The notes under the pieces: model-generated
What the model saw: only the letters and a program-made list of their open reading frames with translations
Told to the model about the DNA's origin: nothing
Databases searched by the model: none
Made by a program: the position numbers and the translations under genes
In this document: positions 1 through 64,000 of the stretch, piece after piece
How the letters are laid out: the number at the start of each line of letters is the position of its first letter
Position numbering within the stretch: position 1 is the first letter of the stretch
From: Sediminispirochaeta smaragdinae DSM 11293
Lineage (GTDB): Bacteria > Spirochaetota > Spirochaetia > DSM-16054 > Sediminispirochaetaceae
Direction of reading: 5' to 3'
Length of the DNA: 64,000 nucleotides
NCBI RefSeq assembly: GCF_000143985.1
Contig: NC_014364.1
Coordinates: 806,001-870,000 of the forward strand

Positions 1-714
1 GGGACAGGTGGCGATATTGCCGCCTGGGTCGGCTACAACGAGGCAAAGCGCTGGTCCAAGCATCCCGAGAAGTTCGGCGATGGGGCTCCAGACGGCATTG
101 CCGCTCCGGAAGCCGCAAACAATGCCATAAGCGGCGGTGCCTTGATTCCCCTTCTAACCATGGGAATTCCCGGCGATGCCTGTACCGCAATTATGTTGGG
201 TGCCTTGATGATGCAGGGCATAAGCCCAGGGCCGTTACTGTTCACCGAACAAACCGAAAAGGTCTATCTCATCATCGTGGGATTGTTCTTTGCCAATGTT
301 TTCATGGCAATCATAGGCTTCAGCGGTATCAAGTTTTTCTCAAAGATTGTCAATGTTCCCAATCACCTGATGACCCCCATCATTTTCGTTTTCTGCTTTG
401 TCGGAACCTTCGCGATCAATCATAACATTAACGATGTCTACCTGATGATTATCTGCGGTATCCTTGGCTATTTCATCATCAAGATGGAATTTTCTATTCC
501 TCCCATCATTCTGGGACTGATCCTGGGCGCGACAATCGAGAACAATTACCGAAGGGCGATGGCCCTGTCCGATGGAAATGCATGGATATTTTTCCAGCGG
601 CCCATTTCCTGTGTTCTGCTGATCATCGGAATCATTTCTTTATTCTATCCTCTCTTTTTCCCCATCATCAAACGTAAACTGGCGGTGCGAAAGAGCCGCA
701 GGAGTAATGTGTAA
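1..714 (+). CDS. tctA: TctA-family permease of a tripartite tricarboxylate transporter (5' truncated by window)
   Basis: This is the C-terminal part (237 codons) of the large membrane subunit of a TTT (TctABC) transporter, a secondary importer of carboxylates or sugar acids. The reading frame is open from base 1. Visible are the conserved EAANNA and GIPGDA segments (around bases 109-180) and then alternating hydrophobic helices, ending in a basic tail. The tctB and tctC partners should lie just left of the window. The stop codon overlaps the start of the following HIT gene by one base (TAATG), so the two are translationally coupled. A complete paralogue lies at 50289-51782. Confidence 0.93.
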   Translation, partial: GTGGDIAAWVGYNEAKRWSKHPEKFGDGAPDGIAAPEAANNAISGGALIPLLTMGIPGDACTAIMLGALMMQGISPGPLLFTEQTEKVYLIIVGLFFANVFMAIIGFSGIKFFSKIVNVPNHLMTPIIFVFCFVGTFAINHNINDVYLMIICGILGYFIIKMEFSIPPIILGLILGATIENNYRRAMALSDGNAWIFFQRPISCVLLIIGIISLFYPLFFPIIKRKLAVRKSRRSNV

Positions 715-1145
715 TGGATACGAAAGCTGTGGATCAATGCATCTGGTGTGACAGGGACGAGGCTCTGGAGAAAGTTGTCAGGGAGATCGCAAGTTTTCCG
801 ACGGGAACGCTCTATCTGCATCGTGACCAAACACACCGCGGAAGGTGCATCTTCGCTTACAAGGAACACCTACGGAAAATAACGGAGCTTTCACGTGAAC
901 AGTACATGGCGTTGATGGGAGATATTCATACTTCCGTTTCTGCCATCACCAAGGCCTTGAGCCCGGATAAAGTGAACATTCTCATTCTTGGGGACAGCTC
1001 CGAACACATGCACATTCACCTTTGCCCGAAATATCGGGATGGGAAGCAATGGGGTGTTCCCTTTGTCGTGGATGAGGCAAAACCGTTGCTGCTTGACGAT
1101 GCAGCTCTACACATACTTGTCGATCGAATGAAGGAGTATATCTAA
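714..1145 (+). CDS. HIT (histidine triad) family protein
   Basis: A 143-aa protein with the HIT signature H98-x-H100-x-H102 (HMHIHLCPKY), the phosphate-binding and nucleophile site of nucleotidyl hydrolases and transferases. An N-terminal CxxC (Cys9, Cys12) could bind zinc, as in some HIT proteins. The gene starts on the ATG that overlaps the TctA stop codon and lies 3 bases before a 2-hydroxyacid dehydrogenase, so it is inside a catabolic operon. HIT proteins usually hydrolyse nucleoside phosphoramidates or dinucleoside polyphosphates; a nucleotidyl-transferase or hydrolase step in this operon is possible but the substrate cannot be read from the sequence. Confidence 0.85.
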   Translation: MDTKAVDQCIWCDRDEALEKVVREIASFPTGTLYLHRDQTHRGRCIFAYKEHLRKITELSREQYMALMGDIHTSVSAITKALSPDKVNILILGDSSEHMHIHLCPKYRDGKQWGVPFVVDEAKPLLLDDAALHILVDRMKEYI

Positions 1146-1148
1146 ATT

Positions 1149-2108
1149 ATGGGGAAAATACTGATAACGGCATCTCACTATGCGCAATTGTGTGCACCTG
1201 CAAAGGAGATGCTTGAAAAAGCGAGACATACGGTTGTTCTCAATAAGAGTGACATGCCCTATTATTCTTTCGAGCAGCTACGACCTTTGGTGGCGGATAT
1301 TGATGCTGCGATTATCGGAATGGATCGATGGGATGAGGAAATTTTTGCTCTTGCTCCGAGGCTCAAGGCTATAGCCCGCTTTGGTGTCGGAATCGATAAT
1401 ATCGATCTGAGCGCAGCCCGGCAGCGAGGCATCAAGGTAACCAACGCTCTCGGCATGAACGCCAATGCAGTGGCGGAGCTTGCCGTTGGGTACATATTTG
1501 ACATGGTAAGGAATACCATTCGCCTCAATGCTGATCTCAGCAAGGGGGTTTGGAGTCGGGCAGTGGGACACGATCTCAAGGGGAAAACCGTTGGCTTGCT
1601 TGGTTTTGGGGATATTGCCCGCCGTGTCGCAAAAAAATTGTCGGGATTTGAGGTGAGGATTCTTGCGTGCGATCTGTTTCCGAACAGGGAGGCGGCAGCG
1701 GCGCTGGGCGTTACCCTTGTGGATGAAAAGACCCTTCTTGCGGAAAGCGACATTGTCAGTATCCATATTCCCAGTACCAGGGAGACCCGCCATTATATGA
1801 ATAGGGATACGTTTGCCCAGATGCGAAAGGGGGCCTATTTCATCAATACCGCGCGAGGTGCTTTGGTCGATAGCGAAGCATTGTGCGATTCCATTGAGGC
1901 CGGGCACCTCGGTGGGGCTGCTCTTGATGTTTTTGAGACGGAGCCCCTGCCGAAGGAGAGCCGGCTTATTGCCATGGATAAGATTATTTGTACGCCCCAT
2001 ACAGGGGCCGAAACCTTTGAGACCTACACCGCGGTAAGTCTCTGTACGGCACAAGCCGTCATCGATGTTCTGAATGGAAAAGAACCTCAAAACTGGGTAA
2101 ATACATGA
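1149..2108 (+). CDS. D-isomer-specific 2-hydroxyacid dehydrogenase (phosphoglycerate dehydrogenase-like)
   Basis: A 319-aa NAD(P)-dependent dehydrogenase that interconverts a D-2-hydroxy acid and its 2-keto acid in the cytoplasm. The Rossmann motif GFGDIA is at residues 152-157, and the catalytic Arg236 (NTARG), Glu265 (ETEP) and His284 (TPHTG) of the family are all present. The length is that of the short forms without an ACT regulatory domain, so a catabolic rather than serine-biosynthetic role is likely. It follows the TctA and HIT genes with a 3-base gap, which suggests that the acid imported by the transporter, or a product of it, is oxidised or reduced here. The substrate is not determined. 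Confidence 0.9.
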   Translation: MGKILITASHYAQLCAPAKEMLEKARHTVVLNKSDMPYYSFEQLRPLVADIDAAIIGMDRWDEEIFALAPRLKAIARFGVGIDNIDLSAARQRGIKVTNALGMNANAVAELAVGYIFDMVRNTIRLNADLSKGVWSRAVGHDLKGKTVGLLGFGDIARRVAKKLSGFEVRILACDLFPNREAAAALGVTLVDEKTLLAESDIVSIHIPSTRETRHYMNRDTFAQMRKGAYFINTARGALVDSEALCDSIEAGHLGGAALDVFETEPLPKESRLIAMDKIICTPHTGAETFETYTAVSLCTAQAVIDVLNGKEPQNWVNT

Positions 2109-2163
2109 TGACGAAATTCCCGTAGGGTATATGTTTCGTCCGCCGCCGTTAAAAATCGATGAT

Positions 2164-2195
2164 CGGGTGCTGAATGGGAAGCCTTTCAGCACCCG
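2164..2195 (+). terminator. Stem-loop after the 2-hydroxyacid dehydrogenase gene
   Basis: An 11-bp perfect stem CGGGTGCTGAA / TTCAGCACCCG with a 10-base loop lies 55 bases after the dehydrogenase stop codon. No run of T follows, so it may stabilise or process the mRNA rather than act as a strong intrinsic terminator. Confidence 0.6.
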
Positions 2196-2285
2196 AAATG
2201 CTTCCTTAAGAGTCTGCTATAGATGTATACGTTCTGATTGCATCTCATATTTGTTGTAGGTTACAATAGGGTCCAAAAGGGGGGG

Positions 2286-3248
2286 ATGTTTTTGGTTACA
2301 CTCAAAGATGTTGCGGCGCGCGCTGGAGTAAGCATTGCAACGGCATCGCGAGTGATCAACGGAAATCAAAACGTTACGGAAGCTTCCCGTGAGCGTGTTC
2401 TGAAAGCTATTCAGGATTTGGGGTACTACTCAAATGAGGTTGCCAGAGGATTACGGCAGGAGTACCTGAAAATCATCGCCGTTACCCTTCCTACCATCGC
2501 TAACCTTTTTTTTGCCGAAATGCTCCAAGGCATTGATGATGTAACCACCATTGCAGGCTATAGTATCCTCTTTAACGATACGACGAAAAATGACGAGGTG
2601 GAACGACAATGCCTGAGGAATATCAGGAGTATGGGTATTGCCGGCAGCATTGTTTTTCATCTTGATGTTATGGACAACATGTTGATACAACTTTGTGATG
2701 CCAATTTTCCGTGTCTGATCATTGGGGACACGGTGCAGGAGACGGTCGGAAAGGTTTCCTTTGTCCAATACGATGTGAAGGCCTTGGCCCAGTCGGCTTT
2801 CTTGCATCTCGCTCAATTTCAGCCGAACGATATCTGGTTTTTTTCCTCGCTGTTTAACGGAAACATCTACCTGGATGAGGCTTTAATTGCCCAATGCCCT
2901 GCAAAGCTTCATTTGATGCTGACTACCGACGATCCCAAGGATGCAGAGCGGATGTGTCGAAAATATGATATACACGGGCAGGGACACGCATTTGTATCTG
3001 TCAACGATTTTCAGGCTTTGGGTATCCTGAACTATCTGAGAAATCGGGGCGAGCCGATGCATCTTGTCAGTTTCGGTAATACCTCTCTTGCCCAGAATTT
3101 ATCACCCCAGATAACCTCCGTTGCTCCTTCCGGATATCAGATCGGCGTTGCCGTGGCAAAGATGATTCTTGCGGAAATAGAGGGGCAGGCCGTCGATGAA
3201 TCGTTATCCACATTACTTACCCCGGTTCTGATCCCCCGGGAGACCTAA
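2286..3248 (+). CDS. LacI-family transcriptional regulator
   Basis: A LacI/GalR repressor with the N-terminal helix-turn-helix (VTLKDVAARAGVSIATASRV), a hinge, and a periplasmic-binding-protein fold for effector sensing. The ATG at 2286 abuts a purine-rich AAAAGGGGGGG tract; the TTG at 2292 (reading LVTLKDVAA) has better Shine-Dalgarno spacing and may be the true start. An upstream in-frame start at 2238 has no ribosome-binding site and adds residues foreign to the family. The effector domain looks complete (about 320 aa in total). It lies 3 bases before a PfkB-like gene, and it probably controls the TctA/HIT/dehydrogenase operon or the PfkB-like gene. Confidence 0.9.
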   Translation: MFLVTLKDVAARAGVSIATASRVINGNQNVTEASRERVLKAIQDLGYYSNEVARGLRQEYLKIIAVTLPTIANLFFAEMLQGIDDVTTIAGYSILFNDTTKNDEVERQCLRNIRSMGIAGSIVFHLDVMDNMLIQLCDANFPCLIIGDTVQETVGKVSFVQYDVKALAQSAFLHLAQFQPNDIWFFSSLFNGNIYLDEALIAQCPAKLHLMLTTDDPKDAERMCRKYDIHGQGHAFVSVNDFQALGILNYLRNRGEPMHLVSFGNTSLAQNLSPQITSVAPSGYQIGVAVAKMILAEIEGQAVDESLSTLLTPVLIPRET

Positions 3249-3251
3249 AAG

Positions 3252-4157
3252 ATGAAGGCCGAAGCCCTTTTCTTTGGTGTACTTAATATCGATATGGTCC
3301 TGGAGGCTGGTAGGCACGTCATTGGGAACAAGATTATGGGGGAACGAGTGTCGACCCATGCCGGTGGCTATGGGTGCACCCAAAGCTTTGGTTGTTCCCG
3401 GTGCGGTATACCTTCCGCCGTGATGGGAAAAATCGGGGATGATGCCTTCGGCCGCGACATCATCGAAACCGTCCGGGAAGAAGGGGTCGATTACAGCTTG
3501 GTTCAAGTGGTAGCCAACGAAAAAACAGGACTGTCCACTATCATCGTCCGTGCCGATGAGCCCAATATGTATTTGGACTTTCTCGGTGCCAACTTTACTT
3601 TAAATAGCCAGTATATTGCAAGTTGTGAAGAGCAGATTAAGCAGTGTGGTTTTATAGGAGCCCATCTCGGAGTGGCTACCGTACAGCCTTCCCTTACGCT
3701 TTTGGAATTGGCCGAACGTCATCGTATTCCCACGGCAATCAATTTTTCCACGGTCGACATTCCCGAAAACGTGTTTTCAACAAAACCCGATTTCTTAATT
3801 TTGTCTTGTAACACGGCAAGCCTTTTGTGCGGATTCCCGGTGGATAATCTGAAAGGGGCAAGGATTGCGACGACCCTCCTCCTTTCTCAGGTAAAACAGG
3901 CGATTGTCTTTCAGATGGAAAATCTTGGAACGATCGTGGCTACCAGCCATTCCTGGGATATTATCGACCCTTGTCCCGAGCGAAAGATTATTGACCCGTC
4001 GGGTATGTCTGATTTCTTTACAGGAGTCTTTATTGCCCAAATGATCAAGGGGCACGGACTTTTGGATAGTGCAGCTAAGGCTCATGATGCCGCCATGACC
4101 TGTGCTCAGCGCATCGGCGTCTATGAATCATTGCCGACCAAAGAGGAATTGCTGTGA
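3252..4157 (+). CDS. PfkB-family carbohydrate kinase-like protein with altered motifs
   Basis: A 301-aa protein of the ribokinase/PfkB fold. The N-terminal region has the GG signature area, but the usual GGKGxNxA reads GGYGCTQS. The C-terminal anion-hole motif, usually D-T-x-GAGD, reads DPSGMSDFF, keeping only the catalytic aspartate and first glycine. Both changes fall where sugar and phosphate bind, so it may use an unusual substrate or have lost kinase activity. It sits between two LacI genes: 3 bases after the first, and its stop overlaps the GTG start of the second (GTGA), so all three are co-translated. Confidence 0.85.
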   Translation: MKAEALFFGVLNIDMVLEAGRHVIGNKIMGERVSTHAGGYGCTQSFGCSRCGIPSAVMGKIGDDAFGRDIIETVREEGVDYSLVQVVANEKTGLSTIIVRADEPNMYLDFLGANFTLNSQYIASCEEQIKQCGFIGAHLGVATVQPSLTLLELAERHRIPTAINFSTVDIPENVFSTKPDFLILSCNTASLLCGFPVDNLKGARIATTLLLSQVKQAIVFQMENLGTIVATSHSWDIIDPCPERKIIDPSGMSDFFTGVFIAQMIKGHGLLDSAAKAHDAAMTCAQRIGVYESLPTKEELL

Positions 4158-5119
4158 AAAAAAAGACGCTTAAGGAAATTGCATCGATCGCCCATGTCTC
4201 CCCTGCAACGGTATCCTTGGTACTTAACAACAAAACGGGAGTTGGAGAGGAAAAACGTAAGGCTATCCGGGAGCTGCTGGAGGCCAATGGTTATCCTACT
4301 GAGACGAGCAAGACGATCTTGTTTCTCAAGTACCGATACCATTGCAAATTAGTTGAGGAAAATCAGGGATCGGTTGCATCGATCTTCGAATACATCGTAC
4401 AAGAATGCAAGGTCCATGGATACCGGGTTACCATGATCGCCTGTGATCATGCCTTGGAAGAAACCTTGCAAGAGCTTGATATGGCCTCTTTCTGTGGGGT
4501 GATCGTCTTAGGGACAGAACTGCAGCCTGAGCAGTATTCACTTCTCGACATGATTGAGGCTCCTTATCTTGTTCTGGATAACAACATGAAGGGACATGTC
4601 TGCAGTACGGTAGGTATCGACAATGAAGAGGGAGTTCGGAGTGCCCTTTCCCTCTGCAATGAAGCGGAAATTGCCTATCTCAAAAGTAGTTCCTGGACGG
4701 CCAATTTCCAGGAGCGAAGTGATGCACTCTTCTCGGCAGCTGCTGAAATGGGGCTATCGGTAAAAACGCTTTTACTTGAACCGACCCTGCTTGGAGCCTA
4801 TGAATCGATCAAGAGGCTCATGCCCTTTCAGTTGCCGAGGTTTGCATGTGCCGATAATGATATTATCGCTCTTGGTGCCATGAAGGCACTGCTGGAGGCA
4901 GGCTATGATATCCCCGGCGATTGCTCTGTTGTCGGATTTGACGATGTTCCCTTTGCAGCGATACATGTGCCGTCCCTTACTACCGTGCGGGTTCCCAAAA
5001 GCATGATGGGGATACAGGCTGTCGACCAGATACTCAAATGTATTGCAGATGCCGATTATCGCTATCTGAAGTCGCGAATTTCCGGACAATTGGTTATTCG
5101 CGAAAGTACGAGAGCCTGA
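4154..5119 (+). CDS. LacI-family transcriptional regulator
   Basis: A second LacI/GalR regulator of 321 aa starting at a GTG that overlaps the preceding stop codon by 4 bases. The DNA-binding head reads TLKEIASIAHVSPATVSLVL. The effector domain follows, with the usual C-terminal GFDDVPFAA region and the closing IRES. The linker after the head (around residues 50-65) is unlike the usual hinge helix. Two LacI regulators flanking a PfkB-like protein suggests the locus senses two signals or regulates two targets; which promoters they bind is not evident here. Confidence 0.88.
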   Translation: MKKKTLKEIASIAHVSPATVSLVLNNKTGVGEEKRKAIRELLEANGYPTETSKTILFLKYRYHCKLVEENQGSVASIFEYIVQECKVHGYRVTMIACDHALEETLQELDMASFCGVIVLGTELQPEQYSLLDMIEAPYLVLDNNMKGHVCSTVGIDNEEGVRSALSLCNEAEIAYLKSSSWTANFQERSDALFSAAAEMGLSVKTLLLEPTLLGAYESIKRLMPFQLPRFACADNDIIALGAMKALLEAGYDIPGDCSVVGFDDVPFAAIHVPSLTTVRVPKSMMGIQAVDQILKCIADADYRYLKSRISGQLVIRESTRA

Positions 5120-5120
5120 A

Positions 5121-5261
5121 ACCACCAGGATTCGGAACACTATCACCGCGTTAGGGAGACGGAGGGCGTCGGCGGTCCGAGGCGGGGAGCCGAGGACGGG
5201 AGCGAAGCGTATCCCGGAGTCGACTGGCCCGTGCACTCAGGTGCACGGGCAACGCCCAGAA
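5121..5261. repeat. Long intergenic repeat, copy A
   Basis: About 141 bp, nearly identical to 11810-11949 (one indel and two substitutions by eye). It begins with ACCACCAGGATTC and (G)GAACACTA and then continues as a GC-rich body. The body contains a perfect 10-bp stem with a TCAG loop (5227-5236 / 5241-5250) and the sequence GCGAAGC within CGGGA...TCCCG, which is a potential tight hairpin. It fills the gap between convergent genes (LacI at 4154-5119 and a permease at 5273-6109). No protein is encoded with confidence. Shorter relatives of its first 21 bases are at 31409, 31538 and 62824. Confidence 0.85.
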
Positions 5262-5272
5262 AAAGAATTCGA

Positions 5273-6109
5273 TTATTCTTTTAATGCCCCTGCTGTTATT
5301 CCTGAGATTACATAGTGTTGCAAGAAGATGTAGAGCAGGATAATGGGAGCCGTCATTAAGGTTGCGCCCATGGCGATCAGGGGGGTATTGCCGACATACT
5401 TGCCCTGGAAGAAGGCCATACCGACGGGCAGGGTCCTGAGTGCTTCTTTGCTGATAATCACCAGGGTTAGAAGAAATTCATTCCAGGTCCAGGTAAAGAA
5501 GAATACGATGAGCGTAATGACGGATGGTCCTATCATTGGGGTTATGATCTTCCACAGCACCTGCGAGGTTCCTGCACCGTCGATTTCGGCAGCCTCGATG
5601 AGCGATTTTGGGATCTCTTTCAAGGTTCCCCGCATGAAAAAGGTTCCGAATGGAATGCCCATGGCAATTTGGGGGAGGATCAAGCCGGGAAGGGTATTGA
5701 GTAATCCCATTCCCTTGAGGTGGTGATAGAGTTGGATGACCACTACTTCCATTGGGATGGTCATACCGAAGAGGACGATGCCCCACAGAAGGGTTTTTCC
5801 GGGGAAACGAAAGTAGGCAAAGGCATATGCATTTGTCAGTGACAGCATGATCGAAAACAGCACTACGGGAATGACGACAAGAACACTGTTTTTGTAATAG
5901 ATACCGAAATGTCCTTGCTCCCAGGTTTTCGCAATATTTTCCCAATGCATCTGCTGGGGAGGACCGAATACATTATGCACCAGTTCCGCTTTGGTTTTGA
6001 ATGCGGCACTCCAGATCAATGAGAACGGAGCACAGGCAATGATCAAAAAGAGTGCTAAGATCAGAAAACAGATGATGCGGGAGACGGGAATTCTATGGTG
6101 TTTATTCAT
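5273..6109 (-). CDS. CUT1 sugar ABC transporter permease (MalG type)
   Basis: A 278-aa inner-membrane permease with six predicted helices and the EAA loop (EAAEIDGAGTSQVLWKIITP region) that contacts the ATPase. It is the last gene of the minus-strand operon binding protein - PfkB - GH4 - permease - permease, and its start overlaps the upstream permease by 8 bases. It pairs with the 6102-6992 subunit. No ATPase gene is present in this operon, as is common for CUT1 systems that share one MsiK-like ATPase. Confidence 0.93.
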   Translation of the reverse strand: MNKHHRIPVSRIICFLILALFLIIACAPFSLIWSAAFKTKAELVHNVFGPPQQMHWENIAKTWEQGHFGIYYKNSVLVVIPVVLFSIMLSLTNAYAFAYFRFPGKTLLWGIVLFGMTIPMEVVVIQLYHHLKGMGLLNTLPGLILPQIAMGIPFGTFFMRGTLKEIPKSLIEAAEIDGAGTSQVLWKIITPMIGPSVITLIVFFFTWTWNEFLLTLVIISKEALRTLPVGMAFFQGKYVGNTPLIAMGATLMTAPIILLYIFLQHYVISGITAGALKE

Positions 6110-6992
6110 CGCTGTGCTTCCTTCTTAATGTGGTCATGCCAAAAGAAATTCCATAGATGATGAGTGCAAGTGTCACGGCAAGTGCTGCGGCGTAGCCGTA
6201 CCGGTTGTATTGGAATGCATTCTTGAAAACATAGAGGGAGATAACATTGGTTGCATATCCCGGCCCGCCTTTTGTCATCACATAAACGAGATCGAAGGTC
6301 TTAAGCGAGTTGATAAAAAGAAAAATCGTTACAACGGAAATTTCGTGGTTCAGCGACGGAAGGGCGATATACCAGAATTTATGCAGTGTATTTCCTCCGT
6401 CGATGGATATCGCCTCATAAAGGGAGTGAGAGATTTTGCTGTACCCTGCCAAAAAGATGACCATCGCAAAGCCGTGGAATACCCAGGTTCCTGATATACC
6501 GACGGCTGTTAGGGCGGTAGCGCTGTCGCCCAGCCAGGCTTTCGTCATATCCGCAAGGCCAATGCCCCGCAGAAATGTGTTTATGACGCCGAATGAGGGA
6601 TTGTAGATCCATCTCCAGATGACTCCGACAACAACGAGGGAAAGAATGTAGGGCATGAACAAAACCACTTCAAAGAGTTTACGTATTTTGTATCGATTAA
6701 GTTCGATGATCGATGCCAGCACCAGGCCGATGAGCGTGGGCAATACCATGATAAAAACGACTAATACCAGATTGTTTACCAGCGACCGATAAAAGATGGG
6801 ATCGGAAAAAAGTGTTATGAAATTTTTTATGCCCACACATACTTTCGGCTGCAGTCCGTTCCAGGAAAAAAAGCTTAACTGGAGGGTCTGAAGCACGGGA
6901 ATAAACAAAAACAGGCAATAGATGAAACATCCGGGGAGGAGATAGAGATAGCCGCGAAGGGGTGAATCATACAGGGATCTGTGTTCACTCAT
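6102..6992 (-). CDS. CUT1 sugar ABC transporter permease (MalF type)
   Basis: A permease of about 296 aa, the MalF-like partner of the preceding subunit. It has an N-terminal helix, then five more, with an EAISIDGGNTLHKFWYIALP coupling loop. Three tandem ATG codons (6998, 6995, 6992) are possible starts; the third is best spaced (8 bases) from the Shine-Dalgarno AGGAAG. The start overlaps the end of the GH4 gene, so translation is coupled. The imported sugar is probably a glycoside handled by that GH4 enzyme. Confidence 0.92.
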   Translation of the reverse strand: MSEHRSLYDSPLRGYLYLLPGCFIYCLFLFIPVLQTLQLSFFSWNGLQPKVCVGIKNFITLFSDPIFYRSLVNNLVLVVFIMVLPTLIGLVLASIIELNRYKIRKLFEVVLFMPYILSLVVVGVIWRWIYNPSFGVINTFLRGIGLADMTKAWLGDSATALTAVGISGTWVFHGFAMVIFLAGYSKISHSLYEAISIDGGNTLHKFWYIALPSLNHEISVVTIFLFINSLKTFDLVYVMTKGGPGYATNVISLYVFKNAFQYNRYGYAAALAVTLALIIYGISFGMTTLRRKHSDE

Positions 6993-8340
6993 CATCACTT
7001 CCTATAGATGCAAAGCGCTTGTTCAGGTCGTCAATGATCTGCGGAACAAGATGCTTGGCGACCACGGGATTCTCTTCGAGGGCCGCGATTTGGGATTCCC
7101 GATCTCTCTTCCCTGCGGCGGCGATGGTAAGCCGCTCGAATTTCTTGACCTGCTTGATGAGATCGGTGGCACATGCGGGCAGTTCGGTCGTTGCTTCCGT
7201 TGCATGGCATTGGCCGTTTTTGCATAGGCACGAAGTCTCGATGACATCGCTATCTGTAAGATAGGGAAGGGTGCCCCTGTTTGCGACATTCACAATCAGC
7301 TGCTTGCCTTGGTTTGTATCAACCAGGGCTTCGACAAGGTTGAATGCGACCGCATCATATCCCCACAATCCCGTGTGGGTGAGGATGTCGAAGCGTGGTG
7401 CTTCTTTTCGTGCATACCCGGTTTCCTGTGTCATATACGATCCGTCCCGCTGTTGAATATAGCGGTTATACACATCGATAGGGTTTGTGTCTGGAGCAGA
7501 TAGTGCTTCATAGTACTGTTTATTCAGCGTATGAATGACCTGTCCGCGTGTCTGTTTTACCCCGGCCATTTTTTTTGTGATGGTTTCGTGATAGAGATAA
7601 TAGTAGAGATACTCGTTCGGCAGTATGTGGTAGGTTTGTATGTGATCGACCAGATCTTGATAAAATGGTTCCTGTGCGACAAACTCCTTTAAGCGTTCAT
7701 GAACGAGCTCTTCCATTACCTCTTTCCCGTCTACCTTTACCGAGGTGACCCATCCGAGGTGGTTTAGTCCCGTATAGTGGGTTGTGATATGATCCTTGGA
7801 CACTCCGTATAGGGTTCCGACGAATTTATCAATCATGATAGGTGCATCGCAGATGCCGATGACCTTTTTGTGATTGCTGTTTTCCAGAATGGCCTGCGTG
7901 ATCATTCCCGAGGGGTTGGTAAAATTGATGATCCATGCCTTGGGGTTTATGCGGTGGAGGATGTTTGCCTGCGCCACAACAACGGGAATGGTTCGGTAGG
8001 CCATGGAGAATCCGCCGATTCCGACGGTTTCTTGCGGGAGTTGCCCGAACTTTAGGGCTGTCGTTTCATCGGCAATCCTGCTCTCGTCTCCTCCCACCCG
8101 AATGGACGAGAAGACAAAATCGGCGTGCTCCACGGCTTCCTGATAGGAGGATGCGATTGTTAGCTTCAGCCCTTGGCCCGATGCCGCAATGATCGCCTCT
8201 ATTACCCGTGCATTGAGCTCTAATCGCTGCTGCTTGTTATCGTAGAGATAGAGATGTTCAAGCTTCATGTTTCGGGAAAGCAGCCCGCGTATTAATAAAG
8301 GTGTTCTCGGGCTTCCTGCCCCTATTACGGCAAGGATCAT
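6985..8340 (-). CDS. Glycoside hydrolase family 4 (6-phospho-beta-glucosidase-like)
   Basis: A 451-aa GH4 enzyme. This family cleaves glycosides by an NAD- and Mn2+-dependent redox-elimination mechanism. The N-terminal dinucleotide fold reads VIGAGSPRTP; the metal-site segments GICDAP (Cys ligand) and GLNHLGW (His ligand) are present. The GICDxP form resembles phospho-beta-glucosidases more than MelA-type enzymes. The start codon overlaps the PfkB stop (ATGA). Substrates of this subgroup are often 6-phosphorylated, yet the transporter here is ABC, not PTS. The PfkB kinase encoded just upstream could supply the phosphate; this is an inference. Confidence 0.92.
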   Translation of the reverse strand: MILAVIGAGSPRTPLLIRGLLSRNMKLEHLYLYDNKQQRLELNARVIEAIIAASGQGLKLTIASSYQEAVEHADFVFSSIRVGGDESRIADETTALKFGQLPQETVGIGGFSMAYRTIPVVVAQANILHRINPKAWIINFTNPSGMITQAILENSNHKKVIGICDAPIMIDKFVGTLYGVSKDHITTHYTGLNHLGWVTSVKVDGKEVMEELVHERLKEFVAQEPFYQDLVDHIQTYHILPNEYLYYYLYHETITKKMAGVKQTRGQVIHTLNKQYYEALSAPDTNPIDVYNRYIQQRDGSYMTQETGYARKEAPRFDILTHTGLWGYDAVAFNLVEALVDTNQGKQLIVNVANRGTLPYLTDSDVIETSCLCKNGQCHATEATTELPACATDLIKQVKKFERLTIAAAGKRDRESQIAALEENPVVAKHLVPQIIDDLNKRFASIGSDDE

Positions 8341-9281
8341 GTAGTAGCCTCCTCTGTTTCCTTTTCAAGATCAAATCGCTTTCGTACATCTTCGATAGTC
8401 AGATCGGAACTGCAGGATCGAAGATCCTCCGTCGACATTGCTCCCACGATATTTGCAAAGCGTATCGTATCGGCAATCGAAAAACCATGGGCCAGGCCGT
8501 ACAATAGGCCTGCGGTAAATGAATCACCGGAGCCGCTGGGGTTTACCGCTTGTACCTGCGGTGCGGGAATCTGTATTATTTTTTCGCTTTCGTCTATTGT
8601 CACTGCCCCTTTGGGGCCCAGCGTCACCACCGGATGTGGGACGTATCGGCGTAAGTGATGCACCATGGCTGCCGGGTCTTGTTCTTTTGTGATTAAACGA
8701 GCCTCTTGCTCGTTTGGAAAAAACCACGATACATCTTTTAATGTATTAAAGTCGTCGGCTTTCCAGGCCAATGCCTCTTCATAGCCGATATCCGAGGTGA
8801 TAATCAGAGAATCTCTGCGATCGGATATACACTGTTGAATTGTGGGATGTTGCAGTTGGGGAAAGTCGACATGTAGGAATCGAAATTTTTCTATATATAG
8901 GGGGGTAAGCTTTTCGAATATGCGGGGAAGATAACGTGCGAGCTCCGGTCCCTTTTTCGATATAAAACTCCTATCATTGTTTTTCGGAATGCAGATACTT
9001 ACACCGGTTTCTTGTGTCGGTTCGTGGTGTATAAGGCTATCGGAGATCCCGACTTGCGTGAGGTAGTCTATGAGGTATGCTCCGAAGAAATCTGTTCCTA
9101 TTGCCGATGCCAATGATACGTTCATGTTGAGGTTTTTCAGTATCACGGCGGTAATAGCGGATCCTCCGGGAGAGGTGACGATGCTATCTATATAGAGCTC
9201 TTCTCCTTTGTTGGGGTACTCAGAAAGTCCTTCGCAAATAATGTCTACAAATACCGATCCGACTATGAGAACGTTGTTCAT
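8337..9281 (-). CDS. PfkB-family carbohydrate kinase
   Basis: A 314-aa cytoplasmic sugar or nucleoside kinase of the ribokinase fold. It begins MNNVLIVGSVFVD at 9281, preceded by GAGGAG; longer in-frame starts upstream lack a ribosome-binding site and run through the intercistronic hairpin. The first motif is variant (PGGSAITAV) while the catalytic motif VNPSGSGDSF is intact. It lies between the solute-binding protein and the GH4 glycosidase, so it probably phosphorylates the imported sugar or the released monosaccharide. Confidence 0.9.
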   Translation of the reverse strand: MNNVLIVGSVFVDIICEGLSEYPNKGEELYIDSIVTSPGGSAITAVILKNLNMNVSLASAIGTDFFGAYLIDYLTQVGISDSLIHHEPTQETGVSICIPKNNDRSFISKKGPELARYLPRIFEKLTPLYIEKFRFLHVDFPQLQHPTIQQCISDRRDSLIITSDIGYEEALAWKADDFNTLKDVSWFFPNEQEARLITKEQDPAAMVHHLRRYVPHPVVTLGPKGAVTIDESEKIIQIPAPQVQAVNPSGSGDSFTAGLLYGLAHGFSIADTIRFANIVGAMSTEDLRSCSSDLTIEDVRKRFDLEKETEEATT

Positions 9282-9307
9282 GCTGCTCCTCGTTGTGTAG
9301 GTATATG

Positions 9308-9333
9308 AGGGCCCTGAGAGTAGATAGGGCCCT
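9308..9333 (-). promoter_or_regulatory. Intercistronic stem-loop behind the solute-binding protein gene
   Basis: Two copies of the self-complementary octamer AGGGCCCT separated by 10 bases form an 8-bp GC-rich stem 13 bases after the binding-protein stop codon. No T-tract follows on the minus strand, so protection of the upstream mRNA is more likely than termination. Confidence 0.7.
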
Positions 9334-9345
9334 GTTCTGCGATTG

Positions 9346-10626
9346 TTATTTTGCCGGATAGTAACTGTTGTAATCGGCCTGCAATTTTTCCACAAACTCC
9401 TGCGGGGTTATTTCAAGAGCGGTCAGCTGTTGTACGGCAGCTGAACATGTGTCATAAAAGGTAGGCGTGATCCAGTCAATGTAATAGCCCATACCGTTGA
9501 TTTTGTTTATATCGTTGTAGGCTCGTAAGATATCCTGATATAGCTGTGGCGAGTCCTGGTAATCCGATGCCGATACGGTCTGTGCGGGCAACATCATTTG
9601 GTCGGCCCAGGCCTTCGCCGTCTGCTTGGAGGCCAGGAAGTTGAGGAATTTTGCAGCCTCTTCAGGGTGTTCCGACTTGCTTGAGATAACAAAGGGAATG
9701 CCGGGGCCGCCAATGGCTTTCAGATGGGCCGCATCATCGGCAGGAAAAAGGAAGAAGCCGACCTCGAAGGGGGCATTCTCGAGCATCTCCCCCATTAACC
9801 AGTTGCCAGTCAGCATAAACAGGGAATCGCCCATGAAAAACATATTTGCAGAGTCGTCATAGCCGATTCCTGAAAAATCTTTTGTAAAGTAGCCTGCTTT
9901 AACCCACTCCTGTAGTTTCGTTGCGGCCTTGCGGTTTGCATCGGCCGTCCAGTAGTTCCCGGTCTTCCCGCTCATCATGTCATCAAGCTCATTTCTTGTC
10001 GTAAATACATGCTGCAGCGCGCTGAATTCATGAATACCGGTCCATCCGTCAAGGTTTCCAAAATTAATCGGCGTATAGCCCGCTTTTTTTGTCGCGGCAA
10101 GGATATCTTCGAGCTCTTTGAAGCTTGTGGGAATAGAGAAACCAAGCTGCTTGAACAACTCTTTATTGTAGAAAAACCCGACGACCTCTGCGGTCGTTGC
10201 GATACCGTAATAGTCGCCCTGATATCCCATGGCTTTCAGCGTAGCCTCGGAGAAGACCTCCTCCCAATGCTCTTTTGCAGCCGTATCGTTCATGTTCACG
10301 ATGAGACCGGCTTTTACGAATGCACCCATGTCGGCCTCGCCCTGATTGAGCTGCATGATGTCGGGGCCCGTTCCCGATTCGACGGACATCTTTAACACCA
10401 GTTTCAAATCGTCGAGGGTCTTTGTTTCCCTGACAATATCAATATCGGGATTCTCGGCCTCAAATTCCTGCACGAGGCCATCCATAATCGTACTTTCGAC
10501 CCCCCGGTAGTACTGGTCCCATAAGATAAGTTGTGTTTTTTCCGATTGTGCTTCTTGGCTGCCTGCGCCCCATACCGCAGAAGCGGTCAATAGGCATGCT
10601 AAGCATACCATTCCGATCTTTTTCAT
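9346..10626 (-). CDS. CUT1 sugar ABC transporter substrate-binding protein
   Basis: A 426-aa extracellular solute-binding protein (family 1, MalE-like). A signal peptide of about 21 residues ends in SAVWGAGSQEA, the spirochaete-type cleavage motif; there is no lipobox cysteine. Family features include the mid-protein MFFMGDSLFMLTGNW segment and the GGPGIPFVISSKSEHPE segment. It is the first gene of the operon and has GAGG about 8 bases before the ATG. A LacI operator sits inside its promoter. Confidence 0.93.
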   Translation of the reverse strand: MKKIGMVCLACLLTASAVWGAGSQEAQSEKTQLILWDQYYRGVESTIMDGLVQEFEAENPDIDIVRETKTLDDLKLVLKMSVESGTGPDIMQLNQGEADMGAFVKAGLIVNMNDTAAKEHWEEVFSEATLKAMGYQGDYYGIATTAEVVGFFYNKELFKQLGFSIPTSFKELEDILAATKKAGYTPINFGNLDGWTGIHEFSALQHVFTTRNELDDMMSGKTGNYWTADANRKAATKLQEWVKAGYFTKDFSGIGYDDSANMFFMGDSLFMLTGNWLMGEMLENAPFEVGFFLFPADDAAHLKAIGGPGIPFVISSKSEHPEEAAKFLNFLASKQTAKAWADQMMLPAQTVSASDYQDSPQLYQDILRAYNDINKINGMGYYIDWITPTFYDTCSAAVQQLTALEITPQEFVEKLQADYNSYYPAK

Positions 10627-10652
10627 AATGCCTCCTCAAAAGTTATGGTATC

Positions 10653-10681
10653 AGGGTATTGGGAAAACGTTTTCCTGTCAA
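10653..10681 (-). promoter_or_regulatory. Promoter of the CUT1/GH4 operon
   Basis: Read on the minus strand: -35 TTGACA (10676-10681), a 17-bp spacer, and -10 TACCCT (10653-10658). The -35 is perfect and the -10 weak. The spacer is filled by a LacI-type palindrome, so repressor binding would block RNA polymerase directly. Confidence 0.75.
10662..10675. promoter_or_regulatory. LacI-type operator
   Basis: GGAAAACGTTTTCC is a perfect 14-bp palindrome with the central CG typical of LacI/GalR operators. It lies between the -35 and -10 boxes of the operon promoter, 58 bases from the stop codon of the LacI gene at 10733-11761, the likely binder. Confidence 0.8.
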
Positions 10682-10732
10682 GTTTTTTCCTGCTGACGTT
10701 TTTTTGGCATCTTTTATCGGCATAGATTTGGT

Positions 10733-11761
10733 TTAGGAGATGTTTCTACATGAGGAACGGACCCGTAACTGATACCTGAGGATTTCATCCTGTTCGATTG
10801 TATTGCCCGATATCATTGCCATAAGTTTTTTTGCTGCAATGGTGCCGAGTTGCCCGATCGGCTGTTCGATACTTGTGAGTTGCGGGTTGGTAAATGCTCC
10901 GAGTTCTATTCCGTCGAATCCGAGGATCGATATGTCATGGGGTATTGATAAGCCTGCTTCACGTACGGCTTGGAAAGCGCCTACCGCCATTTCATCGCTC
11001 ATCACAAAAACCGCCGTGACTCCCTTCGTCGTATCCAGCAACTGACGCATCGCTGCCTTCCCTGCGCCAAAGGAGACCCTCGTATATGCTGGTCCATCTT
11101 CGCTGTAGATAATACGATGCTTGTCGAACTGGATACCGTGGTCGGCAAGTGCCTTGCGATATCCTCCGATCCGCTTTTCGGCCATCGAATAGCTCACGGT
11201 ACTGATGACACCGATGTTCGTGTGGCCGAGTCCGAGCAGATAGGAGGTTCCGTCATAGGCCGCCGCAAAGTCGTCGATTCTGACCTGAGGATAGCCAATG
11301 TTGCGAATATCGATATTGCATTGCACCATCGGAATAGTATTGTCGTGAAGACGCGAATAGATTTCCGGGCGTGATGATTCATGCATCATGATGATCCCAT
11401 CGGTTCTGCTTTTCACCAATACTTCCAGATAGCCTGATTCGTTGTTTTGATGCTGTGCGTCATCCGGGTCTTTGACCAGACACAGCAAGGCCTTGTAGCC
11501 ATACTGATCAAGGACCTTCTCTATGCTGTAGAATATTGCCTGGTGATATAATTCTGAGGTATTCGGCATGATGACCCCAACGGTGAAGCTTTTTTTCAGC
11601 ACCATGCTTCGAGCAACATAGTCGGGGACATAGCCGACATCCTGGATTGCCTGTTCTACTCTTTCTCTCAGATCGTCGCTTACCGGCTTTGTTCCGTTGA
11701 GAACACGGGAGACTGTCGATACGGAAACTCCCGCAATCTGTGCTATTTTTCGTATACCCAT
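10733..11761 (-). CDS. LacI-family transcriptional regulator
   Basis: A 342-aa LacI/GalR repressor beginning MGIRKIAQIAGVSVSTVSRV, with the canonical head (HTH residues about 4-24, then NGTKPVSDDLRERV) and a full effector domain. An alternative ATG at 11782 adds seven residues; neither start has a clear Shine-Dalgarno. The open frame continues upstream to 12106 but crosses repeat copy B and is not protein-like there. It lies upstream of, and in the same direction as, the CUT1/GH4 operon, and the palindrome at 10662 is its probable target. Confidence 0.9.
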   Translation of the reverse strand: MGIRKIAQIAGVSVSTVSRVLNGTKPVSDDLRERVEQAIQDVGYVPDYVARSMVLKKSFTVGVIMPNTSELYHQAIFYSIEKVLDQYGYKALLCLVKDPDDAQHQNNESGYLEVLVKSRTDGIIMMHESSRPEIYSRLHDNTIPMVQCNIDIRNIGYPQVRIDDFAAAYDGTSYLLGLGHTNIGVISTVSYSMAEKRIGGYRKALADHGIQFDKHRIIYSEDGPAYTRVSFGAGKAAMRQLLDTTKGVTAVFVMSDEMAVGAFQAVREAGLSIPHDISILGFDGIELGAFTNPQLTSIEQPIGQLGTIAAKKLMAMISGNTIEQDEILRYQLRVRSSCRNIS

Positions 11762-11809
11762 AGGTGATAGTATGGTATACATCGAACAAAGGACAAGTGC
11801 TTCTTTTTT

Positions 11810-11949
11810 ACCACCAGGATTCGGAACACTATCCCGCGTTAAGGAGACGGAGGGCGTCGGCGGTCCGAGGCGGGGAGCCGAGGACGGGAGCGAAGCGTAC
11901 CCCGGAGTCGACTGGCCCGTGCACTCAGGTGCACGGGCAACGCCCAGAA
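11810..11949. repeat. Long intergenic repeat, copy B
   Basis: Second full copy of the 141-bp repeat at 5121-5261, in the same orientation and differing at about three positions. The 10-bp stem with TCAG loop is at 11915-11938 and is conserved without change. Here it lies between divergent genes (LacI on minus, aldehyde dehydrogenase on plus), so it cannot serve as a terminator for both copies alike. Confidence 0.85.
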
Positions 11950-12019
11950 GAAAAAAGGGAAAAGCGCTTGTACGAGCCGTGTGGCCCGTCGTATGGTTAA
12001 GGATATAAGGAGCGTAGCC

Positions 12020-13393
12020 ATGGGTGATATGAGTGGAGTGCTTGCCGATCAGCGGCGTTTTTTTGAAAGCGGTGTTACGAAGGATCCGGCCTTTAGGCGA
12101 AGGCAACTCCTGCGCCTAGGCAGGGCGATTGAGGCACATGAGTCCGCGGTGTTTGAGGCCTTGCGGGAGGATTTGAATAAGTCCGCCTATGAGGCGTATG
12201 AAACCGAAGTCGGTATTGTTCTGGATGAGATCGGCTTTATGGTGCGGAACCTCGAGCGTTGGTCGAGGCCGAGGCGCGTGAAGAGTTCGATTGTACATTT
12301 CCCTTCCAAGAGTGTGGTGTATCAGGAGCCCTATGGCCTGGTTCTGATCATGTCTCCCTGGAACTATCCCTTTCAGCTTACCCTTGCACCCCTTGCCGGG
12401 GCCATTGCTGCGGGAAATGCGGCGGTGGTGAAGCCTTCAAACTATTCGCCTCGTACCTCGGCGGTGATCAAGAAGATTATTGCGGAGAGCCTTGATGAGG
12501 GGCTTGTTTCGGTGGTCGAGGGGGGACGGGAGGTGAACCAGTCACTTCTTGAGCAGCGTTTTGATTATATCTTTTTTACCGGCAGCGTGGCAGTGGGCCG
12601 GACGGTGATGCGATCTGCGGCCGAACATCTGACGCCTGTTACCCTTGAGCTTGGCGGAAAAAGCCCCTGCATCGTGGATGAGAGTGCGAAGATCGCCCTG
12701 GCGGCGAAGCGGATTGTCTGGGGAAAGCTTTTGAATGCGGGCCAGACCTGTGTGGCGCCTGATTATATCCTGGTGCATCGCACGGTGAAAGAGGCGCTGC
12801 TTGAGGAGCTTCGGCGTTCGATCGTAGATTTCTTTGGCAGAGAGCCGGAGCAGAATCCCGACTATCCGAAGATCATCAATGAGAAGCACTTTGCCCGGTT
12901 GCGGGGCTTGATGGAAAGCGGGACGATTGTCTTCGGAGGCGGAGTGAATGAGTCGACCAGACAGATTGCTCCGACGATTCTGGATGATGTGGCTTGGGAT
13001 GATCCGGTGATGCAGGAGGAGATTTTCGGTCCCATTATACCGATCTTGGTCTACGATCGTCTGGAAGATGTCCTTGCCAGGATCAGCGAACGGCCCAAAC
13101 CGCTTGCGCTCTATCTTTTTACCGGTTCACAGAGGGTTAAGAAGCTTGTCACAGGACGCTGTTCCTTCGGCGGCGGCTGTATAAACGACACGATTGTCCA
13201 TCTTGCCACCTCCTACCTGCCTTTTGGGGGAGTAGGGGAGAGTGGTATGGGCGGATATCATGGTGAGGCAAGTTTCCGCACCTTTTCCCACAGTAAAAGT
13301 GTGCTGGAGAAGAGCAACCTCATCGATGTGCCCCTGCGATATCCTCCCTATAACAAGGGACTGGGAGTGCTGCGGCGGATGTTGAAGATGTAG
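12020..13393 (+). CDS. Aldehyde dehydrogenase, ALDH3-type
   Basis: A 457-aa NAD(P)-dependent aldehyde dehydrogenase that oxidises aldehydes to acids. The catalytic Cys244 lies in NAGQTC and the general-base Glu210 in LELGGKSP. The short length and the C-terminal FRTFSHSKSVL and PPYNKGLGVLRR segments are those of class 3 (fatty or aromatic aldehyde) enzymes such as YwdH. The ATG at 12020 is chosen because AAGGAG lies 7 bases upstream; an earlier in-frame start at 11981 has none. It stands alone, convergent with the LacI remnant. A possible LacI/cre-like half palindrome AAGCGCTT lies at 11962-11969. Confidence 0.93.
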   Translation: MGDMSGVLADQRRFFESGVTKDPAFRRRQLLRLGRAIEAHESAVFEALREDLNKSAYEAYETEVGIVLDEIGFMVRNLERWSRPRRVKSSIVHFPSKSVVYQEPYGLVLIMSPWNYPFQLTLAPLAGAIAAGNAAVVKPSNYSPRTSAVIKKIIAESLDEGLVSVVEGGREVNQSLLEQRFDYIFFTGSVAVGRTVMRSAAEHLTPVTLELGGKSPCIVDESAKIALAAKRIVWGKLLNAGQTCVAPDYILVHRTVKEALLEELRRSIVDFFGREPEQNPDYPKIINEKHFARLRGLMESGTIVFGGGVNESTRQIAPTILDDVAWDDPVMQEEIFGPIIPILVYDRLEDVLARISERPKPLALYLFTGSQRVKKLVTGRCSFGGGCINDTIVHLATSYLPFGGVGESGMGGYHGEASFRTFSHSKSVLEKSNLIDVPLRYPPYNKGLGVLRRMLKM

Positions 13394-13395
13394 AA

Positions 13396-14127
13396 TCAGC
13401 TTGTCGAATCCCTGATGTACAGGGTGAAATCAGAATAATATTGAATTGGAACGGAATCAGGATCGCTGAGGCGCTTGATCATGATTTCTACAGCGGTACG
13501 GGCCAGAATATCACACGGCTGATCTATGGATGTCAGTCCTGGCGTGCAGGTCTGAGCGAACATCGAGTTATCAAAGCCGGCGATCCTGAAATCTTCAGGA
13601 ATCTGAAATCCCTGGTGCTGAAGTTGTTTCATAAGCTTCAAGGCTATCCAGTCATTACTGCAGATGATGTTTCGTACTCCGTTTTTTTTGAGCCTTCTGC
13701 CGAGATTATCTGACTCTTCGTAGACATGGGACCATTCCGGACTTGGCTGAATGCCATGGTAGATTAGTGCCGAATAGAATCCTCTGTGCCTCAGCTTTAC
13801 GGTCTCTCCGGGGAAGCGGGGCATGATAAAATCGACACGTTTTTCTTGCTTTTCCAAATAATGCATCGACAGTGTGTAGCCGGCTCTGAAGTTGTCGATA
13901 CTGACCAGGTCTATACCGCTCGATTTGGGAAATAGCTCATATGCCGAATCAATTAAGACAACTTGAATGTTCTGGGCCTTTAGGTGCTCTACTATGGCTC
14001 GGGTAAGGTCGCGTCCGTTTTGCATTAATTCAAATGGGGCGAGAAATACTCCCTCGACCTTTTGCTGAATGTAGAATTCAGCAATATCCAGGCTGGAGGA
14101 CTGTATGACAGAGTCCACCGACCCCAT
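13396..14127 (-). pseudogene. Truncated LacI-type regulator: effector domain only
   Basis: A 243-codon open frame covering most of a LacI effector domain, including the late AGFDNSMFAQ and IDQP segments and the closing IRDST. The DNA-binding head and the first strands of the effector domain are missing: an in-frame TAA lies 10 codons before the ATG, and no HTH is seen in any minus-strand frame up to 14368. It probably is a 5'-deleted remnant; a functional effector-only protein cannot be excluded. It ends 2 bases from the aldehyde dehydrogenase stop, in convergent orientation. Confidence 0.65.
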
Positions 14128-14310
14128 GGCTCCGCCCCATACTGTTTTTAGTCCTTAGATTTTATATAAAATAGGTATGGCAAGTATGATGTATAATCAA
14201 TTGACCGGCTACCATTCAAGACCTTATCTGATATTCAATGCGGAATGCTCTACAGGATTTTGCGCTATAACAGCAAAATAATTCCATCGGGTTTCATGCC
14301 GCAAAAAAAC

Positions 14311-14339
14311 TTGACTTACATAAAATTGCATGATAGTCT
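14311..14339 (+). promoter_or_regulatory. Promoter of the FadR-type regulator gene
   Basis: TTGACT (14311-14316), 17-bp spacer, TAGTCT (14334-14339). Transcription would begin near 14346, within the operator palindrome at 14341-14351, giving autoregulation by occlusion. Confidence 0.6.
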
Positions 14340-14340
14340 G

Positions 14341-14351
14341 TTGTCAGACAA
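14341..14351. promoter_or_regulatory. GntR/FadR-type operator
   Basis: TTGTCAGACAA is a perfect palindrome around a central A, the usual form of FadR-subfamily operators. It sits at the predicted transcription start of the adjacent GntR gene. Matching half-sites recur at 15095 and 15119 in front of the dapA-like gene. Confidence 0.75.
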
Positions 14352-14368
14352 AATAAATAGGTGTGAAA

Positions 14369-15073
14369 ATGCGAAAGATTGATAAGATTTCCATTACTGA
14401 TAAAGTAGTGGAAGAACTAAGCACACTCGTCAAATCTGGTGAATATCAAGCCGGGGATAAGCTTCCTACGGAAGAGGCGTTGAGGAATACCTTGGGTGTT
14501 GGCCGCTCAACCGTCAGAGAATCCTTGAGGATTCTTCAAACCTTGGGGTTGGTTGAGATACGGCCCGGAAGAGGCGCATTTGTGCTGGATAATAGCAACT
14601 ATACCAACAAGATGGTTCATGACTGGTTTTCTGAAAACAAGACTCAAGTTGAAGATCTTATGGATGTTCGATTGGCAATTGAGACCATGGCAATAACTTT
14701 GGCAATCAAGAAGGGCAAGCCCGAACAAATTGCAAAAATTCGTGCAATTCACGAGTCATTCAAGGATTCTATCGATAAAGGCAATAATATTGAACTTGCC
14801 AGACTTGATGATGCTTTCCATGCTGCAATCATGGAAGCTACGAATAACCCGTATTTAGTGCGCATGGGGTTTCTTGTTTCAGAGTCGCTGATTGAATATC
14901 GAAAAAGGTCTTTTGCGGTTTCAGAAAATATCGTACATGCATTGGCGCCGCATGAGGAAATCTTGACCCATATTATTCGGAAGGAAGAGCAAGCGGCTGT
15001 AAAAGCTATGCAGTCTCATATTGCCTGTTCGTTGGAAGATATGATGAATCTGATAAATGGCGGCGAACAATAG
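14369..15073 (+). CDS. GntR-family regulator, FadR/FCD subfamily
   Basis: A 234-aa regulator with an N-terminal winged HTH (LPTEEALRNTLGVGRSTVRE...GRGAFV) and a C-terminal all-helical FCD domain that binds organic acids, usually with a metal held by conserved Asp and His residues. The ATG at 14369 is taken over the GTG at 14363 because AGGTG is then well spaced. It is the first gene of the 14.4-23.5 kb cluster, and the operators at its own promoter and in front of the lyase gene mark it as the local regulator. Confidence 0.9.
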   Translation: MRKIDKISITDKVVEELSTLVKSGEYQAGDKLPTEEALRNTLGVGRSTVRESLRILQTLGLVEIRPGRGAFVLDNSNYTNKMVHDWFSENKTQVEDLMDVRLAIETMAITLAIKKGKPEQIAKIRAIHESFKDSIDKGNNIELARLDDAFHAAIMEATNNPYLVRMGFLVSESLIEYRKRSFAVSENIVHALAPHEEILTHIIRKEEQAAVKAMQSHIACSLEDMMNLINGGEQ

Positions 15074-15084
15074 TCGCTATAATT

Positions 15085-15113
15085 TTAAGAAAAATTGTCT
15101 GATGTCATATAAT
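15085..15113 (+). promoter_or_regulatory. Promoter of the dapA-like operon
   Basis: A perfect TATAAT (15108-15113) with a weak -35 (TTAAGA-like, 15085-15090) 17 bases upstream. It is wrapped by the inverted repeat at 15095-15127. Confidence 0.55.
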
Positions 15114-15127
15114 TTGATATCAGACAA
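15095..15127. promoter_or_regulatory. Inverted operator half-sites in front of the dapA-like gene
   Basis: TTGTCTGAT (15095-15103) and ATCAGACAA (15119-15127) are a perfect 9-bp inverted repeat separated by 15 bases, flanking the -10 box. Each arm contains the TTGTC half-site of the palindrome at 14341-14351, so the same GntR protein probably binds both places. Confidence 0.75.
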
Positions 15128-15140
15128 AACGGAGGCATCT

Positions 15141-16067
15141 GTGAAAAAATTCAACAAGAAGGACTATGGAAAGATTCTGATTCCCATGGTCACCCCCTTC
15201 AAAGAGAATCAAGAAGTTGATTACGAGAAGGCTGTTAAACTGGCACAATTCCTTATTGATACAAAAAAGGGGGATACACTTGTCCTTAGCGGGACGACGG
15301 GTGAATTCCATACGATGGTTTTCAGTGAACGAGTCGAACTCTTTCGCATTTTTCGAGAAAAATTTGCTGCAAAGATTCCTATGATCGCAGGTGTTGGTGC
15401 TGCTTCTACCAAGGAGACAATAGAACTGGCCAAAGCGGCTGAAAAGCTGGGGTTCGAGACTATCATGGCCGTTGCTCCATATTATACCAAGCCAAACCAG
15501 AAAGAACTGTACGAGCACTATAAAGCCTTATCCGAGGCAGTAGATGTCAATGTGATGATCTACAACATTCCAATCTTCACAGGAGTTAATGTTAAACCCG
15601 AGACTGTAGGAAAGCTATCAGAATACAAGAATATTGTTGCTATTAAGGAAGAGGCGGAGTTGAATGCAAAACAGATGACTGAATTCATCAATGCAACTCC
15701 TTCAGATTTTATCATCTATAACGGCGATGATACCATGATACTTGAAGCATATACCCAGGGCGGTGATAAACGTATCGGCGGAGTTATTAGCGGCCAATCC
15801 CATATATTTGGTGACAAGATACGTACCATGATTAATACCTTTCTTTCGGGCGATATAGAGGCAGCTGCTTTGCAGCAACAGCAGCTGCTTCCTGTTTTCC
15901 GCATCATGGGGCAGAATAATCGAACAAATCCCGTTGCGCTCCTGAAGGACACCATGAAACTGTACGGAATCGATGGGGGATACCCGAGACGGCCGTTGTC
16001 TCCCGGTACTCCGGAAGAAATTGCAACCATAAAGGCTCTATTAGTAAAGCAGGGTCTTCTTGCATAA
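15141..16067 (+). CDS. DapA/N-acetylneuraminate lyase family aldolase
   Basis: A 308-aa class I (Schiff-base) lyase or synthase of the dihydrodipicolinate synthase family. The Schiff-base lysine is Lys169 (IKEEAE) and the catalytic tyrosine Tyr141 (MIYNIP); the GTTGEF carboxylate-binding motif is intact. The GTG at 15141 is chosen as start because GGAGG lies 5 bases upstream and the protein then begins where the family does. It is the first of two adjacent paralogues. In a catabolic operon with an amino-acid-type transporter it more likely cleaves a 2-keto acid to pyruvate plus an aldehyde than makes lysine precursor. Confidence 0.93.
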   Translation: MKKFNKKDYGKILIPMVTPFKENQEVDYEKAVKLAQFLIDTKKGDTLVLSGTTGEFHTMVFSERVELFRIFREKFAAKIPMIAGVGAASTKETIELAKAAEKLGFETIMAVAPYYTKPNQKELYEHYKALSEAVDVNVMIYNIPIFTGVNVKPETVGKLSEYKNIVAIKEEAELNAKQMTEFINATPSDFIIYNGDDTMILEAYTQGGDKRIGGVISGQSHIFGDKIRTMINTFLSGDIEAAALQQQQLLPVFRIMGQNNRTNPVALLKDTMKLYGIDGGYPRRPLSPGTPEEIATIKALLVKQGLLA

Positions 16068-16079
16068 GAGGTCGGAAAT

Positions 16080-16961
16080 ATGAATGAGTTGCCAAGGGGA
16101 ATCATCCCTCCCATAGCCGTCCCATTTGATAATCATGGTTCACTGGATGAAAGATTATTACGACTGGAAATGAGATTTCTTAATAGATGTGGTGTCCATG
16201 GTATCAGTACAGGAGGAAGTACCGGAGAAGGTTCTTTATTGACAGAAGATGAAATCGTTCGATGCGTTGAGGTTGTACAGGAAGAAAAGAATAAAACACT
16301 TCCAATCATCGCAGGGATAATTCGTAACTCAACTCGCGAAGTAATTGCGATTGCAACAAAATTGAAAGGACTTGCTGTTGATGCGTTGCTGATCACACCA
16401 CCTTTTTATTATGGGGCAAGCCCCGAATCTAATTACGAATTTTATGCGGAAATTGCGAAAGCAATTAATATACCAATCATTGTGTATAATGTTGTTCCTG
16501 CAAATGTAATACAACCCGAAATGTTTATCAGACTGTTGAACATTGAAGGTATTGTAGGGATCAAACAGGTAAATCCTGTTATCCATGCGGAAACTGTTGC
16601 ACTTTATGATGACAGATGTACTGCATATACGTATAGCGCTTGTGATTTCATGCTTTATTCTACTTATGTGGCTGGTTCGGATGGTGCAATTTCCGCCTTG
16701 GCAACCATTGCTCCCAAACTTTGTGTGAAGCAGTGGAATGCCTTTTTACAGGGAGATCAGAAAACAGCTTCTGAAATACAGAGGCGTCTGCTTCCTGTTG
16801 TTCAGTGTTACCAAAAGCAACCATTTCCCGGAAGAGTAAAAACGCTATTAAGGCTTCAAGGGAGAGATCTTGGAATAGCTAGGATGCCTAATCTTATGCC
16901 TCAGGAAGCAGAAATTGATCAGATGAGGCATATAATGGCCGAAGCAGAGCTATTAAGCTAA
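16080..16961 (+). CDS. DapA/N-acetylneuraminate lyase family aldolase (second paralogue)
   Basis: A 293-aa homologue of the preceding gene, clearly diverged from it. Lys162 (IKQV) and Tyr136 (IVYNV) are the catalytic pair; the carboxylate motif reads GGSTGEG. It starts 12 bases after the first paralogue. Two different members in tandem suggest a heteromeric enzyme, two stereoisomeric substrates, or a lyase and a dehydratase (some family members dehydrate rather than cleave). Confidence 0.92.
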   Translation: MNELPRGIIPPIAVPFDNHGSLDERLLRLEMRFLNRCGVHGISTGGSTGEGSLLTEDEIVRCVEVVQEEKNKTLPIIAGIIRNSTREVIAIATKLKGLAVDALLITPPFYYGASPESNYEFYAEIAKAINIPIIVYNVVPANVIQPEMFIRLLNIEGIVGIKQVNPVIHAETVALYDDRCTAYTYSACDFMLYSTYVAGSDGAISALATIAPKLCVKQWNAFLQGDQKTASEIQRRLLPVVQCYQKQPFPGRVKTLLRLQGRDLGIARMPNLMPQEAEIDQMRHIMAEAELLS

Positions 16962-17030
16962 TTCATGACTGGCTGGAGATTATCAAGGAATGTAAATAAG
17001 TCTTAATTTTTTGTCATAAGGAGGGTAAGA

Positions 17031-17996
17031 ATGGGTACAGGGAGTGTGTTTTGTAAGTGCAAATTTCTTTGCTTGGGTGCAATGGTTCTTTTCCTTGGAG
17101 GATGTTCTGGAGGCGGCCAACAGGAACAAAAGTCAGCAGGACAACCACTAGTAGAACGAAATACCATAGCGACTATTCTGGATCGAGGACAAATTAATAT
17201 CACCTTTAATCTGGCCGCCGAGCGCTATCAATTTAAGGACAAAAACAATGAACCAGCAGGAATGGCAATTGATTTGGCAAAAATGATAGCTGCCAATCTT
17301 GATGTAGATCTTGTCATGACCGACACAAGCTGGGAAGGACTGATACCTTCATTGTTAACAGATAAAAGTGATTTCCTGGCAACTACCATGTCAACAACAT
17401 TTGCAAGAGCTCAGCAGGTATTATTTACTAGTGAAGATTGGTACATAACGGGGGTGAGCATCTGGACGAAAGAAGGGAATGCAATCAACAACTGGCAGGA
17501 TTTGAATGATTCAGGCCGACGTATTGGAGCAGTTGCCGGTACTGTTTCCGCTGAAGTGGCTGCCGATTATTTTCCCGAGGCCGAGATACAAACATTTCAG
17601 ATTGATACTGATGTATGGGAGGCTTTGGTTACCGGAAGAATTGATGCGGGGATGAATGATAATATTTTTAAGAATACCGTAGCACTAAATTATTCCGGAA
17701 AACTTACATTACTAACAACTCCCAGAGAACTGGTGAAAACCGATACGTGGGCATATGCGGTTAGACCGGGGGATGAGTTTATGTGGCACTATCTCAATTT
17801 TTTTATCAAAAAAGTAAAAGAAAATGGACAGCTTGAAAAGTTGGAAGAGTACTGGACAAAGGGAGATCAATGGCGTGTTGATTATGTTCAGCCTGGGATG
17901 CAGCTCTCTGAAACACGGAAAAATTTAGTCAAATTTATTGGCATAAGTGATTATGAGAAGGAAATAGGCGACACCTATCGTGTCAGTATGCAGTAA
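17031..17996 (+). CDS. Polar amino-acid-type ABC transporter substrate-binding lipoprotein
   Basis: A 321-aa family 3 solute-binding protein (HisJ/GlnH type). Unlike the other binding proteins in the window it has a true lipobox: a hydrophobic signal ending LFLGGC, so it should be membrane-anchored through the cysteine. Conserved features are the GMAIDLAKMIAANL and TMSTTFARAQ regions. AAGGAGGG precedes the ATG at 17031. With the ATPase and two permeases downstream it forms a complete importer for an amino acid or an amino-acid-like compound, for example a sugar-amine or opine. Confidence 0.93.
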   Translation: MGTGSVFCKCKFLCLGAMVLFLGGCSGGGQQEQKSAGQPLVERNTIATILDRGQINITFNLAAERYQFKDKNNEPAGMAIDLAKMIAANLDVDLVMTDTSWEGLIPSLLTDKSDFLATTMSTTFARAQQVLFTSEDWYITGVSIWTKEGNAINNWQDLNDSGRRIGAVAGTVSAEVAADYFPEAEIQTFQIDTDVWEALVTGRIDAGMNDNIFKNTVALNYSGKLTLLTTPRELVKTDTWAYAVRPGDEFMWHYLNFFIKKVKENGQLEKLEEYWTKGDQWRVDYVQPGMQLSETRKNLVKFIGISDYEKEIGDTYRVSMQ

Positions 17997-18008
17997 CTTG
18001 GTCGCTAC

Positions 18009-18044
18009 AATACACTTGCTTAATTAGTTTTAAGCAAGTGTATT
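18009..18044 (+). promoter_or_regulatory. Intercistronic stem-loop behind the binding-protein gene
   Basis: A perfect 15-bp inverted repeat (AATACACTTGCTTAA and its complement) with a 6-base loop lies 12 bases after the stop codon. No uninterrupted T-run follows. It probably stabilises the binding-protein part of the mRNA and lowers read-through into the ATPase gene. Confidence 0.8.
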
Positions 18045-18083
18045 ACTTCTCTTTGGTGATTTCAGATACATGGGAGCTAACAA

Positions 18084-18836
18084 ATGAATGTAATTCAGGC
18101 GGACGATGTAAAGAAATATTTTTCTCATGCTGGATATGGAGATGAGAAGGTAAAAGCAGTTGATAATGTAAGTTTAACAGTTGAAGATGGTGAGGTTGTT
18201 GTCATATGCGGACCTAGTGGTTCAGGAAAAAGTACCTTTCTTCGGTGTATAAATCGCATTGAAGATCACATAGACCATGGCGATATCTTATTTTGTGATA
18301 AGAGTATCTATGAAATAAAGAGAACGGAACTGAGAAAAGAAATCGGCATGGTTTTTCAGAGCTACAATTTATTTCACCATCTTACAATTCTGGACAATGT
18401 AATCCTTGGACTTGTCCATGTCCTAAAGATGAATAGGAAAGAAGCTATTGATGAGGCAATGGTTCTGCTTGAACGCGTAGGCGTGCATGACAAAGCAAAG
18501 AATTATCCAAGAGAATTATCAGGGGGGCAACAGCAGAGGGTAGCTATTTGCAGGTCACTTGCCATGAAACCTAAACTTATTCTTTTCGATGAACCAACCT
18601 CGGCACTCGATCCGGAAATGATAAAAGAGGTCTTAGATGTTATGCGTCAGTTGGCACAAAGTGGTATGACCATGATCATTGTCACTCATGAAATTGGTTT
18701 TGCCAAAGAGGTCGCTGACAGAATAATCTTTTTTTCTGATGGGAAAATAATTGAACAGGGAACACCCCTTGAGATTATAAATTCTCCAAAAGAAAAGAGG
18801 ACAGAAAACTTTTTTCGTCATGTTATTCATGAGTAA
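18084..18836 (+). CDS. Polar amino-acid ABC transporter ATP-binding protein
   Basis: A 250-aa ATPase of the GlnQ/HisP type. Walker A is GPSGSGKST (about residues 43-51), the signature is LSGGQQQR, and Walker B is [12 protein letters not shown]; the switch histidine follows in IVTHE. The length is standard. It drives the two permeases encoded immediately downstream. Confidence 0.96.
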
Positions 18837-18878
18837 ATCGAAATCGACTTTATGTTTGTCCGGTTTGGGGAGAATTTT

Positions 18879-19538
18879 ATGGATTCAATGTTAATCAGGT
18901 TTGTAACTCGAAACTTTCGGTTCTACCTGGAAGGTTTGGAGACGGCCTTGTCTGCCTCGATTATCAGCTTGTTATTTGCTTTGATTATTGGTCTTGTCGT
19001 CGGAATAATAAGGTATTCTCATAAAGGTATTCTTGGCACAATTGCGAAAATATATGTTTCAGCAATTAGGAATACACCGCTTCTTGTACAACTCTATTTT
19101 GTTTTCTTTGGTCTTCCCCGTTTGGGAATAGTGTTATCGGCATTTCAAACCGGTGTAATTGGGTTGTCCTTTAATAGTGGAGCCTATATTGCAGAGATGG
19201 TAAAGGCCGGGTTTCAGGCAATTCCAAGGGGGCAGATAGAAGCTGCCGAGTCAATTGGTCTGAGTGTGCACCAGCGTTTTAGGCTAATATTGATTCCTCA
19301 AGCGGCTCTGCAAATAGTTCCTGCCGTCGGCGGACAGATGGTACAGCTCATCAAAGATACATGCCTTTTGTCGTTATTGGCAATTACCGAAATTACAAAA
19401 GCGGCGACAGAGGTTGGAAACAAAACCTATATGTTTCTTCAAGCCTTTTTATTTGCAGGTATCATATATCTGATCGTAAATATGCTGTTAAACATTGCCA
19501 TCGATTTATTTGAAAGAAAGATAAACTATGCACGATAA
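18879..19538 (+). CDS. Polar amino-acid ABC transporter permease
   Basis: A 219-aa HisMQ-family permease. The ATG at 18879 has GGGGAG 6 bases upstream, which is better than the in-frame ATG at 18852. The conserved RNTPLLVQL and AAESIGLSVHQRFRLILIPQA segments (the latter the ATPase-contacting loop) are present. It forms a heterodimer with the next permease. Confidence 0.93.
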   Translation: MDSMLIRFVTRNFRFYLEGLETALSASIISLLFALIIGLVVGIIRYSHKGILGTIAKIYVSAIRNTPLLVQLYFVFFGLPRLGIVLSAFQTGVIGLSFNSGAYIAEMVKAGFQAIPRGQIEAAESIGLSVHQRFRLILIPQAALQIVPAVGGQMVQLIKDTCLLSLLAITEITKAATEVGNKTYMFLQAFLFAGIIYLIVNMLLNIAIDLFERKINYAR

Positions 19539-19552
19539 GGTGGTTCTGAATA

Positions 19553-20215
19553 ATGAATGATTTTTTATCAACATCGCTACAAATTCTAAAACCACTGCTA
19601 CTCCATGGGTTCCCGAATACTTTCTTACTTTCAGTAGTACCGTTATTTTTCTCCTTGATTCTCGGCATTATCGGGGGAGTCCTGGGAAATTCCAAGATAT
19701 CTGTATTGCGTGTCATTGCTAAAATTTATGTTTATCTTTTCAGAAATATCCCTTTTCTTATATTTGTCTATGTTGCGTACTATGGGTTTCCCTATTTGGG
19801 GGTTAATATCCCTCCGCTTACAACAGCAGTAGTTGCGTTGGCCATTAATCACGGATCTTATATGACCGAGATAATGAGGGGTGGTCTGAATACGATACGC
19901 AGAGAACAAATTGAAGCCAGTGCATCAATTGGACTGAATATATTTCAGCAGTACAGCCTTGTAATAATTCCTCAGACTATTATGGAAGTCGCGCCCTCAA
20001 TTGTTGGACAAACAATCTTATTAGTAAAAGATACTTCGATTATTTCGGTAATCGGTATCAGTGAATTAACTCGTATAGGTCGGCAGATCACCATGCTGAC
20101 AAATTCGCCGTTTCTTGTCTTTTTCTATGTAGCTGTCTTCTACTATGTTCTGTGCTTTTTATTCCAGATGTTATCAAACTGGAGTGAAGCCAAAGTGAAG
20201 AAATATATTGGATGA
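19553..20215 (+). CDS. Polar amino-acid ABC transporter permease (second subunit)
   Basis: A 220-aa HisMQ-family permease with the conserved RNIPFLIFV segment and the EASASIGLN coupling loop. It overlaps nothing upstream but lies 14 bases after its partner, and its last codons precede the aminotransferase start by 10 bases. Transporter and enzymes are thus one transcript. Confidence 0.93.
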   Translation: MNDFLSTSLQILKPLLLHGFPNTFLLSVVPLFFSLILGIIGGVLGNSKISVLRVIAKIYVYLFRNIPFLIFVYVAYYGFPYLGVNIPPLTTAVVALAINHGSYMTEIMRGGLNTIRREQIEASASIGLNIFQQYSLVIIPQTIMEVAPSIVGQTILLVKDTSIISVIGISELTRIGRQITMLTNSPFLVFFYVAVFYYVLCFLFQMLSNWSEAKVKKYIG

Positions 20216-20225
20216 AGAGGTTTCC

Positions 20226-21344
20226 ATGAAAACTTTTTACCGAAAAGAATTATTACTGGCTCCCGGACCGACGCCATTGCATCCAGAAGTATTGAAGGCA
20301 ATGATATCTCCAATGATCAGTCACCGCACTCAATCATTCCAGGATTTGTACAAAGAGATTGAAGAATATTTGAAAGAACTCATGCACACAAAGAATCAGA
20401 TATTACTGATTCCTTCATCAGGAACAGGGGGACTTCAGGCCGCCGTGAAAGGCTGTTTGTCCATGGGAGAAAAAATCGTAGTTGCCTCGAATGGGCATTT
20501 TGCTGATCTTTTTTCTCGTCTTGCCGCTTCAAACGGCATGAATGTTGTTGATGTCCCTTTTCCATGGGGACAGCCTGTAGATCCTTTTGTTATTGCTGCA
20601 TCAGTAAAAGAGCACAAAGATGCAAAAGCACTATTGCTAATACAGAATGAGACATCGACAGGAGTCCTTTCAGACATAAAAACCATTGTGACAGAAATAA
20701 GGAAAGTGAATAAGGAAATATTGATATTTGTTGATGCAGTAAGCTCATTGGGTGGAACAGAATTTAGATTAGACGAATGGGGAGTGGATGTTGTCGTATC
20801 TTCTTCCCAGAAAGCACTGATGGCTCCTCCTGGATTGTGCATAATGTCACTCAGTGATCGTGCATGGGCTGCTGCTGAAACTGTTACATGCCTTGATTAT
20901 TATTTCGATATAAAACGTATACGAAAAGAAGCAAACCGGCACATGACGCTTACCACGCCGGCTGTCAGCATATTTTTTGCATTAAGGAAATCCCTGGAAA
21001 TTATTTTCAACGAAGGAATGAAAAACTGTTTTGGGCATAATAAAGCATTGCAGGAAATGATTTTTGAGCTATCGCAATCTACAGGGGTCACTCCCTTGGG
21101 TAGACTACCATATGCCTCGCCGACGGTTACGGCTTTGGTTGTTCCCGAAGCCTGCGATCCTGAAATGATAAGAAACGAGCTTTATAAGAAGTATTCCATA
21201 GTATCGGGACCCGGGCTGGGGAAAATAGCATCAAAAACCTTTCGCATTGGGCATATGGGGTATGTTGATAGAAATGACATACAGATGTTTTTTAACAGTT
21301 TGACGGAAATCATTTCCGGACCAAGGGCTCGGCGGCCAAAGTAG
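20226..21344 (+). CDS. Class V aminotransferase (alanine-glyoxylate / serine-pyruvate type)
   Basis: A 372-aa PLP enzyme. The PLP lysine is Lys196 in SSSQKAL, and the N-terminal LLAPGPTPLHPEV is the family signature. It starts at the ATG preceded by AGAGG (5 bases) rather than at 20208, which lies inside the previous gene. Members use alanine, serine or aspartate with glyoxylate or pyruvate; 2-aminoethylphosphonate transaminases are a related branch, but no phosphonatase is nearby. Here it probably removes or exchanges the amino group of the imported compound with pyruvate, which the DapA-family lyases could supply. Confidence 0.9.
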   Translation: MKTFYRKELLLAPGPTPLHPEVLKAMISPMISHRTQSFQDLYKEIEEYLKELMHTKNQILLIPSSGTGGLQAAVKGCLSMGEKIVVASNGHFADLFSRLAASNGMNVVDVPFPWGQPVDPFVIAASVKEHKDAKALLLIQNETSTGVLSDIKTIVTEIRKVNKEILIFVDAVSSLGGTEFRLDEWGVDVVVSSSQKALMAPPGLCIMSLSDRAWAAAETVTCLDYYFDIKRIRKEANRHMTLTTPAVSIFFALRKSLEIIFNEGMKNCFGHNKALQEMIFELSQSTGVTPLGRLPYASPTVTALVVPEACDPEMIRNELYKKYSIVSGPGLGKIASKTFRIGHMGYVDRNDIQMFFNSLTEIISGPRARRPK

Positions 21345-21352
21345 GAATTTAT

Positions 21353-22402
21353 ATGACGCTGAAAAGGACTCTCATACAGTCCGGGAGAAAGGAAGCGAAT
21401 CTGAGGCGGCCCCGGATATTGGTAGTTGGAAGCTTTGTGATGGACCTTATTGTTACCACAGAATTTTTCCCCTGCTCTGGGGAGACTGTTTTGGGGAAAT
21501 CTTTCCGGACAGCTGCGGGAGGTAAGGGAGCAAATCAGGCCGTACAGGCCTCCCGTTTAGGTGCCGAAGTAAAAATGTCGGGTAAGGTTGGCAATGATGA
21601 ATTCGGCAAGACCTTGATTGCCTCGTGTAAAAGTTCTGGAATTGATGTCGAATCTGTAGCTGTTGATGATCTTGTCTCCTCTGCAGTGGGAGACGTGATA
21701 CTCGAAGAATCGAGAGGTGGGGGGGCAAAAAATAGAATTATCGTGGTGCCGGGTGCCAATATGACAATCCGGGTGGAAGAGATCGCTTTTATTGAAAGGA
21801 TCTTGGAGCGATATGACATGGTAATGCTCCAATTGGAAATTCCGATGGCGATTAATGAACAGATTGCCCGATATGCTGCCGAAAAGGGGGTTCCCGTGAT
21901 GCTCAATTCTGCACCGTCGGCGCCCCTGTCGGACGAGTTGCTTGGTTGCCTTGCATACATTTGTCCCAACGAGCATGAGGCGGAAGCCATTACCGGAGTA
22001 GCCATCAGGAAAAACGATGGCGAGGCAAATAAAGATGATATCTATTCTATGGCAGAAGTACTGCTGAAGAAGGGCGTGGAAAATGTGCTTGTCACCCTGG
22101 GAAGCGGGGGGGCAGCCCTGGTAAACAGAGATGAATTTTTCTTGCAGCCCTGTATCGATGTAGTGGAAGTCAAGGACCCGACGGCAGCTGGTGATTCGTT
22201 TGTCGGATCGTTTGTGACGGGAGTTTGCGCGGGCATGGATCATGAACAAGCCCTGGTATTTGCAAGCTATGCCGCAACGTTGGCAGTTTCAAAAACAGGA
22301 GCACAGCCTTCATTACCATACTTGACGGAAGTCATTGATTTACTGGTACGCGAGGGAGAGCAACGAGTTGATTTTCAACTTTTAGAGATATTGAAAAGGT
22401 AG
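21353..22402 (+). CDS. Ribokinase-like PfkB-family sugar kinase
   Basis: A 349-aa kinase. The sugar-binding motif AAGGKGANQA and the catalytic motif DPTAAGDSF are complete. About 20 extra residues precede the usual start. It lies between an aminotransferase and a SIS isomerase, so the operon handles a sugar or sugar-derived part as well as an amine. Kinase plus SIS protein recalls the fructoselysine (Frl) pathway of enteric and Bacillus species, where a PfkB kinase and a SIS deglycase act in sequence; that parallel is an inference. Confidence 0.92.
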   Translation: MTLKRTLIQSGRKEANLRRPRILVVGSFVMDLIVTTEFFPCSGETVLGKSFRTAAGGKGANQAVQASRLGAEVKMSGKVGNDEFGKTLIASCKSSGIDVESVAVDDLVSSAVGDVILEESRGGGAKNRIIVVPGANMTIRVEEIAFIERILERYDMVMLQLEIPMAINEQIARYAAEKGVPVMLNSAPSAPLSDELLGCLAYICPNEHEAEAITGVAIRKNDGEANKDDIYSMAEVLLKKGVENVLVTLGSGGAALVNRDEFFLQPCIDVVEVKDPTAAGDSFVGSFVTGVCAGMDHEQALVFASYAATLAVSKTGAQPSLPYLTEVIDLLVREGEQRVDFQLLEILKR

Positions 22403-22411
22403 GAAGGAACC

Positions 22412-23053
22412 ATGATGGAAGCACAAACGTGGCGGGAAGCATTGCACCGGTTTGTAGATACTGCCAGTACGGAACTTGGCCGCTATAAGGAACTGGTGAC
22501 AAGCGAAATATACGATGATGCGGTTGATATCATCCTTGATGCTGAAAAAAAAGGTAACCGTGTGCATATAACGGGAATTGGCAAACCAGCTCATGTGGCA
22601 GAATATATGGCATCACTGTTTTCTTCCACTGGAACACCTGCCTATTATCTTCATGGAACAGAGGCGGTACATGGTTCCTGTGGTCAGTTGGTTCCCGGAG
22701 ATGTGGTTATCTGCATCTCCAATAGTGGTGAGACGGCAGAGCTGAAAGCTACCGTTGGTGCGATAAAGAAAAATGGGTGTAAGATTATTTCCGTTACAGG
22801 CAACCCCAAGTCGTGGCTGGCACAGGAAGGAGATGCACATCTATTTGCGGGAGTCGGGAAAGAAGGCGGACCGCTCGATCGGGCTCCGAGGGTTTCGGTT
22901 CTCGTTGAAATCTTCATCCTGCAGGGCTTGAGCATTATTTTGCAAAGTATTCGGGAGGTGACACCTGAGCAATACATCATATGGCATCCCGGTGGTGCTT
23001 TGGGAGAACTTCGTGATCATGAGAAACGGGAAGTCAGGAGATCGGTATGCTGA
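22412..23053 (+). CDS. SIS-domain sugar-phosphate isomerase
   Basis: A 213-aa single SIS domain protein, the size of KdsD N-terminal domains or 6-phospho-3-hexuloisomerase. The phosphosugar-binding serines lie in ISNSGET and the N-terminal TGIGKPAHVA segment matches KdsD-type GxGKS. It has no CBS domains. Likely role: aldose-ketose isomerisation or amine removal from the phosphorylated sugar made by the upstream kinase. It overlaps the next gene by 7 bases. Confidence 0.88.
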   Translation: MMEAQTWREALHRFVDTASTELGRYKELVTSEIYDDAVDIILDAEKKGNRVHITGIGKPAHVAEYMASLFSSTGTPAYYLHGTEAVHGSCGQLVPGDVVICISNSGETAELKATVGAIKKNGCKIISVTGNPKSWLAQEGDAHLFAGVGKEGGPLDRAPRVSVLVEIFILQGLSIILQSIREVTPEQYIIWHPGGALGELRDHEKREVRRSVC

Positions 23054-23451
23054 GCGGGGTCTGTATTCATCCGGGAATCATGCACATGCTTTCCCTTTGT
23101 GGCCATGGAGATAAAATATTGATTGCTGATGGGAACTATCCGTTATCGTCCAAAACGGGAAATTCGGAAAAGGTCTATCTCGGTCTGCGTCGGGGGCTTC
23201 CAACGGTTCCTCAGATGTTGGAGGTCCTTTGTCAGGAAATCAACATTGAAAAGGCGGAAGTAATGAAACCAGAAGGAGAGCTTCCTGCTATTTTTGAAGA
23301 GTTCGGGGCGCACCTTAATGGAATTTCTTTGGATGGATTGGATCGTTACTCTTTTTACCAGGCTTGCTGCGATCCTTGTCTCAGGCTTGCCATTGGTACC
23401 GGAGAAGATCGGACCTTCGCGAACATTCTCTTGACGACAGGCGTTGCTTAG
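23047..23451 (+). CDS. RbsD/FucU-family sugar mutarotase
   Basis: A 134-aa protein with the family signature CGHGDKILIADGNYP. RbsD and FucU interconvert pyranose/furanose or alpha/beta anomers and help kinases receive the right form. AGGAG precedes the ATG, which lies inside the SIS gene end. As last gene of the operon it again points to a sugar intermediate. No terminator is obvious in the 142 bases after it. Confidence 0.9.
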   Translation: MLSGVCIHPGIMHMLSLCGHGDKILIADGNYPLSSKTGNSEKVYLGLRRGLPTVPQMLEVLCQEINIEKAEVMKPEGELPAIFEEFGAHLNGISLDGLDRYSFYQACCDPCLRLAIGTGEDRTFANILLTTGVA

Positions 23452-23593
23452 ATTTTATTCTGCCATAATCATGTTCTGCTGGGGGGCAACGTTCTATTTT
23501 CCCTTGTTATTAGGAGGATTCCAGCGATCAATTTATTTATAGTGAGAAATGTAGGTTATATCCGCATATTTGTTGCCGGAAAGGAATTGTGCG

Positions 23594-24268
23594 CTAACCG
23601 GAAGTATGAACCGTTTCGCTAGGAAATGACTTAATCGAATCATTGTAGACCTCTTTTAAATGGATCTCCAGCCTCTCAATTCCCCGTTCTCGATTATTAT
23701 CGGTTATTGCTTCGATGATTTCAGTGTGACGTCGTATCGCAAGGCTTACCTGTGCCGGTATAAAGGTGTGAATTCTGAAGAATTCCACCTGATTTCGTGT
23801 GTTCTCAAAGAGCTCGAGAAGGCGGCTGTTGCCGGTGTGTCTGGCAATGATCAGGTGGAAGTTACGGTCGTACAGGAGAAAATCTTCGAACTTGTTTTTT
23901 TCCTCTGCAACGAGCTTTTGATTTTCCTGTAGGTCCTGGAGAAGTTTTTTTCGTTCTTTTTCCATCGACAACTTGAGGCTGTAGGTTTCCAGCATGAGTC
24001 GTATTTCCGTTACCTCATTAATTCGCTGCAGGGATGGGCGGGCCACAAAACTGCCTTTGTTGGGAAGGATATCGATAAATCCTTCCATAGAAAGTCTGTC
24101 GACGGCTTTTACGACGGGCGAACGGCTGATACCGTAATTACCTGCGATCTGGATAATGTCGATACGTTGGCCCCAGTCCATGTGTCCCATGAGAATTTCC
24201 TGCTTTATTCGTTCGTAGCACTCTTGATTGAGGGATTTTAATTCAATCTTGTTCTGATTTTCCTTCAT
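23594..24268 (-). CDS. GntR-family regulator, FCD subfamily
   Basis: A 224-aa regulator with a winged HTH (QIAGNYGISRSPVVKAV, then NKGSFVA) and a helical FCD effector domain (YDRNFHLIIARHTGN). It is transcribed divergently from the dapA-like gene at 24446, and the 177-bp gap holds two copies of its probable operator, at 24320 and 24380. A -10-like TATAAT (complement of 24286-24291) lies in front of it. Confidence 0.9.
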   Translation of the reverse strand: MKENQNKIELKSLNQECYERIKQEILMGHMDWGQRIDIIQIAGNYGISRSPVVKAVDRLSMEGFIDILPNKGSFVARPSLQRINEVTEIRLMLETYSLKLSMEKERKKLLQDLQENQKLVAEEKNKFEDFLLYDRNFHLIIARHTGNSRLLELFENTRNQVEFFRIHTFIPAQVSLAIRRHTEIIEAITDNNRERGIERLEIHLKEVYNDSIKSFPSETVHTSG

Positions 24269-24319
24269 CGCGTTCTCCGGTTTGAATTATATCATACATA
24301 TAACAGTTTTTTTTGCAGT

Positions 24320-24335
24320 ATGCAACATGTTGCAT
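24320..24335. promoter_or_regulatory. GntR operator, perfect copy
   Basis: ATGCAACATGTTGCAT is a perfect 16-bp palindrome located between the two divergent promoters, 52 bases from the GntR start codon. A second copy with one mismatch follows at 24380, exactly 60 bases away centre to centre, so the two sites lie on nearly the same face of the helix. Confidence 0.82.
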
Positions 24336-24347
24336 GAAAAATGTTGA

Positions 24348-24376
24348 TTGACAGCTGGGAAAAACGGGATTATGCT
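24348..24376 (+). promoter_or_regulatory. Promoter of the dapA-like/CUT1 operon
   Basis: TTGACA (24348-24353), 17-bp spacer, TATGCT (24371-24376). It lies between the two GntR operator copies, the second of which covers the transcription start. Confidence 0.78.
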
Positions 24377-24379
24377 TAT

Positions 24380-24395
24380 ATCCAACATGTTGCAT
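24380..24395. promoter_or_regulatory. GntR operator, second copy
   Basis: ATCCAACATGTTGCAT, one mismatch from the perfect palindrome at 24320. It sits at about +1 to +15 of the operon promoter and should repress by blocking initiation. Confidence 0.8.
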
Positions 24396-24445
24396 ACCGG
24401 ATGTGCGCGTGAAAATTTTACATATTGTGTGAGAGGAGACTGGTA

Positions 24446-25360
24446 ATGAAAATTCCACATGGAATTATCCCCGCAATGCTATCGATTTTTAATGATGACG
24501 GTAGCCTGGATATTGAAGGGCACAAGGCCTTCACTGAATGGCTCATTCAGAAAGGCGTGCATGGACTTGCTCCCTGCGGAAGTACGGGCGAGGCTGCGGC
24601 AATGTCGGATGAGGAGCGGATTAAGATCGCCAAGGCGACCGTTGAGCAGTCCGCCGGAAGGGTCCCTGTATTCGCAGGTGTTGTTCACTATTCGACCCGC
24701 CTGGCCACCAATTTGGCAAAAGCCTACATGGATATCGGCGTAGACGGGCTGATGGTTTTACTTCCATACTATTACAAGCCCACTATCCCAAGTGCTCTGA
24801 ATTACCTCCGGGCGATTTCAAAGGCGGTGGGAATGCCGATCATGGTCTACAACAATCCTTGGTTTGCCGGATTCGAACTTACTCCCCAGCAGATCAAAGA
24901 CCTTGCCGATGAGGGGGTTGTGAACGCGGTAAAGGCGGCCCATGGTGATCCTATGAGGGTCAACTACATCAAATATCTGTGCGGTGATTCGGTCTCCACC
25001 CTGTATGGTCATGATTATTCTCCCCTGGAGGCCTTTGTCGTCGGAGGAGACGGATGGCTTTCGGGACTTCCCAACCTTATTCCCGATTTAGCGGTGGATC
25101 TGTTCAATGCCGTTACCGTAGACAAGGATCTTGAAAAGGCTCAGAAGATCTGGAAACGGATATTGCCGATTGCCTACTACTTTATGTATGAACGGGTGGG
25201 CGAAAATCAGTCTCCCCACTGGTTGACCGTTTTCAAGGAAGGCATTCCTCTCTTGGGCCAGGATGTCGGAATCCCTCGGCTTCCTGCGGAAGCGATGTCA
25301 CCGGAAGATCAGAAGGTTCTAAAGAGATATCTTAGTCAAGTGTATCCGGAAATTAAATAG
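24446..25360 (+). CDS. DapA/N-acetylneuraminate lyase family aldolase
   Basis: A 304-aa class I aldolase, third of its family in the window. Lys163 (VKAAHG) and Tyr135 (MVYNNP) are the catalytic pair, and CGSTGEA the carboxylate motif. The start with GAGAGGAG upstream is at 24446. It heads an operon with a CUT1 transporter and is controlled by the divergent GntR protein. Cleavage of a 2-keto-3-deoxy sugar acid or sialic-acid-like compound brought in by that transporter is the natural reading; the actual substrate is unknown. Confidence 0.92.
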   Translation: MKIPHGIIPAMLSIFNDDGSLDIEGHKAFTEWLIQKGVHGLAPCGSTGEAAAMSDEERIKIAKATVEQSAGRVPVFAGVVHYSTRLATNLAKAYMDIGVDGLMVLLPYYYKPTIPSALNYLRAISKAVGMPIMVYNNPWFAGFELTPQQIKDLADEGVVNAVKAAHGDPMRVNYIKYLCGDSVSTLYGHDYSPLEAFVVGGDGWLSGLPNLIPDLAVDLFNAVTVDKDLEKAQKIWKRILPIAYYFMYERVGENQSPHWLTVFKEGIPLLGQDVGIPRLPAEAMSPEDQKVLKRYLSQVYPEIK

Positions 25361-25452
25361 ATTGGGTATCTGTCGAAAGTATCGCTAGATTATCTTTGGC
25401 AGGTCAAAGACGGAGAGCCAAAGGTGGCTCGGCAAAAGTATAGGAGGTTTGT

Positions 25453-26763
25453 ATGATAAAAAAGCGAATTCTGCAAACGATGACTGCTGTAATCTTTTTG
25501 CTTTCAGGAATGTTACTTTTTGCAAACGGCCAAAGTGAAACTGCAGAAGGAAGTACAGGGGAATCTTTGACAATTGGAATGGTGGTAAATACAAGTGATT
25601 ACAAAACCGCTGTTGAGTCTGTAAAAGCTTGGTCAGAACAAATGAATGTCCCTGTCAATATTATTGAAGAAAATACACAAACGTATGCTTCAACATATGT
25701 TCTATCTTCAAAAACCCAAAATCCGAAATTTGATCTTATTATGTTTTGGGACTTTTATATTGATCAGCTCTATCCGATGCTTACTCCATTGGATGGTAGC
25801 TATGATCCCAAATATGACTTAAAGATCATTGATCACGGGGATTTGCTGGAGATGGGGGTTAGCAACTACAAAGGTCATCCCTATGTTTTTCCTTACGGAT
25901 TAGATACCAGAAGTTTTTTTTATCGAACCGATCTTTTGAAAGCTGCAGGATTCGACCGTCCTCCAGAGACCTGGGACGAATTGGTTACTTATGCACGGGC
26001 GCTTACAAAAGATCTTGATGGTGATGGGAATATCGACCAATGGGGATTCGCATCAATCTGTTTTCCAGGCCAAGTCTTCAATACCTATACGTTCTTTGAT
26101 TTCTTGTTGCAAAACAATGGAAAAATTGTCGATGCAGACGGTAAGCCTCTTTTTAATAGTGAAGAAGGTGTCGAAGCTTTACAGTTCATGATTGATCTAC
26201 GGAACAAATATAAGGTAATGCCTCCGGATGTGATCACTTATGACAATAATGAAATTCATGAAGGCTTTCTTTCTGGTAAATTCGCTATGGTCACTCATTG
26301 GCCTTATTTATATGGAATGACGGCTGGATCTGCGGTAGAAGGTAAGGTTGGATATTCGAAGGTACCCCATCCTGTGGGAGGTTCCTCGCGTACGGTCTTA
26401 AATGCCTGGGGATTTGGAATCCCTCTGATGTCAGAGCATAAGGATCTTGCTTGGGATTTGGCGACTTATCTCATCTCGACAGAAGCAGGTGCCTTTGAAT
26501 TTAGTCAAAAGAATGATTGGCCTTTCAGAAAGTCGGCATATGATGAGGCTGATAGGCTATATGATATTCCTAAAGACTTCTTGTCGTTTTCAAATTTTCT
26601 TTTTTCTGTTGCCAGAGCAAATTCGGAACATGTTATGATGATGAGAGGTTCTGAAACTTCGCAAATCCTAAGTGAATACATTGATCAAGCAATGGTCGGC
26701 AAAATAAGTGCCAGAGATGCTCTTGATTCTGCAGTAAAGGACATAAACGAATTGTTGCAATAA
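25453..26763 (+). CDS. CUT1 sugar ABC transporter substrate-binding protein
   Basis: A 436-aa family 1 solute-binding protein. The signal peptide ends LLFANGQSE, the spirochaete-type motif. The family regions YVFPYGLDTRSFFYRTDLLKAAG (about residue 142 on) and SGKFAMVTHWP are present. GGAGG precedes the ATG. It lies 92 bases after the lyase gene; that gap includes a small GAGCCA/TGGCTC hairpin at 25414-25429. Confidence 0.93.
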   Translation: MIKKRILQTMTAVIFLLSGMLLFANGQSETAEGSTGESLTIGMVVNTSDYKTAVESVKAWSEQMNVPVNIIEENTQTYASTYVLSSKTQNPKFDLIMFWDFYIDQLYPMLTPLDGSYDPKYDLKIIDHGDLLEMGVSNYKGHPYVFPYGLDTRSFFYRTDLLKAAGFDRPPETWDELVTYARALTKDLDGDGNIDQWGFASICFPGQVFNTYTFFDFLLQNNGKIVDADGKPLFNSEEGVEALQFMIDLRNKYKVMPPDVITYDNNEIHEGFLSGKFAMVTHWPYLYGMTAGSAVEGKVGYSKVPHPVGGSSRTVLNAWGFGIPLMSEHKDLAWDLATYLISTEAGAFEFSQKNDWPFRKSAYDEADRLYDIPKDFLSFSNFLFSVARANSEHVMMMRGSETSQILSEYIDQAMVGKISARDALDSAVKDINELLQ

Positions 26764-26798
26764 TGTAAAGCAGAGCACCCTTCATAAAAAGTAAATTT

Positions 26799-26829
26799 GC
26801 GGGGGATGGATTTGCCAAAAGTTCCCCGC
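26799..26829 (+). promoter_or_regulatory. Intercistronic stem-loop behind the binding-protein gene
   Basis: GCGGGGGA and TTCCCCGC pair over 8 bp with a 15-base loop, followed by TTTTAC. It lies in the 128-bp gap between binding protein and first permease and may act as a partial terminator. Confidence 0.65.
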
Positions 26830-26891
26830 TTTTACAATGCTGTGCTACTTGTAGGTGCTTTTCGACTGAAGTATCTCGAAAGGGAGCTAAA

Positions 26892-27776
26892 ATGACAGGA
26901 CAACAACAGAGATTAAACCATACCCCATACTGGTATGCACTTCCTGGAATATTGCTGATTGTATGTGTCCTTGCAATTCCAATTATACAAGGAATAATAC
27001 TTAGCCTTTATAAATATAATCTTGCTTCTACTGCTCCAAAATGTTTTATTGGCTTAAAGAATTATGCACATCTGTTGCTGGATCAGAAATTTCGGGCAAC
27101 GTTTCTACAGACTTTACTATTTGTTTTCTGTGCCTTACTTTTTGAATTTTCCCTTGGTTTTTTGTTTGCACTATTGTTGCAGCAAAATTTCAAAGGGAAA
27201 AAGATCCTTCGTGGTATCATGTTGCTTCCCTGGATGATGCCCCCTGTTGTGACAGCGTTTGTTTGGACTTGGATCCTAAACGGCTCGTCTGGAGTTCTAA
27301 ATTATTTTCTTTTAAAGTTAGGATTAATTACAAAGAATATAGAATGGTTAAGCACACCGGGGCTTTCTCTTGGAGTATTGATTTTTGTTGATATCTGGAG
27401 TTTTACTCCCTTTGTTACATTGGTGCTCTACGCAGGATTACAGGGAATCCCACAGCAATTATATGAGGCTGCAAAGATAGATGGAGCGGGTGTTCTAAGG
27501 AGAATGCGGAGTATTACTATGCCAATGTTAGTACCTGCGGCTAGTGTTGCATTTTTGATGCGGTCCATGATGGCTTTACGTACTTTTGACTCGGTATGGA
27601 TCATGACGCGTGGCGGTCCAGCTGGAAGCACCGAACTCTTAGGCACATATGCATATAAAAAGGGCTTGATTGGTTTCAATATAGGAATGGGTTCGGCAGC
27701 GACCTCTATGATCTTTTTTGTATCATTTCTTATGAGTGTGAAATTTATTCAGATTGTACTGAAAAAAAAGAATTGA
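26892..27776 (+). CDS. CUT1 sugar ABC transporter permease (MalF type)
   Basis: A 294-aa permease with six predicted helices; the coupling loop reads EAAKIDGAGVLRRMRSITMP. GGGAG lies upstream of the ATG. Its partner follows in the same operon. No ATPase gene accompanies them. Confidence 0.93.
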   Translation: MTGQQQRLNHTPYWYALPGILLIVCVLAIPIIQGIILSLYKYNLASTAPKCFIGLKNYAHLLLDQKFRATFLQTLLFVFCALLFEFSLGFLFALLLQQNFKGKKILRGIMLLPWMMPPVVTAFVWTWILNGSSGVLNYFLLKLGLITKNIEWLSTPGLSLGVLIFVDIWSFTPFVTLVLYAGLQGIPQQLYEAAKIDGAGVLRRMRSITMPMLVPAASVAFLMRSMMALRTFDSVWIMTRGGPAGSTELLGTYAYKKGLIGFNIGMGSAATSMIFFVSFLMSVKFIQIVLKKKN

Positions 27777-27801
27777 TTTGCTATCCCACAGGATGTTTTG
27801 T

Positions 27802-28644
27802 ATGAAAAGAAAATATCGATATCTTGCTAAAATTGGAATTTACCTGGCAGCGATACTTATATTATTTTATACGGTACTACCGGTATTATGGATTGTGTTT
27901 ACTTCTTTTAAGACAAAAATGGAGATATATGCATATCCACCTACACTTTTTCCTAAAATATTCACTCTGGGAAATTATAAAGTAATTCTTTCGGAATCAC
28001 AGTACGGGATGTATTTCCTCAATAGCATTTGGATCACTTTGATAGCGACTGCTCTTGTCATGAGCTTTGCAATTCTTTCTGGTTACAGCTTTACTAGTGC
28101 TTTTTCCTACAAAGGGAAAAGCAGTCTCATGATTTTTATCATCATTGCACGAATGATTCCAGAAATTGCAATTATCATTCCAATGTATTTCTTTATTCAA
28201 AATATTGGCTTGTTTGACACCAAGACAGGTATTATTTTAATGGTAAGTGCGATGGCCTATCCTCTGGCCGCATGGCTGCTAAAATCTTTTTTTGATGATA
28301 TTCCTGTTTCTTTATATGATGCTGCCCGTATTGATGGTTGTTCTTCTTTTTCGATTTTGAGGAAAATTATACTGCCAATTTCTGGACCATCAATTTCAAG
28401 TACATTAATTATTACTTTTTTAACTATCTGGAATTCTTTCCTTATACCACTCACATTTGCAAAAACTATACATACAAAAACTTTCCCTGTTGCTATTGCT
28501 GAACTTGCCTATGGAGAATATGGCGTAAACTGGGGCAGTCTTTCTGCTATATCCATTCTTGCGGTTATTCCAATGTTTCTATTAGGAATTTTCGCCCAGA
28601 AATATATTATAGCTGGTTTAACCGGCGGGGCAGAGAAAGGGTAG
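27802..28644 (+). CDS. CUT1 sugar ABC transporter permease (MalG type)
   Basis: A permease of about 280 aa. The ATG at 27802 has CAGGA 8 bases upstream; the ATG at 27793 and the TTG at 27778 are possible alternatives. The coupling loop DAARIDGCSSFSILRKIILP and the C-terminal AGLTGGAEKG tail are typical. Last gene of the operon. Confidence 0.92.
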   Translation: MKRKYRYLAKIGIYLAAILILFYTVLPVLWIVFTSFKTKMEIYAYPPTLFPKIFTLGNYKVILSESQYGMYFLNSIWITLIATALVMSFAILSGYSFTSAFSYKGKSSLMIFIIIARMIPEIAIIIPMYFFIQNIGLFDTKTGIILMVSAMAYPLAAWLLKSFFDDIPVSLYDAARIDGCSSFSILRKIILPISGPSISSTLIITFLTIWNSFLIPLTFAKTIHTKTFPVAIAELAYGEYGVNWGSLSAISILAVIPMFLLGIFAQKYIIAGLTGGAEKG

Positions 28645-28734
28645 CCTTTTATAAAGGGACAAACTATTAAGAAGGAAAGGATACACCTTAAAAGTCATCC
28701 ATTGAGAAGTGCGAGGGGAAATGCATTGATACAT

Positions 28735-28759
28735 CAGCGGCTCTTTTCGGGAGCCGCTG
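28735..28759. terminator. Stem-loop between convergent genes
   Basis: CAGCGGCTC / GAGCCGCTG, a perfect 9-bp GC-rich stem with a 7-base loop, lies between the end of the permease gene and the end of the phosphatase gene on the other strand. No T-run follows on either strand, so efficiency as an intrinsic terminator is uncertain. Confidence 0.6.
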
Positions 28760-28787
28760 TGTGCTGTAATCCATAACCCCTGCAATC

Positions 28788-31184
28788 CTATCGAGCAGGA
28801 ATAACAAACTCCTGTCCCGCGTAGATCAGCCGGGGATCCTCTATCTTTTCCTTATTTGCATCGTAGATCTCCTGATATCGGAAGCCGGTTCCCAAAAGCC
28901 GCTGGGATATCTTCCAGAGACTGTCACCCGAACCCACGGTATAGACGGCGCGTGGAACTTCGCTTGCTGCAGGCTCTGAGGGCCCCTGTGCCGCAACTGT
29001 TTCAGGACCCTCGGCAGCTCCTGAGAGGATGCGTTTCAGCTGCTTTACCTCATCACCGCTCATACCACCTGAAATCAGATAGTCCGCCGCTCCTGCCGAA
29101 AGGTCTGCTTCCGCTATCTCGTCGCTTCCTGCGATGGTTTTGAGCATCCCCAGAATATCCTTGGTGATGACCGCGTAGGTATCGCCGTTCGGCTCGATCT
29201 TGTAGTAGTTGATGTAACTGGTCATATAGTCGGAAACAATCTCGTCGGTGGTGGCTCCCATGAGGGACTCCAGCAGGGCGCTTACAAAACCGGCCCGGTC
29301 CTTTCCCTCGGTACAGTGAATGAGGTAGGGAGGCTCGTGGGCGATGATAAAGCGGCCGGCCTCGGCAACGTCGGAGCGAAACTGCTCTGCCGCGTAGGCA
29401 AGGTCCATTCCCAGGGTTACAACCTGGCCCTTGTGAAACAGATCGGCGTAATAGGGCGAGGCAAAATCCTCACCGGCAATGTAGCCCTCGACTTCGCTCC
29501 TGCTGTCCGCCAGGTTTACCACCGTAGCTATCCCGTCGGCAGCCATTAACTCATCGGCATAGGCCGCACGCCCAAGCTCCGGATTGATGGGGCTGGAACT
29601 TCGGTAGAGGATCCTTGCGTCGATATCACCCTCGGTGATGGTTCGGTAGTTTGCAAAAACCCGGTCCGAGTAGTAATCTTCCCGATCGTTGGTCCGCTTG
29701 AGGCTCCTAACCGAATATTCGTCGAGATAACCTCCCTTTTCGCTCAAGGTAATGGTCAGCCTCTCTCCTACCTTTACATCCGCAACCTGGTACAGCTTTC
29801 CGTAGTTGATGCAGACGGCGATATCCTCGTGGCCGGGATAGGCCCGAACCAGTGGCTGACCGTTTTCCACATAGTAGCCGTCCAGAAAGGGAGCCTCCAT
29901 GGCATAACCGTTATCGTACGTAACGGTCACCATATCGCCAAGCGCAAAGCCCTTGTCGTAGAAATCCGCGATTGTAATATCCGTGGAGGTGTGACCGTAC
30001 TTTTCGATTTCGCGGACCGTTCCCGATATGGAGATTGCATCCTGTTCGACAGCCGTGGAAAGCCGTGTTTTCAGGGCCGAGATCTCATCACCCGTCAGCC
30101 CGATACCGAGCAGGTAGGATTGTGCGGCTGCGGCAAGATCGATTCCCGCAGGGTCGCTGCCCTTGGGCCGATCTGCGATGATGGCCACGAGGGATGTTTT
30201 GATATTGCTTTCGGCAATGGCCTCGTACTGCTCGCTGCCCGGCTCCACCTTGTAGTAGTTCTCGTAGGTCTTCATGTAATCCCCGACAACCTGGTCGGCA
30301 GAGGCACCCATGAGGCTTTCCAAAAGGGCGCTGACAAAACCCGCGCGGTCCTTCCCTTCGGTACAGTGGACGAGGTAGGGGCCTTCGTGGGAGATCATGA
30401 AACGAAGTCCCTCGGCGAGCTTTGCACCGAAATCCTCGGATGTCAGATCAACCCCCATGTCCAGGAAACTCACCTGGCCCGCATCGTAGAGCGATTTGTA
30501 GTAGGGCGAGGCGAAATCCTTTCCGGCAAAGAATCCCTCCAGCTCCTCTTTCGAATCTGCGAGATTGATCACCGTCCTGATTTTAAAAGCCTTTGTCAGC
30601 TCATCGGCATAGGCCGCACGGCCAAGCTCGTTGTTCGCGGGGCTGCTGCTTCGAAACAGGAGTCCCGGTGCAATATCACCGAAGGGAATGTTGCGGAAAT
30701 TCGCAAAAATCGAATCCGAGGAGTAGTCGGCCCGATTGTTGGTCCTCTTTAACTGGCGCAGAAGATACTCACTGAGATAGGCTCCCTTCTCCTCCATGGA
30801 AAGGGTTACCGCATCTCCCACCTCTACCCCGTAGCTTGAGGAAAAGTTCCCCATGTTGATGGCAATGATCAGCAGGTCGTTTTTCTTGTCGTCCCGTACC
30901 AATGGACTACCGGTATCAACATCACTGTAGGACGTACAAAACGGCGCCTGCACCGTCGCTTCTCCGATGGAAATGTTCAGCACATCGCCAAGCTCATAGC
31001 CCGCCTGATAAAGCGCCGAGGGCTTGATATCCAATTCCAAATTCCCATACTTGCTGATGCTCGCCACACTCCCCGCGACCTCTTGAAACTCGCTCTGGGG
31101 CGACTGTGCCGCCAAACCTGCGGTCAGTGCAAAGAAGAGCCATAGCGACGAAACCACAAGCACCAGATTCCGACTTCTTTTCAT
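28788..31184 (-). CDS. Exported protein with two tyrosine-phosphatase modules and a C-terminal LysM
   Basis: A 798-aa protein with a signal peptide (cut after about LAAQ, residue 27). Two homologous halves follow, roughly residues 32-375 and 390-725. Each has a beta-rich part resembling the C-terminal barrel of SAM hydroxide adenosyltransferases, then a tyrosine/lipid phosphatase domain of the LipA/MptpB kind with the loop HCTEGKDRAG; catalytic cysteines are Cys274 and Cys624, and both loops are intact. A linker rich in A, P, E and S leads to a LysM (about 750-798, YTVGSGDSLWKI...YAGQEFVIP) that should bind peptidoglycan. AGGAGG precedes the ATG at 31184. The protein is likely periplasmic; substrate unknown. 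Confidence 0.88.
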   Translation of the reverse strand: MKRSRNLVLVVSSLWLFFALTAGLAAQSPQSEFQEVAGSVASISKYGNLELDIKPSALYQAGYELGDVLNISIGEATVQAPFCTSYSDVDTGSPLVRDDKKNDLLIIAINMGNFSSSYGVEVGDAVTLSMEEKGAYLSEYLLRQLKRTNNRADYSSDSIFANFRNIPFGDIAPGLLFRSSSPANNELGRAAYADELTKAFKIRTVINLADSKEELEGFFAGKDFASPYYKSLYDAGQVSFLDMGVDLTSEDFGAKLAEGLRFMISHEGPYLVHCTEGKDRAGFVSALLESLMGASADQVVGDYMKTYENYYKVEPGSEQYEAIAESNIKTSLVAIIADRPKGSDPAGIDLAAAAQSYLLGIGLTGDEISALKTRLSTAVEQDAISISGTVREIEKYGHTSTDITIADFYDKGFALGDMVTVTYDNGYAMEAPFLDGYYVENGQPLVRAYPGHEDIAVCINYGKLYQVADVKVGERLTITLSEKGGYLDEYSVRSLKRTNDREDYYSDRVFANYRTITEGDIDARILYRSSSPINPELGRAAYADELMAADGIATVVNLADSRSEVEGYIAGEDFASPYYADLFHKGQVVTLGMDLAYAAEQFRSDVAEAGRFIIAHEPPYLIHCTEGKDRAGFVSALLESLMGATTDEIVSDYMTSYINYYKIEPNGDTYAVITKDILGMLKTIAGSDEIAEADLSAGAADYLISGGMSGDEVKQLKRILSGAAEGPETVAAQGPSEPAASEVPRAVYTVGSGDSLWKISQRLLGTGFRYQEIYDANKEKIEDPRLIYAGQEFVIPAR

Positions 31185-31212
31185 ATCAACCTCCTGTCTG
31201 TTCGATACCTCC

Positions 31213-31241
31213 AGTATGCAACCATCTTCGTGATTTGTGAA
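31213..31241 (-). promoter_or_regulatory. Possible promoter of the phosphatase-LysM gene
   Basis: On the minus strand TTCACA (31236-31241), a 17-bp spacer and CATACT (31213-31218) lie 29 bases before the start codon. Both boxes differ from consensus by one or two bases. Confidence 0.4.
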
Positions 31242-31242
31242 T

Positions 31243-31378
31243 GCCTTTGGGCGGCTCCTCGCTGGTCGCTCGGACCGGGCTTTGCGGGGCTCCGCTATCG
31301 CTCCGGCCTCCTCGGGGCCCATGGCCCCTGCGGGGTCTGCCTGCGGCACCCCTCCAATCCCTGCCGCGGTTGGGGTGG
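31243..31378. other. GC-rich block without a convincing gene
   Basis: About 136 bases of very high GC content between the phosphatase gene and the MITE-like element. It contains several short inverted repeats, among them GGGGCCCATGGCCCC at 31315-31329. Open frames cross it but have no ribosome-binding site or family resemblance. In style, including GGAGCGATAGCGG on the minus strand, it recalls the body of the long repeats at 5121 and 11810, where GGGAGCGAAGCG occurs, and like them it lies beside a CCACCA...GAACACTA unit. Confidence 0.5.
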
Positions 31379-31408
31379 AAACTGAGCAGTTTATCTATAA
31401 AAGAGTTA

Positions 31409-31558
31409 GTAGTGTTCGGAATCGTGGTGGTCAGGAATATCTAAATTTTTTCCTTGCCTCCAATTACAAGAATATAGATACATAAGATCAAGTAATCCTG
31501 AAAACCTAAGGATTTTTCCGGGAAAGACAGCATGCAATCACCAGGATTCCGAACACTA
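31409..31558. mobile_element. MITE-like element with terminal inverted repeats
   Basis: About 150 bp bounded by inverted repeats: TAGTGTTCGGAATC(G)TGGTG at the left end and its complement, CACCAGGATTCCGAACACTA, at the right, with one mismatch in 20. The outermost TA on each side could be a TA target duplication, as left by IS630/mariner-type transposases. The interior is AT-rich and non-coding. No transposase gene is in the window, so it would be non-autonomous. The same end sequence stands alone at 62824 and begins the long repeats at 5121 and 11810. Confidence 0.6.
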
Positions 31559-31566
31559 GAAAAGAA

Positions 31567-31719
31567 TTGCTATAGACGGAACCGATGAGATGACCTTGAT
31601 CTATGAAAACTCACGGTGGAAGATATCAAAGTTACCGTTATAGGCATGATGAAATCGAACTCCGACATGAAGCACATCGGTGGTGTAACTGTCCGTGAAA
31701 TCCTTGAGGCGCTATGTTA
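31567..31719 (+). pseudogene. Remnant of the 3' end of an unidentified gene
   Basis: Two protein-like segments lie in different frames. Bases 31567-31611 read IAIDGTDEMTLIYEN, and bases 31608-31719 read on as KLTVEDIKVTVIG and then GGVTVREILEALC before a stop. The join needs a frameshift near 31610, and a TGA closes the second frame just upstream. It begins directly after the MITE-like element, which may have cut off the 5' part. The family was not recognised. Confidence 0.4.
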
Positions 31720-31813
31720 ACCTATAAAACTCTGGTCATTGAACTTGTGACTCTTTCCCTTGTCCTCATTAAACGAAGAGTTGTATTGTAGCGATAAGAA
31801 TTTACGAGTGTCG

Positions 31814-31835
31814 TAAGGAGGACATATGTAAGATG
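31814..31835 (+). promoter_or_regulatory. Ribosome-binding region with an ATG-TAA minimal frame and an operator-like site
   Basis: TAAGGAGG (31814-31821) is followed 4 bases later by ATG TAA (31826-31831), a start-stop pair, and then by the real ATG at 31833. ACATATGTAA (31822-31831) matches 10 of the 12 bases of the palindrome TTACATATGTAA found twice at 32500-32524. Confidence 0.5.
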
Positions 31836-32450
31836 GATAGCGTATATGCAATTTTTATATCTGGCCCACCTGCCAGTGGGAAGACGACATGCGCTCATGC
31901 GTTAGCAAGATTACTTGGAACGGCGCTATTTGACCTTGATACTTTGTCGGAACCATTTCTTCGGCCATATTTAGCAATGAGGTCCAGCTACAAAGATTCC
32001 GACGAGTACCATGGAAAAATGCGTGATCTTGAATACGAGGCCTTATTTCGCCTCATGAAAGAAAATCTTTCTCTTGGTGTAAGTTGTATTGCTGTCGCTC
32101 CTTTTTCAAAAGAACGGAAAAGTTCCATGTTTCCAGATCATATCTTTTCCAATGTTACAAACGAACATGTATCTATCATCACGGTTGGGATTTCAATAGT
32201 AATTTCTCCTTCTCAACAGTATGAAAATATGTTGAAACGGGGAGCTCCTCGGGATACCTTTAAAATCGAAAAATGGCAAACATATTATAGTAAAGTGCGC
32301 AAAGATTTGGATATATGTAGTTGGAATGTTGATCTAAACTTAGCGATCTCATTTGAGAAGTTAAAGAATTATTTTGATGATGAAATTAATAAAGTAAAAA
32401 CGGCCATCTATTCGCTCCAAGAGAATAATCAGAAATTAAGAGAGGTCTAA
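31833..32450 (+). CDS. P-loop small-molecule kinase-like protein
   Basis: A 205-aa protein with Walker A GPPASGKTT (residues 11-19) and a following DLDTLSEPF segment like the nucleotide/shikimate/gluconate kinase group. The C-terminal third is charged and less conserved. It is the first gene on the plus strand before a CUT1 sugar operon, though separated from it by a promoter. A second P-loop kinase, not closely similar, sits in the neighbouring cluster at 41832-42353, also beside a class II aldolase, which supports a role in sugar phosphorylation. Confidence 0.75.
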   Translation: MDSVYAIFISGPPASGKTTCAHALARLLGTALFDLDTLSEPFLRPYLAMRSSYKDSDEYHGKMRDLEYEALFRLMKENLSLGVSCIAVAPFSKERKSSMFPDHIFSNVTNEHVSIITVGISIVISPSQQYENMLKRGAPRDTFKIEKWQTYYSKVRKDLDICSWNVDLNLAISFEKLKNYFDDEINKVKTAIYSLQENNQKLREV

Positions 32451-32457
32451 CTTTTTC

Positions 32458-32486
32458 TTGACAGGAGAAATAAGCGGAGGTAAAAT
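32458..32486 (+). promoter_or_regulatory. Promoter of the CUT1/SorC/aldolase operon
   Basis: TTGACA (32458-32463), exactly 17 bases, TAAAAT (32481-32486). This is one of the best promoters in the window, and it is followed immediately by a double palindrome. Confidence 0.82.
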
Positions 32487-32497
32487 ATTATTTACAT

Positions 32498-32526
32498 GGT
32501 TACATATGTAAGTTACATATGTAACC
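32498..32526. promoter_or_regulatory. Double palindromic operator downstream of the promoter
   Basis: TTACATATGTAA occurs twice (32500-32511 and 32513-32524) with a single G between; with the flanking GG...CC the whole 29 bases form a palindrome. It lies at about +5 to +34. The SorC-type regulator encoded in the operon at 35673 is the likely binder, since SorC proteins act as tetramers on paired sites. Confidence 0.8.
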
Positions 32527-32555
32527 AAAAACACTCATAAGAAGGAGGAGCAAGA

Positions 32556-33830
32556 ATGTCTTATAAAAGAAGACTGCTCGTAATTATGCTCGCTTTCTCG
32601 GTTGCTGCTTTTAGCTTTGCTAATGGGCAACAAGAAAAGTCTGACCAAGAGAGTAAAACAGTTACAATCTGGGTTGGGGGACAGGTTGCAGAACTCGATG
32701 ATACATGGACAGCTATCACACAGAAATACGAGGAGATGACTGGCGCAAATATTGATGTCCAGCTATTTGGCTTTGATGTTTACTACGATAAGCTTCTCAT
32801 TGCTTTATCAAGTGGCAGTGGCCCTGATCTTGCTTTTGCAGATTTAGGTGGATGGGTTCCGACGTTTGCTTCAAAAGGCTGGTTGTTATCTATGGAAGAT
32901 AAAATCAGTAACTGGGAAGATGAAGGCCAGATATGGGAAAATTTGTGGCCGACGGTTACATATCAGGGAGATCGTTATGGCTTACCTTGGTACACCGATG
33001 CACGTTTGATGCTATATAATAAGAAGATGTTTAAGGACGCAGGATTGGATCCCAATAATCCTCCAAAAACCTGGGATGAACTGGTAAAAGATGCTTCAAT
33101 AATAACTGCTCAGGGACCTAGAACATACGGATACGGTGTTAGTGGAACAAAGACTGAACATACTACTTTGGCATATATTGTATTTCTTGCCTCAAATGGT
33201 GGTCAGCTGCTGTCAGACGATTATAGCAAGGCTGCATTTAACTCTGAGGCTGGGCTTGAGACCTTAAAATTTTATACCGACCTGGCGCTGAAGTATAAAG
33301 TGAGTCCTGAACCGCTCTCCTACAACGAAGATAATTACAGAAATCTTATGGCTCAGAATAGTGTTGCAATGGCTATTGGAGGGCCTTGGTCTTTCCCATT
33401 AATAGAAGCTGCAAATCCTGACATTGATTATTCACTTTCCATTCATCCTTATGGAAAGAATCCTGCTAGTGTCCTTGGCGGTTGGGCTTTAGTGATTCCC
33501 AAAGAGGCCGAACACCCTGATGCAGCATGGGATTTTGCAAAATACCTCACTAGCTATGATACTTGGATGTATTGGATTAGCGAGAAGGGTGGCCCGATGC
33601 CTACGCGCAAGGATGTTGCAAAGGATTCTCCTGTTCTTCAAGATGAAAAGTGGCAGAATATTTTTAAGGCCTTTCCTAATGCTGTGTGCAGACCGCCTAT
33701 CCCAGAGTACCCTCAAGTGTCTGAGCAGATTCAGCTAATGATTCAGTCTGTTCTTCTGGGAGAGAAAACTCCTGAAAAGGCAATTAATGATGCTGCAGCC
33801 AAGGTGGATGAAATTCTCGCTGGAAACTGA
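32556..33830 (+). CDS. CUT1 sugar ABC transporter substrate-binding protein
   Basis: A 424-aa family 1 binding protein. Its signal peptide ends SFANGQQE, the spirochaete-type motif. Conserved regions include SGSGPDLAFADLGGWVP, GLPWYTDARLMLYNKKMF and IGGPWSFPL. GGAGGAG precedes the ATG. First gene of an operon that continues to the aldolase at 39947. Confidence 0.93.
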   Translation: MSYKRRLLVIMLAFSVAAFSFANGQQEKSDQESKTVTIWVGGQVAELDDTWTAITQKYEEMTGANIDVQLFGFDVYYDKLLIALSSGSGPDLAFADLGGWVPTFASKGWLLSMEDKISNWEDEGQIWENLWPTVTYQGDRYGLPWYTDARLMLYNKKMFKDAGLDPNNPPKTWDELVKDASIITAQGPRTYGYGVSGTKTEHTTLAYIVFLASNGGQLLSDDYSKAAFNSEAGLETLKFYTDLALKYKVSPEPLSYNEDNYRNLMAQNSVAMAIGGPWSFPLIEAANPDIDYSLSIHPYGKNPASVLGGWALVIPKEAEHPDAAWDFAKYLTSYDTWMYWISEKGGPMPTRKDVAKDSPVLQDEKWQNIFKAFPNAVCRPPIPEYPQVSEQIQLMIQSVLLGEKTPEKAINDAAAKVDEILAGN

Positions 33831-33848
33831 TAGGTAGGCATAATTACT

Positions 33849-33921
33849 AAAAGGATCCGCTCGTTGTATGATACAACATGTGGAGCATTTTTTTAAAAAG
33901 CAAGAAAGCGGGTCCTTTTTT
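33849..33921 (+). terminator. Attenuator-type stem-loop behind the binding-protein gene
   Basis: AAAAGGATCCGCT (33849-33861) pairs with AGCGGGTCCTTTT (33907-33919), 13 bp with one G-U pair, running into TTTTTT. A second perfect 7-bp hairpin (GTTGTAT / ATACAAC, 33863-33877) lies inside its loop. It sits between binding protein and permease and likely causes partial termination. Confidence 0.78.
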
Positions 33922-33945
33922 AGCAAGGATCGTAAGGAAATTTCT

Positions 33946-34815
33946 ATGCAGTGCAGATTAAGGCGGGAAGAAAAGATTGCATATAAGATGGTGTTGCCAT
34001 ATGTAGTCGCAATACTGTTTTTAGTGGTTGTTTTACTTTCCGCAAACATTATTTCTAGTTTTAGGGCAACTGATGGAGGTTTTACCCTTCGCCATTATAC
34101 ATCGGTCGTAACTGATGATTCTTTTCCCATCATTCTACGCAATACGTTTACGTGGACATTTTTTAGTGTATTAGGCCAGATGCTTTTGGGATTGATTGTT
34201 GCTCTATTGCTAAATAATATAACGACCGGGGAAACTTTTTTTCGCAGTTTGATTATCATCTTACCTTGGGGAACTCTTGATATTGTCGCAGGGGTTATGT
34301 GGAAGTGGATGTATAATGATCTATATGGTGTACTAAATGACTTATTATTAAAAATGGGAATAATCAAAGCGTATATCCCATGGCTTGCTAGTCCCAATAT
34401 GGCTATGACGTCAGTTATTATTGCTAATATTTGGAAAGGTTTTGTTCTTGCTGCCATGTTTTTCCTGGCACGTCTCAAAGGAATTCCTGCTTACATGTAT
34501 GAAGTGGCAGAAATTGATGGTGCAAATATTTTTCAACGTTTTTTCTCTGTAACTTTACCACAATTGCGGACTGTTTTGATAAGTACACTTATGCTTGTTA
34601 TCATCTGGACAATAAACTATTTTCCTCTCATCTATATTATGACTGGTGGAGGTCCAGGCAATGGGACGGAGACGTTAGTCACATATATCTATAAAATCAG
34701 TTTTCGTTTCCTTAAATATGGGGATGCAGCAGCTCTTAGCAATATTCTATTTCTCTTTATTCTGATAATTGTTGGAGCGTTTATGTTTTGGATAAATAAG
34801 GAGGAGGTAGAATGA
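33946..34815 (+). CDS. CUT1 sugar ABC transporter permease (MalF type)
   Basis: A 289-aa permease. The ATG at 33946 has TAAGGA 7 bases upstream; an earlier in-frame ATG at 33868 lies inside the hairpin and is rejected. The coupling loop reads EVAEIDGANIFQRFFSVTLP and a MTGGGPGNGTETL segment follows. It overlaps the next permease by 4 bases. Confidence 0.93.
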   Translation: MQCRLRREEKIAYKMVLPYVVAILFLVVVLLSANIISSFRATDGGFTLRHYTSVVTDDSFPIILRNTFTWTFFSVLGQMLLGLIVALLLNNITTGETFFRSLIIILPWGTLDIVAGVMWKWMYNDLYGVLNDLLLKMGIIKAYIPWLASPNMAMTSVIIANIWKGFVLAAMFFLARLKGIPAYMYEVAEIDGANIFQRFFSVTLPQLRTVLISTLMLVIIWTINYFPLIYIMTGGGPGNGTETLVTYIYKISFRFLKYGDAAALSNILFLFILIIVGAFMFWINKEEVE

Positions 34816-35648
34816 CACGAACAGCAAGGAAAAAAACAACGAAAAGAGTTTCTTACCTTCTTCTTACATGTATTTCAATTTGTGTTGCCTTCCCAATTAT
34901 CTGGTTAGTCATCACTTCTTTGAAAACGTATCCTGAAATTTACGGATATCCAATAACATATTATCCTCATACCATAACATTTGAACATTATCAAAAGATA
35001 AGTGATATGGGATTCTTCAAGCATTTTATCAATAGTATTATTGTTTCTGGGGGAACAATGCTATTGTCAGTGCTTATCGGACTATTTCCCGCATATGCTT
35101 TTTCTCGTTATTCTTTTCGTGGACGGGGAGGCCTTATGGCTTCTGCCTTACTTTTTCAGATGTTCCCGATGGCTGTCCTTTTGCTTCCTATTTTTCGATT
35201 ACTTCATTCTATTGGTCTGTTGGACACCCATATAGGACTAATTTTGGCTTACCTGCCATTCACGACTCCCATCACAATTGTTTTTCTTAGGAGTTTTTTC
35301 ATATCGGTTCCTAAGGCGCTTGAAGAGGCTGCGGTTATTGATGGTTGTAATCTCCCTCAGGCCTTTGTGAAAGTCATCCTGCCTGTTGCGTTACCAGGAA
35401 TAGCGGCAGTGGGTATATACACATTCCTTTTCTCTTGGGCAGAATTAATGTATTCAATGTCTATTCTTGTAACAGAAGACATTCAGAATATTCCTGCATT
35501 TCTTTCTGTTTTTGTTGGAGAGTATCAAACTAGATGGGGACCCTTATTTGCTGGTTCAATAGTGTCGATGCTTCCGCCTTTGGTGATGTTTATGTTAATG
35601 CAGCGTTATTTTATTGCTGGATTGACAAGTGGTTCTGTTAAAGGCTAA
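34812..35648 (+). CDS. CUT1 sugar ABC transporter permease (MalG type)
   Basis: A 278-aa permease translated from an ATGA overlap with its partner; GGAGG is just upstream. The coupling loop EEAAVIDGCNLPQAFVKVILP and the final AGLTSGSVKG are typical of MalG-like subunits. Confidence 0.93.
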   Translation: MTRTARKKTTKRVSYLLLTCISICVAFPIIWLVITSLKTYPEIYGYPITYYPHTITFEHYQKISDMGFFKHFINSIIVSGGTMLLSVLIGLFPAYAFSRYSFRGRGGLMASALLFQMFPMAVLLLPIFRLLHSIGLLDTHIGLILAYLPFTTPITIVFLRSFFISVPKALEEAAVIDGCNLPQAFVKVILPVALPGIAAVGIYTFLFSWAELMYSMSILVTEDIQNIPAFLSVFVGEYQTRWGPLFAGSIVSMLPPLVMFMLMQRYFIAGLTSGSVKG

Positions 35649-35672
35649 TAACTTGCGATTGAGGTTTGAACT

Positions 35673-36638
35673 GTGATTGACATGGGACTATTGTATCAGG
35701 TGGCATATGATTATTATGTCAATAAAAAGCTGCAAAGGGAAATTGCAAATGAACTAAATGTTTCTCGTGTCCAGATTAGTAAGTATCTTGCAAAGGCCGA
35801 AGAAGTTGGGATTGTTAAGATCGAAGTTATTCAACCAACTTCAGAGTCAAAGAGAATCATCGAATTGAAAGAACGTCTCATGAAATTGTTCAAGCTAAAA
35901 GATATTCTTATAGCTCCTAGCTATGGTAACCATTCACAGACCCTTGACGGTATCCATAAGCTTGCTTCGAACTATGTATATAGTGCACCAAGTGCTGAAA
36001 ACCCGTTGACTATTGGATTAGGTTGGGGGTCAACTGTTTATTCTTTTGTAACTTCGAATTTTGATGAGTCAAGACGGAACTGGAAAATTATTCCTTTAAC
36101 GGGAGGAAGTTCATTAATTTCTTCACGAAATTTCAATATAAATCATATTGCGCATACTTTTGCGGAGAAAATAGGAGCAACAGCCCAATTGGTTTATCTA
36201 CCATTATTGGTTGATGGACCAAAGAAAGCGGTTTTGACTGATAGCAATGATTATAGAAAGATAAACGAGCTTTGGTCGAACCTCGATGTGCTTATTTGTA
36301 GTGTTGGATATTCAATTCCTCGCTCTCCCTTGTTTAACAAAGGTTTAATCGGAGAAGAATATATTAAGAGGCTTGAAGATAACAATGTTGTTGGTGATAT
36401 TCTTACCCATTATTTTAATGAAAAGGGAGAAATGATTCATTTGGGAGTTGAAGCAAATATGATCAATATTAGTCTGGAACAGATTGCCTCTGCAAAAACA
36501 AAACTGATCATTGCTTATGGAAAACAAAAAACCAAAAGTATTCTTGGTGGACTAAGAAGTAGATTAATTGATGTTTTAGTAACTGATGCTGATACGGTTG
36601 AACGTGTGTTGCATGAAGCTGAATCAAAGGGAAATTAA
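35673..36638 (+). CDS. SorC-family transcriptional regulator
   Basis: A 321-aa regulator with an N-terminal HTH (LQREIANELNVSRVQISKYLAKA) and a C-terminal sugar-phosphate-binding domain of the SorC/DeoR/CggR type (GLGWGSTVYSF, PLTGGSS). The start is a GTG with GAGG 9 bases upstream. It lies within the operon it probably controls, between the transporter and kinase genes; the double palindrome at 32498 is its likely target, and a phosphorylated pathway intermediate its likely effector. Confidence 0.9.
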   Translation: MIDMGLLYQVAYDYYVNKKLQREIANELNVSRVQISKYLAKAEEVGIVKIEVIQPTSESKRIIELKERLMKLFKLKDILIAPSYGNHSQTLDGIHKLASNYVYSAPSAENPLTIGLGWGSTVYSFVTSNFDESRRNWKIIPLTGGSSLISSRNFNINHIAHTFAEKIGATAQLVYLPLLVDGPKKAVLTDSNDYRKINELWSNLDVLICSVGYSIPRSPLFNKGLIGEEYIKRLEDNNVVGDILTHYFNEKGEMIHLGVEANMINISLEQIASAKTKLIIAYGKQKTKSILGGLRSRLIDVLVTDADTVERVLHEAESKGN

Positions 36639-36640
36639 CT

Positions 36641-37600
36641 ATGCGCGTGCTTATATTAAACTTGAATCCTAGCTTTGATCACTGGGTTCTCATTGATAAA
36701 AGACCTGATTTAGAGCATGTCCTTAGGGGGACTACGGTTGTTCACCAAGTGGATGGTAAGGGTTTGAATATCGGAAGGGTTTTTGAGAATTTTGGTTTCA
36801 CTGACTATCTCTGTGTAAATATGTTAGGAGGAACTGTTGGTAAATTAATTGAAAGTAAGTGTAAAGAGCTTGGAATAAAAACACGAAATTTCTGGATACA
36901 AGATGAAAGTAGGATAAATACTGCAATAGTTCGAGATTATGACGGGACCACATCCGTCCAAATGGTAAATGAGGCAGGTCCTACCGCTACGCGTTCTGAG
37001 GTAGAAGAATTTAAACGTTTTTTTTCTGATTTATTACAGGATGGAGATGTAATTGTAATATCTGGTAGTGCTGTAAACGGATTCCTACCGAGCGATTTAG
37101 TTGATATTGCCCGACTTTCTTGCAGTAAAAATGTATCTTTGGCTGTTGACATTTCAAATGAATGGCTAAAAAGGATTGTTGATCATCCGATTGCTGTTTT
37201 AAAGGTGAATGACGATGAATTACGACTGGCATTTAATTTAGATTCTGGTAATTTGAATGCACTTGATAAATTCAGAATTGAAAAAAAAATTACGTTGCTT
37301 ATCGTTACCTTGGGCGCTCAGGGGGCAATCGCCATTTCGGATGAGGTAGTTTACCGTGTCTCTCCTCCTTCGGTTGATGGAAATTATGCTGTTGGTAGCG
37401 GTGATTCCTTTTTTGCAGGATTTCTACTAAAAAAGCTGGCAGGATCAACATTAAAGGATTCTTTATTATCTGCAACCGCTTGTGGTGCCGCGAATGTCAA
37501 GAATTATGGTGCCGCTATTTTTAGCAAAGATGAATATCATGATTGTTTGTCCGGAGTTAAGCTTTTTGAGGTTACAAATGGATTGCTATATAGGTCTTGA
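36641..37600 (+). CDS. PfkB-family kinase, tagatose-6-phosphate/1-phosphofructokinase type
   Basis: A 319-aa kinase with the LacC/FruK-type start LNLNPSFDHWV, the substrate motif VDGKGLNIGRV and the catalytic motif AVGSGDSFFAG. This branch phosphorylates ketohexose monophosphates to bisphosphates, which are the substrates of the class II aldolase encoded at the end of the operon. It starts 2 bases after the SorC gene, and its end overlaps the FGGY kinase by 23 bases. Confidence 0.92.
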   Translation: MRVLILNLNPSFDHWVLIDKRPDLEHVLRGTTVVHQVDGKGLNIGRVFENFGFTDYLCVNMLGGTVGKLIESKCKELGIKTRNFWIQDESRINTAIVRDYDGTTSVQMVNEAGPTATRSEVEEFKRFFSDLLQDGDVIVISGSAVNGFLPSDLVDIARLSCSKNVSLAVDISNEWLKRIVDHPIAVLKVNDDELRLAFNLDSGNLNALDKFRIEKKITLLIVTLGAQGAIAISDEVVYRVSPPSVDGNYAVGSGDSFFAGFLLKKLAGSTLKDSLLSATACGAANVKNYGAAIFSKDEYHDCLSGVKLFEVTNGLLYRS

Positions 37601-39032
37601 CATAGGCACGACGAACTCAAAAGCTATTGCTTTGCGTCGTGACGGTACAACTGAAATCATCTATGAACAAAAAACAAAAAAATATCATAGCAACGATATT
37701 GAGTTTTTTAGTATTGACGATATTGAGCATTGCATGAACCTTGCGATACAAAATGCCCAAGAAAAGTATACGGTAAAGGGAATAAGCTTTTCCAGTGTTG
37801 GTGAGTCAGTTGTTCCTGTTGAGATTTCTCAAAAGCATGCAGGCAACGGCGCTTTTGGTAAAGCTCTTTGCGATCCTCTTGTATGGTATGATAAAGCAAC
37901 ACGGACTATAGCAGAAACCTTACATGAGAAGGTCAAAATTGAGCGGTATGAGTCCCGAGGGGTAAGCCTTAACTACACCATGGGGCTTTTCAAAATGTTG
38001 TTCATGAAAGATGGGAATATCGTAGAGAAAACTAATCATCCATATACGTTCCTTTCTATTGCTGACTATCTTGCATACCGATTGACTGAGAAGGCCTATT
38101 GGGACTATTCACAAGCTTGCCGATCCTATTTGTTTGATATTCATGATCGAAAGTGGGATTCTTCACTTCTTAGTTCATTAGGTTTTGATATGGAATTACC
38201 CACATGCAAACCTACAGGAAGTTATGCTGGTTCAACGAAAACAGGTATTCCTGTTTATCTAGGCGGTCATGATCACATTATAGGAATGTATGGGATTAAA
38301 CTACTATTTGGGAGTGAGACCCTTTTTTATTCGATGGGATCTGCTGCTGTGTTGGGTGGCTTCACTGAAGGCAAAGGCATATCTAAACAGGTTATGAAGG
38401 AAAGAATGAAGCGTATCTCCAACCTTACAATTGGTGCTTGTTACAGCGAGAGTGATTATTATATTGAAAATTCTTTGCGTTATTTTGGGAAACTTCATGA
38501 TGCGCTTGCTTCCTTCTTTGGTTCTAATGATCCCAAAGGCTTTTATGATACAATGAACGATATTATCGAAAAAGATTTTTCCACTGAAAATTTACCTGTC
38601 TTTTATGTAGAAGGTGATCGTATTACTAAGGAAGGCATTTCTGGCTTTGAATTGCGTAATATACAGTTAGGGACTAATCCCATAAAGGTGGTTACGTCTT
38701 TATACACCTATATGGGAATTATGACAAAAATTATTCTTGATGAATTATCCTTTCATTTTCCCCTGCCGCAAATAGTTGCGGGTGGTGGGATTGTTCGTAA
38801 TCGGCTAATGCTTCAGTTTATATCCGACATCATTGGCCAACCTATCCGTATTCTTCAAGAGAAAGAATTATCGGCCTTGGGGGCTGCCCTTTGCGCTGCT
38901 AACGGAGCTGGCGATACTGAGATTATTAAAAGGGCACAACAAAAGATCAAGATATCTCAGATTGAACCTTCACCGCATGCAATTGCAAGAAAGGAGACTG
39001 CAGAGAAAATGTATAAAAATTTCTATTCTTAG
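37578..39032 (+). CDS. FGGY-family carbohydrate kinase (xylulokinase-like)
   Basis: A 484-aa kinase with the N-terminal GLDIGTTNSKA phosphate-binding motif and the C-terminal VAGGGIVRNRLMLQF region. The ATG at 37578, inside the end of the previous gene and preceded by GAGG, gives the standard family start; a longer frame from 37482 overlaps the PfkB gene and is rejected. In the likely pathway it makes the first sugar phosphate from the imported ketose or polyol product, the PfkB enzyme adds the second, and the aldolase cleaves. Confidence 0.92.
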   Translation: MDCYIGLDIGTTNSKAIALRRDGTTEIIYEQKTKKYHSNDIEFFSIDDIEHCMNLAIQNAQEKYTVKGISFSSVGESVVPVEISQKHAGNGAFGKALCDPLVWYDKATRTIAETLHEKVKIERYESRGVSLNYTMGLFKMLFMKDGNIVEKTNHPYTFLSIADYLAYRLTEKAYWDYSQACRSYLFDIHDRKWDSSLLSSLGFDMELPTCKPTGSYAGSTKTGIPVYLGGHDHIIGMYGIKLLFGSETLFYSMGSAAVLGGFTEGKGISKQVMKERMKRISNLTIGACYSESDYYIENSLRYFGKLHDALASFFGSNDPKGFYDTMNDIIEKDFSTENLPVFYVEGDRITKEGISGFELRNIQLGTNPIKVVTSLYTYMGIMTKIILDELSFHFPLPQIVAGGGIVRNRLMLQFISDIIGQPIRILQEKELSALGAALCAANGAGDTEIIKRAQQKIKISQIEPSPHAIARKETAEKMYKNFYS

Positions 39033-39089
39033 AATTAACAATTTTAGTAGTGGAATTGATGGAATATTTTAACTATAAGGAAGGGTATT

Positions 39090-39947
39090 ATGTCATTACT
39101 TTCATTAAAAGAAATTCTTGATCCGGCAAAGGATGAGAATTTTGCTGTTCCTGCTTTCAATTTTTTCTCTTTTGAGGATGCTAAAGCAATTGTTCGAGCT
39201 GCCGAAGAACTAAATTCTCCAGTGATCCTCATGTCTTCGGGAAGCTGTGTGAAGAACTTTGGGATTGAAACCGCCGCCTCTGTTATGAGAAATTTGGCGT
39301 TTAATGCTTCTGTCCCTGTTGTTGCTCATTTGGATCATGCAGATAATTTAGAGTTAATCTTTAAAGCAATGCATCATGGCTATACTTCAATTATGTATGA
39401 CGGCTCAATGTTGCCTGTAGAAGAGAATATCAAGAACACACAGTTCGTTGTAAAGGTTGCCCATTCTTTGGGTATATCGGTTGAAGCCGAAATTGGTCGT
39501 GTTGCAAAAGGCGAGGAAGGTGAAAGTGCTGAAGAGATTCTGACGACTCCTGAAAGTGCAAAATATTTTCAGGATGCTACTGGAGTGGATTGTTTGGCCG
39601 TTGCTGTTGGTACAAAACATGCAATGCAAAGTCAGAAGGCAAATATCAAATTTGACAATGTTGAGAAAATTAGTGCAATCGTGAAAATTCCTCTTGTGTT
39701 ACATGGATCCAGTGGGGTGACTAACGAAGAATTAGATAGAATTAAGAATACCAAATTCGCTAAAATAAATATTGGAACAGTTTTGCGGCGAACATACATT
39801 GATGAGATTAGAAAAACTTTGAAAGAAAATCCTGATCTGAAGGATCATTTAAAACTTCTGCAGAAATCAAGTATGGCTGTTTCTGAAAAGGTTAAAGAAA
39901 AGATTTGCATTTTAAAAAGTGATGGAAAAGCCGATATCTATAAATAG
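39090..39947 (+). CDS. Class II fructose/tagatose-bisphosphate aldolase family protein
   Basis: A 285-aa zinc-dependent aldolase of the GatY/KbaY/FbaA group. The catalytic Asp and first zinc histidine are in HLDHAD, further zinc histidines in GTKHAM and VLHGSSG. It probably cleaves a ketohexose bisphosphate into dihydroxyacetone phosphate and glyceraldehyde 3-phosphate. Last gene of the operon, followed by a strong terminator. Confidence 0.93.
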   Translation: MSLLSLKEILDPAKDENFAVPAFNFFSFEDAKAIVRAAEELNSPVILMSSGSCVKNFGIETAASVMRNLAFNASVPVVAHLDHADNLELIFKAMHHGYTSIMYDGSMLPVEENIKNTQFVVKVAHSLGISVEAEIGRVAKGEEGESAEEILTTPESAKYFQDATGVDCLAVAVGTKHAMQSQKANIKFDNVEKISAIVKIPLVLHGSSGVTNEELDRIKNTKFAKINIGTVLRRTYIDEIRKTLKENPDLKDHLKLLQKSSMAVSEKVKEKICILKSDGKADIYK

Positions 39948-39963
39948 TTGATATACATATTTT

Positions 39964-40000
39964 GCCGGCGAAGATTTCTCTTTGCCGGCTTTTGTTTTTT
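39964..40000 (+). terminator. Rho-independent terminator of the CUT1/SorC/aldolase operon
   Basis: GCCGGCGAAGA / TCTTTGCCGGC, 11 bp with one G-U pair and a TTTC loop, followed directly by TTTTTGTTTTTT. It ends the plus-strand operon only; on the minus strand the hairpin is not followed by T residues. Confidence 0.92.
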
Positions 40001-40008
40001 CGTGGCTG

Positions 40009-40863
40009 TTACAAAATACCTCTGCTGCCGAATACCTCGATTTTTGTTGAAACAATAGAGGCGCATGCATCGACAATTGCAGTGGAAACCTTTCGGGGAT
40101 CTGAATCTTTGACCGCCAGGGAGGTGTTCTTCATTACATCAAAATAGCCATGCACCTTCAATTCGGTACCAACATTAATTTTCAGGATACCGAGGCCAAT
40201 CGCTTTTTTGAAATCCTCGTCGGAAACTCCAGTCCCACCATGAAGGACCAGCGGTATGGCCGTTCTTGTATGAATAGCCGTGATTCTTTCAAAGTCAAGT
40301 TTTGGGGGAAGCTTATAAAAACCGTGTACCGTCCCGACAGAGACGGCTAATGCATCTATATTCGTATCGTTTACAAATTTCTCTGCATCTTCGGGAACCG
40401 TAAACAGGGCCTCCCTCTCGGATACAACAATATTGTCTTCAACTCCACCAACATGCCCCAATTCTGCTTCCACGGAACATCCTGTTTTTGCGGCATAATC
40501 AACCGCGAGACGGGTAAGACGAACATTTTCATCGTAGTCTTTATCTGAAGCATCGATCATAACCGATGTGAATCCATGATCAATACACATAAATAACAAA
40601 TCCATATCGGTACAATGGTCAAGGTGAAGTACTATATCGGTTTCATATTCCTGGCTTAAAGCTCTTGCGGCGGATACGACAACGTCCAAGCCCATTACTT
40701 TAAGGGCTCCCATAGACGCCATGGCGATAACCGGACTTTTTTTGCTACTGGCAGCCTTGATAATGCCACGCAGATTTTCTAGTCCGAAAAAATTAAATGC
40801 ACCAACAGCACATTTATTTTTTCTAGCTTTTTCCAGAAAGTATTTCATTGTAACCAGAGACAT
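40009..40863 (-). CDS. Class II aldolase (fructose/tagatose-bisphosphate aldolase family)
   Basis: A 284-aa paralogue of the convergent aldolase at 39090. Zinc and catalytic residues are in HLDHCTD, GTVHGFY and VLHGGTGV. AGGAGG precedes the ATG at 40863; a longer frame to 40995 overlaps the ROK gene and is rejected. It is the last gene of the CUT2 operon. If the operon handles allose or allulose, the aldolase would act on a phosphorylated ketose. Confidence 0.92.
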   Translation of the reverse strand: MSLVTMKYFLEKARKNKCAVGAFNFFGLENLRGIIKAASSKKSPVIAMASMGALKVMGLDVVVSAARALSQEYETDIVLHLDHCTDMDLLFMCIDHGFTSVMIDASDKDYDENVRLTRLAVDYAAKTGCSVEAELGHVGGVEDNIVVSEREALFTVPEDAEKFVNDTNIDALAVSVGTVHGFYKLPPKLDFERITAIHTRTAIPLVLHGGTGVSDEDFKKAIGLGILKINVGTELKVHGYFDVMKNTSLAVKDSDPRKVSTAIVDACASIVSTKIEVFGSRGIL

Positions 40864-40891
40864 ATATCCTCCTGAGCAATCTTTTCTTTGT

Positions 40892-41839
40892 CTATATCTT
40901 CTTTTCGGTAGCTGCTCTTTCCTTAAATATAGAAACGCCCCCATGAAACCCGGCCATATCACCTCGTTCGGCCCACGATATGATACAGTTTTCATTAATG
41001 GAGGTCGTACATGCTTGTCTTTTTACAAATTCTTCCAGATAGCCTTTGGGGTAACATTCCATAGCGGCAATTCCCCCTCCTATAATTACATGAGTCGGCT
41101 CGATTATTGTTATTGCGGTGGTGACCAACAAAGCCTCGTTATCAACAAATTCCTTTAAGCGTTTTCCCGCAATGGAGTCCTCTCCCCAAAGTTGAAAAAC
41201 TTTCGATATGTGGATATGTGCATCTTCACTGATTTCTTCCAAAACACGACCGTTTACATACGCTTCAGCGCAACCATGCCTGCCACAAACACATTTTTTT
41301 CCGTTAAGACGGAATGGGATATGTCCCAATTCCAATCCGTTACGATATAGTCTACAGGCTTTATCATGTAGCAAAACATCAGCACCTATACCGGTTCCGA
41401 AAAATATCCCGAGAAGAACCCAGTTATCTTCCAATGTTTTTCCGGCTTTCTCTCCATGGAGCAGAAGCTTTGTGTCGTGGTCAACATAAACAGGAATCCC
41501 GATTTTTACTCGCAACTCACTTGCAATTTTGCGTCCATTCAGTGAAGTAATATTATTACATTGGATTATATAGTCCTTATCTTCATCAATAATTGCAGGC
41601 ACGCCAATAATAACCGCAGCAGGGTGTATGCCGTTCCTTTCTGTATATTGGTTTAATAGCCCGCGGAGAATTTCTATGGGGTCAGTTTCCTGCAACAAAT
41701 TACTGCTATATTCCTCAAAAGCGTAAGGCACTTCCTTTTCTGATACTTCAATAGAGGCGATCCTAATCCGAGTTCCTCCGATATCCATAACAATCAGACA
41801 CTGCCCTTGTATGCTAGCCGCGAAGTCCTCATCAGTCAT
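40892..41839 (-). CDS. ROK-family sugar kinase
   Basis: A 315-aa kinase with the ATP-binding DIGGTRIR, the ExGH motif (LELGHIPF) and the zinc-binding CVCGRHGCAE, all intact. The ATG at 41839 gives the usual ROK start and overlaps the end of the P-loop kinase gene by 8 bases. Together with the epimerase and the CUT2 transporter it resembles the D-allose (als) gene set of enteric bacteria, where a ROK kinase (AlsK) phosphorylates allose. The identity of the sugar here is an inference. Confidence 0.92.
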   Translation of the reverse strand: MTDEDFAASIQGQCLIVMDIGGTRIRIASIEVSEKEVPYAFEEYSSNLLQETDPIEILRGLLNQYTERNGIHPAAVIIGVPAIIDEDKDYIIQCNNITSLNGRKIASELRVKIGIPVYVDHDTKLLLHGEKAGKTLEDNWVLLGIFFGTGIGADVLLHDKACRLYRNGLELGHIPFRLNGKKCVCGRHGCAEAYVNGRVLEEISEDAHIHISKVFQLWGEDSIAGKRLKEFVDNEALLVTTAITIIEPTHVIIGGGIAAMECYPKGYLEEFVKRQACTTSINENCIISWAERGDMAGFHGGVSIFKERAATEKKI

Positions 41840-42353
41840 GCAGGTACACCGAGACCTTGTCAACCAAGTCATCTATGGTATCGGGACCGTCCGTAACAAG
41901 CGTAAGATGAGGGACGGCCAAAGGTTCCCAGCTACTTTGGATCTTTTTATATAAATCGTGATCCCTGTTCTTTGCGAGATGAACACCTTTCCCCTTCGAA
42001 AGTCTCGTGATGGCGGTCCCTTCGCTGCACGTACATTCTATGAACTTGCAAGGTGTTTGCATTTCCCGTGCCCTATCCTGGACCATTTCCACTTGGTATC
42101 TCTTTGAAAAAGGCCGACCGTCAAGAAGCACAACTAACTCACTATCTTTTTCAAGCAAGTACTTTGCCGCCTGCAATATGAGTTCTATACAAAGATCATC
42201 TTGCGCCGAAGTGAAATCCGTTAGTTTGCCGGGAAATATCGCTTCCCGCACAATATCCTTATCAAAGCATACATACGACGGATTTCTTTTTATTAATGAT
42301 TTAGCAAGAAAGCTCTTGCCTGCCCCCGGTAGGCCCGCCAAAACAACAATCAT
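41832..42353 (-). CDS. P-loop kinase (AAA_33-type small-molecule kinase)
   Basis: A 173-aa protein with Walker A GLPGAGKS (residues 7-14), a CFDKDIVRE segment and a VVLLDGRPF Walker B-like strand, resembling gluconate, APS or polynucleotide-type small kinases. It sits between the epimerase and the ROK kinase, so the operon encodes two kinases, which fits formation of a sugar bisphosphate before the aldolase step. Its substrate cannot be read from sequence. Confidence 0.85.
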   Translation of the reverse strand: MIVVLAGLPGAGKSFLAKSLIKRNPSYVCFDKDIVREAIFPGKLTDFTSAQDDLCIELILQAAKYLLEKDSELVVLLDGRPFSKRYQVEMVQDRAREMQTPCKFIECTCSEGTAITRLSKGKGVHLAKNRDHDLYKKIQSSWEPLAVPHLTLVTDGPDTIDDLVDKVSVYLHD

Positions 42354-42372
42354 TTTCTTCCTTTCCAGAATA

Positions 42373-43065
42373 TTAGTTTAATGTATGCAACCAGCTGACA
42401 GTATCAGTTAGGTTTTTACTGTTAAAAACCAAAGAGCCCGGAGTTATCATATCGGCCCCGGCCTCACGCAGTAAAGGCACGGTATGTTCCCTAATACCCC
42501 CATCAACCGAAAGGATAATTTTATTTTCCAGTCCATGAGCCTGTATCATAGCCTTAATACCCTTAACGCGGTCAGGAGTGTTCTTTTCCATACTCACGCC
42601 CTTAATGCCGATTTTCGTACCCATCAACAGGATTAAATCCAGATCATCCAGATATTTTTCCAACAGCATAATATCTGATTCAACACAGATAGATAAGCCT
42701 ACATGAATACACTTTTTTTTCAAATATGCAATTATTTCGCCGACCTTCTTTTCCCCTAACTCCAAATGTACCGTAATAAAATCGGACCCTGATTCAATAA
42801 ATGCATCTACATGCTTGATAGGATCCTCCATCATTAAATGAGTATGAAGAGGGATGTCCGTTTTCATATTTATTGCATGAATGAGATCAGGAAAAAAGAG
42901 TAAACCAGGCACAAAGTGAGCATCTGAAACATCTAAATGATATACATCTGCATAATTCTTAGTCTCATTAATACTCTTTTCAAGGTTCACCAAATTGCCG
43001 GACCACAAGGATACATCTAATAACATCCTGGACTGTTTTTTTGTATATAAATCATCAAGCTGCAT
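42373..43065 (-). CDS. Ribulose/allulose-phosphate 3-epimerase family protein
   Basis: A 230-aa TIM-barrel epimerase. The family residues are visible as HLDVSDAHFVP (metal His and catalytic Asp), THLMMEDP, and SVDGGI (second Asp). The ATG at 43065 with AGGTG upstream gives a normal length; the longer frame starting at a TTG (43152) crosses the intercistronic hairpin. In a sugar operon with a ROK kinase it most resembles D-allulose-6-phosphate 3-epimerase (AlsE) in role, though a pentose phosphate is also possible. Confidence 0.88.
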   Translation of the reverse strand: MQLDDLYTKKQSRMLLDVSLWSGNLVNLEKSINETKNYADVYHLDVSDAHFVPGLLFFPDLIHAINMKTDIPLHTHLMMEDPIKHVDAFIESGSDFITVHLELGEKKVGEIIAYLKKKCIHVGLSICVESDIMLLEKYLDDLDLILLMGTKIGIKGVSMEKNTPDRVKGIKAMIQAHGLENKIILSVDGGIREHTVPLLREAGADMITPGSLVFNSKNLTDTVSWLHTLN

Positions 43066-43110
43066 TACACACCTGCCATATTTCGTATATGTCCCTTTTC
43101 CATCTTTCAT

Positions 43111-43140
43111 TGTGGTAAATATTTTACAATACTTACCACA
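43111..43140 (-). promoter_or_regulatory. Intercistronic stem-loop behind the CUT2 binding-protein gene
   Basis: TGTGGTAA / TTACCACA, continued by TATT / AATA after one mismatch, with a 4-base loop. It starts 13 bases after the binding-protein stop codon. No T-run follows. Confidence 0.75.
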
Positions 43141-43153
43141 ATGGTCAAACAAA

Positions 43154-44110
43154 CTACTTGTTCAGGAAGTCGTCCACATTATCCTTTGTAACAAGTTCAA
43201 AAGGAATCAGCGTTTTCTTCTCATAAGCCTGTCCTGAAGCTATCGCATACGCAACTTCAATGCTCGTTGCCCCCTGAGCTTTTCCATTCTGGAAGACCGT
43301 TGCGTCTAATTCGCCATTTTGTATGCTCAACAAGGCATCCTGAATAGCATCGACACCAATAATAACAATCTCATCTTTTCTTCCGGCATTAATAACGGCA
43401 TTAAGGGCACCCATAGCCATATTATCATTCTCTGCTGCAATGGCACTGATTTCGGGGTATTTCTGCAACCAGTCTTCGGTTATTCTCATAGCTTCATCCC
43501 GCTGCCATTTTGCCGTCAAAGATTCGAGGATGGTTAAATGTGGTTCTTTGTAGACAGTATTTTTTAAACCTTCATCTCGGCCCATCTGAGAAGTGTTACC
43601 TATATCTCCTTCCAGCTGAAGGACATTTCCAGATGCAACGCCCTTTCCTCCCAGCCTTTCTATAATGTAATTTCCCATGATCTCCCCGGCGTCTACATCA
43701 TCGGAACAGACAATTGCAGAGGCCTCATCTGCATTAACCGTTTGTGCATTAACAATGACGAGTGGGATACCGGCTTCCTTGCATTTCGTCACAATCGGAG
43801 CGCAACCATTAGCATCTGTTGTGCTCATGACAATAACATCTACACCCATGGCAATCAGATCGTCAGATTCGTTCAGCTGCTTCTGAACATCTAGTTCTGC
43901 GTCGAACTGAAAATAATTAATAATCTTTCCGCTTGCCTTTAATTCCTTGAGAACATTCTCCTGAGCCTCGTTTAAGATAATCTGATATTGATCAGAACGA
44001 CTTTTCTGCAAGATACCAATTCTGATACCATCGTCTTCCGATTGACCTGCACCGAATACACTCACTGCGATGAGTGATAATGCGGCAGCAAAAAGCATCT
44101 TTCGTCTCAT
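43154..44110 (-). CDS. CUT2 sugar ABC transporter substrate-binding protein
   Basis: A 318-aa RbsB/AlsB-type periplasmic binding protein. The signal peptide ends SVFGAGQSE, the spirochaete-type motif. The ribose-binding fold is recognisable (MSTTDANGCAPIVTKCKEAGIP, AENDNMAMGAL, VGVDAIQDAL-like region). It follows the permease gene by 73 bases. Confidence 0.93.
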   Translation of the reverse strand: MRRKMLFAAALSLIAVSVFGAGQSEDDGIRIGILQKSRSDQYQIILNEAQENVLKELKASGKIINYFQFDAELDVQKQLNESDDLIAMGVDVIVMSTTDANGCAPIVTKCKEAGIPLVIVNAQTVNADEASAIVCSDDVDAGEIMGNYIIERLGGKGVASGNVLQLEGDIGNTSQMGRDEGLKNTVYKEPHLTILESLTAKWQRDEAMRITEDWLQKYPEISAIAAENDNMAMGALNAVINAGRKDEIVIIGVDAIQDALLSIQNGELDATVFQNGKAQGATSIEVAYAIASGQAYEKKTLIPFELVTKDNVDDFLNK

Positions 44111-44183
44111 TACAATCCCCCTAAAATTTCTATTAATAAAATCGCCTATATCTTTTATCCAAGATGCAAGTGCGATTCTATTT

Positions 44184-45152
44184 TCATTTTTTATTGGTCA
44201 GCTTCAAATCCATCATCACCGTCAAAAGAATAATGAAGCCCTTTACTATCTGTTGATAAAAGGACGATACACCCATCAGATTCATGCCATTATTTATTAA
44301 GCCAATAATAAGAACCCCAATAACCGTACCTTCCACACTGCCGATCCCGCCCATGAAACTGACACCACCGATGACGGAAGCCGCTATTGCATCGGTTTCA
44401 TATCCAACGCCCATGGCCGGTTGCCCTGCATTTACACGCGAAGTTAATAACACGCCGGCAATACCGGTACAGATGCCCATTATTGTGTACGTGGCTAATT
44501 TTATGAGCTGAACATTAACACCCGATGCAATGGCAGCATGTTCATTTCCGCCGGTGGCATAGAGGTACCTTCCGTATTTCATACGGCTGAGAAGGAAATA
44601 ACAAATTATTGCAACGGAAGCAAAAACCAAAATTGAATATGGAATTTTTCCAAATAAACGACCTTGACCTATTTGCTTGAATACAGGATCGGTTAATATG
44701 TAGGATTTTCCGTTGCTAATGACATATGCGAGGCCCCTGATAATTAACTGACTAGCTATTGTTACCACAAATGGGAACATGTTGTATTTGGCGATGAAAA
44801 ATCCATTAAAAACACCGACAAGTCCACATGCCATAACGGCAAGTACTACCGCAAGAAAACAATTACCTCCGTGAGTCAGAACTGCACCAACAACCACCGA
44901 AGCCAAGGCGATGATTGATCCTACCGAAATATCGATCCCGGCACAGATAATTACAAAGGTCATGCCAATTGCGATGATGCCGTTTATACTTACTTGATTA
45001 AGAACATTTATAGTATTCTGAACGGTCCTGAAAGTGGGACTGGCAATAAACAAAAACGCTATCATCGAAAACAGAATGATGGAAATCCCGTATAGCCTTG
45101 AATGGCCAAGTCGTTTCATGTTGTCGAGTAACACACTTTTTTTCCCAAGCAT
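44184..45152 (-). CDS. CUT2 sugar ABC transporter permease
   Basis: A 322-aa RbsC/AlsC-type permease with about ten hydrophobic helices and the conserved CAGIDISVGSIIALA and GVSFMGGIGSVEGTVIG regions. TGGAGG precedes the ATG; 3 bases separate it from the ATPase stop codon. Confidence 0.93.
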   Translation of the reverse strand: MLGKKSVLLDNMKRLGHSRLYGISIILFSMIAFLFIASPTFRTVQNTINVLNQVSINGIIAIGMTFVIICAGIDISVGSIIALASVVVGAVLTHGGNCFLAVVLAVMACGLVGVFNGFFIAKYNMFPFVVTIASQLIIRGLAYVISNGKSYILTDPVFKQIGQGRLFGKIPYSILVFASVAIICYFLLSRMKYGRYLYATGGNEHAAIASGVNVQLIKLATYTIMGICTGIAGVLLTSRVNAGQPAMGVGYETDAIAASVIGGVSFMGGIGSVEGTVIGVLIIGLINNGMNLMGVSSFYQQIVKGFIILLTVMMDLKLTNKK

Positions 45153-45155
45153 GTA

Positions 45156-46655
45156 TTAGCCTCCAAATGATTTATCTAAGATATCTTCTTGGGTTACTTT
45201 TCCTTCAACAATATCTTCTCGCTTGAATTCTCCCGTAATCCTCCCTTCATGCATTACCAAGATTCTATTGCTAAGCCACATTACTTCTGACAACTCAGAC
45301 GATATGAGAATTATTGCCATTCCGGCATGCGTGAATTCGGAAATGAGTTTATATATTTCATCTTTTGCACCAACATCTATTCCTCTTGTTGGTTCATCAA
45401 GAATTATTAACTTAGGAGCAATCATTAACCATTTTGCCAGGATGACTTTTTGTTGATTTCCTCCGCTTAGATTTTTCGTTGCAACGCCTACATGAGGCGC
45501 CTTTACCGATAGTTGTCTTGTTTTTTCCTTAACGTCTTTTTGTTCCTTTCTGTGATCTATGTATGGAGAATGTTTGATTCTGAGGCTGGGCAGGCTGGTA
45601 TTCTCAAGAATACTTCGACAAAGGACCAGGCCATACTCACGTCGATCTTCGGTGACCATGGCTATTCCACGTTTTATGGCATCGCTTGTATTCGCTATTT
45701 TTATTTTTTTCCCATACCAGAAAACCTCACCGGAATCTAAGGGATCAAGCCCAAAAATGGATTTCATCGTCTCACTTCTTCCCGCTCCCACAAGACCTGA
45801 AAATCCCAAGATCTCACCTTCTCGGACACGAAAAGAAACGTCGTCAAAAAAGCCCTTGCGCCTTAACCCTTTAACGGATAAAACTTCCGTGCCAAAAGTT
45901 TCACGCCCTATTTTTCCTTTATATTGGACCACACGACCGACCATCATCTGAATGATCTCGTCACGAGTAATGTTCTTCACCGGCCTCGTAGCAATATAGT
46001 GTCCGTCACGAAAAACCGTAAGCCTGTCACAAATTTCATGTATCTCTTCCAGTCGGTGAGAGATATAAATAATGCTAATTCCACGGGATTTCAGATCCCT
46101 GATCGTTTCAAATAACTGTTTCGTTTCTCCCAAATCAAGAGATGAAGTTGGTTCATCCATAATTACTACTTTTGAACTGCATGAAACGGCCTTCGCTATT
46201 TCGATCATTTGCATTTGGGCAATTGTCAGTTCCTTCATTTTTTGTTTGGGCGAAAAGCTAAGATTAAATTTCTTCAAAAGCTCTCTGGTCATACTTTCCT
46301 GGGTGTTCGAATCGGTAAATATCCCATGTTTCATCGGCTCTCTATGAAGAAAAATATTTTCCGCAATGGTCATTTCCATGATTGGATTGAGTTCTTGAGG
46401 AATCATGCTTATTCCGCTGTTGAGTGCTTCGGCCGGAGTCATAAAATGTATCTTTTCGCCGTCAAACCAGATCTCGCCGTCGTCAGGCTTATATATGCCG
46501 ACAATTATTTTCATTAAGGTTGATTTTCCGGCACCATTTTCTCCCACCAAAGCGTGAACTTCGCCAGGCAGTATTTGTAGATCGACTTCACTAAGAGCTA
46601 TTGTTCCGGGGAATCTTTTTGTAATTTTTCTCAACTCCAAGAGGTAATCACTCAT
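45156..46655 (-). CDS. CUT2 sugar ABC transporter ATP-binding protein (two ATPase domains)
   Basis: A 499-aa RbsA/AlsA-type double ATPase. The N-terminal domain has Walker A GENGAGKST and Walker B VVIMDEPTSSLD; the C-terminal domain has a degenerate Walker A (GLVGAGRSE), signature LSGGNQQK and Walker B LIILDEPTRGID, as usual for the CUT2 type. First gene of the operon. Confidence 0.95.
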   Translation of the reverse strand: MSDYLLELRKITKRFPGTIALSEVDLQILPGEVHALVGENGAGKSTLMKIIVGIYKPDDGEIWFDGEKIHFMTPAEALNSGISMIPQELNPIMEMTIAENIFLHREPMKHGIFTDSNTQESMTRELLKKFNLSFSPKQKMKELTIAQMQMIEIAKAVSCSSKVVIMDEPTSSLDLGETKQLFETIRDLKSRGISIIYISHRLEEIHEICDRLTVFRDGHYIATRPVKNITRDEIIQMMVGRVVQYKGKIGRETFGTEVLSVKGLRRKGFFDDVSFRVREGEILGFSGLVGAGRSETMKSIFGLDPLDSGEVFWYGKKIKIANTSDAIKRGIAMVTEDRREYGLVLCRSILENTSLPSLRIKHSPYIDHRKEQKDVKEKTRQLSVKAPHVGVATKNLSGGNQQKVILAKWLMIAPKLIILDEPTRGIDVGAKDEIYKLISEFTHAGMAIILISSELSEVMWLSNRILVMHEGRITGEFKREDIVEGKVTQEDILDKSFGG

Positions 46656-46704
46656 TTTCAGTCCTAATCGAAAAATTATTTTGGTTTATCTGCTAAGTTA
46701 GGTC

Positions 46705-46733
46705 ATAATAACGCCGTATATTACAGATGTCAA
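46705..46733 (-). promoter_or_regulatory. Promoter of the CUT2/epimerase/kinase operon
   Basis: On the minus strand TTGACA (46728-46733), 17 bases, TATTAT (46705-46710). Near-consensus; 50 bases before the ATPase start. Confidence 0.8.
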
Positions 46734-46765
46734 TAATTTTTACATTTATTTTTATCGACTTCGAT

Positions 46766-46784
46766 ATATTATTGGCATATTATT
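46766..46784. promoter_or_regulatory. Direct-repeat candidate operator between divergent promoters
   Basis: ATATTATT occurs twice in the same orientation with GGC between (period 11 bases, one helical turn). It lies between the -35 boxes of the two divergent promoters. DeoR-family regulators often bind direct repeats, so the adjacent DeoR protein is the candidate binder. Confidence 0.5.
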
Positions 46785-46791
46785 AATCAAC

Positions 46792-46821
46792 TTGACAGTA
46801 ATTTGAAATCTTCACTACACT
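46792..46821 (+). promoter_or_regulatory. Promoter of the DeoR-family gene
   Basis: TTGACA (46792-46797), 18 bases, TACACT (46816-46821). The predicted start of transcription, near 46828, practically coincides with the ATG at 46830, so the mRNA would be leaderless. Confidence 0.65.
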
Positions 46822-46829
46822 TATGCTAT

Positions 46830-47627
46830 ATGAAAGCAAAGTCAAAGACAGATATCAGAAGGCAAAAGATCAGGCAGATGCTCATTTCCAACAACGTTGT
46901 ATCGATAAACGAATTCTGCCAGTTACTCAAATGCAGTGAATCGACTATCAGAAATGATCTTAAATACTTAGATGCGAAGGGACTGATTACCAGAACATAC
47001 GGCGGTGCCGTTTTAAATGGCAACACCAGGTACAATGTGGCAATGAATACGCGTTACGGCATGAACGTAGCTGCAAAAGAGGAGATTGCCGACTATATCG
47101 TGCATAATGTTCTTGTTGATGATTCGATCATCACCCTTGACAGCGGGACAACGATGGTCGGAATCGCAAAAAAGATTCTTGAAGCTTCGCTTAAACTAAC
47201 GGTGATAACCACCTCGCTTGCCATTGCTGAAGTATTGAACAGAACCGCAAACATAGATCTCTATCTTACGGGTGGAAGACTCAATCACATAAAAGAGGCC
47301 TTTATCGATCAGAGTGCTATTGAGTTTGTCTCTTCAATGTGTTCGGATTTGTATCTTTTTTCTTGTGATGGTGTAGATATCGAGAAAGGATTTACCATTG
47401 GAGACCCCGAAGAAGTTGCAATCAAGAAAGCAATGTCACAATTTTCGAAAAGAACCATCTGTGCCGTTGACAGCTCAAAGATAGATCAAATTAAATTAAA
47501 GAAAATTTTTGATATCAATGATATCGAAATGATAATAACCGATACTGCAGTGAGTGAAAAGAAAATCGAAAAATTGAGATCGGCGGGGGCAGATATCATC
47601 AAGGCGACAAAAAAAACGCAAGCATAA
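46830..47627 (+). CDS. DeoR-family transcriptional regulator
   Basis: A 265-aa regulator with an N-terminal HTH (ISINEFCQLLKCSESTIRNDLKYL, then TRTYGGAV) and a C-terminal sugar-phosphate sensor domain (LDSGTTMVGIA, TGGRLN, CDGVD). The ATG at 46830 has no Shine-Dalgarno and lies at the predicted transcription start; an upstream TTG at 46803 would fall inside the promoter. It is divergent from the CUT2 operon and probably controls it, with a phosphorylated sugar as inducer. Confidence 0.9.
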   Translation: MKAKSKTDIRRQKIRQMLISNNVVSINEFCQLLKCSESTIRNDLKYLDAKGLITRTYGGAVLNGNTRYNVAMNTRYGMNVAAKEEIADYIVHNVLVDDSIITLDSGTTMVGIAKKILEASLKLTVITTSLAIAEVLNRTANIDLYLTGGRLNHIKEAFIDQSAIEFVSSMCSDLYLFSCDGVDIEKGFTIGDPEEVAIKKAMSQFSKRTICAVDSSKIDQIKLKKIFDINDIEMIITDTAVSEKKIEKLRSAGADIIKATKKTQA

Positions 47628-47801
47628 TGTTAGATAAGGACGTGCTGAAAATGGGCAGGAATTAGCAGAAAAGAATTTAGGGTTAACTTTTTCCACGTAC
47701 ATATAAAGGGTATACTAATTTGTTACAAAATATACCACATTGAGTATGCTTGCCTGACAGAGCCAGAAGGTGGCACATAGATTGTGAATACGTATGATAA
47801 C

Positions 47802-47839
47802 AAAAAAAAGCATCAGGGAATCAATAAGATTCCTGATGC
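47802..47839 (-). terminator. Rho-independent terminator of the KARI/TctABC/dehydratase operon
   Basis: Read on the minus strand, GCATCAGGAATC pairs with GATTCCCTGATGC (one bulged base, 5-base loop) and runs straight into TTTTTTTT. It lies 74 bases after the dehydratase stop codon. The rest of the 285-bp gap to 47628 holds nothing recognisable. Confidence 0.9.
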
Positions 47840-47912
47840 TGAAGATTCGCAAACCTTCCACGGTAATAAAAAGATACATGTTTTCAGAATTGCATCTTCA
47901 CTTACTTTACTG

Positions 47913-49103
47913 CTATGTTATTATCATTTTCTCTGACGCCTTTATTGTTTCTTCTGTAAGTTCCTGACCTATCCCAGGTAAACAAGGTGTTTCATAATAA
48001 CCATCTTTCGGCTGATAATCATATTTGCAGCTATTAATATTATGTGGTAAAAGTGCTCCGGAATGATGCTCATGAATAACAAAATTAGGTATTACGGCTT
48101 CCAGTTGCAATGCTGCTGCTTTTGCGATTGGGCCACCGCAAATATGAACCTGAACTCCTATGTCATATACATTGGCCATATCACAAATCTTCTTACCTTC
48201 AGTAATCCCTCCGACTAATCCAAGGTCCGGCTGGATAATGGAAAGAGATCTTTTTTCAAAGAATGGTCTGTAGCCCCATCTACTATATATTCTTTCCCCG
48301 CTTGCAAGAGGAATCTTCACATTATTTGCTATCTCTTTCATGAGATCAGCATTCAAAGGCATTGTGGGTTCTTCATAATAAAAGCAGTTAAACTGCTCCA
48401 ATTCCCTACCCAGCTGGATTGCGGAATTTGTATCTGTAAGTGAATGGAGCTCTATTATCAGATCCATATTCTTACCACCTGCTTCTCTCATTGCTCTTAC
48501 TCTGTCGACCGCAGTAGAAATTTGCTTGTTTTCCAGAAGGCCGGTTGTTTTCCATTTCATCCAGTTGCCATCCAGGTCAAAACCAATCGGATCGACCTTG
48601 ACACAATCATATCCGTCATCCAGAGCTTTTTGCGTTGCCCAGGCATAATCATCCGGAGTAATCATCGCCTTGCTTTCCGTGCCCCATCCGAATTGCAGCT
48701 GACTTGCATAGGCTCTTAACTTTGTATTTGTTTTACCTCCCAGCAGTTGATAGACCGGAACGTTCAAGGCCTTTCCCCTTATGTCCCATAGAGCAATATC
48801 GATTCCACTAATACCGCCAAACACAACAGTACCGCCGCCCATTCCCCAGAAAGTGCTTCTAAATATTTTTGACCATATTTCTTCATTATTCATTGGGTCC
48901 ATTCCAATGATAACCTTAGCGAAATCAGCTGCCATGCCAAATCCGGCATCCCCTGCATTTCCATATGCTAGACCGATTTCCCCGAAACCGGTTATTCCTT
49001 CATCGGTATGTACCATGACAACAATAGGATTCCATGGCACGCCTTCAACCCTTTTGCTAACGCCAGTATTTACTTTTACAACCTCAATGCTTGTAATTTT
49101 CAC
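47913..49103 (-). CDS. Enolase-superfamily acid-sugar dehydratase (galactonate dehydratase-like)
   Basis: A 396-aa mandelate racemase/muconate lactonising enzyme-type protein. Metal ligands appear as Glu in IELHS, Glu in YYEEP and Glu in ASGER; the ELHS histidine and the VHICGGPIAKAA histidine correspond to the acid/base residues of D-galactonate dehydratase (DFHGR and PHCPLGPIA), with Glu instead of Asp as first metal ligand. It starts at a GTG overlapping the upstream stop codon (GTGA), with AAGGAG 9 bases before. Expected reaction: loss of water from an aldonic acid to give a 2-keto-3-deoxy acid. Last gene of the operon. Confidence 0.88.
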   Translation of the reverse strand: MKITSIEVVKVNTGVSKRVEGVPWNPIVVMVHTDEGITGFGEIGLAYGNAGDAGFGMAADFAKVIIGMDPMNNEEIWSKIFRSTFWGMGGGTVVFGGISGIDIALWDIRGKALNVPVYQLLGGKTNTKLRAYASQLQFGWGTESKAMITPDDYAWATQKALDDGYDCVKVDPIGFDLDGNWMKWKTTGLLENKQISTAVDRVRAMREAGGKNMDLIIELHSLTDTNSAIQLGRELEQFNCFYYEEPTMPLNADLMKEIANNVKIPLASGERIYSRWGYRPFFEKRSLSIIQPDLGLVGGITEGKKICDMANVYDIGVQVHICGGPIAKAAALQLEAVIPNFVIHEHHSGALLPHNINSCKYDYQPKDGYYETPCLPGIGQELTEETIKASEKMIIT

Positions 49104-50227
49104 TCGAAGACTCTCCTTAAAAAATCATTTAATAAAAAAGTCAAACGCTCAACATCAATATCTCCAGGGATCAGATGGGCATATTCAAGAGCACATGCTT
49201 TTTCGGCTATGTCCCTCATTTCGGCAGGCGATATATGTATGTCAGGAATACTTGATAACAGATTCATCCTGTTAATCATGTTCTCAACTTCGGCAATAAG
49301 ATCTTTTGTTGATGGATAACTACAAAAACAAGCCAATTCCGTCAAACAATCAGGTTCGTTCGAAACTGCATATCTCATTACCGGTACCAGACTTAATGCA
49401 CAAGCTATCCCATGTGGGACATGAAAATAATCGGCAAAAGGAAAACTAAGCGCATGTATAAGAGTAGTCCGGACCTGGCCAAACGCCCAGCCCCCAAGCA
49501 TGGATGCATTGCTCAATGAAGAGCGCGCGGTCTTGTTTTGAGGGTCTTCATAGCAACTATAAAGATTTTTTAGGACATCCCGGCAGGCATACATTGCAGC
49601 ACCTCGACATAGCGAATTGGAACTGGTATTCCAGTATGCTTCAAGAGCATGGGTAAAAGCGTCAATACCTGTTGCCGCCGTTACCGAAGAAGGAACAGAA
49701 TACGTAAGTTCAGGATCTACAATGGCAGTATCACAGTAAAAGTAAGGGGTCCGGTATCCTGTTTTTCTGTTTTTTTCTGTATCGGTATAAACACCGACGC
49801 ATGTACACTCGCTTCCCGTGCCAGCCGTAGTAGGAATAAGAATAAGTTTTTTTCGTCCTTTTACGACCTGCTTTCCATATAGATAATCTTCAAAACTCCC
49901 ATCAGCAGATGAAATACAAGCTACAGCCTTGGCGGTATCCAGAGAACTGCCTCCGCCAAGACCAATACACAAATCGATTTTATTTTCTTTAGCTATTCTC
50001 AAAGCCTTGTTCACAGTATGAACCGAAGGATTCGGCTCAACATCAGAGAAAACAGAGATATCACTATTTTTCAAATTATCCGCTATTTTTTTTCGTAGCC
50101 CCATCTGTTCAATAACCGGATCACAGATAAAAAGAATCCTATCTTTCGGAGAGCAAAATTGATCAATACGTTTTACCATGCCTTCACCGAATTGGATGTT
50201 AACGGGCATATATATAGAATATTCCAC
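49100..50227 (-). CDS. Iron-containing (group III) alcohol dehydrogenase
   Basis: A 375-aa NAD(P)- and metal-dependent alcohol dehydrogenase. The nucleotide loop is GLGGGSSLDTAKA; the metal ligands are Asp and His in GIDAFTHALE, His in IHALSFPF and His in VPHGIACA. The start is a GTG with CAGGAG upstream. In this operon it could reduce an aldehyde or 2-keto intermediate, or oxidise an imported hydroxy acid. Confidence 0.92.
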   Translation of the reverse strand: MEYSIYMPVNIQFGEGMVKRIDQFCSPKDRILFICDPVIEQMGLRKKIADNLKNSDISVFSDVEPNPSVHTVNKALRIAKENKIDLCIGLGGGSSLDTAKAVACISSADGSFEDYLYGKQVVKGRKKLILIPTTAGTGSECTCVGVYTDTEKNRKTGYRTPYFYCDTAIVDPELTYSVPSSVTAATGIDAFTHALEAYWNTSSNSLCRGAAMYACRDVLKNLYSCYEDPQNKTARSSLSNASMLGGWAFGQVRTTLIHALSFPFADYFHVPHGIACALSLVPVMRYAVSNEPDCLTELACFCSYPSTKDLIAEVENMINRMNLLSSIPDIHISPAEMRDIAEKACALEYAHLIPGDIDVERLTFLLNDFLRRVFE

Positions 50228-50288
50228 AGTGGGTCTCCTGTAATCTTTTTAATTCTTGAGGAAGATAATCAAATGTTTTTGTCAACTT

Positions 50289-51782
50289 TTACTTTTTTAC
50301 GTTCTTCTCACAAAAATTCGTATTCTTTGTTTTCCTCAGACCTATCATTAAAAGAATACAGAGTCCATAGAAAAACAAAGCAACAGGACTTTGAAAAAAC
50401 GGAATGATACTGCCTTCGGTTAGTATCATTGCCCGTCTTAAATTTTGCTCAAACATAGGCGCTAAGACAAGAGCCAGAACCATAGGCGCAATAGGTACCT
50501 TCACACTTTTCATCAAGAAAGCAAAGATTCCCAGGACTATTGCTATTTTGATATCAAAGATGCTGTTGTTTATTGCGTAACAACCTATGAGCGAAAGGAT
50601 CATTACAATAGTAGCCAGGAGGTGTTTAGGTATATGCAATACCTTTGCAAAAAATCTCACGCCTATCAGCCCGAGAAGAACCATAACGATGTTCGAAAAA
50701 AAGAAAGCAATGAATATCATGTACGCAGTATCAGCATGCTTAAGGAAAAAATTAGGCCCCGGGGTCAATCCTTGTATTATCAAGCCTCCGAGTAATACGG
50801 CGGTAACAGGGTCTCCCGGAATTCCTAACGACAGCAAAGGTATCATGGCACCACCTGGGACTGCATTATTTGCTGACTCACTGGCAATGATTCCTTCCGC
50901 ACATCCGGTGCCGAATTTGTCCTGATTTTTTGAAGCACGCTTTGCCTCTCCATACGAAATCCATCCTCCGGTAGAGCTTCCTACCGCAGGTACGGCACCT
51001 ATAAATGTTCCGATAAGAGAACCTTTTATGAGTGTTTTTATATTGCGGAGAAACACTTCAGGTTTTGCATATGTAACCTTTTTTATTGGTTTTATATCAT
51101 CTGTTGATGTCTGTATATTTGTTATCATGACAAAAACTTCTGATATGGCAAAAAGACCGATAACGGCAGGTATTAACGAGATCCCCTGAAAAAGATGGTA
51201 ATTTCCGAAGTCAAATCTTGGCAGTCCAAGAATCGGATCCATACCGATAAAGGAGAGGACGAATCCCATCAATGCCGCAATTATACTCTTAAATATGGAG
51301 TCGCTTGACAAAAAGCCAATAAGAACAACCCCGATAAGTATAAGTGAAAAATACTCTATAGGGCCGAATGCAAGTGCTATTTTGCCCAGTATTGGGGATA
51401 AAAAAGTCAGAACAATAACACTTACGATTCCGCCGAAACCCGAGGCTATTACAGCAATTGATAATGCCTTGCCAGGCTCTCCTCGCTTGGCCATTGGATA
51501 TCCGTCAAGGGTTGTTGCTGCGGATGCCGGAGTGCCTGGTGTATTTATCAGAATTGCCGTTATGGAGCCTCCATAGATCCCCCCACAATACACAGCAATA
51601 AGCATAGGCAGCCCATAGTGTGCCGGCATGAAGAATGTAAGGGGCATCAGCAATGCTACACCCATCACTGCGGTAAGCCCCGGAAGTGCTCCGAAAACGA
51701 TACCTACAAAGGTACCGAAGAAAATAAATGCGAAGGTTTTTATATTAAAAACTAATAACAATGCTTGTAAGAAATCACTCAT
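50289..51782 (-). CDS. tctA: Tripartite tricarboxylate transporter large permease TctA
   Basis: A 497-aa membrane protein with about twelve helices and the two conserved regions GALPGLTAVMGVALLMPLTF (near residue 30) and GIPGDPVTAVLLGG, plus the GTPASAATTLDGYPM segment. It is the main transport subunit and is encoded after tctC and tctB. A second, partial TctA starts the window; the two share the EAKR...ESANNA/EAANNA region. Confidence 0.96.
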   Translation of the reverse strand: MSDFLQALLLVFNIKTFAFIFFGTFVGIVFGALPGLTAVMGVALLMPLTFFMPAHYGLPMLIAVYCGGIYGGSITAILINTPGTPASAATTLDGYPMAKRGEPGKALSIAVIASGFGGIVSVIVLTFLSPILGKIALAFGPIEYFSLILIGVVLIGFLSSDSIFKSIIAALMGFVLSFIGMDPILGLPRFDFGNYHLFQGISLIPAVIGLFAISEVFVMITNIQTSTDDIKPIKKVTYAKPEVFLRNIKTLIKGSLIGTFIGAVPAVGSSTGGWISYGEAKRASKNQDKFGTGCAEGIIASESANNAVPGGAMIPLLSLGIPGDPVTAVLLGGLIIQGLTPGPNFFLKHADTAYMIFIAFFFSNIVMVLLGLIGVRFFAKVLHIPKHLLATIVMILSLIGCYAINNSIFDIKIAIVLGIFAFLMKSVKVPIAPMVLALVLAPMFEQNLRRAMILTEGSIIPFFQSPVALFFYGLCILLMIGLRKTKNTNFCEKNVKK

Positions 51783-51800
51783 TTTATCAACCTCCTTATC

Positions 51801-52274
51801 TCATGGCAGAGGTATTTTAAATAGATACCCGAAGACAGCATAACAAAAGAGTGTTATCAGTAATGAAGTGATGACACTCTTATGCCATCTAGAATTTGAT
51901 AGTATTCTAAGCAGTAAAAAAGTAAAAACAGATACGGAAATTAAAAATCCAGCTGGTTTTAGTATAAAAGGAAATACTATCAGAATGACTATAGTTAAAA
52001 GCAGCTTTTTATTTCTATCTATTGTTTCAAGGACGGATATAGAATTATTGCTTTTTTCTATTCTTCTCGTTCTTGCTTTAATAATATTTGTCGTTATTAA
52101 AAGGATACTATCCAGAATCAGGAGTATCGATATAATGATCGGAAGGAATTTTATTCCGGGGTCAGTTCCTGCCACTACGCCATTGTAGTTTTCCAATAGT
52201 AAAGACTGTATGAGAAGGAAAATTCCCAGGGAAAAAAAACCTATCCCGGTTACCAGATCTTTCTTATCTTCCAC
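51801..52274 (-). CDS. tctB: Tripartite tricarboxylate transporter small permease TctB
   Basis: A 157-aa protein with four predicted transmembrane helices, the size and layout of TctB. It lies between tctC and tctA, 18 bases before the latter. Sequence conservation in this family is low, so the call rests mainly on topology and position. Confidence 0.9.
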   Translation of the reverse strand: MEDKKDLVTGIGFFSLGIFLLIQSLLLENYNGVVAGTDPGIKFLPIIISILLILDSILLITTNIIKARTRRIEKSNNSISVLETIDRNKKLLLTIVILIVFPFILKPAGFLISVSVFTFLLLRILSNSRWHKSVITSLLITLFCYAVFGYLFKIPLP

Positions 52275-52302
52275 AATAACATCCTTATTGGTTTATATTA
52301 TG

Positions 52303-52336
52303 ACGGTTGTTGTCATGTTATCCAGACAACAACCGT
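52303..52336 (-). promoter_or_regulatory. Intercistronic stem-loop behind the TctC gene
   Basis: A perfect 12-bp stem ACGGTTGTTGTC / GACAACAACCGT with a 10-base loop starts 12 bases after the tctC stop codon. No T-run follows on the minus strand. Confidence 0.8.
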
Positions 52337-52348
52337 ACTCAGCTTGGT

Positions 52349-53323
52349 TTACTTGCCTAAACCGGCTGCTTGTACAGCCTTACCAAAACTATCACGCATT
52401 TGATCATCAAGTTTTTTAAGATCTTCAGCTGGAGCCCAAACAATTTCCTGCTTTGTTCTTTCCATAACTTCAATGAATTTCTCATCCTGAGACATTTGTC
52501 TGAAAGCCTCCGCGAGGATATCTATTCTTTCCTGAGGGGTACCTTTGGGAACATAAAAGCCTTTATAGGCAGAATTTACTATATCTATCCCTTCTTCGAT
52601 AAAGGTAGGGATTTCCGGAAAATAACTTGACCGTTTTAATGATGGTATTGCCAGATACTTCAAAGAGCCTGCCTCCACATATTCCATCGTTTCTGCAGGA
52701 TTTTGAATTATGACATCCACATCGCCCTTTAACAATGCGGGAACTGTTTCTGCTCCACCGTCATACGGCACTTTTCCTATTTCACCACCAGCTTCCATAC
52801 CAATCATTGTAAAAACCAATGAAAGAGAGTTTGCTGCACCCAATGTTCCGGCTTTTATCTTTCCCGGATTGTTTTTTATTGCCGTAAGCAAATCCCCAAG
52901 TGAGTTGTATGGAGAATCTGACCTGACAGTAAGCGCCATAGGGCTGTCGGTCATGGCGCATACCTGTTGAAATGCATCGTATTCATAATCTACAAGCCCT
53001 AAATGCGGTGCCAAAATATATGGAGACCATGTTCCATACCATAATGTATAACCGTCGTTTTTTGTGTCGTAGGCAAACTCGTTTGCTGCAACCAATGCTC
53101 CTCCACCCGGTTTATTAACGATTAAGAGCGGCTGTCCCAAGTACTTTTCCGCTACCGCCGACAGTGCTCTGGCATTTGTATCGGCGGTTCCACCGGCAGC
53201 GAAAGGAACTAAAATGGTAACGGGTTTTGAAGGAAATGGCTTTTCCTGATCCCCATTTGCAAAAGTGCTGCTGAGCCCCACAATGATAAAAAGACTAAGC
53301 GAAAATAGTAGAATTTTTTTCAT
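52349..53323 (-). CDS. tctC: Tripartite tricarboxylate transporter substrate-binding protein TctC
   Basis: A 324-aa binding protein of the Bug/TctC family with the signature FPSKPVTILVPFAAGGTADTNAR after a signal peptide ending STFANGDQE. TctC proteins bind carboxylates, often sugar acids or aromatic acids, through two water-bridged carboxylate contacts. Its start overlaps the upstream reductoisomerase-like gene (ATGA). Confidence 0.94.
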   Translation of the reverse strand: MKKILLFSLSLFIIVGLSSTFANGDQEKPFPSKPVTILVPFAAGGTADTNARALSAVAEKYLGQPLLIVNKPGGGALVAANEFAYDTKNDGYTLWYGTWSPYILAPHLGLVDYEYDAFQQVCAMTDSPMALTVRSDSPYNSLGDLLTAIKNNPGKIKAGTLGAANSLSLVFTMIGMEAGGEIGKVPYDGGAETVPALLKGDVDVIIQNPAETMEYVEAGSLKYLAIPSLKRSSYFPEIPTFIEEGIDIVNSAYKGFYVPKGTPQERIDILAEAFRQMSQDEKFIEVMERTKQEIVWAPAEDLKKLDDQMRDSFGKAVQAAGLGK

Positions 53324-54333
53324 TTCTCATCCCCCTTTCTTTTGTTTGCGTTTAATATTTTTAACAAATCCTGCTCGGATTTAATAAAAGGATGCTTTAG
53401 ATTGTCCTTCCACAATCGATTGAAAACAGGATATCCTGTTAACTGTTCCGTTTTCCATTCTTTGCTGAATTCGCCTGATTTTATATTCTCAACAATACTT
53501 CTGAGTAAGGCTCTGGATGCATCACTGGCAGCGTATTTCCCTCTTGTCTGGTGTCCGTACTGACTTGTTGTGGAATGGTATCGAAGCTGTCCCCAAATCC
53601 CAACTTCCTGAGCATTCCGTAAGGTTTCAATGCCTTCTCCGGAAAGATACAGTTCAAGCAATACTGCCTCGGGACTGAAACCGTATTCCTCAACAAGCAA
53701 CTCATAGGCCATTCTCAGATTATAGAGTTTGAATCCTCCCATGACCTGTTCGCCAAAAAGGTCTACAACGGCTTCTTCTTCAAAACTTGATTCAAATGCT
53801 CCGATCTTTGTTGTGCCTATCGCTTTTGCCAACGCAAGCATTATCGTCTTTGCTTTTCCGGTGGAATCCTGATGAACTGCTACCAGGCTCGGAAAACCTT
53901 CGCCACTAACAAAGCGGTCCCGAACTCCCTTTCCTATCATTCTTGGTGCAATGAGTACTATATCTACAGTTTCCGGCAGTTCGATAAAGCCAAAGTGCAC
54001 ATTGTATCCGCTTGCAAAATTGATTACATTGCCGTCCTCAATATATGGAGCAATGTCTTCCTCGTAAACTGAAGGCATAATTTCATCTGGAATCAAAAGA
54101 AACAAAATGTCTGCTCTTTTGCTTGCCTCTGAGATACTATACACGTCGAACCCATCTTTTTTCCCCTGTGTCCAGCTTGCTCCATCCTCAATGTTGCCGA
54201 CGATCACGTTAACTCCACTATCACGCATATTTAAGGCTTGAGAGCGACCTTGATTACCATATCCGATAACCGCAACCGTTTTGTTTTTTAATTCATCCAA
54301 ATTTGCATCATCATCAAAATAAGCCTTCGCCAA
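53320..54333 (-). CDS. Ketol-acid reductoisomerase homologue with altered active site
   Basis: A 337-aa class I KARI-like protein. The Rossmann motif is VIGYGNQG and the magnesium motif DLFGEQ is kept. However, the canonical APKGPGH region reads APRMIGKGVRD, and in the C-terminal domain the paired glutamates of ECLHE read ELYLS and the usual NTAEYG reads TTSQYG. It begins at a TTG with AGGAGG 7 bases upstream. It heads a catabolic operon with TctABC, an alcohol dehydrogenase and a dehydratase, not ilvBN or leu genes. A role in 2-keto or 3-keto hydroxy-acid reduction or rearrangement is inferred; branched-chain amino-acid synthesis is unlikely. Confidence 0.85.
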   Translation of the reverse strand: MAKAYFDDDANLDELKNKTVAVIGYGNQGRSQALNMRDSGVNVIVGNIEDGASWTQGKKDGFDVYSISEASKRADILFLLIPDEIMPSVYEEDIAPYIEDGNVINFASGYNVHFGFIELPETVDIVLIAPRMIGKGVRDRFVSGEGFPSLVAVHQDSTGKAKTIMLALAKAIGTTKIGAFESSFEEEAVVDLFGEQVMGGFKLYNLRMAYELLVEEYGFSPEAVLLELYLSGEGIETLRNAQEVGIWGQLRYHSTTSQYGHQTRGKYAASDASRALLRSIVENIKSGEFSKEWKTEQLTGYPVFNRLWKDNLKHPFIKSEQDLLKILNANKRKGDEK

Positions 54334-54361
54334 AGTAGTCCTCCTAAATTTAAGTAAAGAT

Positions 54362-54391
54362 ATTCTAAACGCGGTTTTGTCGTGTTGTCAA
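54362..54391 (-). promoter_or_regulatory. Promoter of the KARI-like/TctABC operon
   Basis: On the minus strand TTGACA (54386-54391), 18 bases, TAGAAT (54362-54367). The palindrome at 54400-54419 lies directly upstream of the -35. Confidence 0.75.
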
Positions 54392-54399
54392 CAAATTTC

Positions 54400-54419
54400 A
54401 AATTTCAAATTTGAAATTT
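54400..54419. promoter_or_regulatory. Palindromic operator in the divergent promoter region
   Basis: AAATTTCAAATTTGAAATTT is a perfect 20-bp palindrome; a further ATTTCAA unit on each side extends the pattern. It lies between the promoters of the KARI-like operon and the divergent GntR gene, and the GntR protein is the likely binder. Confidence 0.72.
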
Positions 54420-54429
54420 CAAGATGTTA

Positions 54430-54458
54430 TTGATTTTTTTCATCAATCAAGATTAAAT
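54430..54458 (+). promoter_or_regulatory. Promoter of the GntR gene
   Basis: TTGATT (54430-54435), 17 bases, TTAAAT (54453-54458). Transcription would start at about 54465, the ATG itself, so this mRNA also looks leaderless. Confidence 0.55.
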
Positions 54459-54464
54459 AACGTT

Positions 54465-55166
54465 ATGGAAAATCGATTTGAGAATAATGCTTATCCGTTA
54501 AAAAAGATGAACAAGGCAAATATGGTTTACGATATCCTTTATGAAGGAATCATTTCAGGGACATGGAAACCTGGTGACCGATTAAATGACGAAGAATTAT
54601 CACGACAATTTGGAACGAGCCGGAATTCGGTTAGGGAGGCTTTATCCAACCTGGTAAGAAACCACCTTGTAGAAAAAGAGCACTGGAAGGGTTATAGAGT
54701 AAGAAGTCCTCAATGGAAAGAAATAGAAGAAGCCATTGATATTAGAAAGTGCCTTGAACTATATACTATTGATAAAATGAGAAATTTATCTGATGATAAA
54801 ATTGATGAAGTTATAAAGCTATTGGAGAATCATTTCCAGGAAGCGGAAGAGAAGGTCAATACCAATCAAAATGAATATAAAAAAATCGACATGATGTTTC
54901 ACCAGATAATCTATAATTCTGTATCGGAATTCTGGCTTACTGATATTGTCGAAAACCTTCATGCAGTTGCCGATATACAAACAAATCGTCTTTCCGTTAG
55001 TGTCTATCAACATAAAGAAATTTACAAAAAGCTACTTGATAGAGATTTTGACGGTATGAAAAACAAGATGCAAGAACATATAGAATCATTCAAAAATCGT
55101 GCACAAAAAATATATCAATCTAACTTACAGACAAGTAAAGATGAAACCATGGAGAAAAAGGCGTAA
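54465..55166 (+). CDS. GntR-family regulator, FCD subfamily
   Basis: A 233-aa regulator with a winged HTH (LNDEELSRQFGTSRNSVREALSNL) and an FCD-type helical domain. The ATG at 54465 is taken; an upstream frame from 54411 would begin inside the operator palindrome. It has no clear Shine-Dalgarno. Divergent from the KARI-like operon, it is the natural local repressor, responding to an organic acid. Confidence 0.88.
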   Translation: MENRFENNAYPLKKMNKANMVYDILYEGIISGTWKPGDRLNDEELSRQFGTSRNSVREALSNLVRNHLVEKEHWKGYRVRSPQWKEIEEAIDIRKCLELYTIDKMRNLSDDKIDEVIKLLENHFQEAEEKVNTNQNEYKKIDMMFHQIIYNSVSEFWLTDIVENLHAVADIQTNRLSVSVYQHKEIYKKLLDRDFDGMKNKMQEHIESFKNRAQKIYQSNLQTSKDETMEKKA

Positions 55167-55211
55167 GTTGGCTTTTACATCTTCTCTCTCCAAGAAGAAC
55201 CAAACTTTTTC

Positions 55212-55241
55212 TTGACAATAGCAAAAAACGACTTGTATAAT
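55212..55241 (+). promoter_or_regulatory. Promoter of the AraR-type regulator
   Basis: TTGACA (55212-55217), 18 bases, TATAAT (55236-55241): both boxes are perfect. The AraR-type operator begins 3 bases later. Confidence 0.85.
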
Positions 55242-55243
55242 AA

Positions 55244-55255
55244 TTGTACGTACAA
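55244..55255. promoter_or_regulatory. AraR-type operator in the regulator promoter
   Basis: TTGTACGTACAA, a perfect palindrome with the core known from AraR operators of Bacillus. It covers the transcription start of the regulator gene, which implies autorepression. A second copy lies at 56369-56380. Confidence 0.85.
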
Positions 55256-55270
55256 GAAAGGCTAATACAA

Positions 55271-56353
55271 TTGGACAGCAAAATATTTAACGGAACGAAA
55301 AAGGAGATGGTCAGGCACTACATCAAGCAGATATTGATTGATGGGACCATTGGATTTGGAATGCGGCTCCCTTCGGAGAATGAGCTGGTGAAGAAATTCC
55401 AGGTCAGCCGTCAGACAATCCGGCAGGCCTTCAGTGATCTTGCCAACGAGGGGCTTATTTACAAACAGCAGGGGAAGGGGACTTTCAGCAAGTATAGAAA
55501 GAATGCAAGGCAGAAGCAGGCTATCGCCGTTATTACCACATATATTTCCGAGTTTGTTTTTCCGGGAATTGTTTCCGGTATTGAAGATGTTCTATCTGAC
55601 AAAGGTTACATGATGCTTCTTGCGAATACAAACAACAGCAAGGAAAAGGAAGCTGAATATCTTAGGAATGTCATGGAACACAATGTTGTAGGCGTTATCA
55701 TTGAACCGTCGAAAAGCGCTCAAGGAAATATTAACTTGCAGATTTTCAATGAAATGAGCAAGAAAGGCATAAAATTTGTGTTCATCAATGCATATTATCC
55801 GGATTTCGACAGTTCCTATATCGTTATGGATGATCAAAAGGGTGCTTATATCGTTGTTGAACACCTTCTTCAGCGGGGACACCGGCGAATAGCCTGTGTT
55901 TACAAGACCGACGATAGGCAAGGTGTGGACAGAAAAAGCGGCTATTTGCAGGCTTTGGATAGTTACGGTGTGGAGATAGATAATTCACTGATTGGAGAGT
56001 ATGACACCGCCGGAATGTATCTGTTTCCTTACATGTTTGCCCAGTCGGTGCTTCGTTCAGACAACCCGCCGACAGCCTTTACGTGTTATAACGACCAGAG
56101 CGCACTTATGGTTATCCAAGCAATAAAGGACAGTGGTTTGAGGTTCCCGGAAGATGTTTCGGTTGTCGGTTATGACGATTCGATTGAGGTCCTGTCTCAG
56201 GATATAGGAATCACTACAATAAAGCATCCTAAAAGGGATATGGGAGTTCAGGGGGCAAGATTCATTATTGATATGATTGAAGGCCGTATGAAGAGGCCGC
56301 AGTATGTTTACAAGCCTGATCTTATCGTACGGGATTCATGTAGAAATCTTTAG
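55271..56353 (+). CDS. AraR-type transcriptional regulator (GntR head, LacI-type sensor)
   Basis: A 360-aa chimera of an N-terminal GntR winged HTH (LPSENELVKKFQVSRQTIRQAFSDL, then GKGTF) and a C-terminal LacI/PBP1 effector domain (VVGYDDS, IRDSC-type end: VRDSC), the architecture of AraR. The start is most likely the TTG at 55271, with AGAAAGG upstream; the TTG at 55244 is inside the operator. Two perfect AraR-like boxes flank the gene. In Bacillus AraR responds to L-arabinose; here the operon encodes a GH4 glycosidase, so the inducer may differ. Confidence 0.9.
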   Translation: MDSKIFNGTKKEMVRHYIKQILIDGTIGFGMRLPSENELVKKFQVSRQTIRQAFSDLANEGLIYKQQGKGTFSKYRKNARQKQAIAVITTYISEFVFPGIVSGIEDVLSDKGYMMLLANTNNSKEKEAEYLRNVMEHNVVGVIIEPSKSAQGNINLQIFNEMSKKGIKFVFINAYYPDFDSSYIVMDDQKGAYIVVEHLLQRGHRRIACVYKTDDRQGVDRKSGYLQALDSYGVEIDNSLIGEYDTAGMYLFPYMFAQSVLRSDNPPTAFTCYNDQSALMVIQAIKDSGLRFPEDVSVVGYDDSIEVLSQDIGITTIKHPKRDMGVQGARFIIDMIEGRMKRPQYVYKPDLIVRDSCRNL

Positions 56354-56367
56354 GTTTTTTATACTAA

Positions 56368-56381
56368 CTTGTACGTACAAG
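56368..56381. promoter_or_regulatory. AraR-type operator in front of the CUT2/GH4 operon
   Basis: CTTGTACGTACAAG, a 14-bp perfect palindrome containing the same 12 bases as 55244-55255. A TATACT (56360-56365) just upstream could be the -10 box of the operon promoter, although no good -35 is visible. Confidence 0.82.
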
Positions 56382-56595
56382 AATATTACAAGTTGTGGTT
56401 GTTTATAAGGAAAAGCATGTGGCAATGGCAGCTGCGTTAACGTACACAATGCTCTAAACATTTTCGCTAAAAGGAGGCAAGAAATCATACAAAAAAATTC
56501 GATGTGCTGAATCGTACGCAAGCACTGAACTGAGAAGGACAGGGAACCAGTCCTTCTCATATAACGACCACAATACATGTAAGGAGGGTTATGCA
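56382..56595 (+). promoter_or_regulatory. Long leader of the CUT2/GH4 operon with a possible leader peptide and hairpin
   Basis: About 214 bases separate the operator from the binding-protein ATG. TAAGGA at 56406 is followed by a 7-codon frame, MWQWQLR, at 56417-56440. A strong Shine-Dalgarno AAAAGGAGG at 56469-56477 has no start codon at a usable distance. TGAGAAGGAC / GTCCTTCTCA (56531-56540 / 56550-56559) forms a perfect 10-bp hairpin. AAGGAGGG at 56581 serves the binding protein. A post-transcriptional control element is possible. Confidence 0.45.
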
Positions 56596-57729
56596 ATGAA
56601 AAAGAATCTTTTGGCACTTGTAATTTCACTCGTGGTAGTCGGAGCCGTTTTCGCAAACGGCCAGTCGGAAGGTGCTGCTTCCAAAACCGCAAAAACAGGC
56701 CCAATCACAATCGGTGTTTCAACCTGGTCAATTAATGATTCTTTAGGAAGCCAGGTGAGGCGCATGATCGATGCAGCAGCCAGCGAGCTTGGTGTAAAGG
56801 TTGTATATATCGAGCAGTCTCACAAGTCGGAACAGGTCATTTCCTCCGTTGAAAACCTGTGTGCCTCCGGTGTTGACGGTATTATCATCTGCAACTCCGC
56901 CGATGCCGAAATGGCGCGTGTAGTTCCCATCGCGCAACAAAACAAGGTATACATTGCCCAATTCTTCAGGAAGATCGGTGACCCCGCAATTAACAAGATA
57001 GCACTGGACAGTTCATACTATATTGGATGTACCCATGAAGATGAGACCGCGAATGGCTATGAACTGGGAAGAATTCTGGTCCAGGACAAGGGCTGCAGGA
57101 ACATCGGAATTACCAGCTACCGCGTTGGCGATGCAACTGCTAATGCTCGTATAGCCGGATATAAGCAGGCGATCGCGGATTGGAACAGTGCATATCCTTC
57201 CGACAAAGCCGTACTTATGAACGTTGTTGACGACAAGTACACCTCCGAGGAGGCCCGGCAGGCAGTAGAAGGGATGATCGATGCGAATCCTACGATGGAC
57301 GGTCTTATTGTCGTAGGCGGCGGCGGTCAACCTCTTGAAGGGGCCCTTGCAGCCATCAAGGCAAAAGAACTTGTGGGTAAGATCCACGTTGCTTCGACGG
57401 ACTTTACGACGAATCTCGAACAGCAGCTTGCGGACGGTGAAATGTCGGCAATGTCCGGAGGCCATTACGCCGATCCCCTGTTCTCCTTCATGATGGTTTA
57501 TAACGCTATCAAGGGCAACTATACGAAAACGTCAGATAAGTATCTTGAAGTCATTTTTCCGATGATGTTTGTTGCATCGGCGGAAGACTACGCAGCATTC
57601 GACAAATATTTTATTCAATCCTTGCCCTACAATCAGGAAGAACTCGTGAAAATGGCCAACTCCAGCTTTGAAGAATTGAAGATGGCCGCGGCATCTTTGA
57701 GCATCCAGGACGTTGTTTCCAGACATTAG
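56596..57729 (+). CDS. CUT2-type sugar ABC transporter substrate-binding protein
   Basis: A 377-aa periplasmic binding protein of the ribose-binding/PBP1 type, longer than most. The signal peptide ends AVFANGQSE, the spirochaete-type motif. Conserved regions include SVENLCASGVDGIIICNSADAE, IAQFFRK and EGMIDANPTMDGLIVVGGGG. It opens the operon. Confidence 0.92.
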   Translation: MKKNLLALVISLVVVGAVFANGQSEGAASKTAKTGPITIGVSTWSINDSLGSQVRRMIDAAASELGVKVVYIEQSHKSEQVISSVENLCASGVDGIIICNSADAEMARVVPIAQQNKVYIAQFFRKIGDPAINKIALDSSYYIGCTHEDETANGYELGRILVQDKGCRNIGITSYRVGDATANARIAGYKQAIADWNSAYPSDKAVLMNVVDDKYTSEEARQAVEGMIDANPTMDGLIVVGGGGQPLEGALAAIKAKELVGKIHVASTDFTTNLEQQLADGEMSAMSGGHYADPLFSFMMVYNAIKGNYTKTSDKYLEVIFPMMFVASAEDYAAFDKYFIQSLPYNQEELVKMANSSFEELKMAAASLSIQDVVSRH

Positions 57730-57758
57730 GTTGCAACTATATCCATGACATGAACAAT

Positions 57759-57790
57759 ACTGGCGGTGTGGTACGTACCGTACTGCCAGT
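57759..57790 (+). promoter_or_regulatory. Intercistronic stem-loop behind the CUT2 binding-protein gene
   Basis: ACTGGC (57759-57764) pairs with GCCAGT (57785-57790), the next five bases on each side pair with G-U wobbles, and the palindrome GGTACGTACC closes the top. As RNA nearly all 32 bases pair. The GTACGTAC core also matches the AraR operator core. Confidence 0.7.
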
Positions 57791-57805
57791 GTTACAGAAG
57801 GGACA

Positions 57806-58762
57806 ATGAAAACAGATTTAATTCACAAGAAATCATCCCCTGGTAAACTCAACGGCGCGCTCTTCCTTGTTGGCGTTACGGTGCTCATTTATATGATCTT
57901 CAAAATAGTGCGCCCTCACAATTTCGGTAATCTCAGTAGCCTGTCCTCCTATTTTCAGCAGGCACTGCTTCCGACGGTCGCCGCTTGCGGATTCTATTTC
58001 ATTATCGTTATGGGACTTTTCGATTTCAGTATAGGTGCAAATATAGTCTTGTCTGCAATTGTCGGCGTGCTGCTGAGTCGCAGTTTCGGCTATCTCGGAT
58101 TGATCGTGGGCCCAGTGCTTGTCGGCACCCTCATCGGTTTTATCAACGGCATTTTATATGTAAGGTTGAAGATACCTTCCATTATTGCGACCGTCGGATT
58201 GATGATGGTGTATGAGTGTATAGGAGCTCTGATAGCATCGGGAAGCGTGCTCACTTTAGGACAAAATGTAAGAGCATTTGGCAACGCACCCTGGAACATC
58301 GTTCTCGCAGTTATCGCGTTTTTGTTGGCTTTCATTTTCTTGGAGCACACAAAAATAGGGACGTACACCTACGCAATTGGAAGCAATGAAACCGTAGCGA
58401 AGAACATGGGAATTGCGATCAATACATATAAGGTTATAGCCTTTGTTCTCTGCGGTTTCTTTGCCGGCATCATGAGCATATTGACTATCAGTTATGGCAG
58501 CGCGATTACTGCAAGCACGAATATGTCCAGCATGACGCGGAACTTTACCCCCATTATGGGTTGTTTTTTCGGACTTGCCTTCAAGAAGAGCGTCAATCCC
58601 GTTATTGCAATGCTGGTGGGTGAGTTTATCATTACGATGATTTTGAATGGGCTGATTTCGTTGGGTGCTCCGACGACAATACAGAATGTGATCACAGGCT
58701 GCACCTTGATCGGCATTGTCGTCCTTACGACGCGGGTGCCCAAGGGCGCGGTGGTCAAGTGA
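57806..58762 (+). CDS. CUT2 sugar ABC transporter permease (first of two)
   Basis: A 318-aa RbsC-type permease with the conserved IVMGLFDFSIGANIVLSAI and GAPTTIQNVITG regions and about ten helices. A distinct second permease follows the ATPase gene; the two share little sequence beyond the family pattern, so the membrane channel is probably a heterodimer, unlike the usual RbsC homodimer. Confidence 0.92.
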   Translation: MKTDLIHKKSSPGKLNGALFLVGVTVLIYMIFKIVRPHNFGNLSSLSSYFQQALLPTVAACGFYFIIVMGLFDFSIGANIVLSAIVGVLLSRSFGYLGLIVGPVLVGTLIGFINGILYVRLKIPSIIATVGLMMVYECIGALIASGSVLTLGQNVRAFGNAPWNIVLAVIAFLLAFIFLEHTKIGTYTYAIGSNETVAKNMGIAINTYKVIAFVLCGFFAGIMSILTISYGSAITASTNMSSMTRNFTPIMGCFFGLAFKKSVNPVIAMLVGEFIITMILNGLISLGAPTTIQNVITGCTLIGIVVLTTRVPKGAVVK

Positions 58763-58781
58763 TGAAAAGTACGGAGTCTGC

Positions 58782-60284
58782 ATGAATAAGTCGGTAGAGA
58801 TCCTCAGGGCGGAGAATATCTCCAAATCATTCGGTAATACCCAGGCGTGTAATAACGTCAGCCTCTCCCTTGCACGAGGGGAGGTCCACGGGCTTATCGG
58901 TGAGAATGGCTCGGGTAAGTCAACTTTCGCGTCGATGCTGTGTGGTGTATACGCGCCGGACGGTGGAACGTTCTATCTGGACGGAGAAGAGTATAGCGCC
59001 CACACCCAGGTTGAAGCCAATGAGAAGGGGGTGGCAATTATCGTGCAGGAGGTCGGAACCTTAAATGGATTGACAGTCGCCCAGAATATTTTCCTGGGAA
59101 AGGAAGACAGGTTTACGCGTTTCGGTATCTTTCGACCACATAAGTTGAACAGAACCGTCAATGAAATACTGAAACGGTACGGCTTCGACTATATCAACGC
59201 TGGCGACATGATAGACAGTTACGACTACGAAGTACGCAAGCTGGTTGAAATAGTCAAAGCTACCCATTTCGGACCGAAGATCGTTGTTGTCGATGAAACA
59301 AGCACCGCATTGTCCCAGGATGGGCGGGACATCCTCTATGACCAAATAAAGAAGATTAGCGATAGCGGAAACACCGTACTGTTCATTTCCCACGATCTTG
59401 ATGAAGTATTGCAATTGACCGACAGGGTATCGGTCCTGCGGGATGGCAGCTACGTCGACACGGTTGTATCGTCGGAGAGCAGTACGGATCAGCTAAAGAT
59501 CCTCATGGTTGGCAGGGAAATCGACAGGAAGTACTACCGGACCGATTACGGTGGGACAATAAGCGAAGAAGTGGTGTTGCGGGCGAGGAACATTAACGTT
59601 AAAGACAAGATCTTTGACATAGACCTCGACGTTCATAAAGGCGAGATACTCGGTATCGGCGGTTTAAGCGATTGCGGGATGCACGATTTGGCCAAGGCAT
59701 TTTTTGGGGCGGCGTACAATCGTAGCGGAGAGATCACGACTGCCACGGGCGTTAAGATCAATTCGATACCGGATGCCATCAAAAATGGCATAGCCTATAC
59801 GGCGAAAGACAGAGACAATGAATCGGTTGTTCTGAATGCCAGTATCAGAGATAACATCACCCTTCTGGCGTTGGCAAAGGTTAGGAAAGGACCTGTCATT
59901 TCTCGGACAAAGGAAAACCAATTCGCCCAGAGGCTCGCAGACCAGATGAGTGTCAAGATGCAGGGACTCGAACAATTCGTTGCGGGGCTGTCCGGCGGAA
60001 ATAAGCAGAAAGTAGTTCTTGCCCGTTGGTTGGGTACAGAGCCTCAAATTCTGATTCTGGATAGTCCGACGCGTGGAATCGATATCAAGGTTAAAGCAGA
60101 TATTTATTCCCTCATGGATAACCTGAGAAAAGAGGGAAGAGCCATTGTCATGATTTCGGAAGAGCTCATGGAGCTTATCGGGATGTGTGATCGCATTCTT
60201 GTTCTGAAGAACGGAAGAATTAACGGAGAGTTTTTCAGGAGCAAAGAATTGACCGAACACGACTTGATTCACCAAATGCTGTAG
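58782..60284 (+). CDS. CUT2 sugar ABC transporter ATP-binding protein (two ATPase domains)
   Basis: A 500-aa double ATPase. N-terminal Walker A is GENGSGKST and Walker B VVVDETSTAL (TS replaces the usual PT); the C-terminal domain has LSGGNKQK and Walker B LILDSPTRGID, where Ser replaces the catalytic Glu, while its Walker A position reads GGLSDCG. The ATG at 58782 has GGAG upstream; the longer frame from 58716 overlaps the permease and is rejected. The second site is probably inactive for hydrolysis. Confidence 0.92.
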   Translation: MNKSVEILRAENISKSFGNTQACNNVSLSLARGEVHGLIGENGSGKSTFASMLCGVYAPDGGTFYLDGEEYSAHTQVEANEKGVAIIVQEVGTLNGLTVAQNIFLGKEDRFTRFGIFRPHKLNRTVNEILKRYGFDYINAGDMIDSYDYEVRKLVEIVKATHFGPKIVVVDETSTALSQDGRDILYDQIKKISDSGNTVLFISHDLDEVLQLTDRVSVLRDGSYVDTVVSSESSTDQLKILMVGREIDRKYYRTDYGGTISEEVVLRARNINVKDKIFDIDLDVHKGEILGIGGLSDCGMHDLAKAFFGAAYNRSGEITTATGVKINSIPDAIKNGIAYTAKDRDNESVVLNASIRDNITLLALAKVRKGPVISRTKENQFAQRLADQMSVKMQGLEQFVAGLSGGNKQKVVLARWLGTEPQILILDSPTRGIDIKVKADIYSLMDNLRKEGRAIVMISEELMELIGMCDRILVLKNGRINGEFFRSKELTEHDLIHQML

Positions 60285-60293
60285 TAAGGGTAT

Positions 60294-61256
60294 ATGATGA
60301 AGAAAACATTAAGAGCAGCAAAAAAGCAAACATGTATCGGGGGGAACCTTTTCCAGGCACTGTTGCCCTATATCGGCCTTTTCCTACTGGTACTGATCTT
60401 CGGTGTAATGACGAATTTCACCTCTGTTTCTCTGAGAAACCTGCGGTTGATTGTTCAACAGTCTTATGTCCTGATCATCTGTTCCATCGGCGTCTTTTTT
60501 ATTATGACAATGGGAAGCCTCGATTTTTCCCAGGGCTCCATCATTGGTGTCGCTTCCATTGCTATTGCCTTCTTGGCGCAATGTAATCTTGCCTTGGCTG
60601 TCATTGTCGGAATAGTGATAGGCGCGGCTATCGGCTTCATAAACGGATTTCTATTTGTGAAGTTCAAGGTCAGTTCGTTTATCGTCACGATCTGTACAAT
60701 GTTTATCTTCCGCGGCGTATGTGCGTTTCTCACGACGGAAAAGCCGATGTCTGCCCCCATGTATATGTACTCACTTGATCAATTGTACATTTTCGTGCCG
60801 GTGGTTGCCGTCATACTCGGGCTAGGCTGGTTTTTGTTTAGCGGGACCTCTTTTGGAAGAAAGGTAAAGGCAATTGGGGCTGGAGAGACGGCGGCTAAGT
60901 TTTCTGGAATAAGAGTCGCGAGTACAAAAATCTTTGTCTATACGCTGGCCGGTGCCCTCGCCGGGTTTGCTGCGACGATCAACACCATCCGCGTCGGCTC
61001 CATAACAGCTACTTCAGGTACATTGTTGGAGACGAATATTATGATTTCACTTGTTCTAGGAGGCATGCCGGTAACGGGAGGTTCTAAGAATAGATTCAGC
61101 AGTGTGGTCGTAGGCGTACTATTGTTCGCCGTCTTAAATAACGGTCTGGCCCTGTTGCAGATTGATCCCAATATACAGCAGCTGATACGGGGCGTCTTAT
61201 TTTTGGCTATTGTGGTAGCAACAACCGATAGGAATGTTGCTATTGTCGTAAAATAA
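60294..61256 (+). CDS. CUT2 sugar ABC transporter permease (second of two)
   Basis: A 320-aa RbsC-type permease with FIMTMGSLDFSQGSIIGVASI and LVLGGMPVTGGSKNRF. It starts 9 bases after the ATPase with AAGGGT upstream; the second ATG at 60297 is equally possible. Partner of the permease at 57806. Confidence 0.92.
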   Translation: MMKKTLRAAKKQTCIGGNLFQALLPYIGLFLLVLIFGVMTNFTSVSLRNLRLIVQQSYVLIICSIGVFFIMTMGSLDFSQGSIIGVASIAIAFLAQCNLALAVIVGIVIGAAIGFINGFLFVKFKVSSFIVTICTMFIFRGVCAFLTTEKPMSAPMYMYSLDQLYIFVPVVAVILGLGWFLFSGTSFGRKVKAIGAGETAAKFSGIRVASTKIFVYTLAGALAGFAATINTIRVGSITATSGTLLETNIMISLVLGGMPVTGGSKNRFSSVVVGVLLFAVLNNGLALLQIDPNIQQLIRGVLFLAIVVATTDRNVAIVVK

Positions 61257-61273
61257 TTTTAAGAGGTATTAAC

Positions 61274-62620
61274 ATGACAAAGGTAGTGATTATCGGTGCT
61301 GGCAGTGCAATGTTTACGAAGAACCTGGTTGGAGATCTCTTGTACTACGACGATATGGAGATCGACAACATTTCTCTGGTCGATATCGATGCGGAGAAAC
61401 TGGCTGTCATGGAAAAGGTAACGAAAAAGATCGTGAAACAGTTCGGCAGAAAAACTGTTGTTGAATCTAGTACCGATCGATGCAAAGTTCTAAAAGATGC
61501 AACATTTGTAACCAGTACAGTTGGCGTCGGTGGTGTTGAGATGTACGAGAAGGATCTTGAAATCCCCGACAAATACGGACTGCACCAGTGCGTGGGGGAC
61601 ATCATTGGTCCCGGGGGAATGTTCAGGTTTCTAAGGGCCTACCCCGTACTTCTCGATATCTGTAAGGATATGGAAAGGCTTTGTCCCGATGCATATTTCT
61701 TCAACTACACAAACCCAATGGCACCTCTGTGTCTTGCTCTGAACCATGCAACTTCCATCAAGGTTTTCGGCTTCTGCCACAACGTCCAGAGTACCGCCTT
61801 GCAGCTCTCAGCCTATATGGGTGTTGACCGAAGTCGGGTCTCCTACTGGGCGGCCGGTATAAATCATATGGACTGGTTTCTGCAACTGAAGGTGGACGGC
61901 AAGGATGCATATCCCCAACTCAAGGAAATCTCCAAGGACAAGGAGAAGGTGAAGAAGCTCTGGCAAGTAGAACCGGATTACAGCAAGTATGAACTTGACC
62001 CCCATGTCAGGCTTGTCGACCTCATCAGGTTCGAGGTCATGGACAACTTCGGGAAGTATGTTTCAGAATCACCTTTTCATATGGGGGAATATTGTCCCTA
62101 TTTCCGCAAGAATCCGGACATGATCAAGGAATATCAGGTGGATGACAGATGGTGGCTGAGGCATGAAAAATACACCGATGTCTACTACCACAAACTTGTC
62201 GGGATGCTGGAATCGGGCGAAGACATCGAGGTTGCGAAGACCTTTGAATATGCGCCGGAGATCATTCATGCCTATGTGACGGGCAAACCCTTCAGGGCAA
62301 ATCTCAACGTGAAGAACACCGGCCTGATTCCGAACCTGCCGGCCGATTCGGTTGTCGAAGTTGCCTGTTACACCGACAGCGAGGGGATCCATCCCTGTTA
62401 CGTGGGTGAAATACCTCAACAGCTTGCGGCATTGAATATAACCAACATCAACATGCACAAACTCATGGCCATGGCAGGGAACGAAAAAAAGCTATCCATG
62501 ATATACGATGCTGTGAAGATGGATCCGCTAACAGCCGCTATGTGCACATTGGGCCAGATCAACGACATGGTTGCAGAGCTCATTGAAGCCAACAAAGAGT
62601 ACTTGAAAGACTTTACCTGA
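61274..62620 (+). CDS. Glycoside hydrolase family 4 (alpha-galactosidase/alpha-galacturonidase-like)
   Basis: A 448-aa GH4 enzyme. The NAD motif is VIIGAGSAMF; the metal cysteine lies in GFCHNVQSTALQL and the metal histidine in AGINHMDWF. The CHNVQ form is that of MelA-type alpha-galactosidases and galacturonidases, which act on unphosphorylated glycosides, in contrast to the GICDAP form of the GH4 at 6985. AAGAGG precedes the ATG. It is the only enzyme in the AraR-controlled operon, so the imported compound is probably a small glycoside split inside the cell. An uncommon pectin- or hemicellulose-derived disaccharide would fit. Confidence 0.92.
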   Translation: MTKVVIIGAGSAMFTKNLVGDLLYYDDMEIDNISLVDIDAEKLAVMEKVTKKIVKQFGRKTVVESSTDRCKVLKDATFVTSTVGVGGVEMYEKDLEIPDKYGLHQCVGDIIGPGGMFRFLRAYPVLLDICKDMERLCPDAYFFNYTNPMAPLCLALNHATSIKVFGFCHNVQSTALQLSAYMGVDRSRVSYWAAGINHMDWFLQLKVDGKDAYPQLKEISKDKEKVKKLWQVEPDYSKYELDPHVRLVDLIRFEVMDNFGKYVSESPFHMGEYCPYFRKNPDMIKEYQVDDRWWLRHEKYTDVYYHKLVGMLESGEDIEVAKTFEYAPEIIHAYVTGKPFRANLNVKNTGLIPNLPADSVVEVACYTDSEGIHPCYVGEIPQQLAALNITNINMHKLMAMAGNEKKLSMIYDAVKMDPLTAAMCTLGQINDMVAELIEANKEYLKDFT

Positions 62621-62636
62621 TTTCGTTTTGCCTGTT

Positions 62637-62672
62637 GTCGCCGTCGACGTCACTCAAGACGTCCGCGGCGAC
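62637..62672 (+). terminator. Stem-loop after the GH4 gene
   Basis: GTCGCCG / CGGCGAC and, inside it, GACGTC / GACGTC with a 6-base loop, separated by a 2x2 internal loop. The hairpin starts 17 bases after the stop codon. No T-run follows. The remaining bases to 62823 hold nothing recognisable. Confidence 0.65.
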
Positions 62673-62823
62673 GATCTAAGGTGTGTGGGAGTAACGATCA
62701 GCCATCGCGTCGGACATGTGACCTATTGCTCGTTGAAAGACCGAATTATCAAAATACCGCCACGAGTGGAAAGTAATTAGTTTCGTGTATCTATTTGCCA
62801 GAAAACGAAACATGCCTTCATGT

Positions 62824-62845
62824 ACCACCAGGATTCCGAACACTA
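62824..62845. repeat. Short solitary copy of the dispersed repeat end
   Basis: ACCACCAGGATTC followed by CGAACACTA, the 21-bp unit that forms the ends of the MITE-like element at 31409-31558 and the first bases of the long repeats. It stands alone 8 bases before the permease stop codon. Confidence 0.75.
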
Positions 62846-62853
62846 CGTAACCG

Positions 62854-63753
62854 TTACTTGTTGGAACTCAGCGCATACCCCTTCATAAAAGCATGATACA
62901 GCAGGGAGAAGATAATCAAGGGCGGTATCATAGCGATGATGGCTCCGGCCATAACCTCTCCCCAGGCCACTGAATCGCCGATTGAGATGATTTTATTCAT
63001 CCCCACCTGAACCACCTGATTGGCGTCGTACCGGACAATCACCCTTGGCCAGAGATATTGGTTCCAGACATAGACAAACTGAATCAACGCCAGGGCTCCG
63101 ATGGTGTTCCAGCTCATGGGAATCAGGATGTGGAAGATAAAGCCTATTGGGCCGGTTCCGTCTATTCTGGAAGAATCAACCAGGGAACGGGGAACGGAGT
63201 TGAAGTGCTGGATGAAAAGAAAGACACCTGTTGCAGAGGCGAGAAAGGGAACGATGATGGCAAGGTTTGTGTTGGACCAGCCGAAACCGTATGCAATGGG
63301 ATGAAACAGCAGTTTGACGGGGTTGAAAAACCAGGAAGCCCATTGGAGGAAGCTGGCGGCCGGCTGGTTTGCGATCAGGTTGAACAGCCCGAGGATCAGC
63401 ACCTCGGTTGGCATCATGAGCGTTACGATAATAAAAATAAAGATGATTTTCTTGCCTCTGAATTTGAAATAGACCAGGGAAAAGGCAGCAAGAAAGGAAA
63501 GAATGATCTTTCCTATCGTAACATAAAAGGAGATTACCAGGGAGTTTTTCATGTAGATCCAGAGCTTGTAATCGAGAAAGGCCCGCTTGAAATTGTGAAG
63601 AAAGCTTGTCCCTATCCCCATCGAGGGAGAGAGAACCTGCTCGGTATTTTGAGTCGATTTTATGAGCGCGAATACGATGGGAAAGCAGACGAGAATAACC
63701 GCTGCAATGAGAACGAGGTGAACCCATACGGGATCTTTTTTTCTTTTGTTCAT
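62854..63753 (-). CDS. CUT1 ABC transporter permease (UgpE/MalG type)
   Basis: A 299-aa permease with six predicted helices and the coupling-loop region VDSSRIDGTGPIGFIFHILIP, in which Asp-Ser replaces the usual Glu-Ala. The WNQYLWPRVIV segment is like glycerol-3-phosphate (UgpE) permeases. It follows the partly seen permease by 4 bases on the minus strand. Confidence 0.92.
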   Translation of the reverse strand: MNKRKKDPVWVHLVLIAAVILVCFPIVFALIKSTQNTEQVLSPSMGIGTSFLHNFKRAFLDYKLWIYMKNSLVISFYVTIGKIILSFLAAFSLVYFKFRGKKIIFIFIIVTLMMPTEVLILGLFNLIANQPAASFLQWASWFFNPVKLLFHPIAYGFGWSNTNLAIIVPFLASATGVFLFIQHFNSVPRSLVDSSRIDGTGPIGFIFHILIPMSWNTIGALALIQFVYVWNQYLWPRVIVRYDANQVVQVGMNKIISIGDSVAWGEVMAGAIIAMIPPLIIFSLLYHAFMKGYALSSNK

Positions 63754-63757
63754 ATCC

Positions 63758-64000
63758 TTACCCCTGATAGTGGATGCCTTTGCCCATGGATGAGAACTGA
63801 AAATAGGCGACGATCCCCACCATGATGGTCAGGATGACGCTTTCCGCTGCCGCAAAGCCCATATTGCTGCTTCCTCCAAAGCCATCCTGAAACACCTTGT
63901 ACATGAGGGTTGTGGTGATCCCCGTTTTGTCCAGTACGTTCGGAGGGCCGACAGGGCCTCCGCTTGTGAGGATGTCGATAAGCCCGAAGGTCTCAAAAAA
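63758..64000 (-). CDS. CUT1 ABC transporter permease (UgpA/MalF type), 5' part outside the window
   Basis: The last 80 codons of a permease, open to the window end. It contains the typical TSGGPVGPP region and TTLMYKVFQDGF followed by GFAAAESVILTIMV, which resembles UgpA. It is the upstream partner of the permease at 62854; a binding-protein gene is expected further upstream, beyond the window. Confidence 0.88.
   Translation of the reverse strand, partial: FFETFGLIDILTSGGPVGPPNVLDKTGITTTLMYKVFQDGFGGSSNMGFAAAESVILTIMVGIVAYFQFSSMGKGIHYQG

Follow-up and report, generated by a model that had tools for sequence, protein, structure and literature searches.

A ketol-acid reductoisomerase paralogue probably apart from branched-chain synthesis in a putative acid-uptake operon of Sediminispirochaeta smaragdinae

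A 64,000-nucleotide stretch of the genome of Sediminispirochaeta smaragdinae DSM 11293 (hereafter the window) contains a six-gene unit that opens with a homologue of ketol-acid reductoisomerase (KARI, IlvC), and this KARI-like enzyme is not the ordinary biosynthetic one. It belongs to a large and ancient clade, usually annotated 'ilvC', whose members retain the metal-site residues of KARI and separate from the enzymes encoded in biosynthetic operons. On balance, we lean towards reading the unit as a GntR-controlled operon by which a small hydroxy-carboxylic acid is taken up and degraded, and in which a KARI paralogue works outside valine and isoleucine synthesis. The clade points to KARI chemistry in acid catabolism. 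Many public 'ilvC' annotations appear to denote this separate clade and not the branched-chain enzyme, which affects metabolic reconstructions that take 'ilvC' as a sign of branched-chain prototrophy.

Operon architecture and conservation

The unit had been described in an earlier note, made from the DNA letters, as six minus-strand genes with their own GntR regulator and terminator; coordinates, strand, Pfam domains and hairpin all agree with that description, and a strong promoter-like site precedes the first gene. The features are as follows.

53320..54333, minus strand: KARI-like gene (337 aa), first of the unit (Pfam KARI_N 217 bits, KARI_C 103 bits)
52349..53323, minus strand: TctC, periplasmic solute-binding protein of a tripartite tricarboxylate transporter (Pfam TctC 174 bits)
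51801..52274, minus strand: TctB, small membrane subunit (Pfam TctB 74 bits)
50289..51782, minus strand: TctA, large membrane subunit (Pfam TctA 504 bits)
49100..50227, minus strand: iron-type alcohol dehydrogenase (Pfam Fe-ADH 154 bits, C-terminal domain 116 bits)
47913..49103, minus strand: enolase-superfamily protein of the mandelate racemase subgroup, probable acid-sugar dehydratase (Pfam MR_MLE_C/N)
54411..55166, plus strand: divergent GntR-FCD gene, probable regulator of the unit (Pfam GntR and FCD)
54362..54391, minus strand: sigma-70-like promoter TTGACA-18-TAGAAT ahead of the KARI-like gene (11/12 consensus positions)
54400..54419, no strand assigned: perfect 20-bp palindrome AAATTTCAAATTTGAAATTT, shortly before the -35 box (sequence)
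47801..47840, minus strand: Rho-independent terminator made of a hairpin with a loop of 5 and one bulge, then 8 T in a row (sequence and fold)

The KARI-like and TctC genes overlap by 4 bp, as do the dehydrogenase and enolase-superfamily genes, and the remaining junctions are gaps of 74, 18 and 61 bp. The transporter is complete, with TctA, TctB and TctC all encoded in the unit. The promoter was the best of 25 sites in the promoter scan and is also present in the sister species; the palindrome is identical there and is a candidate operator for the GntR protein. The terminator region, likewise retained, folds with -19.9 kcal/mol over a 60-bp stretch, and a simple terminator scan had missed the hairpin because of its bulge. 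As the earlier note had observed, the domains encoded within the six-gene unit include no aldolase and no kinase (glycerate kinase included). The real start of the GntR-FCD gene may lie slightly downstream of the listed TTG.

Conservation was assessed against the one other genome of the genus compared (G298), where all six genes are kept together with the GntR gene and the regulator that comes after it, at 92-98% protein identity. The GntR-FCD protein is 97% identical and its gene occupies the same position, and the intergenic operator region shows hardly any differences. Differences between the two genomes are mostly synonymous (37 synonymous and 11 nonsynonymous codons in the KARI-like gene). 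The colinear match stops at 47785, near the terminator, so that the operon forms a clear evolutionary unit. The sister species carries in addition a second KARI-like copy (locus L110), placed beside GntP and GntR-FCD genes.

The iron alcohol dehydrogenase scores under every NCBIfam equivalog cut-off, its best solved relative being 6jko, named methanol dehydrogenase. The enolase-superfamily protein reaches 254 bits against the NCBIfam galactonate dehydratase model NF010624 (cut-off 311) and is, judged by these scores, a relative of D-galactonate dehydratase (DgoD) and not an equivalog; the earlier designation 'galactonate-dehydratase-like' is therefore a loose label. Its best solved relatives, 2o56 and 2gl5, are described only as 'putative', and the open-access literature searched held nothing direct on these dehydratases. 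For TctC, the solved relatives are only generic TctC/Bug and terephthalate-binding proteins.

Fold, active site and clade of the KARI-like protein

Pfam, AlphaFold and structure comparison agree that the KARI-like protein is a complete class I KARI. The AlphaFold model, for which rows from plasmid records were left out of the alignment, has a pLDDT of 95.1 and a pTM of 0.89, and matches solved class I KARIs with Z of 33-40 across about 325 residues. Motifs were compared in a MAFFT alignment of KARI-like relatives (92 rows) with 10 canonical KARI sequences. With canonical class I IlvC the protein shares the fold, the Rossmann and knot domains, D191, E195, E227 and a fourth Glu, S254 and the DLFGEQ motif. 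It differs by FASGY in place of FAHGF, with S108 replacing the histidine, and by APRMIGKG in place of APKGPGH (RMIGKG for KGPGH), with R131 replacing the lysine; the histidine and the lysine are present in 10/10 canonical rows, and canonical K130 is an arginine in 91/92 relatives. The earlier note had thus correctly seen DLFGEQ kept and KGPGH lost. Further along, ECxHE has become ELYLSGE and SxTAEYG has become HSTTSQYG.

In class I KARI structures Mg2+ is bound via D191, E195, E227 and E231 (PMC8615647, PMC5940873). The first three align with D191, E195 and E227 of the KARI-like protein, and canonical E231 aligns with E233, behind a 2-residue insertion at which the helix of the predicted model is interrupted exactly (231-232). 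D191, E195, E233 and S254 are invariant in the 92 rows, and E227 is found in 89/92. From the alignment, the fourth metal ligand is better read as moved but retained (E233), and the claim that the C-terminal metal ligands had changed is not borne out. A lost metal site is ruled out by this alignment together with the titles of solved relatives. A broadly 'rewritten' active site, as in the earlier note, is consequently not supported: its metal site is kept, and a relative within the clade, from Sulfolobus solfataricus, has been solved with Mg2+. The substrate positions proved changed in part: a serine takes the place of A254, a new histidine stands at 253, and the substrate serine S254 is kept.

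The protein fits the 'APRM' signature of its clade (R131-M132, S231-x-E233, H253-S254-x-T-S257), of which H253 and S257, like Asp50 in the cofactor loop, distinguish it from IlvC. Asp50 is present in 90/92 relatives. In KARIs, acidic residues here go with a preference for NADH (PMC5940873), and Asn48/Asp51 of the cyclopropanol synthase BurG exclude NADP+ (PMC9359912), which suggests that the KARI-like enzyme uses NAD(H).

When genomes, one per species, were scanned with the subfamily alignment, 521 relatives came up, and the best 80 are spread over many bacterial phyla and the archaea. A recent local oddity is ruled out by this span. In a quick IQ-TREE tree, whose canonical side comprises only 10 rows, 91 KARI-like rows split from the 10 canonical KARIs with an SH-aLRT of 100, and the window protein does not group with the IlvC of biosynthetic operons. 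The clade includes Sso-KARI of S. solfataricus ('putative KARI 2'; PDB 6JCV, 6JCZ, 6JD1, 6JD2), which is 48-49% identical to the window protein and has the altered motifs of the clade (FASGYN, APRMVG, LLEFYASGE). It differs in being archaeal, in having DLMSEH and not DLFGEQ, and in being described as a KARI. According to their titles, its structures were solved with Mg2+, NADH/NADPH and CPD, a KARI inhibitor, so that KARI-type chemistry is probably retained in the clade. Sso-KARI reportedly turns over acetolactate. Since it has been studied as a KARI (and is cited as one in PMC8615647), a biosynthetic role is possible for some clade members; genomic contexts across the clade are very diverse, so that substrates may vary from member to member.

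KARIs are promiscuous reductases (PMC4353338), and the recruitment of a KARI fold to another pathway is already known from BurG (PDB 7PCC and others), in genomes that keep ilvC (PMC9359912). BurG resembles the window protein in its acidic cofactor-loop residue and is NAD+-dependent (PMC9359912). However, it is only 33-34% identical and is biosynthetic, acting in malleicyprol assembly; the window operon, with importer, alcohol dehydrogenase and dehydratase only, is not a cluster of the gonyol/malleicyprol type. The open-access literature searched contained no description of a catabolic role for this clade or of such a pathway, nothing direct on KARI with LarA, and no enzyme assay of a KARI-like protein from such an operon.

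Genomic setting of the KARI-like genes

The source genome has a separate, normal ilvC between ilvB-like and ilvD genes, whereas the KARI-like gene is unlinked to ilvB/ilvD and stands in an acid-uptake setting. This agrees with the earlier proposal of a KARI-family enzyme in a catabolic-looking operon; the opposite case, intact catalytic residues in a genome with no other ilvC, was not encountered since that separate gene exists. Among 20 genomes that carry the KARI-like gene, a second full-strength KARI_N match, classed as canonical from score and position, occurs in 15, and in 6 of these it lies within about 3 kb of an acetolactate synthase. The KARI-like protein is the sole KARI in the other 5. 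One of the carriers, a spirochaete genome that is 99% complete (G226), has no other KARI and no acetolactate synthase or TPP_enzyme_N match, and one IlvD/EDD-family gene. Two MAGs of unstated completeness (G309, G311) have the KARI-like gene only, with no acetolactate synthase over the cut-off. In two further MAGs (G310, G312) an acetolactate synthase is present and the KARI-like protein is the only KARI, a pattern that could reflect incompleteness or a biosynthetic stand-in. As the clade often occurs beside a true KARI, and at least once without acetolactate synthase, its members probably serve small-acid breakdown and not amino-acid synthesis.

Neighbours within +/-3 genes at 57 non-redundant loci were compared with 226 positions elsewhere in the same loci. 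With p-values uncorrected over 13 categories, and with labels that are lower bounds (crude gene caller, limited reference set), enrichment was found for GntR regulators (10/57 vs 12/226, p=0.005), SDR (8/57 vs 10/226, p=0.014) and acid permeases (8/57 vs 11/226, p=0.02), and not for acid-sugar (MLE) dehydratases (3/57 vs 9/226, p=0.45), glycerate kinases (1/57 loci, p about 0.5) or branched-chain biosynthetic genes (1/57 loci). These counts do not support the dehydratase as a constant partner, nor a glycerate-kinase link as a general rule. Nor is TctABC constant: the earlier note had suggested looking for KARI homologues beside TctABC, and among the loci read this arrangement occurs in the window and the sister species only.

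The layout that recurs most clearly is KARI-like, GntP and GntR-FCD, seen at all five read loci with GntP; the carriers are three spirochaetes (including the sister species at L110) and two Lachnospiraceae, and one of the five loci also has an SDR. In Rhodobacterales and relatives, TRAP systems replace GntP beside the KARI-like gene. Acid-sugar dehydratase genes are found near it, besides the window, in haloarchaea, one species of Bacillaceae and one MAG of Trueperaceae.

Proposed function and alternatives

KARI converts 2-hydroxy-3-oxo acids into 2,3-dihydroxy acids. The latter are the substrate class of the mandelate-racemase-subgroup dehydratases, and in the classical pathway IlvD follows KARI with the same type of dehydration. 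As the product class of the one family is the substrate class of the other, a series running from the dehydrogenase through the KARI-like enzyme to the dehydratase would resemble ilvC-ilvD on another substrate. We guess at the following order. TctABC would import an acid, uptake from outside being indicated by the presence of importer and regulator. The KARI-like enzyme, with its proposed two-Mg2+, NAD(P)-dependent KARI site, may interconvert the 2-hydroxy-3-oxo and the 2,3-dihydroxy form of an acid, whether or not a group migrates. The iron dehydrogenase would produce or consume the keto partner, which could bring the two redox steps into balance. The enolase-superfamily enzyme would remove water from the 2,3-dihydroxy acid, giving a 2-keto-3-deoxy acid, and the last cleavage would fall to enzymes encoded outside the unit. 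Importer, dehydratase, dehydrogenase and GntR are also shared with acid-sugar catabolic operons (TRAP/Tct with mandelate-racemase-subgroup dehydratases), from which the window unit differs by having a KARI-like enzyme and by its absent aldolase and kinase. The catabolic reading is weakened because MLE dehydratases are not enriched and TctABC recurs only in the sister species, and because G310 and G312 could be cases of a biosynthetic stand-in. A bolder form of it, to which we give a low probability, is that dehydrogenase, KARI-like enzyme and dehydratase make up a catabolic route in which KARI-type migration of the carbon skeleton turns a sugar acid that is branched or unusual into an ordinary 2-keto-3-deoxy acid at no net redox cost; KARI chemistry would then be in wide catabolic use across the clade, concealed by 'ilvC' annotations.

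Alternatively, the enzyme could be a hydroxypyruvate/tartronate-semialdehyde reductase that yields glycerate as the closing step of sugar-acid breakdown, which we think unlikely. Tartronate semialdehyde shares the 2-hydroxy-3-oxo acid structure of acetolactate but lacks its alkyl groups, and BurG has been solved with hydroxypyruvate-enol (structure titles). Several loci fit: at L077 a GarK-type glycerate kinase gene lies directly downstream of the KARI-like gene, with LarA and UxaA-GarD-type genes nearby; a Sulfitobacter plasmid has a MOFRL glycerate kinase gene near it; and at L009 of Haladaptatus it adjoins genes for an HpcH-type aldolase and an enolase. Some LarA homologues racemise glycerate (PMC11770544). 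Against these stand the single glycerate kinase in 57 loci and a window unit that has neither glycerate kinase nor aldolase.

The enzyme might also run in the oxidative direction, an imported C3-branched 2,3-dihydroxy acid being oxidised and isomerised with NAD+ by reverse KARI chemistry, on the model of D-apionate oxidoisomerase. The NAD(H)-like loop residues are consistent with this, as are four loci (L010, L081, L090, L110) that consist of KARI-like, GntP and GntR genes with no other obvious pathway enzyme. However, the equilibrium of the KARI reaction favours reduction and the unit has no kinase or aldolase for the product, and we give this direction a low probability.

Finally, an ordinary second KARI, that is a branched-chain isozyme sitting by chance in the operon, is distinctly improbable: the retained metal site and fold and the study of same-clade Sso-KARI as a KARI (cited so in PMC8615647) speak for it, but the canonical ilvC stands with biosynthetic genes, clade members occur in genomes without acetolactate synthase, only one of the 57 KARI-like loci has biosynthetic genes alongside, and the operon itself carries an importer and a GntR regulator.

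Surroundings of the operon in the window and in the sister species

The DNA that directly adjoins the terminator of the KARI-like/TctABC operon is missing at the corresponding site of the sister species (G298), in which about 1.1 kb of different DNA lies between the matching flanks. The missing region is composed as follows:

31411-47785 (16.4 kb): sugar ABC transporters, kinases, class II aldolases and a DeoR regulator

The window also encodes an 853-aa protein (28788-31349), kept in the sister species, which consists of two repeated tyrosine-phosphatase-like halves, each containing HCTEGKDRAG, and which by eye carries an apparent LysM domain at its C-terminal end.

Candidate aldolases and gene copies

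Judged by eye from their sequences, three genes of the window belong to the DapA family (2-keto-3-deoxy-acid aldolase-like):

15057-16961 and 24425-25360: three DapA-family genes

Any of them could be the source of the aldolase that is absent from the operon. The sister species possesses a second KARI-like gene (contig 11, locus L110) adjoining a GntP permease gene and a GntR-FCD gene; the genome of the window lacks such a copy. Nine TctC-family proteins are present in the spirochaete genome G000.

Neighbours of KARI-like genes in other lineages

In Acidimicrobiia (loci L025-L049), a repeated block associates a nucleoside-hydrolase-like gene, a zinc alcohol dehydrogenase, the KARI-like gene, an ABC importer and an MFS transporter, which possibly represents a further catabolic role of the KARI-like clade. 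In Jordarchaeia and Sigynarchaeota MAGs (L044, L045, L046 and L057), an EF-Tu-type GTPase gene comes after the KARI-like gene, with a SepSecS gene beyond it wherever the contig extends so far. Finally, LarA-type (nickel racemase) genes adjoin or lie near KARI-like genes at eight loci (L014, L017, L066, L074, L077, L078, L087 and L093), an association that spans several unrelated lineages.
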